The notes beneath the pieces were generated by a model that searched no databases, had not been told where the DNA came from, and saw nothing but the letters and a program-made list of their open reading frames with translations. A stretch of 43,181 nt of DNA. It comes from Thermoplasmatota archaeon. GTDB taxonomy: Archaea > Thermoplasmatota > Penumbrarchaeia > Penumbrarchaeales > Penumbrarchaeaceae. Each line of letters starts with the position of its first letter. Position 1 is the first letter of the stretch. Location of the stretch: positions 1-43,181 of the forward strand of contig JAFGLL010000022.1 of assembly GCA_016928095.1 (NCBI GenBank). The letters run 5' to 3'. Position numbers and translations under genes: made by a program. Shown in pieces: positions 1 to 43,181 of the stretch.

Positions 1-1814
1 CCATTGCTCGAAGTCCGGCCAGAGGACTCCATGTCCCAGAAGCAGTCGGAGACGGTCCCGAACTGATAACCCACGAGGCCTCCGAAAAAGGTCCCGGTAC
101 CGCTCACGTTTCCGGTAGAGTAACAGTTGGACAAGGCACCGGTGTTCTCTCCCGCGAAACCTCCGACGGCTTCATCGATCCCGGTCACTTTACCCGTAGA
201 GTAGCAGTCGGATACGATCCCCCCGTCATTGTTCCCGATCAGTCCGCCTATCCCCCATCTATCCCCGGAGACCGTCCCGGTGGCATAGCATCCTGACACT
301 CTACCCCCTTCGGTCTTGCCTATCAGACCTCCAATGTAATCCTCTTCCCCTCTCACATTCCCCGTTGCGGAACAGTTGGTGACCCCTCCAGAATTGTATC
401 CCATGAGACCGCCTACTTGCCAGAACCCGCCTACCACATCGCCCGAGGCATGACAATTGTTCATTTCCCCCCAGTACTTCGATCCTACCATACCGCCGAC
501 GCTCCCTCCCGTCGATACAACATTGCAGGTCGTAAAGCAGTCGGATATCGTTACGGTATTGCATGATCCGATGATACCGCCTGCACTCCCCTGGCTCCTG
601 ATCGTCCCACTTGAATGACAATGGGAGATATCACCCCATATTATGTATCCCGCGACACCTCCTACACTACCATATCCGCTCAATTTGATATCGTCCAGAT
701 GCAGATAGTGGATATCCGCCTCAATGACCAGGCCGAACATGCCCATCATCGTGGAGAAATCGAGATCGACGGATAATCCAGAGATCGTCCGATTGTCACC
801 GTGGAACTCCCCTCCTCTAAAATACGGTATATAAAGGTCCGGATCCTCCGATAGATCGATATCGTTCGATAGGCGGAAGCTATACTCCCTGACATCAGAG
901 AATCCAAGCAGGTCCTTGATACCTTGAGGATCGCCGATATCAAAATACATGCCGGAAGGAACGAGCGATGAGCTATAATCTGATATGTCAAGGGACAGGC
1001 CGTTCGAGAACCAATCCGTATATTGGTCGTCGAAGAGCCCTCCGATCGTAAGATGATTCCCTCCGTTGATGAGCACGTTTTCTATGTTATAATGAGAGTT
1101 CGATATCGTTCTTGAGCCAGTTCCTATGAGCCCACCGACTGATCCTGTTCCATCCACCTTACCTGTTGAGTAACATCTTTGCATGTCACCCTGAAAATGC
1201 CCGGCGATACCTCCCACACTGTAAGTTCCTTCTACGTTCACCATTGAATAACTGTCAGAAACCAGATCCTGGGTCCATCCTGTGATACCTCCCACATATT
1301 GTGTCCCGACAACCTTTCCGGATGTGTGACAGTTGACCACTTCACCATAGACTATGCTTCCCACGATCCCCCCAACCCTATCGTCCCCTGTGATATCGAT
1401 ATCCTCCAGTCCGAGGTTCTTGACGACGAATGGGGATTTGACATATCCAAAAAGACCTACCAGATCGGTGGTGGGGCGATTGATGTAAAGACCGGAAATG
1501 GTGTAGTTCCTGCCATCCAGGCTCCCGTTGAAATGATCGGGAGACGATCCGACCGGAACGAAACCCGCTCCGGCGTTCCAGGTCTTTGTCACTACCGCGT
1601 TGATGTCCTTCTTCAGGGCGTAGTGGGCATCAAGGTCCGAGGCCATGTTCTGGAGGTCTTCGACATCCTCGATGATATAGGGGTCATTGACCGTTCCGGA
1701 CCCTCCCCCGAAGGACCCGCCCGCTCCGTCCGCTCCGGTTGTCAGGGCGACCGGGAGAAGCGACAGCGCCATAAGGCATACCATGTAGACTGCCATCATG
1801 AATTTGTACGACAT
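1..1814 (-). CDS. GLUG-repeat secreted/surface protein, partial (C-terminus outside window)
   Basis: The frame is open from an ATG at 1814 to the window edge, giving at least 604 residues. The ATG follows a GAGGTG ribosome site 6-8 bases upstream. The N-terminus is a signal peptide (hydrophobic stretch about residues 6-25 ending LTTGADGA), then a Gly/Ser-rich linker and a segment of the type 'DPYIIEDVEDLQNMA'. The rest is a chain of GLUG-type repeats of about 25-30 residues, seen as VGGLIG, IGGLIGKTEGG and VGGFAGENTG alternating with SNCYSTGNVSG or SDCYSTGKVTG. Repeats run from about residue 130 to 255 and again from about 395 to 600, separated by a second 'LSNDIDLSED' module. The edge falls at SDCFWDMESSG, a typical end of a GLUG block. 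GLUG proteins are extracellular beta-solenoid-like adhesins or polymer-binding proteins; the exact ligand is unknown. Membrane anchoring cannot be judged. Confidence 0.9.
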   Translation of the reverse strand, partial: MSYKFMMAVYMVCLMALSLLPVALTTGADGAGGSFGGGSGTVNDPYIIEDVEDLQNMASDLDAHYALKKDINAVVTKTWNAGAGFVPVGSSPDHFNGSLDGRNYTISGLYINRPTTDLVGLFGYVKSPFVVKNLGLEDIDITGDDRVGGIVGSIVYGEVVNCHTSGKVVGTQYVGGITGWTQDLVSDSYSMVNVEGTYSVGGIAGHFQGDMQRCYSTGKVDGTGSVGGLIGTGSRTISNSHYNIENVLINGGNHLTIGGLFDDQYTDWFSNGLSLDISDYSSSLVPSGMYFDIGDPQGIKDLLGFSDVREYSFRLSNDIDLSEDPDLYIPYFRGGEFHGDNRTISGLSVDLDFSTMMGMFGLVIEADIHYLHLDDIKLSGYGSVGGVAGYIIWGDISHCHSSGTIRSQGSAGGIIGSCNTVTISDCFTTCNVVSTGGSVGGMVGSKYWGEMNNCHASGDVVGGFWQVGGLMGYNSGGVTNCSATGNVRGEEDYIGGLIGKTEGGRVSGCYATGTVSGDRWGIGGLIGNNDGGIVSDCYSTGKVTGIDEAVGGFAGENTGALSNCYSTGNVSGTGTFFGGLVGYQFGTVSDCFWDMESSGRTSSN

Positions 1815-1871
1815 AATGTCCCACCTCAGGATCTGAATGGGGTTGATATCGATACGGAGGTATTTTATCCT

Positions 1872-1882
1872 ATTTATGCAAA
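1872..1882 (-). promoter_or_regulatory. Candidate TATA element for the GLUG protein gene
   Basis: Read on the minus strand, GCATAAATAGG followed by GATAAAATACC lies about 50-70 bases before the ATG at 1814, the only A/T-rich element in this gap. A short inverted repeat, ACAC-GAG-GTGT, lies just upstream near 1910. Assignment is by spacing only. Confidence 0.4.
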
Positions 1883-1976
1883 GGGAGACCAGTCGCATGT
1901 CGGATGACACGAGGTGTTACAACAGACCGGGTGTGCGAGGGTCCGTTTGTTGGAGATGAATCGCCATCCACCCTTC

Positions 1977-3083
1977 CTATGTGTTCCTCTCTATCCACCT
2001 CGGAAGTTCCGAGGGCGGGATGACCTTCAGGCTTATCCCGTAGTTCTTTTCCAGTTTGTAAGGCAATCCGGAGTCCCACAGATCGCGGTCCCTGGAGACT
2101 ATCACATCCGCTCTCTCCTCAAGCGCAAGGGTCGCCACCTTCTTGTCGGTGAGGCTCGGTTCCTTTCTCTTGAACCTCGAGAACATGTGATCTATCTCCG
2201 GGGGCACCTTCGTGCTGACCTCTCTGAAGGTCACATGTTCCATCTCCAGGGGGAACCTCCGGATGTTGCACCACTCCGTCAGCTCCATGAGGACGGCAAG
2301 CGGTGCCATGAAATGGACACGGGGGTTCCCGAAATGCCTCGAGGCGGAGGTATCCGAAAAAGCGTTCGTGTCCAGGACGCACTTCTTTTTTCCCTTTACC
2401 TCTTCTGGAAGGGAAAGACCCGCCTTCATCCAGATCTTCTCGAGTTCCCTGACCCTGTCGAGAAGACCGCTCTCCACAGGACGCCTGCCGGAAGCGATCC
2501 TGTGGACCTTCGTGCTTGAATGATCTGACTCCCCCAGCAGGAATCTCTTCTCGGAGGCGAGCCTGGCAAGATGCCTCGAGAGCATCTCACAGTAGCTCTC
2601 CTCATCCATTCCCTCCTCCCTCATCTTCGCGAGGCACTGCAGAGTGGTCCCTATCATCCTCTGCTTGAGTGCCTCTATGTGGTTCTCCCTCTCACCGGTC
2701 AGGTCAAGGCAGTTCGCGAACATGGACCGGACGGTGAGATCCCCGGGGTACCTCTTGACAAGCGCCCGGGCGAGGTCCATGAAATTGGCCCCCTCTATCT
2801 GCCTCAGAATCTCGACCGACGCGAGGAGCCCCATCTTCATGGTATTTTTATCATCCACGGACCTAAAAAGGAGCTCCAGTATCTCCTCCTTCCTTTCCGG
2901 GGAAGGCCCGTTGAAGAAGGCTTCCTTCAGCTCCCTTGCGGCCTCATGGTCCGACCTCCTGAACCTCTCCAGATATTTGTTCCCCGGAAATACGTTGATG
3001 ACCTGCCCGCACCTGCAGGGGTAAGGGACCCCGGGTCTTACCCTGATACGCCTGCTGCAGGCATTGCATGTTACCTTCATCAT
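1977..3083 (-). CDS. Zinc-knuckle protein with C-terminal PIN ribonuclease domain
   Basis: Likely a metal-dependent RNase acting on an unknown RNA. From the chosen ATG (368 residues) there is a zinc-knuckle-like N-terminus (C6-x2-C9 ... C23-x-C25), an all-helical middle of about 200 residues with no family I recognise, and a C-terminal PIN domain from about residue 233. PIN acidic residues are visible: D238 in CVLDTNAF, E267 in VLMELTEW, D313 in SLTDKKVATLA, and D332/D334 in VSRDRDLWD. The frame stays open upstream to 3218, but that extension crosses an A/T-rich promoter-like stretch near 3190-3200. A GGAG site 6 bases before the ATG at 3083 (second ATG at 3080) supports the shorter protein. 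No antitoxin-like gene is adjacent, so a classical VapC role is less likely than a housekeeping or rRNA-processing PIN role. Confidence 0.85.
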   Translation of the reverse strand: MMKVTCNACSRRIRVRPGVPYPCRCGQVINVFPGNKYLERFRRSDHEAARELKEAFFNGPSPERKEEILELLFRSVDDKNTMKMGLLASVEILRQIEGANFMDLARALVKRYPGDLTVRSMFANCLDLTGERENHIEALKQRMIGTTLQCLAKMREEGMDEESYCEMLSRHLARLASEKRFLLGESDHSSTKVHRIASGRRPVESGLLDRVRELEKIWMKAGLSLPEEVKGKKKCVLDTNAFSDTSASRHFGNPRVHFMAPLAVLMELTEWCNIRRFPLEMEHVTFREVSTKVPPEIDHMFSRFKRKEPSLTDKKVATLALEERADVIVSRDRDLWDSGLPYKLEKNYGISLKVIPPSELPRWIERNT

Positions 3084-3250
3084 ACCCTTCTCCATAAATG
3101 AACGATCGGATGGCGTCAGGGTACGGTCTGTTCCAAAAGAATACCCCTTATCAGTGTCGGGATATGTGGGGGGGGAATAGATAAACTTCTTAACGTTATA
3201 AATGTTAATTTCAGGCATACCACATAGAAGAAAACCTTAGAGACGACCAC

Positions 3251-3445
3251 TCACCGAACCTCGATATCCCCAACGCCGCACCCGAGTTCATCGAGAGCGA
3301 CCTCGAGTTCGCCGATGATCTCCTCCATCATATCGGCGATGCGTCGGTCGGAACCGCAACTCCCGAGGGTCCATTCCATTATCCGTCTTGCAGCCCTGAT
3401 ATGATCGCATATCAGGTCATTCTCTTCCCTGGTGATGGAACTCAT
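3251..3445 (-). CDS. Small acidic helical hypothetical protein
   Basis: A 64-residue frame starts MSSITREEND and is rich in Glu, Asp and Ile, with helix-like spacing (MMEEIIGELEVALDELG). No ribosome site is visible before its ATG, but a TATATGG element lies about 25-30 bases upstream, which would fit a leaderless transcript. No known family recognised. It stands alone, reading in the same direction as the PIN gene, with the antiporter diverging on the other side. It could be a chance ORF; composition and promoter are the only support. Confidence 0.4.
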   Translation of the reverse strand: MSSITREENDLICDHIRAARRIMEWTLGSCGSDRRIADMMEEIIGELEVALDELGCGVGDIEVR

Positions 3446-3639
3446 GAAATGGCAGATAACGAGGTACCATATAACCTGTCAAGCAGTAAAAAAAAACCAT
3501 TGGTCCCGGAGTTCCGCTTGGGGAGTGGTATCATTTTACCGTAATATACCGAGGTGGACCCGGTGCCATCCATGGCGGTCCATGCCCATGTCCCGATAAT
3601 ATGGATGGGCTGATCGGTACCGCGGTCGCATTTGGAAAC

Positions 3640-3652
3640 CCATATAAGCAGA
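3640..3652 (+). promoter_or_regulatory. Candidate TATA element for the antiporter gene
   Basis: CCCATATAAGC lies about 55-60 bases before the chosen ATG at 3704, placing transcription start near 3670. The roughly 250-base gap before the antiporter otherwise shows no gene-like or structured element that I can support. Confidence 0.45.
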
Positions 3653-3703
3653 TGTACCATACCGCCCTGACAGGCAAACTCCCGGCAAGTGTGGGATGAG
3701 ATA

Positions 3704-5866
3704 ATGTTCAACGATGACATCTTCCTGTCCTTCGCTTTGATCATAGGCCTGGCGACCCTCCTTGGAGCGATCGGACAGCGTATCCGCATCCCTCTTATCA
3801 TCATGTTCCTCGCGACAGGCATTCTTGCAGGCCCGGGGGGTCTCGACCTCATCAGCAATCAAGCCGACTTCGAGATCCTGGCACAGATCGGTGTTGCCCT
3901 GCTTCTGTTCATCGTTGGATTGAAACTGGACATCAATCTGATAAAGAACATAGGTCCGGTGGCACTTGCTACGGGACTGGGACAGATAGTGTTCACCAGC
4001 CTCATCGGCTTCATCCTCACCCTGGTCATGGGAATGGATATCGTGAACGCCGCTTACATCTCCGTGGCCCTTACCTTCTCAAGCACCATCATAGTGGTCA
4101 AGCTGCTCTCCGACAAGAAGGAGATAGAATCACTTCACGGTCAGATAGCCCTGGGTTTCCTCATAGTCCAGGACATCGTGGCGATCATCGCCCTTGTGAC
4201 CCTCACGACCATCGGGGCGGACCTGTCGAGCGGGGTCCAGCCTGTGGTCGAATACCTCTGGATAATAGGCAAGGGTGTCGGCTTCCTGATCGTCATAGGA
4301 GCGATCGGGAGGTTCGTCATCCCGTGGGTCACCGCAAGGCTGGCAGGCTCGCAGGAGATGCTCGCCCTCTTCGGGATCGCCTGGGCGGTACTGCTGGGTG
4401 CCTGTAGCGAGCTCCTTGGCTTCACCAAGGAGGTGGGGGCTTTCGTTGCAGGGGTGACCCTGGCTTCAACGGATTACAGGAACGCGATAGGCGCCAGGCT
4501 CACGGGTGTTAGGGACTTTCTCCTTCTGTTCTTCTTCATAGGATTGGGGATGAACCTGGACTGGTCAGAGGTCGGCTCGAAGATAGGGTTCTCCATCATA
4601 ATGTCCCTTTTCGTCCTCATAGGCAACCCCCTTATAGTGCTGATCATAATGGGCTTCATGGGTTACAAACGCCGCACCGGGTTCCTTGCAGGCCTCACGG
4701 TTGCCCAGATATCGGAATTCTCCCTGGTCGTGGCGACGCTGGGGGTCGGACTCGGGCACATCTCGGAGCAGACTTTGGCGATAATCACCCTGGTGGGGAT
4801 CATCACCATTTTCGTGTCCACCTATATGATACTATATTCCGAGCAGCTGTACCGGCTCCTGTCAAAACCTCTTAAGGTGTTCGAGAGGAAGAGACCTTTC
4901 AGGGAAATGGCGATCGGATCGCTGGAGGGTTCCCAGGAAGCGGACATCATCCTGGTGGGTCTGGGTAATTACGGGAGCGAGGTTGCGGAAAGGTTGCTGA
5001 AGAAGAACAAGAGGATCATGGCCGTTGACCACGATCCCGAGGTCCTCAAGAGATGGAAGCAGAGAGGCGTCCCGGTCCTCTACGGGGACATGATCGACGA
5101 CGAGATCTACGAGAACCTGCCTCTTCATCGTGTGGAATGGATCGTCTCCACGATAAGGGACAGGGACCTGAACCTCGGTCTGCTGCAGCACATCAAAAGG
5201 AGCAAACTCAAAGTGAAGGTCGCCCTCACGGCCCAGAACGAAAAAGAGGCTGGAACATACGAGAAGAAGGGTGCCAGACTGGTGTTCAATCCCTTCAAGG
5301 ACGCGTCCGAACAGGCTGCAGATTCACTTACGAACATAGATTCGGCCCTGCCCGAGAGCTTCAGATGCTCCTTCTCCCTCAGGGAGATCCCCATCGGATC
5401 ATGGCCGGGGAAGTCCGGCATGAAGGTCAGCGATCTGCCTCTGAGGTCCATTGCTGGCGTATCCATCCTGTCGGTGAAGCGGGGCGGCAGATCGATAGAT
5501 GACCCCCCGTCGGATTTCAGGATATTCGCGGGAGACAGAATCGTCCTGGTCGGCATACCGGACAGGATAGATCTATCCGAGAGAGTGCTCGAGGAGATAG
5601 ATGACGGCATATACGTGGAGGACCCGCAGAGATATATCATGGCGAACATATCCGTCAAGGACAATCCGGAGATATCGGACAGGTCGCTCAACAGTATTCA
5701 CTTCAAGCAGATGTTCGGCGCCACTGTCCTTGGTATCAGAAAGAATGACGGTCCGATCGAGAGCCCGGATCCCGATTACAAACTGTCAAAGGAGGATAGA
5801 TTGATAGTGATCGGGCCTTCTGACGCCGTGAACAGGTTCAAGCTAAGCGACCATGTCTGCCCATGA
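3704..5866 (+). CDS. Kef/CPA2-type cation:proton antiporter with RCK (TrkA-N) and two TrkA-C domains
   Basis: An integral membrane protein of about 720 residues, expected to exchange K+ or Na+ for H+. The first ~380 residues form about 12 hydrophobic helices with CPA2 hallmarks: TFSSTIIVVKLL, the QD pair in FLIVQDIVAIIAL, and FTKEVGAFVAG. A cytoplasmic RCK domain follows (about 410-540) with a nucleotide-binding turn GLGNYG and an acidic residue ending strand 2 (AVDHD). Two TrkA-C ligand-sensing domains come last (about 545-630 and 640-720). RCK domains gate such carriers in response to NAD(H) or small ligands; the ligand cannot be read from sequence. A GTG at 3689 is in frame, but the ATG at 3704 is preceded by GGATGAG and starts at a natural N-terminus. 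Monocistronic, with its own TATA upstream and another before the next gene. Confidence 0.93.
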   Translation: MFNDDIFLSFALIIGLATLLGAIGQRIRIPLIIMFLATGILAGPGGLDLISNQADFEILAQIGVALLLFIVGLKLDINLIKNIGPVALATGLGQIVFTSLIGFILTLVMGMDIVNAAYISVALTFSSTIIVVKLLSDKKEIESLHGQIALGFLIVQDIVAIIALVTLTTIGADLSSGVQPVVEYLWIIGKGVGFLIVIGAIGRFVIPWVTARLAGSQEMLALFGIAWAVLLGACSELLGFTKEVGAFVAGVTLASTDYRNAIGARLTGVRDFLLLFFFIGLGMNLDWSEVGSKIGFSIIMSLFVLIGNPLIVLIIMGFMGYKRRTGFLAGLTVAQISEFSLVVATLGVGLGHISEQTLAIITLVGIITIFVSTYMILYSEQLYRLLSKPLKVFERKRPFREMAIGSLEGSQEADIILVGLGNYGSEVAERLLKKNKRIMAVDHDPEVLKRWKQRGVPVLYGDMIDDEIYENLPLHRVEWIVSTIRDRDLNLGLLQHIKRSKLKVKVALTAQNEKEAGTYEKKGARLVFNPFKDASEQAADSLTNIDSALPESFRCSFSLREIPIGSWPGKSGMKVSDLPLRSIAGVSILSVKRGGRSIDDPPSDFRIFAGDRIVLVGIPDRIDLSERVLEEIDDGIYVEDPQRYIMANISVKDNPEISDRSLNSIHFKQMFGATVLGIRKNDGPIESPDPDYKLSKEDRLIVIGPSDAVNRFKLSDHVCP

Positions 5867-5892
5867 TCGGCAGATGCCCTGCTGCATGGGAC

Positions 5893-5900
5893 TTTATAAA
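5893..5900 (+). promoter_or_regulatory. TATA box of the radical SAM gene
   Basis: TTTATAAA lies about 90 bases before the ATG at 5987, inside the 120-base gap after the antiporter. A good match to an archaeal TATA element; it predicts a leader of about 65 bases. Confidence 0.55.
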
Positions 5901-5973
5901 TGGAGCATCATGATGTATGGCTTGTTGCTTCGAGATGACGACCGACAGGGTCCCAACGGAAATCCAAGGACCC

Positions 5974-7630
5974 AAAGGAGAGATGCATGATGATATCCGA
6001 GGACCCGGCCAGGGACGGGTACGATGTGATACTGGTGTCCGGCGATGCGTTCGCGGACCATCCATCGTTCGGCCCGGCAGTAATAGCCAGGGTCCTTGAA
6101 AGCAATGGTCTATCCGTGGGGATCATCTCCCAGCCAGACTGGAGGAAGAAAGAGGAGTTCGAGAGACTGGGGAGACCTCGCCTGTTCTTCGGGGTGACCG
6201 CCGGGAACCTCGATTCCATGGTGTCCAACTACACCCCGCTGAAACACAAGCGAGAGTATGACGCCTACTCCATCGACGGCGAACCCGGAAAGAGGCCTGA
6301 CAGGGCGACCATCGTTTACACCAGCAAGCTGAGGGAGGCCTTCAAGGAGATGCCTATCATCATCGGAGGCATCGAAGCTTCACTGAGACGGCTGGCCCAT
6401 TACGATTACTGGGACAATGACGTCAGACGCTCGGTCCTCTTCGATTCCAAGGCAGATGTGCTGGTATACGGAATGGGGGAGAAGGCCGTTTCCGACCTTG
6501 CACATTATTACAAAGAGGGCACAAGGGAAGAAAGACCCACCGGTATCGAGAACACGTGCATCATCTCACGGGATGTCCCCGAGGGACATGTCGAGATCCC
6601 CTCCTTCGAGCGGGTGAGGGAGAATACGGAAGATTTCATCGCGGCCCATGATCTGACCATGAAGAACGAGAACATAGCACAGAGGCACGGCGACCGGTTC
6701 CTTGTACAATATCCCATGCATGTTGCGGATACCGCTGAGCTGGACCGGATCTACTCCCTCCCATACACGAGGCGTGCAAGAAAAGGAGATCGCATCCCGG
6801 CATTGAGGGCTGTCCGTTTCTCGATCATATCCCACAGGGGTTGTTTTGGCGGATGCTCCTTCTGCGCCCTGTCCCTTCACCAGGGTAAGGTCGTCCGTTC
6901 CAGGTCGGAGTCATCCATACTGAGGGAGGTGGAGCTCATCACCAGTATGAAGGGGTTCAGAGGAACCATAACTGACCTCGGAGGGCCCACCGCAAACATG
7001 TACGGGATGGATTGTCCGGACCCTTGTGAGAGGAAGGACCGATGCCTCACCTGCGATCGTATCGTGCGGGACCATGAGAGGCTCCTCTCGCTCATGAAGA
7101 AGGTACGCGGTCAGGAGGTCAAGCACCTCTTCATAAGCTCCGGGATACGATACGACCTTGCATTGGACCACAGAAGATACCTGAGGGAGGTTATCGAGCA
7201 TTGCACCCCCGGCAGATTGAAGGTGGCTCCCGAGCACGTCAACAGGGAAGTCCTGGAATTGATGGGGAAACCCATGATAGAGGTCTACATGAGATTTCTG
7301 AGGATCGTGAGAGATATCGATCCTTCGGTGGTCGTCCTCCCGTATTTCATGGCCGGTCATCCCGGATGCGGGATCCCCCAGATGCAGGAGTTAATGGATT
7401 TCGTAACGAGACACGGGGAGTTCGAACAGTGCCAGCTTTTCACACCGACCCCCATGACACGGTCCACATGCATGTACTGGACCGGGATGGACCCGGTCAC
7501 GCGAGAGAAGATCTATGTACCATATACATACAGGGAGAAGAAGGTCCAAAAAGCTATGATGCTTCCCAGGAGGATGGATGCTCGAAAAAGGCTGAGGGAA
7601 TACATGAAGGACATCGATGTGAATATGTGA
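5974..7630 (+). CDS. ygiQ: YgiQ-family radical SAM protein (coding part 5987-7630)
   Basis: 547 residues from the ATG at 5987, preceded by the ribosome site AAAGGAG (5974-5980) at 6-base spacing; the ATG at 5990 is also possible. The radical SAM cluster motif C286-x3-C290-x2-C293 is intact in RGCFGGCSFC, so a [4Fe-4S] cluster and S-adenosylmethionine chemistry are expected. A second cysteine group (C343, C347, C353, C356, in CPDPCERKDRCLTC) is characteristic of this family and may bind another cluster. The N-terminal ~250 residues (GGIEASLRRLAHYDYW, SKADVLVYGMGE) match the family-specific cobalamin-domain-like region. The reaction of YgiQ proteins (UPF0313) is not established. The protein ends soon after the conserved C-terminal core, lacking the longer tail of many bacterial members. 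Confidence 0.92.
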
Positions 7631-7683
7631 CCTTTATGGAATTCTGCCCTTACCCTGCCACAAATTGGATGGTGTTCTTCAGA

Positions 7684-7692
7684 AAAACTTAA
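7684..7692 (+). promoter_or_regulatory. Candidate TATA element of the FN3 surface-protein gene
   Basis: AAAAACTTAAGT lies about 135 bases before the start codon at 7827, predicting an unusually long leader of about 110 bases. The same AACTTAA-type core precedes the zinc-ribbon gene near 38245. Confidence 0.45.
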
Positions 7693-7752
7693 GTCCACTC
7701 ATATTCATTATGCCGTTCGCCCACTGCATCCCTTGCGGATATGGAGGTGTCA

Positions 7753-7802
7753 GCATGTTCATGCAGGACGAGCTGTTCAGGGAGTTTCAGCTTTGAACAT
7801 GC
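7753..7802 (+). promoter_or_regulatory. Nested stem-loop in the leader of the FN3 surface-protein gene
   Basis: GCATGTTC (7753-7760) pairs exactly with GAACATGC (7795-7802). An inner AGCTG (7771-7775) pairs with CAGCT (7788-7792). The stem ends 12 bases before the ribosome site of the surface-protein gene and overlaps the tiny ORF at 7755. It could couple translation of the tiny ORF to that of the surface protein. Pairing is visible; function is inference. Confidence 0.45.
7755..7796 (+). CDS. Possible 13-codon leader peptide upstream of the FN3 gene
   Basis: An ATG at 7755 follows a perfect ribosome site GGAGGTG (7743-7749) by 5 bases and encodes MFMQDELFREFQL before a TGA at 7794-7796. It lies entirely inside the predicted leader of the FN3 surface-protein gene, and its codons make up most of the nested stem-loop there. 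The strong ribosome site is better than that of many real genes nearby. It may be a regulatory upstream ORF or a chance combination; no family can be assigned at this length. Confidence 0.4.
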   Translation: MFMQDELFREFQL

Positions 7803-7826
7803 AGGAATTCCGAAGGAGGTATGGAT

Positions 7827-10400
7827 ATGTCTAGGAGAGCATTGGCGGTAGCTGCCGCGATACTCATCATTGCGATCGTTATTTCCGGAGCACACCCTCA
7901 ACCTGAGGCCCTGGCGGGAGAGCCGACGAGACGGCTTCCATCGGCTCCCCGGAACTTCACCGGAGGATCGATGAGCACACAGATAAAGCTGACCTGGGAC
8001 GAACCACTTGACAACGGGGATTCGGCCCGGATCGGGTTCGCCCTTCTCAGGGGGCCGAACCAGGACGAAATGACCGTCATAAAATCGGATTTCGGTCCTT
8101 TCGATTTCAGCTATACGGACAAAGGTCTCAATAACGGACAGTTCTACTTCTACGGCATCAAGGCCATCAACAGTGAAGGGGTCGGTGAGATGAGCCCTGT
8201 CATCTCCGTCAAACCTGTCGGGAAGGCGACCCCCCCTGTGAACATAACTTATCAGTACTCGTCCAGAAGGATAGACATTCAATGGCTTCCGCCACTAAGT
8301 GATGGGGGTGATGCCATTATCGGGTACTATGTGCTCAGGGGTCCGAACCAGGACGTGAACCAGCTGGCTGTCGAACTGGGGAATGTCCTGGAATATACCG
8401 ATACGGGGGTTACCAACGGCGTGGCCTATTATTACAGGCTCCTGGCCTACACAGGTTACATGAACGGGAGCGCAAGCGATCACTTCCAGGTCACCCCAAG
8501 GGGGGTGCCTGGACCGCCGGGGGACCTGAACGTCACGCCCCTTGACAGGAAGGTCCACCTGAACTGGACCTACCCACCCGACGACGGTGGCGGGGCTGTT
8601 ATGGGTTACCATATCAAAAGGGGGCTCTCGGAAGATACCATGGAACTCTACAGGTACGTATCGAGCAGGACCGAATACCTCGATGACAATATCACCAACG
8701 GCCGTTATTATCATTATTCGGTGGCTGCAGTCAACCAGGAGGGTGTGGGCGAGTGGACGGATGTCATCAAGGTGTTCCCCATAGGCGTCCCGGACAGCCC
8801 GTTGAACCTGACCATTCAACCCGGGGACTCCAGTGCAATACTGTCCTGGAAGCCCCCCGTAGATGACGGCGGGTCCGGGCTGATCGGATACCGCATCTTC
8901 AGGACCACGAAGGGAGCCCCCATGGTCCAGATCGCCGATGTGGGACTTGAGCTCACATTCACGGACGGGAACCTCACGAATGGCGACATCTACTACTACC
9001 AGGTCAAGGCCTATAACGATCAGGGTGATGGTTATCCTTCCGAAACCATCGATGCAAAACCGGACCTCGCCCCCCACCCCCCCGAGAACTTCAGACTCAT
9101 CGAGATGGACAGTGCTATCAAGCTAATGTGGGCGCTTCCACCTCTCCTTCTGGACTATCCTGTACTGGAGTTCAGGCTCTATCGTGCGCTCTCGGGGGAA
9201 GATATGGAACTGTATGTGACGCTTTTACCCACCCAGTCCATCTACGAGGATCGGGACCTGGAGGTCGGCGTCCAGCACCTCTACATGCTCTCGGCCGTTT
9301 CAATGATAGGGGAGGGACAGCCAACCGCGATCATTTCCGGCATACCTTATACCGTTCCCTCCCTCGTACAGAACCTTCACCTGGATGCCGGGAACAAGGT
9401 AGTAACATTGAGATGGGACCCGCCCCTGCTCCCGGGAGGGAGGGATATCGTGAACTACAGGATATTCAGGGGCGAGAACATAGACACAATGTCCGTGATA
9501 GATGTGATCCTGGGAACCCTTACGATGTACAACGATACCAACGTCGTGAACGGTATATCCTATTACTACTCGATATTGGCCATAAACGAGAAGGCCGAGG
9601 GGGAGCTCCATTCACCGATTGAGGCCGAACCGCTTGGCCCACCGGACCCTCCCCGGAACCTTGTGGTCTCCGTGAAAGAAGGGGTCATCCTCCTTGAATG
9701 GGAGCAGCCCAGAGCGAACGGCGGCAGGACCATTACAGGCTACGTCATCCTGAGAGGGCCTTCTCAGCTCAACCTTACCCATTATGCAGACACCGGTTAC
9801 GTCCGGAACTTCACGGACAGCGACACCGAAAAAGGGGTGACCTACTACTATGCCGTGAAGGCCACGAACGAGATCGGGGAAGGGAAGCAGTCCAATTTCG
9901 CCACCGGAAAGATACCCATCGATGAGAAGGTCACAAAAGAGAGGGACAGTGCTCTCATGTACGTGATCGGCGGCATAGCCTTCCTGGTCCTGGTGATCGC
10001 ACTGATCGTCGTGGTGGTGATCATGTCCAGGAAGAAGAAGGACGATGAGAAGGAGGAGGCGCCAGTTCTCGAGGAGAGCGATAAGGAGCGAGAGCATCGC
10101 CTGGTCATGGAGAGGAGGCAGCAGATGAAGGAGTACACCGATGTTGCACTTACAACGGATGAGGCTCACGCCCTTGACGGTCGGAACCGGAAGTTGACCT
10201 ACGAGGAGCTTTACGGGTCCGGCACCACCACCGGGGAGGTCGAAAAGGGACCGGTTCCCGCGGGTTCGGACTCGGAACAGCCTGATTACCAGCCGCCGAC
10301 CGAGGGGGAGGTTCCTCGACCAGCCCCCGTGGATGAACCCGGGGAGGAGGCCAACCCTCCGGGTGGAGAGGGTCAGGAGTATATTCCTCCGAACGCTTGA
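7827..10400 (+). CDS. Membrane-anchored surface protein with seven fibronectin type III domains
   Basis: 857 residues: signal peptide (about 5-30, AAAILIIAIVISGA), seven FN3 domains of about 92-95 residues each (roughly 38-695), one membrane helix (about 710-735, IGGIAFLVLVIALIVVVVI), then Arg/Lys and an acidic, Pro/Gly-rich cytoplasmic tail of about 120 residues ending EYIPPNA. Each FN3 unit carries PxxPxNL..., WxPPxxDGG, GYxIxRG and NGxxYYYxVxAxN. FN3 arrays are extracellular spacers or carbohydrate/protein-binding modules. The GGAGGT at 7815-7820 abuts the ATG at 7821, so the ATG at 7827, six bases further on, is the likelier start. The next gene follows after 69 bases without an obvious promoter and may be co-transcribed. 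Ligand unknown. Confidence 0.9.
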   Translation: MSRRALAVAAAILIIAIVISGAHPQPEALAGEPTRRLPSAPRNFTGGSMSTQIKLTWDEPLDNGDSARIGFALLRGPNQDEMTVIKSDFGPFDFSYTDKGLNNGQFYFYGIKAINSEGVGEMSPVISVKPVGKATPPVNITYQYSSRRIDIQWLPPLSDGGDAIIGYYVLRGPNQDVNQLAVELGNVLEYTDTGVTNGVAYYYRLLAYTGYMNGSASDHFQVTPRGVPGPPGDLNVTPLDRKVHLNWTYPPDDGGGAVMGYHIKRGLSEDTMELYRYVSSRTEYLDDNITNGRYYHYSVAAVNQEGVGEWTDVIKVFPIGVPDSPLNLTIQPGDSSAILSWKPPVDDGGSGLIGYRIFRTTKGAPMVQIADVGLELTFTDGNLTNGDIYYYQVKAYNDQGDGYPSETIDAKPDLAPHPPENFRLIEMDSAIKLMWALPPLLLDYPVLEFRLYRALSGEDMELYVTLLPTQSIYEDRDLEVGVQHLYMLSAVSMIGEGQPTAIISGIPYTVPSLVQNLHLDAGNKVVTLRWDPPLLPGGRDIVNYRIFRGENIDTMSVIDVILGTLTMYNDTNVVNGISYYYSILAINEKAEGELHSPIEAEPLGPPDPPRNLVVSVKEGVILLEWEQPRANGGRTITGYVILRGPSQLNLTHYADTGYVRNFTDSDTEKGVTYYYAVKATNEIGEGKQSNFATGKIPIDEKVTKERDSALMYVIGGIAFLVLVIALIVVVVIMSRKKKDDEKEEAPVLEESDKEREHRLVMERRQQMKEYTDVALTTDEAHALDGRNRKLTYEELYGSGTTTGEVEKGPVPAGSDSEQPDYQPPTEGEVPRPAPVDEPGEEANPPGGEGQEYIPPNA

Positions 10401-10469
10401 AGACTGCCAGGGGCGGCCATTGGACCCGGTTATCGGTCCGTTCCATCCGGGTCCCTTTACGAACACGGG

Positions 10470-13187
10470 ATGGGGAAAATGGAGATCAGGGAGCTCGTAA
10501 GATTGAAAAACGGTCTCGGAGGTCTCGAGCCACCGTTCAATGTCGGGATCCTTCTCGACAGGGAGAAGGCCGGAAGGGACCATCTTGCCGCTGTCTTCAC
10601 CCTGAAGGGTACGATCAAGGTCAAATGGAAGTTCATAAAAAAGGATACTGGCCGCATCTACGAGGGGGATAAAAATGACAACGCTGCCATGACCGCTCTT
10701 CTGGGGCAGGTCATCGAAGGCGAGAAAGACCGGAACCTCCTCAAAATGGACCCCGGGCAGATGATCGAGACGATCCTGCCAGCAGATCTCCGCAGGTCCG
10801 TCCTCAAATACATTTCCGGAGGGGGAACAAAGTTCGGTGTGAGAACGGGAGAGGCACCTGCCGGATGTCATGCCGTTGCATTCTCTCCGGCAGAGATAGG
10901 GCACATACATTTTTCCCCCAGCACCCTGACCCCCAAACAGGTATGGGCGATCGAAAGGGTGCTCTCGAAGTGCGACGCGGGAGGAGATGCCGATCTCCGG
11001 AGGATCGATATTGAAAGGAAGCCTCATTATTCACCCTACACCGCCGAGGCCATTTCCGAAGTGGACCGGCACATTCGACTCCTCGAGGACCTTCGGTCCT
11101 GCTTCCTGGAATGGGTCGAAGAGGAGGACGCAGTGACCGGAAAGGAGAGGAAGGTCCCGAAGCTCAAGGTCGAGGGGATCTCCACTGTCGAACTTCCACT
11201 GCAGTTGAGGGATGAGATGGACCGCATCTGCAGATGGGCGGTGTCCTATCTCGAGAATGGTTCATGGCCCACCAACGATGGTGAACTGAGGTTCACGGAC
11301 ATGAAGACCACCGGTCCCTTCGGCCTCGGTGGTCTGGACGTCCGCAGGAGGGGAAGGTTCGACCTGGAGCGGTACATTGAATACCTTTCAATGGACCTGA
11401 CGTCCGGCCCACGAGGCGATATGCCTTCGAACCTTGTCACCATGTTGCTCCTTCTGAACAGGATCGACTGGAGGGATGCTAGCGAGCTGGTCGTGAAGTA
11501 TCACATGGGTTCCGGGGCAAGGAAGTTCCACGAGGTGTTCCAGCCCCATGTCCTGGATGTAGCACGGGGACTGCCCGACCACGTTGAAGCATCGGACGAG
11601 GCGGGCAGAGAGGACCTGACCGGGCTCGAGACCTATACTATCGACCCGTCCGATGCGAGGGACTTTGACGATGCTGTCTCCATCTCCAAAGAGGGGGGTC
11701 GTACCAGGATATGGGTGCATATAGCGGACGTTTCCCATTATGTCAGGCCTGGCGACCTTGTGGATTCCGAGGCCAGGTACCGATCCACATCCGTGTACCT
11801 GCCGACCCGCGTCATACCTATGCTCCCGGCAAGGCTCTCCGAGGACCTCTGCTCGCTGAAAGAAGGGGTCAGGAGGCTTGCCCTTTCAACCCTGATGGTC
11901 TTCGATGAGGAGCTAAATCTTCTGGAATGGAGGCATGTGCCCTCGGTCATCAGGGTGGACGCGAACCTAGACTACGAGCAGGTGAACAGCTGGATAGAGG
12001 AAGGGAGGGAGCCCTTCAGATCGCTTTTTTGGGCAGCGGAAGCCCTGGAGAGGAAGGGGGACAGGTTGAAGATCGAAACCCCCGAAAAAAGGATCCGTTT
12101 CACAACAGGGTCCAGTATCGACATCGCTCTGAAAAGGCCCACCAGGGCGACCAGGTTGATCGAGGAGTTGATGGTGGCCACCAACGAATGCGCTGCAAGA
12201 TACCTGATGGAGCGCGGTGTCCCGACGCTTTTCAGGGTCCACCCGCTCCCGGACACCGTTACGGCAGACAAGTTCAACGCCGCATGCGAGGCCCTTGGTC
12301 TGGATGTGCGGATAGACCTCGATCGTGAAGATGTCAACAGAGAGTCCTGGTCAGGGGGAGAAGATACCATGTTGAACGCTCTTCTCTCCGGGGGGAAGAT
12401 CAACTTTGGTGCCACATCGAATCCCCTGAAGCAGGAGAAAGAAGAGGGCAGACCATTGTTCAAAGCCCCCTCGAAAGATGAGATGGACAGGGCTGTTACG
12501 GCCTACAACAGAGCCCTGGAAGAGATCGGAAGTATCGGGAAGGAGACCTTGAAGGATATGCTGAACATCAGGGTGCTCAGGACCCTTGGCCAGGCCTTCT
12601 ATTCCGTGGAAAACATCGGACATTTCGGCCTCAGGTCCCAGGGCTATCTCCACTTCACATCCCCCATCAGGAGATATCCGGACATACTCGTACACAGAGC
12701 GGTGAAGGCATGCCTCGAGGAGGAGGGGGCGGGCCCGTTCGTCGGCTGGCATGCCCCGGAGAGGGATGAACTGGAGGGTCAGATGGAGCATACCAATGAC
12801 ATGTCGGGATCCGCGGACGAATGGGAGCGGGACATGGTCTCCGTCGCTCTATCCACCAGGGCAAGGATGGAAACCGGGCTCTTCAAGGGACCGCATTCGG
12901 GTATCATTACATCATTGACGGGGGCATCCTGCTACGTTCTGCTGGACGATGGTGTCACCGAGGGACGGCTCTCTCTGCGGGACATGTCCCCGTACCCCCT
13001 GACGATCGACGAGAACGAGAGCATGATCATGGTGGACCTGAGGAGCGCATCGGACCCAAGGTTCCGCAGGGAGGTATCACAGGGACTTGATGAAGCCGTG
13101 TTCCTCAAGCTAGGAGACCGCATCACATGCAGGATCTCTGCCGTTTCCATAGCCTCCGGAAGGATCGATCTGAAGATATCTTCATAG
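10470..13187 (+). CDS. rnr: RNase R/RNase II-like 3'-5' exoribonuclease (RNB domain)
   Basis: 905 residues. The RNB catalytic core begins near residue 385, with the metal-binding signature IDPSDARDFDDA (D392, D395, D398, D400, D401), then WVHIADVSHYV and LPARLSEDLCSL, and later HFTSPIRRYPDILVHRAV, which contains the conserved RNA-gripping arginines. A C-terminal S1-like beta-barrel runs from about 805 to 905 and ends RIDLKISS. The family degrades RNA processively from the 3' end. The N-terminal ~380 residues do not show a clear bacterial cold-shock-domain pair and seem lineage-specific. Archaea generally use the exosome, so an RNB enzyme is a restricted trait known from some euryarchaea. The start is either 10470 or the ATG at 10479; neither ribosome site is decisive. 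Confidence 0.92.
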   Translation: MGKMEIRELVRLKNGLGGLEPPFNVGILLDREKAGRDHLAAVFTLKGTIKVKWKFIKKDTGRIYEGDKNDNAAMTALLGQVIEGEKDRNLLKMDPGQMIETILPADLRRSVLKYISGGGTKFGVRTGEAPAGCHAVAFSPAEIGHIHFSPSTLTPKQVWAIERVLSKCDAGGDADLRRIDIERKPHYSPYTAEAISEVDRHIRLLEDLRSCFLEWVEEEDAVTGKERKVPKLKVEGISTVELPLQLRDEMDRICRWAVSYLENGSWPTNDGELRFTDMKTTGPFGLGGLDVRRRGRFDLERYIEYLSMDLTSGPRGDMPSNLVTMLLLLNRIDWRDASELVVKYHMGSGARKFHEVFQPHVLDVARGLPDHVEASDEAGREDLTGLETYTIDPSDARDFDDAVSISKEGGRTRIWVHIADVSHYVRPGDLVDSEARYRSTSVYLPTRVIPMLPARLSEDLCSLKEGVRRLALSTLMVFDEELNLLEWRHVPSVIRVDANLDYEQVNSWIEEGREPFRSLFWAAEALERKGDRLKIETPEKRIRFTTGSSIDIALKRPTRATRLIEELMVATNECAARYLMERGVPTLFRVHPLPDTVTADKFNAACEALGLDVRIDLDREDVNRESWSGGEDTMLNALLSGGKINFGATSNPLKQEKEEGRPLFKAPSKDEMDRAVTAYNRALEEIGSIGKETLKDMLNIRVLRTLGQAFYSVENIGHFGLRSQGYLHFTSPIRRYPDILVHRAVKACLEEEGAGPFVGWHAPERDELEGQMEHTNDMSGSADEWERDMVSVALSTRARMETGLFKGPHSGIITSLTGASCYVLLDDGVTEGRLSLRDMSPYPLTIDENESMIMVDLRSASDPRFRREVSQGLDEAVFLKLGDRITCRISAVSIASGRIDLKISS

Positions 13188-13222
13188 CCCCGTATCGTTA
13201 TCATGGTCGATCACTATGATGG

Positions 13223-13232
13223 TTATATTTAA
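13223..13232 (+). promoter_or_regulatory. TATA box of the coiled-coil repeat gene
   Basis: TTATATTTAA, about 80 bases before the ATG at 13306, is the strongest A/T element in the 118-base gap after the RNase gene. It indicates separate transcription of the repeat protein. Confidence 0.6.
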
Positions 13233-13305
13233 TTCATATGTCTACATTTATCCGTTGCTCGACGAGCATCTACATCATATGTGGTATTTGAACGGGGGAT
13301 GAATC

Positions 13306-16032
13306 ATGATACTTCCGAAAGGGACAGTGGAATTCCAGATGGCCGGCGGGGAGAATGTCATAGAGGATATTATCGGTCGGATCAAGAGCGGCAGCTTGAC
13401 CGGTTACGTACTCGTCCTTGGCAAGATAGAGAAGGGCGATGGCGAGCTGCATGACGTTACTGGACAGCTGGTCTTCAAGGACGGATCAGCTGTACTATGC
13501 GAGGCTGTGATAACGAACAGGTCAAAGAAGGGGGAGGAGGGTGTCTTCCCGATCCTGAAAGCGATGATGGTGCCCCAGAACACCATCGAGTTCAAGTCAA
13601 GGATAGATGTCGAGCCGCCCCTTGCATTCTTCAAGGAGTGTGCGGTCGACGATTCTGTTGTGGATATCAAAGGTTTCATGGAGAATATGAAGGCGGAGGA
13701 GGAGGATAAGCGAAAGATGATGGAGGAAAGGGAGAGACAGGAAGGGAGGAGAGCCGAGATATCGGATACGGTCAAGGATTGGCTCTCGCAGGGATACGTC
13801 ATCCCGAGCTTCCCCGCTGTCATGGACAGGGGGTTTCAGGAGATGGATGAATGGTTCTCGGACCTCAGCCTCAAGATCGAGCGCATCGACGGGCACATGA
13901 AATGGCTTTCCGATATAGATGAGGTAGAGGTCGAGGAGCAGAAAGAGGGGCTGATCGAGGTCATGAAGAGACCGGAGGAGATGCAGGCCCTCGAGTCTGC
14001 CGTAACCAGGTTCCAGGACTCTCTTCAACTCATCAACGAGAAACGCAGCGAGATACAAAAATGGGTGAACCTGTGGAAGGAGGAGGGTTACAACACCATT
14101 GCTATAGAGGAGACGCTGGAGAAGGACCTCACCACCGCCTGGAACGCCATGGCCGAGTTCATGGACAATATCCAGCATCTCAAGGACTGCAGAGAGGAGC
14201 TCGATGGGATCAAGGAAACCAACCACGCTAAGGGGTTCGGTTCCGAGATCCGCGAGATCGACCTCCTCCTCAACGACCCCGATGAGCTCGACAATATCAA
14301 GAGGCTGATCGAGGAACTAAAAAATATGATCCAGTATGAAATGAGCGAGAAGGAAGAGCTAATGAAAAGGGCGGGGGAGATGGAAGGCAGGGGATATGAT
14401 ATCAAGGTTCTGAAGATGGCCTCGGAGAGCAGGCTCAAGCCGTTGCAGGAGAAGTTCAACCTGGTGATGAACAACATCCAGAGGATCGAAGAGATCAGGG
14501 AAGAGCTCGATGGTCTCGACAGACGGGACATCTCCGATGACATAGACCGATTTTCCGGATCCACCGTTGACCCGATGAAGCTTGATGAGTACGAGGAAGA
14601 ACTGATAGCGATCATGGACAGGATCAAAGGGTTGGAAAAGGCTCGCAACGGGATCATGAAGGAGCTCAATGACCTGTCGGGCGAGGGTTACACCTTTGAA
14701 GACCTCGACGGCAAAGCTGACCTTTCCGTGGAAGGGCTGAGCGGGTTCAGGGACGATGTGGTCTCCAGGATATCCGAGCTCAGAGACCTCGGCGAGAAGC
14801 TCTCGGAGATGGACAGCAGGTGGTTGGAGGATGATATCAGAGAAGCTCAAGATGCCCTCCACGACCTTTCACGGACCGAATGGGTGAAGGAAAAGATAGG
14901 AAGGATACAGGAGAAGATAGATATCCGTGAGAGGAAGAGGGAGGAGGTCAGAGGCGACCTTTTATCCTGGAGCGAAGAGGGGTTCGCCGTTGGCAGACTT
15001 CAGGAGGTCATCGAAGAGGACCTCCCCCAGTTCTCCTCCGTCTGGGAAGATCTCGGTGAAAGGATCGGCGGGGCAAGGGGGCTCCTCGAAAAGCTCTCGA
15101 AGATGGATGTGAGCTTTTTCCGGGAAAAAGCGGAAGAGGTCAAAGCCGAATTGATGGACCCCTTCAGGCTTGAAGAGGCGGAGAGGTCCCTCTCGGACCT
15201 TAAGAAGGCCGTAGACAGGGATCGGGAACTCAGGAAAGGCCTCGGGAACCGGGTGACCGTTCTGAAGAAGGAAGGGTGGTCCATGGAGGGTCTCGATATC
15301 ATGAATGCCGAACCCGACAGGCTCGAGGAGGCGATCGCCGATCTCGAGGGACGGGTCCGGGACCTTTCAGGTGCACTGGGATCCATCGCATCCTGGGACG
15401 AGCTGGAGAAGAGGAACGTACCGGACCGCATGAAGGATATGACGGATCGTATGAAAGAACTGCAGAACCGCGATGCGTCCATGGAGATGTACAGCGAGCT
15501 TGAGGCACTGGTCCGCTCCAACAAGAAGAGGAGGGATAACATCCTCGGGACCATTACCGAATGGAAGGATGCTGGGTACATCATCAAGTCCGTGGCGGAG
15601 CTCCAGGAAGGGGATATTGAGGCCCTTTCCGCGTCCTTCGAGGAGCTAAGGGACAGGATAATGGAGCTCGAGAGGCTCCAGGATGAGTTCGACTCCCTCA
15701 ACAGGAAGCATTTCCCCAAGGAGGCCGAGGAGATAGAGTTCAAGCTCAACGACCCCGACCTTCTAGATGAGATAAAGACGGACATGGAGGACCTCGGATC
15801 GAAGATCAGAGCGGACCAGGAAGCTCGTGATGATTACCGCAACAGGATAGAGGACTACATGGACCAGGGGTTCATGGGTGCGGACAGACTGTCATCCTTC
15901 CTCGAGGAGGACCTTTCCATTGTCGATCTCGAGTTCAAGAACTTCGCCAAGGAAATAGACCAGTTTCGGAAGCTCAAGGAGAAGGTCGGTTTCATCTTCA
16001 GGGCTAAACAGGAGGACGGTTCCGAAGGATAG
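13306..16032 (+). CDS. Long coiled-coil protein with eight ~98-residue repeats and a DUF4388-like N-terminal domain
   Basis: 908 residues, strongly charged, with no signal peptide or membrane helix, so probably cytoplasmic. Residues 1-115 look globular: YVLVLGKIEKGDGEL, GQLVFKDGSAVLCEA and KKGEEGVFPILKAMM, ending IEFKSRI, resemble the DUF4388/PatA-like N-terminal fold (inference). After a charged linker, eight helical repeats follow, each marked by a Gly-aromatic pair: GY163, GY261, GY363, GY461, GF559, GW657, GY757, GF855. Spacings are about 98, 102, 98, 98, 98, 100 and 98 residues. Typical repeat elements are W-x-x-E/Q-G-Y/F, then 'LEEDL', then 'EI-x-L-NDPD-x-LDEI'. Such proteins act as scaffolds or filaments; no specific role can be assigned. 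It has its own promoter and converges on the next gene with only 8 bases between the stops. Confidence 0.88.
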   Translation: MILPKGTVEFQMAGGENVIEDIIGRIKSGSLTGYVLVLGKIEKGDGELHDVTGQLVFKDGSAVLCEAVITNRSKKGEEGVFPILKAMMVPQNTIEFKSRIDVEPPLAFFKECAVDDSVVDIKGFMENMKAEEEDKRKMMEERERQEGRRAEISDTVKDWLSQGYVIPSFPAVMDRGFQEMDEWFSDLSLKIERIDGHMKWLSDIDEVEVEEQKEGLIEVMKRPEEMQALESAVTRFQDSLQLINEKRSEIQKWVNLWKEEGYNTIAIEETLEKDLTTAWNAMAEFMDNIQHLKDCREELDGIKETNHAKGFGSEIREIDLLLNDPDELDNIKRLIEELKNMIQYEMSEKEELMKRAGEMEGRGYDIKVLKMASESRLKPLQEKFNLVMNNIQRIEEIREELDGLDRRDISDDIDRFSGSTVDPMKLDEYEEELIAIMDRIKGLEKARNGIMKELNDLSGEGYTFEDLDGKADLSVEGLSGFRDDVVSRISELRDLGEKLSEMDSRWLEDDIREAQDALHDLSRTEWVKEKIGRIQEKIDIRERKREEVRGDLLSWSEEGFAVGRLQEVIEEDLPQFSSVWEDLGERIGGARGLLEKLSKMDVSFFREKAEEVKAELMDPFRLEEAERSLSDLKKAVDRDRELRKGLGNRVTVLKKEGWSMEGLDIMNAEPDRLEEAIADLEGRVRDLSGALGSIASWDELEKRNVPDRMKDMTDRMKELQNRDASMEMYSELEALVRSNKKRRDNILGTITEWKDAGYIIKSVAELQEGDIEALSASFEELRDRIMELERLQDEFDSLNRKHFPKEAEEIEFKLNDPDLLDEIKTDMEDLGSKIRADQEARDDYRNRIEDYMDQGFMGADRLSSFLEEDLSIVDLEFKNFAKEIDQFRKLKEKVGFIFRAKQEDGSEG

Positions 16033-16040
16033 GATCGATC

Positions 16041-16664
16041 CTATTCCTCATTTCCGGATAATACAACAATGGCCGAACCTCCCCTGCATCTGATCGTGAA
16101 CTCTCCGTCAAGGATATCGTTGTGAATGCCCCTGGTGGACCCTGCAGGTATCCTTTCATCCTCAAGCGGCCATCTCAGACCTTTAACCGAGATGCGTGGG
16201 TCTCCCACCGGGATTATCGATACCATGCCGGTAGCCTGAAGCTTCAATTCGGACCCGTCCCTGAGGAGGTAAATGAGTTCAGGTCCGATGCGTATATCCA
16301 CGGTTATCCCTTCCGGGACAAGGAATGGGAGCAGGACCGTGGAGATGATATGGTCCATTCTGCCCCCCTTCCCCCCGATGATCGATATATGCGTGCTGTT
16401 CCTCCCCAGAGCCTCCCTCAACGCGATCTCTCCATCGGAGAGTTCCTTGTCCCGGGGATAGGTAAGCACTTCGACCCCCATCGCTCCTGCCGTCTTAAGG
16501 AGCCCTTCGGGAATGGAGTCCATGTCGCCCACAAGAACGTCCACATGTATACCAGCCTCATATGCAGCGACGTATCCCGAATCCGCACATATGACCAGAT
16601 CGTAGGTATCGGCCTCAGATGGAAAGGAGGAGCCGGAAAGGACCATCAGGGTCTTCTTACCCAT
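16041..16664 (-). CDS. Thiamine diphosphokinase-like protein
   Basis: 207 residues. Family motifs are clear: ICADSGYVAAYEAG, DVLVGDMDSIPEG (metal/ATP-binding acidic cluster), YPRDKELSDGEIALREAL (equivalent of KDKTDTELAL) and IIGGKGGRMDHIIS. These define the thiamine pyrophosphokinase fold, which transfers pyrophosphate from ATP to thiamine. The C-terminal part (SIIPVGDPRISVKGLRWPL ... RGIHNDI) matches the thiamine-binding beta-sandwich. The archaeal pterin diphosphokinase MptE was considered, but its motifs differ. No other thiamine gene is nearby, so salvage rather than synthesis context is suggested weakly. The ATG at 16664 sits about 26 bases from the TATA centre, implying a leaderless mRNA. 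Confidence 0.85.
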   Translation of the reverse strand: MGKKTLMVLSGSSFPSEADTYDLVICADSGYVAAYEAGIHVDVLVGDMDSIPEGLLKTAGAMGVEVLTYPRDKELSDGEIALREALGRNSTHISIIGGKGGRMDHIISTVLLPFLVPEGITVDIRIGPELIYLLRDGSELKLQATGMVSIIPVGDPRISVKGLRWPLEDERIPAGSTRGIHNDILDGEFTIRCRGGSAIVVLSGNEE

Positions 16665-16686
16665 GTTGCAGGTAATATGAACGAGG

Positions 16687-16693
16687 TATATAT
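16687..16693 (-). promoter_or_regulatory. TATA box for a leaderless transcript of the thiamine diphosphokinase-like gene
   Basis: CCATATATACC (minus strand) is centred about 26 bases before the ATG at 16664, the usual TATA-to-start distance in archaea. No ribosome site precedes the ATG, which agrees with leaderless translation. Confidence 0.6.
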
Positions 16694-16743
16694 GGAATGA
16701 TCGGAGGCGTCCCTGCGTATCAAAAGGTGAAAATAATAAAGAT

Positions 16744-16768
16744 GGAAAGGGGGTAAAACCCCCTTTCC
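16744..16768 (-). terminator. Hairpin terminator of the giant surface-protein gene
   Basis: GGAAAGGGGG (16744-16753), a five-base loop, and CCCCCTTTCC (16759-16768) form a perfect 10-bp stem. On the minus strand the stem is followed by ATCTTTATTATTTTC, a T-rich run. It starts about 40 bases after the stop at 16808, so it probably ends transcription of the giant gene before the next promoter. Confidence 0.8.
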
Positions 16769-16807
16769 GAAACCTGGACCACTATGGATCGGGTGGTCAG
16801 ATAAGGT

Positions 16808-19800
16808 TCACTCGTTCTTGTAGAGGTGCGGGAACTCTTCCTGGGGGAACTCGTCCTCCACCGGTTTAACCTTTCCCAGTACCATTATAAGAGCTATCAG
16901 CACCACGGCTATGAGGAGTATTACTATCAAGGCGATGACCACCACGAGCATGGTGTTGTCCTTCTTCTCCCCCTCCCGCGCGTCTGCCACGTTCGGGTCC
17001 CTGTGTCCCTGCAGGTATTCCTCGAGGTTGGTATCACCGTCATCGTCCGGGTCATCGTCAGGACCGAACTCGTTCATCCACCGGGGTGCTCCGTTGACGA
17101 TATCCGTTTTTCCCGCATTGTAGCCGTACTTGTATTCCCAGTTGTCCGGGAGCTGGTCACCGTCCGTGTCGGGATCGTTGGGGTCGGTACCCAACTGGTA
17201 CTCCAGAAGGTTCGTTAAAAGATCACGGTCATTATCCCACGATCCATCGTCGACGTCCTTGTTCAGACCGTTCTCGTCCTCCCACCAATCCAGTATACCA
17301 TCCCCGTCGCTGTCCATGTACGGGTCCTTCTCTATGATGGTCACGAAGAAATTGTCCGAGGCACTGTTCTCCCTTGGGTCCAGGACCGTCAAGGTGATGT
17401 TGTACAGGCCTGCCTCCTCGAAGAGGTAGGAGATGGTCTTACCGTACAGGACCTCTTCCATATCATCAAGGGTGATCGTCCACATGTATGTCTTTATCCC
17501 GATGTTATCCGTCGATCCCTGATCGGAGAACTGCAGAAGGGCACCCTTGTACGAGGATGCATCCTGGGGGGCTTTCACCTCGGGTGGCAGAAGGTCCACT
17601 GAACTGATCTCGAACACGGAGCTGGCACTGTTACCCATGGCATCCTTGATCGTCAGATGGAGTGTCAGATTGCCAAGCATTCCGGCAAGGTCGAATTCGA
17701 AGACCTCTTCATCTCCTGTCCTTTTCGTATGGTCCGGGAGAATGAGAAGCCACGAATAGGAAACCACACCGACATTGTCGGTGGACCCGGAGGCATCCGC
17801 CACCATTACCATATGGTTCCCTATCATTGTCGGTACCTCCACCGAGATCTGCGGATCGTCAGCATCCATGATTACTATCTCGCCGATGCAGGATACCGAG
17901 GGGGTCACACCATCGCTCACCTTGAGCTCGATGGCGTAGTTGCCCACATCCTGGAATGTATACGTGATCTCACTGCCTTCCAGGGATTCCCCGTTGATCT
18001 CCCACTTATACGTAAGGATGCCGATGTTATCCTCCGACCCCGTTGCTGTGAAGGTCACTTCCTCGTGCTGGAATGCAGAGGAGGGTGCGTTCATGACCGC
18101 AATGGGTTGCTCGTCGTCAACGACCTCGATGTCAACCTGCTCCGACATTACCATGTTCATGGAGGTATCGTACACCGTGAAGTAGTAGGAGAATGTGCCC
18201 ACCACCTCGTTTTGCATGATGACCTCCATGTAATAGGTCCTGTCCGTCAGCATCATCGTATGGGTCTCCCACTCGCCTCCCGGGTATCTGAGGGATACAT
18301 CCACACGTCCCACGCCGATATTGTCCGTTGCATTCATCCTCAGCATCAACGGGTCTCCGGTCAACGCATCTGTATCCGAGAGATCGGCCTCCACCATCGG
18401 AAGGTCGTTGTCCTCCACCGACACCATGATGATCTCCGTGGTCATCCGGTTCCCCTCCTGGTCCCATGCTTCGATCCAGAAGAACAGGGGAGCAAGGGCA
18501 TGGGGGACCGATAAGGTGGATGAATAGGTGTTTCCGGACGATGTTAGGTCCGTGAATATCGGTGTGCCGGTTCCGAACGAATAGTAAAGCCTGGTGTCCG
18601 TGACACCGATATCGTCCGTGATGGTGGCGGATATGGAGTATTCATCTCCCGTATAGGCAGTATCCGCCGCGGTCACACCGGATATCTCCGGAGGTGTGGT
18701 GTCCAGTATCTCGATGACCGAGGAGCAGACACGGATGTTCCCTGCCGGCGTGTCGGTCGCGGTGAACCTGACGGACATCGTTCCGGAGGTGAGCGGAAGG
18801 TCGACATGGTAGTAGTACACACCTGGAGAGATGGAGGACATGGAAACCTGTCTGACCGTTGGATCGAAGGAGAACCAGTACTCCAGTTTGAGCGTGTTCA
18901 GCTCAATGTTGTCGATCACCACCGCCTTGATCGGGAAGTCCTTTTCACCGGCCTTGGCAACCTTCCTTGTCATATCGACCACATCGGGAAGGTCGTTGTC
19001 GCTTACGTCAATGGTCTTGTCCTTGCTTGTAATGGTATTGCCGGAGGTGTCCACCACTGTGAAGTTGTAATACAGAGGTGCCAAAGAGTGAGCGATCTTT
19101 ACTATGCTGTAGTAATTCCCGGAGCCGGCATCCGACATCGGTATGTCGTTGTAGACCCGTTCAGTGCCGTACCTCATACTTAAAAGAACGGTCCCGATGG
19201 CTATATTGTCATCGGTGTTCATGGTGAAGTTGAGGGGGTCCCCGGTGGTGCCCGAAGCGGGGGTGGTATCGCTGTTGATCACCGGGTAATCATTGTCGAT
19301 GACGGGTATGTAGCCCCCCTCCTCAAGGGTGTTGTCGTTGTGATCCGTCCCGGTCACTACGAGGGTGATCGGGTCAAGGCTGTGTGGGACGGTGATCGCG
19401 GTGCTGGTCCAGTACTCGGAATCAGAATCGTATGTCAGGTCCAGGGACCGGGAGTTCATCCAGTCATCGTCGTAACAATATTCCACCGAGGCCTCGTATA
19501 TGGCAGGTCCGTCGATGTTATCATCGAACATCACTTCGAAGGAGAACTGATCGCCTGTGGTGGCCCCCATCTTCAGATCGACCAAGTTCGGAGGGTCGTT
19601 ATCGTCCACCGGGACCGTGACAGTACTGCTCGGACCGGAGGCCCACCAGTTGCCCTGCCGGTCCCTGAAGTCGTAGAAGTAGTAAAGGGGTCCTGCAGTA
19701 TTGTATGAAACCGTGATCGAGGTGTATGCTGCCTGGTCGGTCCCGAATCCGGACCCGTAGAGGGTCAGGGACCTCTGGGAGTGGGAGCCGGCACCATACC

Positions 19801-22723
19801 AGTATTCAACATAAGCGTACCCTATCCCGATGTTGTCGTTCAGAGTGAGGGAGAACCAGAAGGTGTCACCTGTCGATGCCGAGGTTTCCGAGTCGTCGCT
19901 CACAAAGGTCGGGGGGACGTTATCGTAGATCGCCTGATAATAGGTCGATGAGATGCCGATGTTGTTCGAGTAATCCGCTGCCCGGAAATAGAAATAGATG
20001 CCGTCCCAGTAGGTGCTCACCGTTCCCACATAATAGAACGTGTTACTACTGCCCGCCTGGGTCATTGGTACTGAAGTGTAGGACGGGGTGCGGGAGTCCC
20101 TGAAGTAAAGGGTCACCGTGGTCGGGTCCAAGGCAACGTTGTCCTTCACATCGACGGTCAGGTTCACGGACCCACCGGTCAGCGGCGGGTAAGGGTTCGA
20201 TCCGACGTTGGAGAACGTAGGACCGGTAGCGTCTATCGGGACCAGGCTCTTCGTCGTCGTGTTGGCCCAGTTCCCGTGATAATCGCCTGCGGACACGAAC
20301 CAGTAGAAGGTATCCACCGAATCCGGGATGATCACCGACCCTTTGCCGTTCAGGATCGACATGGTGGTGTTCGCATGCGGTCTGGTCCCGGACCAGGATT
20401 CAATGGTCAGATACATCACGCCCACATTATCGCTCGATGTTGCCGTGACGGTAAATGGTTGACCGGTATATCCTACCATATTCGTCGTCGTGTCCGTCAC
20501 CGTAGGCGGTTTACGATCGTCGAATTTCGTTCCCAGGCGTGCCACGAACACATCGGTGGATGTGTACGTCGTGTCGTATGCACCGGATATCGTTGGGAAG
20601 TCGGATGAGGAGGTGTAACCCGCAACATACATGGTATTGGTCTTATCGATCTCGATACCGGCATATGGATAATCACTGCTGGAACCGCCCAGGTAGGTCG
20701 AGAACGAAAGAGAAGCGCCATCAGCGCTAAGGTTGGTCATCACCACATCGGTACTTCCGCCGAAGTCCTGGACATAATCGGATGTCAATGGATAACCTGA
20801 GGACGAGGTATAACCGGCCACGAAGGCGTTCCCTTTGGAATTGACCTTGATGTTGTGGTAATACGTGTAATCCGAAGAGTCTGTGCCCAGGAACGTGCTG
20901 TATGTCAATCCGTTACCGTTGCTGTTGAGCTTGGTGACGAAGATCTCGTAGTTATTGTAGGTCGTATCGTATGCTCCCGACGTTACGGGGTAGTTGGAGG
21001 ATGCGGTATATCCCGAGAGATAGACGTTCCCGCTGGTGTCAACATCGACACCGCGGGCGTAGTCCGTGCTGGAACCGCCAACATATGTGGCCCATACGGC
21101 CGCTCCCGTGCTCGAGCGAAGTTTTACCGCTCCAACATCGTAACCCCCGGCATTGGAGGCCTGGTAGGCCCCGGACGTTGTGGGGAAATCCGTTGCACCG
21201 GTATAGAGGATCGGATATCCGTTCCCGTTGTCGTCGGAGGCGATGTCGTAGCAGTAGTTGGAGGAGGTGCTGTTACCTCCAACGAAGGTGGCCCAGACCA
21301 GGGAGGAACCGGAGGGATTGAACTTGGCGGCATATCCCATGTAATTGGTCCTGCTGGTCAGGAAGGCTCCGGATGTCACCGGGAACTCGCCATATGTGGG
21401 GTTTACGGAGGCACTGTAATAACTGTTCCCGCTGACATACACATACCCATCACTATCAACATCGATGCCGTAACCATATTCGTAGTAGGCCCCTCCCAGG
21501 AAGGTCGAGAATATGAGCGACGACCCGTCCTGGGATAACTTCGTAACGAACGCATCATAGTAGCTTGTCGAATAGGCGGTATTGATGCTGGACTGGAAAG
21601 CTCCTTTTGTGCTCGGATAGTTGCCGCTGGACGAATAGTAAGTGTATCCCGTGATGTAGGCGTAACCGTTCTTGTCGGCGGTTCCCCCGTAGCAGTAATC
21701 GGAATTGTAACCCCCGATGAATGTGGAATAATAGATATCCTTCCCCGAATAATGGAACTTGGTGATGAAGGCATCGTAGCTGGTGCTCGACCTGTACTGC
21801 TGGTATGCACCCGGTGTTGTCGGGAACTCGCCGGATGAGGAATAGGTGGTATATCCCATCGCATAGGCGTTTAAATTACCATCCACCCCGATGCCCCATG
21901 CATAATCGGAGCCGTAGGAACCGAGATATGTCCCGTAGTAGAAGGGGTCTATCACAACCGTCCTCCCGTGGTCATATTCATCGATATCGAATGAATAGGT
22001 ATCCCCATCCACCATTATGAAGGATGCATCGATCTTCTCTGTCGGGTCGTCCAGATAGAACACGTCGAGGTCCCGGTCGACCATCGTGGCCTCCCCGTCC
22101 ACATCTATAACGAGCGATCTGTCCACCACATCCATGCCCTTCTGCCCCTTCATGGTCATTTTGATGTCCGAAGGGTCGGCTCCTGGTTTGAGTATGATAT
22201 CATACTTCAGGTCGTTGTCCGAATACCGGTAAGTGATATCTATGCAGTCCCATATCTCAGGATACGATATCTGAAGGTAATTGGGAACATGTGTGACCCA
22301 GTTCGGTTGGTCCCCGATCAGATAATTGTATTTCGCCCCGATCTCGGACCCTCCGGTAGGCCACGGGGTATTCGAGTCCTCGAAGGTCAACTCCAGGATG
22401 TGACCCGTGAAACGCGGGTCGCCGTTCTCATCATCCTCGACCTCCTTGATGATGTTGAAATATACCCCCTCCTTGTTGAGGCCGATATACCCCATACCTG
22501 TCTTTCCAACATAATCAAGACCGCTATGCCACTGTCCGTTGTTCTTGGTGAAATGGTTGGACATGGAATATGTCGGCTCCATTGTGGGGGCCGCATCATC
22601 CTGAGCGATATCCTCCGACATATCGAATTCCGTTCCCTCGGAACGACCTGAATAGAAAAGGCCGAACAAAGCTGAGGTAATCATTAGCGCAGCCATAAAG
22701 ATCGAAAGTTTCCCCTTATTCAT
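16808..22723 (-). CDS. Giant membrane-anchored surface protein: SBBP beta-propeller, Ig-like, PKD and calcium-binding repeats
   Basis: 1971 residues. After a signal peptide (MNKGKLSIFMAALMI...) comes a domain starting FTKNNGQWHSGL, typical of proteins with SBBP repeats. Seven propeller-type repeats follow, marked YGTYLGSYGSDYAWG, YSTFIGGYNSDYCYG, FSTFLGG, WATFVGGN, WATYVGGSSTDY, YSTFLGTDSSDY and FSTYLGGSSSDY. Then come eight Ig-like domains, each opening with a D-N-D-x-P or similar hinge, and three PKD-like domains (for example TYKWEINGESLEG). Next are TSP3/dockerin-like acidic repeats (DSDGDGILDWWEDENG, DPNDPDTDGDQLPDNWEY, DDDPDDDGDTNLEEY), a membrane helix and a short tail ending PHLYKNE. 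The frame is open to 22852, but GTGGTGATC lies just before the ATG at 22723, followed by a true signal peptide. An adhesion or polymer-binding stalk is the likely role; target unknown. Confidence 0.9.
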   Translation of the reverse strand: MNKGKLSIFMAALMITSALFGLFYSGRSEGTEFDMSEDIAQDDAAPTMEPTYSMSNHFTKNNGQWHSGLDYVGKTGMGYIGLNKEGVYFNIIKEVEDDENGDPRFTGHILELTFEDSNTPWPTGGSEIGAKYNYLIGDQPNWVTHVPNYLQISYPEIWDCIDITYRYSDNDLKYDIILKPGADPSDIKMTMKGQKGMDVVDRSLVIDVDGEATMVDRDLDVFYLDDPTEKIDASFIMVDGDTYSFDIDEYDHGRTVVIDPFYYGTYLGSYGSDYAWGIGVDGNLNAYAMGYTTYSSSGEFPTTPGAYQQYRSSTSYDAFITKFHYSGKDIYYSTFIGGYNSDYCYGGTADKNGYAYITGYTYYSSSGNYPSTKGAFQSSINTAYSTSYYDAFVTKLSQDGSSLIFSTFLGGAYYEYGYGIDVDSDGYVYVSGNSYYSASVNPTYGEFPVTSGAFLTSRTNYMGYAAKFNPSGSSLVWATFVGGNSTSSNYCYDIASDDNGNGYPILYTGATDFPTTSGAYQASNAGGYDVGAVKLRSSTGAAVWATYVGGSSTDYARGVDVDTSGNVYLSGYTASSNYPVTSGAYDTTYNNYEIFVTKLNSNGNGLTYSTFLGTDSSDYTYYHNIKVNSKGNAFVAGYTSSSGYPLTSDYVQDFGGSTDVVMTNLSADGASLSFSTYLGGSSSDYPYAGIEIDKTNTMYVAGYTSSSDFPTISGAYDTTYTSTDVFVARLGTKFDDRKPPTVTDTTTNMVGYTGQPFTVTATSSDNVGVMYLTIESWSGTRPHANTTMSILNGKGSVIIPDSVDTFYWFVSAGDYHGNWANTTTKSLVPIDATGPTFSNVGSNPYPPLTGGSVNLTVDVKDNVALDPTTVTLYFRDSRTPSYTSVPMTQAGSSNTFYYVGTVSTYWDGIYFYFRAADYSNNIGISSTYYQAIYDNVPPTFVSDDSETSASTGDTFWFSLTLNDNIGIGYAYVEYWYGAGSHSQRSLTLYGSGFGTDQAAYTSITVSYNTAGPLYYFYDFRDRQGNWWASGPSSTVTVPVDDNDPPNLVDLKMGATTGDQFSFEVMFDDNIDGPAIYEASVEYCYDDDWMNSRSLDLTYDSDSEYWTSTAITVPHSLDPITLVVTGTDHNDNTLEEGGYIPVIDNDYPVINSDTTPASGTTGDPLNFTMNTDDNIAIGTVLLSMRYGTERVYNDIPMSDAGSGNYYSIVKIAHSLAPLYYNFTVVDTSGNTITSKDKTIDVSDNDLPDVVDMTRKVAKAGEKDFPIKAVVIDNIELNTLKLEYWFSFDPTVRQVSMSSISPGVYYYHVDLPLTSGTMSVRFTATDTPAGNIRVCSSVIEILDTTPPEISGVTAADTAYTGDEYSISATITDDIGVTDTRLYYSFGTGTPIFTDLTSSGNTYSSTLSVPHALAPLFFWIEAWDQEGNRMTTEIIMVSVEDNDLPMVEADLSDTDALTGDPLMLRMNATDNIGVGRVDVSLRYPGGEWETHTMMLTDRTYYMEVIMQNEVVGTFSYYFTVYDTSMNMVMSEQVDIEVVDDEQPIAVMNAPSSAFQHEEVTFTATGSEDNIGILTYKWEINGESLEGSEITYTFQDVGNYAIELKVSDGVTPSVSCIGEIVIMDADDPQISVEVPTMIGNHMVMVADASGSTDNVGVVSYSWLLILPDHTKRTGDEEVFEFDLAGMLGNLTLHLTIKDAMGNSASSVFEISSVDLLPPEVKAPQDASSYKGALLQFSDQGSTDNIGIKTYMWTITLDDMEEVLYGKTISYLFEEAGLYNITLTVLDPRENSASDNFFVTIIEKDPYMDSDGDGILDWWEDENGLNKDVDDGSWDNDRDLLTNLLEYQLGTDPNDPDTDGDQLPDNWEYKYGYNAGKTDIVNGAPRWMNEFGPDDDPDDDGDTNLEEYLQGHRDPNVADAREGEKKDNTMLVVVIALIVILLIAVVLIALIMVLGKVKPVEDEFPQEEFPHLYKNE

Positions 22724-22797
22724 ACTGATCACCACTTGATCTATGCGGTAGACCCATACCTCTACAGGAATTAAGCCCAGTTTAATCAGGTTCGTGT

Positions 22798-22806
22798 TAT
22801 ATAAAA
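22798..22806 (-). promoter_or_regulatory. TATA box of the giant surface-protein gene
   Basis: GTTTTATATAAC on the minus strand predicts a start near 22776 and a leader of about 50 bases before the ATG at 22723. It lies inside the longer open frame, supporting the shorter protein. Confidence 0.6.
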
Positions 22807-22912
22807 CTTTGTCGTGAGAGCGCTGGCTCGATGGTAAAGATATAAATAACACCAGGCAGGGGACCGATTCGTCGTACAGGTGGTGCCCCCTTCTTTCAGG
22901 TGTCCTTCCCGC

Positions 22913-25900
22913 TCAGGGACCGGGAGGGAACGGAGGCACAGGAGCTGTGGGAAGGTCGGCAGGGTGGGGGCCCTGCCCCGGCAACCCTTGCGGGGTTCCC
23001 GTTCGGGGTGGTAGAGGCGCTCCGGGTGCAGGAGGCGGGGTCTGCTGGGCCTGTTTTCTTCTTGCAAGGACAAGGACCACCCCCATTATGATGATGAGTA
23101 TGATCACGGCCGATCCGATCCCGATCACCAGCAACAGCAGCCCCGTATCAAGACCACTGTCCTCTCCAGGGTCCTCGGGGGTCGTTCCAGGTTCCTTCAC
23201 GATCAGGGTGAAGGACTGGTTCACAACATTGCCGGCCGAATCCTTGACGGACACCACGACCTCATAGGTCCCCGTTTCGGTGAACGATGTTTCAAAGACA
23301 CCGCTCGGCGTCCATTCCGGGGTCCCCGACCCGTAATAATCGATGCTGTAGGACTGGATGCCGCTGTCGTCGGAGGAGCCAGTGAGATCGACCTTCAGTT
23401 CATCATCCAGATAGAGCTCGCCATTCACCGGTCCCTTTACATCCAGATATATCAGGGGCATGGTGGAATCCTTCTTGACCTGGACCGTCCTGGGTTCCAT
23501 CTGGTTACCCCCCAGGTCCTCGGCCCAGTATACAAAGGTGTTCATCCCGTCGGGTATCAGCACTGCGTTCTTGTACAAACCCGGGGTCTCGGACCCCCAC
23601 CGATAGTATATCTTCATGGCGGATGACCTGTCGTCCTCCCCCTTGGGTTCGAGGACGATGGAGGCCCTTGACCCCTGGAACCAACCGTTCGTCATCTCTT
23701 CGGTGAACACGTGCTCGACGAAAGGGACCCGCTTGTCGACCTTGACCAGGAAGAACAGCATATAGGCCTGATTGCCTGCCTTGTCCTTTCCCCTCACGCG
23801 GATCTCGTTCTCCCCTTCGGGTATCTCGACCGGGGAACTGTACGGTACGGGCGCACCGTCGTTTATGGTGTAATTGATCTCCATGGACTGTTCGCTGCCC
23901 TGCACGTTGAGGATGGGGGGTATGTTCAACCATCTTGAGGAGTTCTCGTCGGTGTATTCGAAACCGTCGAACCATGCCGTTATGTTCGGCTGAGTTGTGT
24001 CCACCTGGAACCTGAGCCTGACCTCTTCCGCGTCATTGCCCGCTCTGTCGGTGCAGGTGATCCTGAGCGTGTTCTCCCCGTCAGGAATGCCGACCGGAGC
24101 ATGGTAGGGCTGCATATCGCCGCTCCCCAGGGCATAATAGATAGCAACTGCATCGTAGGAAGTGAGAGTGACCTGAGGGGTCGTTGTATACCATCCGTTC
24201 TCCCCGTTGGGTTCCAGGGGATAGATGGTATAGTTCAGGGTAGGTGCCATGGTATCGACCTTGAACGACCTTGAGCGGACGATCTCCTCGTTGCCGGCCT
24301 GGTCCACGGCCTTCCAGTAGAGAACGTTCTCTCCCTCGGGAGCAAGGAATGCCCCCTCATATCGTTTAAAATCCCCGTTACCCCATTTATGGAACAACAG
24401 GCTTTCGGGGTGGGAGGTGGTCAATGTGATCAATGGTGCCGAAGTATACCAGTTCTCTTCCGGGAGGTTGGGCTGGATATCGATGGCCGAAGAAGGGATC
24501 CCGGTATCCACTTTGAACTCCAGAATATGCTTCTCCTCGATGTTCTGGTGCCTGTCATACGACCAGTAAGTGAGCGTGTGAACTCCCTCTGGCATGTAGA
24601 ACGGCTCCGTGTAATCGGATCCTGCAGCGGTATCTATCTGATATTTGATGAAGGACCCGGACTCGGTGTTGAGGGTCACCTTTGGACTTGTTATATACCA
24701 TTCGTCAACGCCGTCTGGGGTCCTCGGGGATGTGATGATGGTGGAAAGCGGAGGGTCGAGATCGAGTACGTCCAGGTCGTACGCCACATTGGAAAGTCCC
24801 GTGGATGAGAGAATGAGCTGAAATGAACTGTACTGCTGGCCCCAACCCTGGAATTCATGGGAGATCGACCTGGACCCGCCGAAGTCAAGGAAGGTCACGT
24901 TCCTGTTGGACGAGGTCTCAGGATAGAACGCGACAATGGGGTTACCGGAGCTGAAGGTCATCTTCAGCCGGAAGGTATCGACCCCGCTCGGTGGCGAGCT
25001 GAACCTCAGGGTTGTTATGGAAAAACCGTTGATGTCCCGGTTCGCCTGCACCGGTATCCCGGAGTGGGATGCTGTTATCGAGCTCTTCAAGGTCCCGTAA
25101 TCGTAACTCTGCGTGGGGTATACGTACTCACCGTTCCCCACATCGGCGGAGTTCAATCGGGTCGCCACCATCCATTTCTGGAAGGAATCCGTGAAATCGT
25201 CCTGGGATCCGATGGCGGAAAGGGCCTGACTGACACCGGTCGTCCCGTGGTTGGTGTTCCGTACAAGCGCCCTCGTGTAGTTCTTTCCTCCATACTGATG
25301 GCTCATGTAGATCTGATACATGAACGATATGCCATAATATGCGGTGGTGCCGTCCTGGTAAAATGTCTGGTCGGTGATAACCAGGCCGTAGTATGGCCTG
25401 TATTCAAGATATGCGTAGACATGTCCGGCCGTGGCCGACGATATCCCGTAAACCAGGTATGCTGCGTAATCAGCACACCCCTCATCCACCCAGAGGTTCT
25501 CGTACTGGTCGTACTGCCTGTGGACATAATGCTGGAACTCGTGGGCGGTTATCACACCTGCCCAGCTTAGATCGGCCCTGTCCACATGGAACTCGTCGGT
25601 CCCGGGAGAGTAATATCCGCCGACCCCACTGGACCCGTCTATCTGATGGACGTAGAAAGTGGCCTGGTTCACCCTGTCCATCGGGTCGAACCAGTCCTTC
25701 ACTCGAGGATAGGAGAAGTTGACGAAATCGGCCACATACCGGTCAAGTAGCTGTTCCTCGTTCGAAGAGAGGGTACCACCTCCGCCGGAGGAGACATCGA
25801 CATAGACCGTCAGGATGTCGTCAGCGTAATATTCATCCCAGGTGGCCCTTGTCGGAGCGGAGGATGCGGTGGATGTTCCTTGTTGTGCGGGAGGATATAC

Positions 25901-26149
25901 CGCTCCTTCGGGCATGGGTTCGGGAGTCTGTATGAACGGGGATCCCGGATAGGGTAATTGTGGTCTGTATCCCAACTCTTCAAGTCCGCTGAAATCAAGG
26001 TCGGACAGGGTCTTCACGCTCTCCTCCGCTCTTATGGACCCCCCGTCGGAGGTCCATGGGACCCCGAGAAGGGATGCTGCCACAAGCAGCAAGAGGATAG
26101 CGGAGGGGGCGAGTGAGCGTCCCGGTCCTTGTGAACTCTTTGGGTGCAT
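22913..26149 (-). CDS. Membrane-anchored HEXXH metallopeptidase with Ig-like/OmpL47-like repeats and proline-rich tail
   Basis: 1078 residues. Signal peptide (about 12-35), a Pro-rich propeptide-like segment, then a peptidase domain (about 100-380) with H203-E-F-Q-H207 and E223 in LWVDEGCADYAAY. This is the HEXXH...E zinc site of gluzincin-type enzymes, with the third ligand 16 residues after the second His. From about 480 come five beta-sandwich repeats of about 85 residues with 'GWYTTTPQVTL ... IPDGENTLRI ... DRAGN' (OmpL47-like), then a PKD-like domain. A membrane helix (about 1000-1030, LLLLVIGIGSAVIILIIIMG) is followed by an Arg/Lys stop and a cytoplasmic tail rich in Pro and Gly ending PPFPPGP. 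It probably cleaves extracellular proteins at the cell surface; substrate unknown. The gene has a GGGAG site about 9 bases before the ATG. Confidence 0.88.
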   Translation of the reverse strand: MHPKSSQGPGRSLAPSAILLLLVAASLLGVPWTSDGGSIRAEESVKTLSDLDFSGLEELGYRPQLPYPGSPFIQTPEPMPEGAVYPPAQQGTSTASSAPTRATWDEYYADDILTVYVDVSSGGGGTLSSNEEQLLDRYVADFVNFSYPRVKDWFDPMDRVNQATFYVHQIDGSSGVGGYYSPGTDEFHVDRADLSWAGVITAHEFQHYVHRQYDQYENLWVDEGCADYAAYLVYGISSATAGHVYAYLEYRPYYGLVITDQTFYQDGTTAYYGISFMYQIYMSHQYGGKNYTRALVRNTNHGTTGVSQALSAIGSQDDFTDSFQKWMVATRLNSADVGNGEYVYPTQSYDYGTLKSSITASHSGIPVQANRDINGFSITTLRFSSPPSGVDTFRLKMTFSSGNPIVAFYPETSSNRNVTFLDFGGSRSISHEFQGWGQQYSSFQLILSSTGLSNVAYDLDVLDLDPPLSTIITSPRTPDGVDEWYITSPKVTLNTESGSFIKYQIDTAAGSDYTEPFYMPEGVHTLTYWSYDRHQNIEEKHILEFKVDTGIPSSAIDIQPNLPEENWYTSAPLITLTTSHPESLLFHKWGNGDFKRYEGAFLAPEGENVLYWKAVDQAGNEEIVRSRSFKVDTMAPTLNYTIYPLEPNGENGWYTTTPQVTLTSYDAVAIYYALGSGDMQPYHAPVGIPDGENTLRITCTDRAGNDAEEVRLRFQVDTTQPNITAWFDGFEYTDENSSRWLNIPPILNVQGSEQSMEINYTINDGAPVPYSSPVEIPEGENEIRVRGKDKAGNQAYMLFFLVKVDKRVPFVEHVFTEEMTNGWFQGSRASIVLEPKGEDDRSSAMKIYYRWGSETPGLYKNAVLIPDGMNTFVYWAEDLGGNQMEPRTVQVKKDSTMPLIYLDVKGPVNGELYLDDELKVDLTGSSDDSGIQSYSIDYYGSGTPEWTPSGVFETSFTETGTYEVVVSVKDSAGNVVNQSFTLIVKEPGTTPEDPGEDSGLDTGLLLLVIGIGSAVIILIIIMGVVLVLARRKQAQQTPPPAPGAPLPPRTGTPQGLPGQGPHPADLPTAPVPPFPPGP

Positions 26150-26165
26150 CCTTATCTACTCCCGT

Positions 26166-26181
26166 GGGAATATCTGTTCCC
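26166..26181 (-). promoter_or_regulatory. Operator-like inverted repeat at the metallopeptidase gene start
   Basis: GGGAA-TATCTG-TTCCC is a perfect 5+5 inverted repeat. It sits at the transcription start predicted from the TATTAATA element at 26203-26210, where a bound repressor would block initiation. The palindrome is visible; regulation is inferred. Confidence 0.4.
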
Positions 26182-26202
26182 GATAAAGGTTTAGACATCG
26201 TC

Positions 26203-26210
26203 TATTAATA
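26203..26210 (-). promoter_or_regulatory. Candidate TATA element of the metallopeptidase gene
   Basis: TATTAATA, the core of the 10-base palindrome CTATTAATAG, lies about 55 bases before the ATG at 26149. It predicts a leader of about 30 bases. Confidence 0.45.
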
Positions 26211-26316
26211 GTATTGTTCCTAAATGTGTCAACAAATAAGTCAATGTGGGCCAATGCACGGGAACATTCGTTAGACTGGTGATAACAGGATCTCACAGCT
26301 CTTCGGTCACGGACCG

Positions 26317-27870
26317 TCAATCCCTTTTCCTTACCGAGACAGCAATGACCGCCAGAGCAGCCAGTGGGATTACCATCAGGAAAGGAGAGGGTGAATTCTG
26401 ATCGACATCGTCATCCGTTATCTCATCATCATCTGTCGGGATGGGGTCCTCCTTTTCACTGACGGTGAAGGAGACCTCCTGGGACTCCACGATGTTCCCC
26501 TCCGTATCCTCCACGACCACATGGTATGATATGACCTGACCCCCCAGGAAGGGACCCGCCTCGTATGTGAAGGTGTCCCCGCCCGCCTCGAACATCTCCT
26601 TCGGGGGGAGGCACAGGTCATCTATGCAGATGATCACCTTTGCAGAAGAAACGTAGGTGTCGTAGAGGGTCACTTCCAGTCTGATCGTGACCCCCTCCCC
26701 CTCCTCGGGGAACACGGGAACATGCGAGAGCGAGGAGATCTCCGGAGGTGTGAGCGCCCCCTCGTTCTCGATCATGACCTCTATACTATCTATTCCCGAG
26801 AGGGAGACATCATCGGTGGCCCTGACAGAGATGGTCGTGATGCCGTTCCTGCTCGTGGTCGTGTCCCAGTTGAAAACGTACTTCGACCCCGCCAGCTCCA
26901 TCTCCCTCCAGCTTTCCTGCCCGGCCCTGACCTCCACGACCTCGATCCCGTTCTCCGAGGTCACCGATGCGGAGATCTCGACCACCCCGGATACGGTCCT
27001 TCCCTCCCTTGGAGAGGTGATCTCGACGACCGGAGCGTCACCGGCCTCCTCCAGGAAGGCCTCTCCGACGGAGTCGCAGTAATTGGCGATGAAGAATGAA
27101 GGAGGTATCGTAGCCCTGGGTTTGTAGTTGTCCTTGGCGTTGAACACCGCTGCATAGACAACGATATTGCCGGGATCCATATCCGCGAAGGTGTCCCCCA
27201 TCAGGTCCTCCACATCGGCTCCGGTCCAGGTTGCGGTGTATATGCCTTCGTCACCTGCGGGGACGGAAATGTCACCGTCGAACGCATACCCTAAAAGGGA
27301 GTTCGGATAGTTGTTACCGTCGTAATCGAGATATCTCGATACGACCTCGACGATGTGGACCTTGAGTATCCCGTTGTAGGTCCCCGCACCGGAGTTCACG
27401 ACGGTGGTGTCAACGGAGATAACGGAGCCGCCCAGATCATAGGCCCTGACCTCGACGGTGATATCGGGCACCTCTCTTGCAAGGCAGTTGTCGATGTCCT
27501 CGTTGTAGTCGTCCCCGGAGGTGACGGCCCCGACATGTTCCTCGTATCCACCGTCGAACATCACCGTCGGGAAGCCCGAGGGTTTGTACTGGAGCCTTCT
27601 CTCGTTGGCATCGACCACACGGTCATCCACCAACGTGATGAACCTGAAATCGTCCCTGTCGTCCGAAAGGTCCTTCAATCCCTCGGAGGCCGCGGGACAG
27701 TACTGGCACCAGGTTGCGGTTATATCCTCGGCGAAAACGAGCCGCCCGGCGGTCGCCTGTGCGGCAAGCTCCTTTCCACCCTCGCTGAAAGGTCCGAAGG
27801 AGAGCAATATCCCTCCAAGCAACAAAGCCATTGCCAGTGCCCTTATCGATCTTGAGGAGCTGATGGTCAT
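26317..27870 (-). CDS. Secreted, membrane-anchored thioredoxin-like (Omp28-type) protein
   Basis: 517 residues from the ATG at 27870, which has GGAGGT 5 bases upstream; the in-frame ATG at 27906 lacks a ribosome site and delays the signal peptide. A hydrophobic signal (ALAMALLLGGILLSFG) is followed by a thioredoxin-like domain: VFAEDITATWCQYCPAASEGL carries a CxxC redox pair in the form CQYC, and GFPTVMFDGG supplies the cis-proline loop. A beta-sandwich domain (TVEVRAYDLGGSVIS...), typical of Omp28-related proteins, and two Ig-like domains (about 300-470) follow. The tail DDDEITDDDVDQNSPSP precedes a C-terminal hydrophobic segment ending SVRKRD, so the protein is tethered outside. Likely a thiol-disulfide oxidoreductase for exported proteins. 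It lies 79 bases after cysS and may share its transcript. Confidence 0.82.
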   Translation of the reverse strand: MTISSSRSIRALAMALLLGGILLSFGPFSEGGKELAAQATAGRLVFAEDITATWCQYCPAASEGLKDLSDDRDDFRFITLVDDRVVDANERRLQYKPSGFPTVMFDGGYEEHVGAVTSGDDYNEDIDNCLAREVPDITVEVRAYDLGGSVISVDTTVVNSGAGTYNGILKVHIVEVVSRYLDYDGNNYPNSLLGYAFDGDISVPAGDEGIYTATWTGADVEDLMGDTFADMDPGNIVVYAAVFNAKDNYKPRATIPPSFFIANYCDSVGEAFLEEAGDAPVVEITSPREGRTVSGVVEISASVTSENGIEVVEVRAGQESWREMELAGSKYVFNWDTTTSRNGITTISVRATDDVSLSGIDSIEVMIENEGALTPPEISSLSHVPVFPEEGEGVTIRLEVTLYDTYVSSAKVIICIDDLCLPPKEMFEAGGDTFTYEAGPFLGGQVISYHVVVEDTEGNIVESQEVSFTVSEKEDPIPTDDDEITDDDVDQNSPSPFLMVIPLAALAVIAVSVRKRD

Positions 27871-27949
27871 TCCAAACCTCCATCGAATACTGTCCATTGA
27901 TGCCATTACCCTTTAATCATTGTTGCGGCTCCCGGGGGTGGAACCGTTC

Positions 27950-29386
27950 TCATCTTTCTAGCTTCCAGGTGGTGGTCGCACCATCCTCAAGGCGCACCCC
28001 GAGACCCTTCAATCTGTCCCTTATGAGATCGGCGGTGGCCCAGTCCTTCCTGCTCCTGGCCTCGGTCCTGAGCTCGATGAGGAGCTGGACAAGTCCCCCC
28101 GCAAGTTCTCCTCCGATGCCTCTCCCCTCTTTTTCCACGAACACAAGACCCAGAACAGCGGTCAGCTCTTCCATGGTGGAGAGCAGAACGTACGCATGCT
28201 TCCTGTCCAGCCTGCCCGCCTTCTGGAGGTCCTTTACCTTGCTGTCCATCTCGAAGAAGGTGGCGATCGCCACACGGGTGTTGAAGTCGTCGTCCATGGC
28301 CTCGAGGAAATCCTTCCTGAGACCGAAGGCGGTCTTGAGTACATCCTCGTCCGGCTCTCCGAGGTCGGGGATGACACCCTCCTCCAGCTCCCCCGCCGTA
28401 TCTTTGAGGAGCATGTGCAGTCTCGTCAACCTTCCGAATGCGGTCGCCGCCTCCTCCATGGCGGCATCCGAGAAATCTATGGGGCTGCGGTAATGGGTGT
28501 ACACCAGGAAGAACCTCAATACCATGGGGTCGTATCTCTCAAGGACCTGTTTTATGGTGAAGAAGTTCCCAAGCGATTTGGACATCTTCTCCCTGTCTAT
28601 CTCCAGGAAGCCGTTGTGAAGCCAGTATTTCACGAACTGCTGACCGGTATAGGCCTCCGCCTGGAGGATCTCGGACTCATGATGCGGGAATATCAGGTCC
28701 ATACCGCCGCCGTGGATGTCCAGGGTCCGCCCTATGTATTTCCATGACATGGTCGAGCACTCGATATGCCAGCCAGGCCTTCCCCTTCCCCAGGGGGAGT
28801 CCCAGGAGATCTCACCGGGCTTGGCCGCCTTCCAGAGGGCAAAGTCCTTGGGGCTGCGCTTCTCCTCGTCCACCTCGATCCTGGCACCGTCCCTCATGTC
28901 CTCCAGGGACTGATGCCTGAGCTTTCCGAAGATGTCCCTTGCCTTCTCGACCTCGAAATATACCGAGCGGTTGACCTCATAGGCATATCCTTTCTCTATC
29001 AGGCCCTGGATCACGATGATCATGTCCGGAATGGTCTCCGAGGCCTTGGGGTGGATCGATGCTCTCCTGACGTTGAGCCGGCCCATGTCGTCAAAATATT
29101 CCTGAACATACCTTTCCGACAGGACCAGGGGGGGGACCCCCTTCTCAACCGCACGTGCGATTATCTTGTCATCCACATCGGTGAAGTTCTGGATATAGGT
29201 AACGCCGTAGCCCTTGTACTCGAGATACCTTCTGATGGTATCGAAAGCCACGTAGGTCCTGGCATGGCCCACATGACAGTCGTCGTACACCGTCGGACCG
29301 CATACATACATGCAGACCTTGCCTTCCTCCACAGGTTCGAACACCTGCTTGCTGCGTGTCTCGGTGTTGTATACTGCCAGTGTCAT
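27950..29386 (-). CDS. cysS: Cysteinyl-tRNA synthetase
   Basis: 478 residues, full length for a class I CysRS. The HIGH motif appears as HVGH (38-41) after CGPTVYDDC, and the KMSKS loop is intact (EKMSKSLGNFF). Also visible are NFTDVDDKIIARA, WHIECSTMSWKYIG with a zinc-binding Cys, and DIHGGGMDLIFPHHESE with zinc-ligand histidines. The C-terminal helical DALR-type domain (AFGLRKDFLEAMDDDFNTRVA) and tail end TWKLER. It attaches cysteine to tRNA-Cys. It lies 42 bases downstream of gar1 on the same strand and is probably co-transcribed. Its presence argues that the organism need not rely on the SepRS/SepCysS indirect route. Confidence 0.97.
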   Translation of the reverse strand: MTLAVYNTETRSKQVFEPVEEGKVCMYVCGPTVYDDCHVGHARTYVAFDTIRRYLEYKGYGVTYIQNFTDVDDKIIARAVEKGVPPLVLSERYVQEYFDDMGRLNVRRASIHPKASETIPDMIIVIQGLIEKGYAYEVNRSVYFEVEKARDIFGKLRHQSLEDMRDGARIEVDEEKRSPKDFALWKAAKPGEISWDSPWGRGRPGWHIECSTMSWKYIGRTLDIHGGGMDLIFPHHESEILQAEAYTGQQFVKYWLHNGFLEIDREKMSKSLGNFFTIKQVLERYDPMVLRFFLVYTHYRSPIDFSDAAMEEAATAFGRLTRLHMLLKDTAGELEEGVIPDLGEPDEDVLKTAFGLRKDFLEAMDDDFNTRVAIATFFEMDSKVKDLQKAGRLDRKHAYVLLSTMEELTAVLGLVFVEKEGRGIGGELAGGLVQLLIELRTEARSRKDWATADLIRDRLKGLGVRLEDGATTTWKLER

Positions 29387-29428
29387 TCACTGTCCCCGCT
29401 ACCCCGATGCTGACAGCAATATTTAACA

Positions 29429-29869
29429 TCAGTACCGGGTCTTTTTCCTTCTGTCCCTGGAGGGGGGCCTTTGACCCGTGGAATTCTTGCCATGATCCCG
29501 GTCATTGTAGCCCTTTCCCTTGAAGCTCGGGGGGTTCCACGGACGGCCCTTTGGCCTCTCTCCGCTATTGCCCCCCGACCGCGGTCGAGTGGGTTCGGAC
29601 CTCTCTCTGTGCGGCCTTCTATCAGGCTGCCTTGGTCCATCGTCAAGGAAGACCTTCTTCCCCCCTATCCTGAACATCTGGACCTCATCCTTGGCCAGAG
29701 CCGATACCATGATATACGGTCTGCTCACCGGCCCCGTTATCCTTATCACCTTCCCCAGTGGGGTACCTCGGTTGTCGCAGACCACCTGCCCTATCCTTGG
29801 AGCGATCTCCGACCTGATGATGATGGACCCTCTTGGTGAGAAGTTCACGACTGTGCCCAACGGTCTCAT
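29429..29869 (-). CDS. gar1: H/ACA RNP protein Gar1
   Basis: 146 residues. The six-stranded Gar1/Naf1 barrel core is recognisable: RPLGTVVNFSPRGSIIIRSE, PRIGQVVCDNRGTPLGKVIR and ITGPVSRPYIMVSALA. It binds Cbf5 in the H/ACA RNP that guides pseudouridylation. The C-terminal 65 residues are basic and rich in Arg, Gly and Pro (RRPHRERSEPTRPRSGG ... RRKKTRY), resembling the RGG-like tails more common in eukaryotic Gar1 and longer than in many archaea. The frame is open to 30043, but AAGGAGG lies 7 bases before the ATG at 29869 and the conserved fold begins there. It leads the gar1-cysS pair and diverges from the J-domain gene across about 125 bases. Confidence 0.9.
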   Translation of the reverse strand: MRPLGTVVNFSPRGSIIIRSEIAPRIGQVVCDNRGTPLGKVIRITGPVSRPYIMVSALAKDEVQMFRIGGKKVFLDDGPRQPDRRPHRERSEPTRPRSGGNSGERPKGRPWNPPSFKGKGYNDRDHGKNSTGQRPPSRDRRKKTRY

Positions 29870-29949
29870 TAAAGACCTCCTTCGATGCCCAAGGGGAGGT
29901 GGATATGTAAGGGTTTCGGATGGATGTGGGACCCTGTTACGGCATAATC

Positions 29950-29958
29950 CCAATATAC
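29950..29958 (+). promoter_or_regulatory. Candidate TATA element of the J-domain gene
   Basis: CCAATATACAA lies about 40 bases before the ATG at 29995 in the divergent gap shared with gar1. It is the best A/T element on this side. Confidence 0.4.
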
Positions 29959-29994
29959 AACTGCTGCAATAACCAGACAATACGGTGGATCGAA

Positions 29995-30705
29995 ATGGAG
30001 ATCGACTACTATCAATTGCTGGGGGTCGCTGCCCACTCCACAAGCAAGGAGATCCGACTTGCCTACCGCAGGATGGCCGAGGTCTATCATCCGGACAAGC
30101 TGAGACACCTTCCGCCTTCCGTTCGTAGTGAGGGCGAGGATATCATGCGACTCCTGAACGAAGCGAAATCTGTCCTTCTGGACCCCGAGAAGAGACGCCT
30201 CTACGACCAGAGGATGGGCAGGCGGGGACCAACAGAGGATGCCATTATAATCCAGGAGTTCGAAGGCGGTGTTTCCTACGAACCGGAATCTTACATCGCA
30301 TTGGAGAACAGGGAAGTAGCGTCCATGATGAAAAGGGTCCTTTACGGCCTGAAGGAGGTATTCGTCCGTGACAAGGACTTCCAGAACAAGATCGCCATAG
30401 CCCAGGAGATCGTCGAGGCAGAGATCCTCGACGAGCATGCATTCAGGATCCGGACCGTCGAGAGGGAAGATGGTTTCGAGGTCTGCATCGAGGATGATGA
30501 CGAGAAGACCGCAGGACCACACTCCGATGATGAAGGACCGGAGGAGATAGAGATGACCCTGGAGTTCAAGAAGGTCACCGGGGAGGGCTCCCGGAAAGGA
30601 TCGAGACCAGGACCCGTAAAGAACAAAAGGTGCTTCCGGATAGTGGCCATGGAAGGGGAGGATGACAAGGCCGAAGGGTCCGATGATGTGGAGTGGGAGG
30701 ACTGA
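29995..30705 (+). CDS. J-domain (DnaJ-like) protein with acidic C-terminus
   Basis: 236 residues. A J-domain fills residues 1-75: DYYQLLGVAAHSTSKEIRLA, the catalytic HPD in YHPDKLRH, and LLNEAKSVLLDPEKRRLYDQ. There is no Gly/Phe region and no zinc-finger repeat, so it is a class III (type C) J-protein that would stimulate an Hsp70 ATPase with its own specificity. The C-terminal ~150 residues are acidic with a Lys/Arg island (RKGSRPGPVKNKR) and end DDVEWED; no known domain recognised there. The ATG at 29995 follows GGTGGATC; the in-frame start at 29920 would add an unlikely leader. The next gene overlaps its 3' end, and Cdc48 lies downstream, suggesting a chaperone context. Confidence 0.9.
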   Translation: MEIDYYQLLGVAAHSTSKEIRLAYRRMAEVYHPDKLRHLPPSVRSEGEDIMRLLNEAKSVLLDPEKRRLYDQRMGRRGPTEDAIIIQEFEGGVSYEPESYIALENREVASMMKRVLYGLKEVFVRDKDFQNKIAIAQEIVEAEILDEHAFRIRTVEREDGFEVCIEDDDEKTAGPHSDDEGPEEIEMTLEFKKVTGEGSRKGSRPGPVKNKRCFRIVAMEGEDDKAEGSDDVEWED

Positions 30706-31328
30706 AACTGGATGATGTCACCCGCTTGAGGGAGAGGGAAAGGGGGCTCCTGATCGGGATATGTACCAGTGATTTCTCCGCCCTCCATGATACCGTGAGC
30801 ATATTGAAAGATATGCACATCCCCCATACCGTCATGGAACCCGGCTCCGTGTGGGAGGCCGGCATGGACTGCCTCCTTCTGGAGAACGGGATCGAGCCCC
30901 CTTCTTTCACAATGAGGTCCCCGGCGGTCGTCCCCATCACATCTGATCCCGGGATAACGGTCGATCGTGGAATTGCGGCCTCCTTCGGAAGATGGAGGCC
31001 GAAAGAACTTGTCGCGGGGATCGATCCCGGGAAGAGACCGGGGGTGGCATTCATCGCTGACGGCATCCTGATATCCGCAAGACGGGCGGTGGGGCTCGAT
31101 GACATGGTCGATATGTTATTTCGGGCCAGGAAGGCTTACGAGCCCCGGGTGTTGAAGGTCCGGGTGGGGGACGGGGACCCTGCCCAGGGGTCCTTGATCA
31201 TCGCGGAGATCATGCGGAGGGGACCAGCCGTCGAGTTGGTCGATGAGAGCCAGACCACCAGGACGAAGAGGTACAGGGACGAGAACGCTGCCGTCCTTAT
31301 TGCAAGGACCAGGGGTCGACCGGTCTGA
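30693..31328 (+). CDS. YqgF/RuvC-like RNase H-fold protein
   Basis: 211 residues if the GTG at 30693 is used, overlapping the J-domain gene by 13 bases. A GGGAGG site lies at 30696-30701, so a non-ATG start slightly further in is possible. The N-terminal ~90 residues are unassigned. The C-terminal half has the order of RuvC/YqgF nucleases: strand 1 with [14 protein letters not shown] (Asp in GIDPG), strand 4 [13 protein letters not shown], strand 5 with [10 protein letters not shown] (compare the DERLTT motif of YqgF), and a final helix with [12 protein letters not shown] carrying the third acidic residue. Three carboxylates suitable for two-metal catalysis are thus kept. YqgF-like proteins process rRNA and RuvC cuts Holliday junctions; which applies here is unknown. 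Confidence 0.75.
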
Positions 31329-31357
31329 AACGCCTACGGGCCCCGCATCCACTGATT

Positions 31358-31367
31358 AAACTTATAT
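31358..31367 (+). promoter_or_regulatory. TATA element of the cdc48 operon
   Basis: AAACTTATAT lies about 45-50 bases before the first possible start codon of cdc48, in the 80-base gap after the YqgF-like gene. It suggests independent transcription of the cdc48-to-JAMM string. Confidence 0.5.
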
Positions 31368-31408
31368 CGCACGAACTTCATCGGCTCTCGAATTCCAATG
31401 AGGGGCTA

Positions 31409-33616
31409 GTGTTGACGAACAGAATGGACATCAAGGTCGAACCCACGCTCAAGAACGATGTAGGGTACATGAGGGCAAGGCTCTCCACCAAGGTAAGGGA
31501 GGAACTCGGCGTCTCCCCCGGCGATATCATTTCGATCAGAGGGAAGCGGGAGACCGCGGCCATTGTATGGAGGGCGCCGGTCCAGGATGAGAACAAGGAC
31601 CTGGTCCGCATCGATGGCATCACCCGGAAGAACGCGGAAACTTCCATAGGGGAAAAGGTCAGCATAAAGAAGGTAGACCCGAAAACCGCCGAGAAGGTGA
31701 ACATCTCCCCTGCGATCAGGGAGGTCCCCAACCTCCAGTTCGCCAACGGCATAGACAACTTCATCAAGAAATCGCTCCTGAAACGTCCGGTCTCCGCAGG
31801 GGACACACTGATCATCCAGGGGATCGCCCTGATGGGAAGCCAGCTTCCTTTCGTTGTTTCGAGCACGAAGCCGAAGGGGATCGTACAGATAACCGCCGAT
31901 ACCCTCATCAAGATATCCCAGGAGGCGATATTGGAGGACCTCATTTCACGTGTGGCCTACGAGGACATCGGCGGTCTCAAGGACGAGCTCAAGCGTGTCA
32001 GGGAGATCATAGAGCTTCCGATGAAGCATCCCGAGCTGTTCGACAGGCTCGGGATCGAGCCTCCGAAAGGGGTCCTGCTCCACGGACCACCGGGAACGGG
32101 AAAGACGCTTATCGCCAAAGCCGTATCCAGCGAATCCGGGGCCTCCTTCTTTTCGATCCAGGGCCCGGAGATAATGAACAAATATTATGGCCAGACCGAG
32201 GAGAACCTGAGGAAGAAGTTCCAGGAGGCCGAGGGGCACCTTCCAGCGATCATCTTCATAGACGAGATAGATTCCATCGCCCCGAAGCGCGACGATGTCA
32301 AGGGCGAGGTCGAGAGACGGGTCGTCGCCCAGCTACTGACATTGATGGATGGGCTCGAGGAGAAGGGCAGGTTAATAGTCATCGCCGCGACCAACCGGAT
32401 AGAGCATATCGACCCGGCCCTGAGGAGGCCGGGAAGGTTCGACCGGGAGATAGAGATCGGGGTCCCGGACCGACCATCAAGGGTGGAGATCCTGCAGGTC
32501 CATACACGGAACATGCCATTGTCAAGCGATGTGGACCTGGACGAGCTTGCCGATCTCACCCATGGTTTTGTTGGAGCCGACCTTGCAGCCCTTTCAAGGG
32601 AGAGCGCCATGAAGGCCCTCAGAAGGTACCTCCCGGACATCGACCTGGACAAGCCCATTTCTCCCACGATATTGGAGAAGATCGAGGTCAGGATGGAGGA
32701 TTTCAAGGAAGCGCTGAAGGAGATAGAACCTTCCGCCATGAGGGAGGTCCTCGTGGAGGTCTCCAATGTCACATGGGAACAGATCGGCGGTCTGAACGGG
32801 GTCAAACAGAGGCTCATCGAGACGGTCGAGTGGCCCCTCACGGACCCCGATGCTTTCAGGAACGTCGGTATCAAACCCCCGAGAGGGGTCCTGCTTTACG
32901 GCCCGCCGGGGACCGGAAAGACGCTTCTGGCAAAGGCCGTGGCAACCGAGACCAAGGCGAACTTCATCTCCATCAAGGGGCCAGAGGTGCTCTCCAAATG
33001 GGTGGGGGATTCCGAGAAGGCCGTCAGGGAGATCTTCAAGAAGGCAAAGCAGGTTGCCCCCTGCATAGTGTTCCTGGACGAGATAGATGCACTTGCACCG
33101 CGGAGGTCTTCCGCGGCCGATAATCATTTCTCCGAGAGGCTTGTCAACCAGCTCCTTACATCCATGGACGGCATAGAGGACACGGAGGGTGTGATGGTCC
33201 TCGGAGCAACGAACAGGCCCGATATACTCGACCAGGCACTTCTAAGGAGCGGGCGTTTCGACAGGTTGATACTTGTCGGGGCTCCGGACGAGGAGGAGAG
33301 GCTATCGATCTTCAGGGTGCACACCAGGAACATGCCCCTGGCAGGGGATATCGATATTGCGACCATGGCCGCGGAGACCGAGGGATACACGGGGGCTGAT
33401 ATCGAAGGGATCTGCCGCGAGGCGGGGATAGTCGCCCTCCGCAGGAACATGAAAGCGGAAAAGGTCACCCTCATGGACTTCAAAGAGGCGATGGCAGAGG
33501 CCAGGCCATCCGTGTCCCGGGAGACCATGGAAGCATACCAGCGGATAATGGATGCGTGGAAGGGCGGAATAAATAAGAAGGAGAAGGATGATAAAGGCCT
33601 GCATTATTACGGATAA
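31409..33616 (+). CDS. cdc48: Cdc48/VAT-type AAA+ unfoldase
   Basis: 735 residues, the usual length. N-domain (about 1-185): the double-psi barrel ([36 protein letters not shown]) plus the second N-lobe. D1 ring: Walker A GPPGTGKT (226-233), Walker B IIFIDEID (281-288), pore loop KYYG and RRPGRFD arginine finger. D2 ring: Walker A (498-505), Walker B IVFLDEID (553-560), pore loop KWVG and LLRSGRFD. All catalytic residues are intact. It uses ATP to unfold proteins. The last residues are HYYG, close to the HbYX motif that lets ATPases dock on the 20S proteasome. GTG (31409), TTG (31412) and ATG (31424) are possible starts; GAGGGG at 31400-31405 spaces best to the TTG. It heads a five-gene string. 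Confidence 0.96.
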
Positions 33617-33643
33617 TGGTACATTTGTCTGGGGTGAGACGGT

Positions 33644-33886
33644 ATGAGGTTCTTTGCTAGTGATGTGCAGGACAAATATGTGATGTCCAGTGATGGCAAG
33701 TACCTGGGAACGGTGGACAACCTGGTCGTTGACACCAGGTCCGGTAAGGTACTCCATCTGCTGGTAATCCCCTCCGAAGAGGTGGACATAAAGAAGTTCA
33801 AGATGGATTCGAAGGACAGAATGGTGCTGCCCTTCAAGAATGTCAAATCCATCAAGGACGTCATAATAATGTCCCCCCTGGACTGA
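33644..33886 (+). CDS. Single-domain PRC-barrel protein
   Basis: 80 residues, essentially one PRC-barrel: MRFFASDVQDKYVMSSDGKYLG, TVDNLVVDTRSGKVLHLLVI and RMVLPFKNVKSIKDVIIM. The ATG follows GGGGTGAG 6-7 bases upstream and lies 27 bases after cdc48. PRC-barrels are small beta-folds acting as adaptors. In archaea, short PRC proteins include the cell-division factors CdpB1/CdpB2, and a similar role is possible but unproven here. The domain call is firm; partners are unknown. Confidence 0.9.
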   Translation: MRFFASDVQDKYVMSSDGKYLGTVDNLVVDTRSGKVLHLLVIPSEEVDIKKFKMDSKDRMVLPFKNVKSIKDVIIMSPLD

Positions 33887-33927
33887 AAATGGATGGCCTG
33901 CGGGGATTCCGTTGAGGCCGGGGATGG

Positions 33928-34635
33928 GTGAATATGAGGTTCGTGGAACCCGGGACACCCAGGGGTTTTCAGATAGTGCCATCGGTAGCAGCGATGGGGT
34001 CTACACCGGTTTGGGTAAAGGATGGAAGGTACAACCAGCTGAGGGTCGATGGCGCACTCGTTCCGTTGGAAGGACTCGTATCGGACCTTTCATCCGTTTT
34101 TGGCACGGTCCATTACCTGGACATAATCGGAATAAGGCGGGGTAACGTCGACTGGTCGACCTTCAGGGCTATCGTTGAAAAGAGCAACGCCATATGGGCC
34201 GATGTCGGGATCATATTCTCGGAAGGACTGATAGACGTCATAATGGCAGGCGCCCAGGATGTCGTGGTGACAACCAAGATGATAGATTCCATGGAGGAGA
34301 TCGTTTCTTCCTTCGAACTCACGGAGAACCTCGTGGTCCAGATAGACTACGACGGCTCCATCGTGTCCAAGGACAGGGAACTGCGCAGAATGGGACCTTC
34401 GGAGCTGGTAGAGGAGCTTTCCTCCTTCGGGATCGAGGTCTTCATCCTTGACGATATCAGGGAGAACAGGGATTCCATGGACAGGAAGCTCCTGGACCCG
34501 ATTATGGAAGCGGTCCCGAAGGAGGCACGGGTCTATGCGGGGATCGAGGAGCTCGGAGAGCTCGAGGAACTCGTGGACACCGGCCTTGCAGGGGCGATCG
34601 TGAGCTGTTCCAAACTGCTGGAGGGGGTCAATTGA
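33928..34635 (+). CDS. HisA-like TIM-barrel protein (COG1411 type)
   Basis: 235 residues; the in-frame GTG at 33928 and the ATG at 33934 are both possible, and GGGTGA fits the ATG. Characteristic segments are FQIVPSVAAMGSTPVWVKDG, HYLDIIGIRRGNVDWSTFRAI, NAIWADVGIIFSEGLIDVIM and AGAQDVVVTTKMIDS, matching the HisA-related family found in methanogens and other archaea. In HisA the equivalent barrel isomerises ProFAR in histidine synthesis. No other histidine gene is in the window and the usual phosphate-binding GG turns are weakened, so a different sugar-phosphate substrate is likely. It overlaps the DUF2240 gene by 4 bases (TTGA). Confidence 0.75.
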   Translation: MNMRFVEPGTPRGFQIVPSVAAMGSTPVWVKDGRYNQLRVDGALVPLEGLVSDLSSVFGTVHYLDIIGIRRGNVDWSTFRAIVEKSNAIWADVGIIFSEGLIDVIMAGAQDVVVTTKMIDSMEEIVSSFELTENLVVQIDYDGSIVSKDRELRRMGPSELVEELSSFGIEVFILDDIRENRDSMDRKLLDPIMEAVPKEARVYAGIEELGELEELVDTGLAGAIVSCSKLLEGVN

Positions 34636-35105
34636 CCGACGATCTGAAGAGGATACTTGCGGCCATATTCCGGCTTGGCAAGGGTACCACGCTCTCCAGG
34701 ACCGAGATGGTGAACCTGATGATATACAATCTCAGATGGTTCGACCCCAAGGGTGCCAAGAAGGTGATCCAGGCGGGATCCCAATCGGGGCTCCTGAAAG
34801 CAGGTACGGACGGGCAGATGTCCCCCACTTTCGACATAGGAGAGATAGAGCACGATATGGGTTGGGAGCCTCCGAAGGACCTTGACCTCGGAAGGATCGT
34901 CAAACCCCTCATGGAGCGTCTGATCAACGCCGTCGAGGAAGCAGGAATGGACAGGAGGGAGGCTGTAAAGAGCATAAACCGGGCTTCTGAAGAGCTTAAC
35001 CTTCTCTTTCCGGCGGCAGCGGTCCATGTTGGATCGGAAAAAGGGGCCGATATGTCAATGTTCTACAATGAAGTGGAGAACTTCCTCCTGTACGGAGATA
35101 GATGA
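34632..35105 (+). CDS. DUF2240 family archaeal protein
   Basis: 157 residues starting with TTG at 34632, which overlaps the stop of the HisA-like gene and is served by GGAGGGGG 3-4 bases earlier. The pattern LKRILAAIFRLGKGTTLSRTE, YNLRWFDPKGAKKVIQAGSQ and SGLLKAG...MSPTFDIGEI matches DUF2240, with a winged-helix-like N-terminal part. The second half is helical (MERLINAVEEAGMDRREAVK). The function of the family is unknown. The 4-base overlaps on both sides (TTGA before, ATGA after) indicate translational coupling to the HisA-like and JAMM genes. Confidence 0.78.
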   Translation: MTDDLKRILAAIFRLGKGTTLSRTEMVNLMIYNLRWFDPKGAKKVIQAGSQSGLLKAGTDGQMSPTFDIGEIEHDMGWEPPKDLDLGRIVKPLMERLINAVEEAGMDRREAVKSINRASEELNLLFPAAAVHVGSEKGADMSMFYNEVENFLLYGDR

Positions 35106-36766
35106 TGCCGTCCGATCAGGTCGACCTCCAGAGGTCCGAAGAGCTCTGTATGATCGTCAGGAGGGGGGATATCTCGTCCATCGCACCGGTGACCGGACCA
35201 TTCCTCGATGAGAAGAAAGGCCCCCTGACATTCCTAAAGCGGGAGAGAAGGCCGGATATCGACCCGCTTTCCCTATCTGCCGCTTCCGAGGGCCTGGTGG
35301 CAATGGGACGATATCAGGAGAGCATCAAGCCGCTGGAGGTCCTCATAGAAAGCGGCAGGGCGGGGGATAATGTCCGGAAAGTCGCCCTTGCCAGGGCGGG
35401 ACAGATCGCGGTCCTTCACGGTCTGCCGTTGGACCTCAACCCCATCGTCTCCGAACTGGGACTGTCCCGTAAGGACCTCGGGTCCGCCCTCAGGAACTTC
35501 CGGAAGAAAAGGGAGAGGAAGGATACCCTGGTGGAGATGGAATCACATCTGCTTCAGGCCCTGCTCCTTGACGACCGGGCGGAAATAGTGGAATCCCCGT
35601 CCCTCGGTGCGGACCATGTGAAAGCGGCTTTCGAGGGACTGAAGGTCGCCCGGTCACTATCCATGGACCTGGAAGGGGACATCGGTGCATATCATCGGGC
35701 CAGATGCATGTATCACATGGGGTCCTTCATGCTGAAAAGGGGGGAGATGAGGGAAGGTGACCTGCTTTCCGGGAAAGCTCTGGAAATTACCGTTGAAGAA
35801 GGGTTCGAACTCCTTGGTATGGGGATCAGAAAGATCAGAGGGTTCTATCAAGAAGGAATGGAGGAAGCTGTCAAAGAGCTTTCAGAGGCCAGGGGCACCG
35901 CGGAAAGGTTCGGCAACGGTATGGAGGAGATGGAGATATCCTTCATCATCGGGAGCCGCCTTGCTTCCGAATCGGAAGACCCTGCAAAAGCACAAGAGGG
36001 CATAACCCTCATTCTTCACTCTGCGTCGATGGCGGAGGAGCTTGGTCACCCCTCTATCGGAGCATCCTATATTGTCGAGGCAGCACTCTGGTGCGGCAGA
36101 AGGGGGGACCCGAAAAGGGGTGCGGAGATGTCCAAAACTGCTTTCAGGACCTTTAAAAAAGCGGGGGACCGGGACCAGATGATCAGGGCGGGATGCATAC
36201 TCTTCCTCTGCTACATACGCTCCGATCAAAGGTCCAAGGCCAAGAAGCTTCTCCTGGAACTGATAAGCAACCACCCGGTAAAACAGCACCCTTCATCGTT
36301 CGGTATAATGAGAGAGGCGGTATCTGGTGTGATGTGGCTCAGGGAGGACCGCGATACCAGGGAGCTCTTCGAAGATGAGGTTGTATATACCATAGAACGG
36401 GCTGCCGTGGATGAGATCATAGCACGCGCGAAGGAGGCACACCCCAACGAGTTCGGTGCCATGCTACGCGGGATCCCGCATATAACCCACATAGAGCCCG
36501 TGATGGAAGGGGCGAGCGCACGTTCGAGTTTTCTATTCTCCATGTACAGCAGGTTCTCGCAGAGGTACATCCAGGGAGAGGGCGTCGTACATTCTCACCC
36601 ATCCGGCTCGGCCAGGCCGAGCCGGGCCGACCTTTCCATGTTCGGAAGGTTCCCCGGCATCAACATCATCGTCGGATATCCCTACAGCCACGATTCTATG
36701 GCTGCATACGATAGATTGGGTAACAGGGTAAAGCTGGAAATAACGGGTCCGGGGATAAGAAGATGA
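35102..36766 (+). CDS. Helical-repeat protein with C-terminal JAMM/MPN metalloprotease domain
   Basis: 554 residues. Residues 1-400 are helical with TPR-like spacing (LSAASEGLVAMGRYQESIKPLE, GDIGAYHRARCMYHMGSFML, MAEELGHPSIGASYIVEAAL). From about 425 there is a JAMM/MPN domain: E450 in HPNEFGAMLRG, then H497-S-H499-P with S507 and D510, exactly the ExnHxHx7SxxD zinc signature. JAMM enzymes remove ubiquitin-like tags; archaeal relatives act on SAMP-type modifiers. An N-terminal solenoid fused to JAMM could recruit substrates or dock on a partner such as Cdc48; that link is inference. The ATG at 35102 overlaps the DUF2240 stop; a second ATG at 35105 has better spacing from GGAGA. Last gene of the string, followed by a strong hairpin. 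Confidence 0.87.
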   Translation: MMPSDQVDLQRSEELCMIVRRGDISSIAPVTGPFLDEKKGPLTFLKRERRPDIDPLSLSAASEGLVAMGRYQESIKPLEVLIESGRAGDNVRKVALARAGQIAVLHGLPLDLNPIVSELGLSRKDLGSALRNFRKKRERKDTLVEMESHLLQALLLDDRAEIVESPSLGADHVKAAFEGLKVARSLSMDLEGDIGAYHRARCMYHMGSFMLKRGEMREGDLLSGKALEITVEEGFELLGMGIRKIRGFYQEGMEEAVKELSEARGTAERFGNGMEEMEISFIIGSRLASESEDPAKAQEGITLILHSASMAEELGHPSIGASYIVEAALWCGRRGDPKRGAEMSKTAFRTFKKAGDRDQMIRAGCILFLCYIRSDQRSKAKKLLLELISNHPVKQHPSSFGIMREAVSGVMWLREDRDTRELFEDEVVYTIERAAVDEIIARAKEAHPNEFGAMLRGIPHITHIEPVMEGASARSSFLFSMYSRFSQRYIQGEGVVHSHPSGSARPSRADLSMFGRFPGINIIVGYPYSHDSMAAYDRLGNRVKLEITGPGIRR

Positions 36767-36772
36767 AGGAGT

Positions 36773-36816
36773 GACGAGGGCTCCGGACACTCGCGTACGA
36801 GGGGAGCCTTCTCGTC
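36773..36816 (+). terminator. Long hairpin just after the JAMM gene
   Basis: GACGAGGGCTCC (36773-36784) pairs with GGAGCC (36803-36808) and CTCGTC (36811-36816), with a TT bulge. Inside, CTCG (36790-36793) pairs with CGAG (36798-36801) around a CGTA loop. In total 16 bp begin 7 bases after the stop. No T-run follows, so it may be a processing or stability element rather than a simple terminator. Confidence 0.6.
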
Positions 36817-36877
36817 AGGACGGAGTGGGGGTTTGGAATAGGGGATTGAGAGTGTGTTCATATCAAAAAACGGATCG

Positions 36878-36896
36878 TGTCACTCCGCATGTGACA
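36878..36896. promoter_or_regulatory. Operator-like inverted repeat TGTCAC-N7-GTGACA
   Basis: Perfect 6+6 inverted repeat with a 7-base spacer, 14 bases before a TATATAAG element on the plus strand. This is the geometry of a dimeric helix-turn-helix regulator site next to a promoter. No protein gene starts downstream in either direction. Confidence 0.5.
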
Positions 36897-36910
36897 GTTG
36901 TTCTCATTGA

Positions 36911-36918
36911 TATATAAG
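36911..36918 (+). promoter_or_regulatory. Orphan TATA element
   Basis: TATATAAG with a purine-rich flank reads toward the 3' end of the prenyl synthase gene on the opposite strand. It would drive a short or antisense RNA. The core is partly symmetrical, so a minus-strand reading is also possible. Confidence 0.4.
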
Positions 36919-37058
36919 AATTATAGTTGGACTTTTGTAGTATTATTTAAAACTACCCGATGAGGTCTTTTTTGAATTCACTTATTGATGCACGGGATGT
37001 ACATATTCTTTTAATATGCCGGTCCATGGTCAAGGAGGTAAGTGATCAAAGACCATGA

Positions 37059-38120
37059 CTATGCCCTTCCTATCAGATATCGGGCAAATCCCTTCAGGAA
37101 CTCCACCACCTCGCCATCAAGGTCGGCTCCTTCAAGGGCCTTTATCCCCTCTTCCGTCATCTTTACCGCCAACTCCCTGCTGAAGGTTTCGGAACCGGTC
37201 CCTCGTACTATCTCCCTCAGCTCTTCTGCCTGCTCCAATGACAGGTCGGGATGGCCCAGGAGCTCCTCTATCCTGCACCTCTGCATCTCATTCCCGCTCT
37301 GGAGAGCTTTGATCATCAGAAGTGTCCTCTTTCCCTCTCTGATATCGGAGAGGTCCATATTTCCACCCCTCTTGGGGTCCCCGAAGAAACCAAGGATGTC
37401 ATCCACGAGCTGGAAGGCCACCCCCACGGGGATCGCATACCCCGAGAGAGCATCCAATTGGTCCTTGCCGGCGCCGTGAAGGATGGCACCTATCCTCAAA
37501 GGACCGTCCAGGGTATACCGGGCCGTCTTGTAGGTGTGTACCTTCATCACCATCTCCTCGGACCAATCGGGGAGCTCTACCGAGTATAGGTCCAGGACCT
37601 GTCCGTATCCGGTATCCCGGATCATGTCGGTCTGGCAATCCAGCGCTTCCAGTAACCTGTCTTGGGGGAACCCGGACCTCAGGAGTGCTTTCTCGCCGAA
37701 GGATTCGGCGAGGTCCCCCGCGATTATGGCCATATTGGTCCCGAAGCTGGAAGGATCCCCCCTCAAACCCTGGTGGAAGTGGAGGTCCGAGTAATGGATG
37801 TGAAGGGATGGCCCCCCTCTTCTTGATCGGGACCGGTCGATGATATCGTCATGGACAAGGAGCATTGACTGGATAAGTTCCAGTGAGACAGCTGCCTTTC
37901 TGGCCTTCTCAACGTCCCTCCCGCCAACAGCCCTGTATCCCATCACGGTAAGGATGGACCTCACCCGTTTCGCATCCCTCAACGTGAACTCTTCCAGGGA
38001 CCCGATGACCGTCTGGATTAGCGGGTCCTTCGGTGACGCCGACCTTTCTTCCCTGAAGAACCTCACTATCTCTCTCTCTATGGATCCCCTCTCCATGGAC
38101 AATATGGTGGAAACCTCCAT
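37059..38120 (-). CDS. Trans-prenyl diphosphate synthase (GGPP/FPP type)
   Basis: 353 residues from the ATG at 38120. Both Asp-rich motifs are intact: DDIID in LVHDDIIDRSRSRRGGPS and DDILGFFGD in AFQLVDDILGFFGD. KRVRSILTVMG, GDLAESFGEKAL and KTARYTLDGPLRIG complete the family pattern. It condenses isopentenyl diphosphate with allylic diphosphates to the C15/C20 chains of archaeal lipids. Chain length is not certain, though no bulky aromatic directly precedes the first motif, in keeping with a C20 or longer product. The frame is open to 38150, but a TATAAATA at 38157-38164 would place transcription start near 38135, so the ATG at 38120 is preferred. Monocistronic. Confidence 0.93.
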   Translation of the reverse strand: MEVSTILSMERGSIEREIVRFFREERSASPKDPLIQTVIGSLEEFTLRDAKRVRSILTVMGYRAVGGRDVEKARKAAVSLELIQSMLLVHDDIIDRSRSRRGGPSLHIHYSDLHFHQGLRGDPSSFGTNMAIIAGDLAESFGEKALLRSGFPQDRLLEALDCQTDMIRDTGYGQVLDLYSVELPDWSEEMVMKVHTYKTARYTLDGPLRIGAILHGAGKDQLDALSGYAIPVGVAFQLVDDILGFFGDPKRGGNMDLSDIREGKRTLLMIKALQSGNEMQRCRIEELLGHPDLSLEQAEELREIVRGTGSETFSRELAVKMTEEGIKALEGADLDGEVVEFLKGFARYLIGRA

Positions 38121-38156
38121 CCTGAACACCCGATGTCTGCTCCATGCCATGATGCG

Positions 38157-38164
38157 TATTTATA
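38157..38164 (-). promoter_or_regulatory. TATA box of the prenyl diphosphate synthase gene
   Basis: TATAAATA on the minus strand. It predicts transcription start near 38135, downstream of the longest possible start codon (38150), and so decides in favour of the ATG at 38120. Confidence 0.6.
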
Positions 38165-38290
38165 GAATATCATCCTGCTGTGACCCGACCTACCGATGAT
38201 CGATATCAGTGATCTTCGGGAAAAGGCCCGGTGAGGACAGGAAAGACTTAAATCCTGAAAAATACGATTGACGCGCAGGTGGGATGCTAT

Positions 38291-38545
38291 ATGTCGACAT
38301 ATCTAACTAACAAATGGACCGAGGACATGAAGGCCAACCTCCCCAAGTGTCCGGCTTGCACGGGACCTATCGAATACGGTTATCTGATCTCCAAGGAAGC
38401 CATCTACTGGGCGGGGAGCATGGAAGGGAACAAGTTCACAGACATCGAGGGTGCGCTGACAGGCCCGTTCAAAAAACCCCTGGGGGTTCCACTGGCAAGA
38501 TGTCAGAAATGCAAACTGATGATCACGGTCTATCCTCCAGAATGA
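38291..38545 (+). CDS. Small zinc-ribbon protein (DUF6487-like)
   Basis: 84 residues. Two CxxC pairs, CPAC (near 20) and CQKC (near 71), flank an Ile/Tyr/Trp-rich segment (IEYGYLISKEAIYWAG), which fits a single zinc ribbon of about 55 residues, possibly DUF6487-like. The ATG at 38291 has AGGTGGG 7 bases upstream; a GTG at 38279 is in frame but poorly placed. A CTTAAAT element near 38246 may be its promoter. No catalytic residue is visible. It stands alone between divergent and convergent neighbours, and its role is unknown. Confidence 0.8.
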   Translation: MSTYLTNKWTEDMKANLPKCPACTGPIEYGYLISKEAIYWAGSMEGNKFTDIEGALTGPFKKPLGVPLARCQKCKLMITVYPPE

Positions 38546-38627
38546 ACCAACCTGACACTGCAGGAAACCTGACCTGATCCACAATCAGTGCAAACCGTCC
38601 AAGAGCATCGATGCCATGGTCCGATGC

Positions 38628-41600
38628 TCATTCCTCATCATCATCGTCGAACACGATGGTCCCCTTGATAATGGGCAGGGAGGCGGGGGTTACGGCCTCT
38701 TTGATACCTCCATCCTCTTTCCTCTTCTCCTGGGTCCTGATCATAATGGATTCCTTGGGTATCTGCATCCCCCTGCGCTTGTCGAAGTCGGTCCCTGTTC
38801 CGGGTTTCTCCTTCTCGATATCGGATCTCATGGACTTGAGGTCGAATTCGACCTCTGTATCCTTCTTTGAGAACCGGTAACCAACGTAACCAAGCGCAAT
38901 GACCACTGCCACCAGAAGGATCGTCGCAAGTACTGCCAGGATGATCCTGACGATCAGGTTCTCCCTTTCCTTCTTGAGGTTGACAGGGCGGTATTCCAGG
39001 ACCTCCAGGGTCCCGTTCACATTGAATTCCGAACCGCCCCAATCGCTTATCCGAACCTTGACATCGTAGGTCCCGATCGAAGTATAGTTGTGGAATATCT
39101 GATAGAACATGATGCCGTCAGGGTTCGTGTAGATCTCCAGGGACTCCGTGGTCTCATCACCCCAGTCCATTTCGAACATCAGGTGGTCGTAGGGGTCGTT
39201 GATCCCCATCTGCAGATGTACCCTGCAGGTTCCGTTTATGTTGAGCTCCCATATCAGGTCGAGACCCGATAGGTTGACCCAGGGCGGGGAGTTCTGTTTC
39301 TCCGTCTGGTTGGAGGCGGTGAAAGGCGATATCATCTCGCCCGCCCAGTAGTATATCAATTTCGCTCTGTACTTGCCCCAGTTGGCCTGAAGTCTGTACC
39401 TGAGCGTATCGAGGGCGGGGGTCTTCTGTATCTCCTCCTTGAGGCTTTCATCGAGCTCCACGTAACCGTCGGACCATCTCTCGATGACTATCTCGGGCTC
39501 CCTCTCACCCTCCGGGTCCATCCATGGTTTGTACTGGAGGTAGAGATACCCGCTCTCCACATACATGTTGATCCCCTTATCGAAAGAGGTTGTATCGGAG
39601 GTGATGGTCTGGAACGTGTCCAGCGTGATGTTCCCGAACCTTTCGGCCTCTACCGTCAATTTGATCTCGACCATGGTTCCCGGAAGGAACTTCCCCACTC
39701 TCCCACTGTTGTTCCCGGGGCCGATCAAACTTGTGTAGGGCCCCCTTTCCGAGAGGACGCCCTGTCCGGGCAGTGCCGCGGCCTCCAGCCAGTATGCGAT
39801 CAATCCTCCGGACCTCCACTGTTTCCAGGATACCGTTATTCCGGATACACCTCTCGAGGATGCGGATGCGCTCATATTCGTAGGTACCTTGGGGAAAACC
39901 TCGAACGGGAGGGTCAGTGAGGCGCTGGCGTTGCCGTCATAGACCATCAGTACGATCTCATACAGACCCACCTTCGTGTAGTTGAAGCTGATCTCCTCCC
40001 CTGTGAAATTCCCCCAGGTGGGGACATACCATGAAAATGTCAAAGGATCACTGTCGGGATCGGTCGAATCGGCCGCTGACAATATGACCATCTCCTCCAG
40101 GCGGGCCCAAGAAGGACCGGTGATGACCGGAACGGGGTCCCGGGTCCGATCGAGCACCTGGACAGATATCTGTATCCCTGCAGTTGACCCGGTCCCCTCT
40201 GCCATGATGTCCACGAGCAAGGTACCGATGGAGGTGTTCGTGTAGGTCATCATGTAAATGGTTCCCACCCCGAAGGATCCGGGGGCCACCACGATCGGCT
40301 CATGCGGTTCCAGGAACCTCAAGTTCTGCGAGGTGGACGATGCCGTCAGAATGAAACTGTCCTGACGGTTACCGGAGTTCGTGATCTCCACCCTGATCGG
40401 TTGTACAGTGTCCTTCCTGATGGAAGGAAAGGGGACCGCGAGATCGATCCCCGAGGTGAACACTTCCGGGACGGGATCGAACTGGAAGCCTAGAACATTA
40501 TCATCCTCATCGGATTCTGCAACAGCCTCACCGCTGTCCGCAGTGATCGTCACATCCACGGGGTCGTCCCCGACCTTGAAAGCGGAAAAGGTCACGGTCT
40601 TCTCCTGACCGGGATCGAGCTTCAGGGGTTGGTTGTTGACGAAACCGGTGGATGCGGACAACTCGACCAGGAATGTCGACAGGGTGGCCATAGGGCCGTT
40701 GTTCCTCACGGTCGCATTGACGGTCACCATGTCATTGGCGATGATCCCCTCGGGCAACACGTGGTGATCCACGACCGTCAGGTCCGGAGCGATGGTGAGG
40801 AAGTTCTCCCATGCGGTGTCATAGAGGGAAACATACATGGAGGTCAGGTTCTCGGTCACTGCCACCAGGTTCTCCATCGTCAGCTGCCAGAGGGAGCTGT
40901 TGAACCCCCTGATGTCATTATACCGGTGGTCACTGTCCCAGCAGTACATGAAATCGTACAGCATTTCCCTGTAGGTCTTACCGACCGTTATTGTGGTTGC
41001 GTCATGGTCCATCATCTGGACGGTGGAGCCATCCCTGGAATTCACCCATTTCGCAAGGTTTGCGGTATGCTCGTTGATGGTGTATGCCTCCAGGTCCGGC
41101 GGCGGGTTCCTGGTCCGGTTCCAGTAATCCTCCTGGAGTTTCATCATGGAATCATCGGTCCACAGGAAAGCCTCGTAGTATTCCTGATAGGATGCTTCGT
41201 TGGGGTCCCAATCGGGGAGCTGCCTGACCTGGTCCCACTGGGAGTAATCCGTCCTTCCGTACTGCGACATCTTGGCCACATAACGGGACATCCTTGCCAT
41301 GCAGTAAGCGGCCTTGTGCTTCGACAGCGAGACCGTCGGTTTGCCCTGCAGGAACCAGGCTGTGAGGTTCTCCATGGTATAGTTGGCCCATTTCTGGGCC
41401 GTTGATGGAGCATCGGTGTTCTCCCAACCCTTGCTGTTGTGAATGAAGTAGTTGGACTTGTCCCCATCCGGTTGACCGTCGTCGGTCCAGGCAAGGAAAT
41501 TATCCTCGGCAACCGGTATGGTGTGTTTCTGATCGAAGGAATCCGGGTTCGAATCGGCACCCTTCTCGAGGAACCAGTAATATACGAACTCGGCCTTTTC

Positions 41601-41798
41601 CGGATAACTGGCATTGAACGCTTCGTAAGCTCCATGCGCTATGAGGTCAACGATCCCGTAATGCGGGTACACCAGACTTTCCTTGCTACCGTCCGTCCAT
41701 CCAAGAGCATCGCTACCGTCCTCCAGGATCACCGGATTGAATACGACCGCCAGCAACAATGTAACCGGTATGAATACAGGCCAATTCCCTTTTAACAA
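38628..41798 (-). CDS. Membrane-anchored surface protein: possible phospholipase C-like domain, CARDB, PKD domains
   Basis: 1056 residues, starting with TTG at 41798, which has a perfect GGAGGT 6 bases upstream. A signal peptide (about 8-30) precedes W34, and WTDGSKESLVYPHYGIVDLI resembles the mature N-terminus of zinc-dependent phospholipase C. However, the helix that should carry the zinc-binding His/Asp reads MSRYVAKMSQYG, so any enzyme may be inactive. From about 360 there is a CARDB domain (DLTVVDHHVLPEGIIAND ... VAESDEDDN), a second adhesion domain (VEITNSGNRQDSFILTA), a PKD domain (ILSAADSTDPDSDPLTFSWY), an FN3-like domain and a second PKD (FEMDWGDETTESLEI). A membrane helix near 965-990 (IILAVLATILLVAVVIALGY) and a charged tail ending DDDDEE follow. 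Role: surface binding; substrate unknown. Confidence 0.8.
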   Translation of the reverse strand: MLKGNWPVFIPVTLLLAVVFNPVILEDGSDALGWTDGSKESLVYPHYGIVDLIAHGAYEAFNASYPEKAEFVYYWFLEKGADSNPDSFDQKHTIPVAEDNFLAWTDDGQPDGDKSNYFIHNSKGWENTDAPSTAQKWANYTMENLTAWFLQGKPTVSLSKHKAAYCMARMSRYVAKMSQYGRTDYSQWDQVRQLPDWDPNEASYQEYYEAFLWTDDSMMKLQEDYWNRTRNPPPDLEAYTINEHTANLAKWVNSRDGSTVQMMDHDATTITVGKTYREMLYDFMYCWDSDHRYNDIRGFNSSLWQLTMENLVAVTENLTSMYVSLYDTAWENFLTIAPDLTVVDHHVLPEGIIANDMVTVNATVRNNGPMATLSTFLVELSASTGFVNNQPLKLDPGQEKTVTFSAFKVGDDPVDVTITADSGEAVAESDEDDNVLGFQFDPVPEVFTSGIDLAVPFPSIRKDTVQPIRVEITNSGNRQDSFILTASSTSQNLRFLEPHEPIVVAPGSFGVGTIYMMTYTNTSIGTLLVDIMAEGTGSTAGIQISVQVLDRTRDPVPVITGPSWARLEEMVILSAADSTDPDSDPLTFSWYVPTWGNFTGEEISFNYTKVGLYEIVLMVYDGNASASLTLPFEVFPKVPTNMSASASSRGVSGITVSWKQWRSGGLIAYWLEAAALPGQGVLSERGPYTSLIGPGNNSGRVGKFLPGTMVEIKLTVEAERFGNITLDTFQTITSDTTSFDKGINMYVESGYLYLQYKPWMDPEGEREPEIVIERWSDGYVELDESLKEEIQKTPALDTLRYRLQANWGKYRAKLIYYWAGEMISPFTASNQTEKQNSPPWVNLSGLDLIWELNINGTCRVHLQMGINDPYDHLMFEMDWGDETTESLEIYTNPDGIMFYQIFHNYTSIGTYDVKVRISDWGGSEFNVNGTLEVLEYRPVNLKKERENLIVRIILAVLATILLVAVVIALGYVGYRFSKKDTEVEFDLKSMRSDIEKEKPGTGTDFDKRRGMQIPKESIMIRTQEKRKEDGGIKEAVTPASLPIIKGTIVFDDDDEE

Positions 41799-41832
41799 AG
41801 GGCCACCTCCGATGACCCAAAGCGACTGCTGG

Positions 41833-41841
41833 TTTTTAAAA
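41833..41841. promoter_or_regulatory. Shared A/T element between divergent genes
   Basis: TTTTTAAAA lies about 35-43 bases before the TTG at 41798 on minus and about 48-56 bases before the ATG at 41889 on plus. Its near-symmetry would let one TBP-binding site serve both the surface-protein and trmG10 genes. A TATATC at 41871 is too close to the trmG10 ATG to be its main TATA. Confidence 0.4.
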
Positions 41842-41888
41842 GGTTATCATTTCAACCTGTCCCAAAAACGTATATCAACTAGAATAAC

Positions 41889-42929
41889 ATGGTTCGGAAC
41901 GTGAATGGACTTGTCCTCCTGACGGGTGAGGCCCCCGAGCTGGCACTTGCGGAGCTTGAAGGGGCGCTCGATTCAATGGGTCAACCTGTCAGGGTGTCCT
42001 ATTGCAGGGGCCAGGTTGTAATACTCGATGCCCCCCCTCCCCCGGGGCTGGCCCCGCGATTGGGGTTCAGCCATTTTTCCGGGACCGTGTACGAGATGAC
42101 TGGGGCATCATTGGATAAGATCGCCTCGGGAGCACGTTCATACATGGAAAGAACAGCCCCCCTTTCCTCACTTTCCTGGATCGTTAAGGTGGTGGGGGGG
42201 GGCGACGGGGTGCTCAAACCCTCCGATATCTTCAACACAGTGGAACAACAGGCGAGGGACATGGGGCGAATGGTCAGGCACAGGGACCCCGATATAACAC
42301 TTTTCATCATCGTTCACGAGGAGGCATTCATAGGCAGGGTCCTGGAAACCTCCTCCCGTACCTCGGCAATGAGCCGGAGGGGGTCCCGAATGCCTTTCAA
42401 CAGACCAGTGATAATGGATCCCAGGCTGGCCCGTGTAATGGTCAACCTTGCCGGTCTCCCCCCGGGAAGCACTATTCTGGACCCGTTCCTAGGTCCGGCG
42501 GGGCTTGCCATAGAAGCGGCGGATCTGGGCCTCAAGGTCGTGGGGATAGAGAAGGACCCCCGGATCCATCGAGGAGCCCTTTCGAACATAGAACATGTGG
42601 GTCTCTCGGATATGATCATCGCAAGGAACGCAGATTCGAAGATGCTCCGAAGCTACCCATGGACTGGGGAGCTTCCGGTCTTTGACGGGATCATCACCGA
42701 CCCCCCCTTTGGAAGGTCGGCAGCGACACACGGACAGGACACAGGGGCACTGCTCTCCGATGTCCTTGTGGAAACGGCGGAACTCGTAAAGGAGGGGGCC
42801 CCTCTCGTTATCGACGCTCCGGACCCTGAGCATATACGAAAGGTTCCGGGTTATATCCTGAAAAAGGAGCTGTCGCTGCGCATACATAAAAGCATGACAC
42901 GCTACATCGGAGTACTCGAGAGGAGATGA
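41889..42929 (+). CDS. trmG10: tRNA (guanine-N2)-methyltransferase, Trm-G10 type
   Basis: 346 residues. The N-terminal ~165 form a THUMP-containing RNA-binding region (VVGGGDGVLKPSDIFNTVEQQ ... ITLFIIVHEEAFIGRVL). The C-terminal Rossmann methyltransferase has motif I as ILDPFLGPAGLAIEAADLG (usual DPFCGTGG changed to DPFLGPAG), VVGIEKDPRI, and the catalytic motif TDPPFGRSA, where DPPF(Y)GRS is characteristic of Trm-G10/Trm11 enzymes. It methylates N2 of G10 in tRNA using S-adenosylmethionine. No clear ribosome site lies before the ATG; the start is near the promoter, so leaderless or short-leader translation is likely. It converges on the partial gene at the window edge with 43 bases between them. 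Confidence 0.9.
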   Translation: MVRNVNGLVLLTGEAPELALAELEGALDSMGQPVRVSYCRGQVVILDAPPPPGLAPRLGFSHFSGTVYEMTGASLDKIASGARSYMERTAPLSSLSWIVKVVGGGDGVLKPSDIFNTVEQQARDMGRMVRHRDPDITLFIIVHEEAFIGRVLETSSRTSAMSRRGSRMPFNRPVIMDPRLARVMVNLAGLPPGSTILDPFLGPAGLAIEAADLGLKVVGIEKDPRIHRGALSNIEHVGLSDMIIARNADSKMLRSYPWTGELPVFDGIITDPPFGRSAATHGQDTGALLSDVLVETAELVKEGAPLVIDAPDPEHIRKVPGYILKKELSLRIHKSMTRYIGVLERR

Positions 42930-42972
42930 AGGCCTTTTCAAGCCCTTCCGTTCTGTTCACCATGATCCGCTA

Positions 42973-43181
42973 CTACTGCTCAGGTCGGGGAGGCTGTGCA
43001 GGTACAGGGGGCTTCGGCAGGGGAGTCTGCGGTGCCGGGGGTTGGGCTGGAGCAGGAGGTCTAGGCGGGGGGGACTGCGGGCCGGGCATTGGTGGTCTCT
43101 GTTGATATGATTGCGGACCCGGCGGTCTGGCAGGCTGCCCCGGTTGTTGCGTAATCGGTCTGGGAGGCTGGGTAGCAGCAG
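42973..43181 (-). CDS. Proline-rich C-terminal tail of a protein cut by the window edge
   Basis: The minus strand is open from the edge to two consecutive TAG stops (42973-42975 and 42970-42972). The 69 visible residues are almost half Pro with Gln, Ala, Arg and Gly: for example QPPRPITQQPGQPARPPG, QSYQQRPPMPGPQSPPPRP and PPVPAQPPRPEQ at the end. This low-complexity composition resembles the cytoplasmic tail of the metallopeptidase at 22913-26149, so it may be another membrane-anchored protein. Nothing of its main body is in the window. Confidence 0.7.
   Translation of the reverse strand, partial: AATQPPRPITQQPGQPARPPGPQSYQQRPPMPGPQSPPPRPPAPAQPPAPQTPLPKPPVPAQPPRPEQ

Follow-up and report, generated by a model that had tools for sequence, protein, structure and literature searches.

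Eukaryotes are known to build spectrin-like rods, as are bacteria in the case of EzrA. In spectrin and EzrA, triple-helix repeats of about 100 residues follow one another in tandem, and each junction is a long continuous helix that closes one unit as its third helix and opens the following unit as its first (PMC4243239). EzrA (PF06160) is a cytoplasmic rod of this type (PMC4243239). A three-helix-bundle rod has also been solved for EbhA, a staphylococcal cell-wall protein (2dgj). The other system that bears on the locus described here is bacterial DnaA (PF00308, TIGR00362), whose AAA+ module carries the Walker A and B, sensor I, box VII and sensor II motifs and is joined to the DnaA-box-binding domain IV (PF08299).

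The window, by which we mean the whole stretch of DNA that was analysed, covers positions 1 to 43,181 (43,181 nucleotides, forward strand) of contig JAFGLL010000022.1 of a Thermoplasmatota archaeon (assembly GCA_016928095.1, a Candidatus Thermoplasmatota MAG). We refer to the host genome as G000, to its congener as G001, to the window protein under study as P0001 and to related loci by L-numbers. The P0001 gene (13306..16032, + strand) encodes a repeat protein of 908 amino acids that, by profile and model, consists of an N-terminal domain, eight 98-residue three-helix units and a short tail, and lacks an AAA+ head. Upstream on the same strand lies an RNB-domain exoribonuclease of the RNase R/II type (10470..13187, +), and the convergent downstream neighbour is a thiamin pyrophosphokinase, TPK (16041..16664, −); both adjoin the gene in G001 and G005 as well. 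These housekeeping genes give no pointer to function. Much of the window is occupied by large PKD, Ig-like, CARDB, SBBP or fn3 proteins, a type usual in secreted or surface proteins (16808-22852, 22913-26149, 26317-27906 and 38628-41798, all −; 7821-10400, +). A protein ending in a prokaryotic JAB (deubiquitinase-like) domain and a nearby Cdc48-type AAA ATPase are encoded on one strand (35102-36766, + and 31409-33616, +). P0001 had no match in the PDB (by sequence), in Pfam, or among phages or plasmids. A single-sequence search of the genome contigs returned no relatives, and an alignment-based search gave named ones. Orthologs occur at every level from the genus through the family and order to the class.

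The periodicity of P0001 is exact. Its Gly-aromatic anchors stand at residues 163, 261, 363, 461, 559, 657, 757 and 855, and the spacings of 98, 102, 98, 98, 98, 100 and 98 residues reported in the first-pass annotation were reproduced without change. In a self-similarity analysis of residues 141-908, offset 98 ranked first (z=9.65, 200 shuffles), followed by offsets 7 (3.9) and 49 (3.6). The same annotation had counted eight repeats, and a unit HMM built solely from the units of three orthologs of other genera (L008, L011 and L012) recovered exactly eight in P0001, the last of them partial, at residues 144-238, 244-340, 347-435, 443-538, 541-636, 639-734, 739-834 and 837-894. The total of 375 bits compares with maxima of 61 for 100 block-shuffled and 7 for 100 plainly shuffled sequences. 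All units lie on the + strand. Unit 1 (13735..14019, anchor GY at 163) scored 51.8 bits with this other-genus profile. Unit 2 (14035..14325, 72.7 bits), with its GY anchor at 261, KWVNLWKEEGYNT, is the best conserved and contains the four-residue loop insertion that produces the 102 step. Units 3 (14344..14610, GY at 363, 60.1 bits), 4 (14632..14919, GY at 461, 40.5 bits) and 5 (14926..15213, GF at 559, 67.8 bits) follow. The 100 step arises in unit 6 (15220..15507, GW at 657, 29.3 bits) from a three-residue loop insertion minus one residue. Unit 7 (15520..15807, GY at 757) reached 73.9 bits, and unit 8 (15814..15987, GF at 855), which comprises the long and second helices only, reached 16.7 bits over model positions 3-59.

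The spacings are nearly unchanged in six of the seven full-length orthologs (98, 102, 98/101, 98, 98, 100-101, 97-98), and in the class-level relative L012 each of the seven is exactly 98. When units were compared between proteins, those of P0001 paired with the same-numbered unit in every case within the family, mostly so in the order-level relative and only loosely in L012. The array is old, since its units match by number across same-family orthologs. The host genome also encodes two paralogous repeat proteins with TPR-like segments, G000:C46:31617-33416 (L002) and G000:C91 (L004). Units of the C46 paralogue, which has CxxCxGxG-type zinc clusters, are about 99-108 residues apart, and the 98 step is kept in neither.

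An AlphaFold2 model of two units, made from 25 aligned repeat pairs, was confident (pLDDT 92.3, pTM 0.73) and had a spectrin-like topology. The model runs from a 37-residue helix through the Gly-aromatic loop to a helix of about 6 residues, a helix of 26-29 residues, a loop, a 10-residue helix and an Asp-Pro turn, which leads into the next 37-residue helix; the 37-residue helix is common to neighbouring units. The model of the whole chain (10 sequences; pLDDT 82.9, pTM 0.33) is usable for the local fold, and the overall shape of the rod is not established by it. Insertions and deletions among seven orthologs (minimum identity about 23-25%) are distributed in keeping with this layout. Within the repeats, every event of more than one residue falls at offsets 40-42 from the anchor, inside the loop that precedes the 10-residue helix. 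Events of a single residue occur at offsets 2, 6, 7 and 56, and there are none in the shared 37-residue helix. The step may be fixed at 98 because the shared helix has to keep its length and phase, as neighbouring units would otherwise rotate against each other.

The step had originally been read as a coiled-coil register of 14 heptads, with the 102 spacing as a four-residue stutter. Register and stutter are both unsupported. In the model each unit falls into three helices, and 17-19 of its residues are non-helical, which would break any heptad frame within the 98-residue step; neither the model nor the loop indels leave room for an uninterrupted helix across the repeat. The four extra residues of the 102 step sit at offset 42, at the end of helix 2 and its loop, thus between helices, and are missing in L012; the 100 step reflects three residues inserted at offset 40 in the same loop, less one residue near the Gly-aromatic loop. 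What stands of the earlier reading is that eight helical units follow a small N-terminal alpha/beta domain in fixed phase, and a rod or scaffold as the class of protein was a reasonable call.

The model and profile thus present the layout of spectrin and EzrA, tandem three-helix units of about 100 residues with a continuous shared helix, and as far as the model tells P0001 would work like a spectrin-type rod without being a member of either family. It shares the repeat length class and linker helix with the eukaryotic spectrin repeat (PF00435), yet only one of 19 units matched that family (E 0.0032) and P0001 itself did not. EzrA repeats have no meaningful mutual sequence similarity, whereas those of P0001 do; EzrA has no AAA+ domain, zinc ribbon or N-domain; and the short 6- and 10-residue helices of the P0001 units set the two apart. 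PF06160 was not found in P0001, and L012 scored 17.3 bits, under the cut-off of 39.6. The unit profile gave only weak matches in the PDB, mostly to designed or generic helical chains. A Foldseek search with the two-unit model found no significant solved relative, with EzrA and spectrin absent among the matches listed; the best by probability was EbhA 2dgj (probability 0.66, E 0.95, TM 0.38, 11% identity).

The array is preceded by an alpha/beta domain (13306..13665, +) with the predicted order beta-alpha-beta-beta-beta-alpha-beta, and by a first long helix, residues 121-161 (13666..13788, +), which in the model runs into unit 1. The domain had been called DUF4388-like, a label that fell away when no DUF4388 match was obtained in 37 genomes. 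DUF2226 is the nearest named family, and a weak one: three of 12 N-domains matched it (best E 7e-4), and none of the 37 genomes did so at E 0.001. The resemblance to archaeal DUF2226 and to DUF4388 (PATAN type) lies in the order of secondary-structure elements, presumably the same in DUF4388 as in P0001, while the sequence match remains under genome-level significance. The N-domain is found once in each genome, where it opens this protein in every ortholog whose sequence extends that far, and related domains precede plain coiled coils in G016, G027 and G035. An adaptor for long helical scaffolds would fit this position and these relatives. Pairs of N-domain and coiled-coil proteins are encoded about 2-6 kb apart on the same strand at L135 (G027:C11) and L136 (G035:C66), and two such proteins lie on separate contigs in G016.

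Beyond unit 8, P0001 has only a low-confidence tail (15988..16029, +), whereas the orthologs run on into a linker, a Bac_DnaA AAA+ domain and a double zinc ribbon. This order, with a charged linker and with the zinc ribbons where the sequence is complete, holds for every ortholog outside the genus that reaches its C-terminus. Those that are complete there measure about 1250-1400 residues, of which head and zinc ribbons make up the C-terminal 350-500 (L007, L008, L010, L011 and L012); L009 ends inside the AAA+ domain at a contig end. Bac_DnaA scores were 140 bits in L007 and 233 in L012 (cut-off 23). Identity of the AAA+ modules to E. coli DnaA spans 28-46%. All seven motif residues checked are kept in most copies, with identities of 40-46%. 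They are closer to DnaA than to Hda or DnaI: L012 scored 366.6 bits with TIGR00362 versus 102 with Hda, and a PDB search with the module gave 238 bits for a DnaA chain versus 41 for Hda. Modules of this strength occurred in only nine of 146 Thermoplasmatota genomes and, among the controls, in bacteria only.

The motif set of bacterial DnaA (Walker A/B, sensor I, box VII, sensor II) recurs in the orthologs and in a standalone protein of the host genome (G000:C29). Unlike bacterial DnaA, the ortholog module lacks domain IV and is fused to the N-domain, rod and zinc ribbons, and P0001 itself has no module. Domain IV was found in none of 37 genomes (controls positive 10/14) and Orc1/Cdc6 in all ten genomes tested, which together indicate that no DnaA-box initiator exists here; the idea that the DnaA-type proteins replace the initiator was dropped because of the Orc1/Cdc6 genes. 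Bacterial contamination as the origin of the modules was rejected as well, as they are fused to Thermoplasmatota repeats, present in related MAGs and devoid of domain IV. L012 lies above the NCBIfam TIGR00362 DnaA equivalog cut-off (366.6 versus 343.9 bits) despite missing domain IV, so automatic annotation could label it a replication initiator. We found no description in the literature, of which our coverage is incomplete, of a DnaA AAA+ motor on such a rod.

Other arrangements of the module occur elsewhere in the phylum. In farther families, an N-domain, two units and a DnaA-type AAA+ are combined (L042, L044 and L045 in G017, G028 and G036), and L042 also has a C-terminal DUF835 domain (Pfam). 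In the 534-residue L035 (G030:C218), the module follows an apparent signal sequence, an fn3-like extracellular domain and a transmembrane-like segment, and the protein is probably a membrane-anchored DnaA module. L061 (G011:C6, 519 aa) is a third G011 module, located behind Cys-rich zinc-binding segments, and its box VII and sensor II residues are altered or missing.

The proteins of G000 and G001 stop directly after unit 8, and the head is gone. The loss is clean, as the same RNB and TPK genes bracket the gene in both genomes and in the head-bearing G005 (RNB-rod-TPK in each; those of G001 and G005 were recognised by sequence matching). An assembly artefact was rejected, given two independent MAGs that end at the same place beside the same TPK gene. 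The sole Bac_DnaA match in G000 is the separate C29 (L041), a 432-aa open frame on a different contig from the rod gene. Because C29 clusters with standalone orthologs from other genera, a head that had simply moved elsewhere in G000 was rejected as an explanation. Such standalone DnaA-type ATPases without domain IV, about 430-470 aa long, are found at G000:C29 (L041), L040, L043, L038, L039, L036, L037 and L056-L058. Their motifs are intact in G000, G001, G002 and G005, and G004 has a standalone ATPase and no rod ortholog.

The fused and standalone copies tend to decay alternately. The standalone copy is intact in G005, where the fused copy has sensor I Asp->Glu, box VII first Arg->Gln and sensor II Arg->Ser, and in G008, where the fused copy has Walker B second Asp->Asn and sensor II Arg->Met. 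The reverse is seen in G003 and G007, with an intact fused copy and a standalone one carrying Walker B second Asp->Asn and box VII first Arg->Thr; in G006 the standalone copy shows this decay too. G011 holds two intact DnaA-type copies. G000 and G001 have lost the fused head and keep an intact standalone copy. Catalytic residues are thus often lost from one of the two in lineages with a pair of DnaA-type ATPases. The simplest reading of the alternation is that the fused and standalone proteins belong to a single machine in which one ATPase has to stay competent; with only about four independent lineages behind it, this is a lead, not proof.

The anatomy of the family is well supported, and from it we infer a function. 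In the family at large, the rod would be the stalk of a DnaA-derived ATPase, an AAA+ without the DnaA-box-binding domain IV and with zinc ribbons. The N-domain would dock on a partner, the extended rod would define the distance and the geometry, and the head, taken to oligomerise with ATP like DnaA, would assemble or remodel a complex at the far end. At about 5 nm per unit, as in spectrins, the rod of P0001 might be some 35-40 nm long. In the genus of the window, the headless rod would probably be the scaffold for the separate intact ATPase G000:C29, acting in trans; the location of the two genes on different contigs and the rod-less G004 count against it. We give about an even chance to the reading in which P0001 is the spectrin-like scaffold of an ATPase system derived from DnaA and is probably served in trans.

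Alternatively, P0001 may, once its head was lost, have turned into a scaffold that stands on its own and has no link to DnaA-type ATPases, for example a ruler of the cytoskeleton or envelope. The C46 and C91 proteins of G000, with the same repeat, TPR and zinc-cluster ends and no AAA+, speak for this reading, as do the related N-domains before plain coiled coils in G016, G027 and G035. Against it, sequence, unit number and spacing in P0001 are as in the head-bearing orthologs (41% identity to L007 end to end), and nothing indicates a shift once the head was lost; we regard this alternative as somewhat unlikely.

The family could also act in replication, in the manner of Hda or DnaC, by regulating initiation or the loading of the helicase; the rod would then link the membrane or nucleoid to the origin. 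In favour of this, the AAA+ module resembles DnaA more than Hda or DnaI, and the zinc ribbons could bind nucleic acid. However, Orc1/Cdc6 is present in 10 of 10 genomes, domain IV is absent in 37, and no replication genes were recognised beside either the rod gene or the standalone ATPase gene, which leaves such a role unlikely.

The headless rod could also be a decaying remnant on its way to a pseudogene, its job having passed to the standalone ATPase. Heads decay repeatedly in the family, G004 is without the gene, and the G002 copy has in-frame stops, though a draft contig ends there. This is a poor candidate, as the frames of 908 (G000) and 913 (G001) codons are open, all eight units of P0001 are intact, and the gene is under purifying selection (dN 0.23 and dS 1.10 against L005); dN/dS is about 0.21 against G001, which argues against a pseudogene. 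A conventional long coiled coil of the SMC/Rad50/filament type, with a 14-heptad register, is the least credible of all: the offset-7 signal (z 3.9) and weak SMC/Rad50 model matches point that way, but those matches are of a kind usual for charged helices and far under the cut-offs (34.6 of 700 and 31.9 of 567 bits; 23.8-34.6 bits against 300-700 across SMC, Rad50 and ASRP), the model splits the units into separate helices at the Gly-aromatic, h2-h3 and Asp-Pro turns, and the insertions fall in the loop.

If P0001 is the rod of a DnaA-derived ATPase system, the history of the family can be sketched tentatively, as a scenario that we hold possible rather than probable. A group of Thermoplasmatota would have acquired a bacterial DnaA AAA+, lost its DNA-binding domain and placed the engine on a spectrin-like rod that also bore zinc ribbons and, at its N-terminus, a docking domain; two DnaA-type ATPases would then have specialised into catalytic and non-catalytic partners, and the rod of the window's genus would have become a headless subunit acting in trans with the ATPase that is left. 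The outcome would be a scaffold or filament driven by DnaA whose role lies outside origin recognition. For annotation, a fused rod-DnaA protein that scores above the NCBIfam DnaA equivalog cut-off is a trap. A length-locked archaeal array whose repeats are still detectable in sequence would offer a tractable case of rod evolution through unit duplication, and a near-canonical bacterial DnaA module without its origin-binding domain, present beside Orc1/Cdc6, raises the question of what job the DnaA engine does when it is not an initiator.
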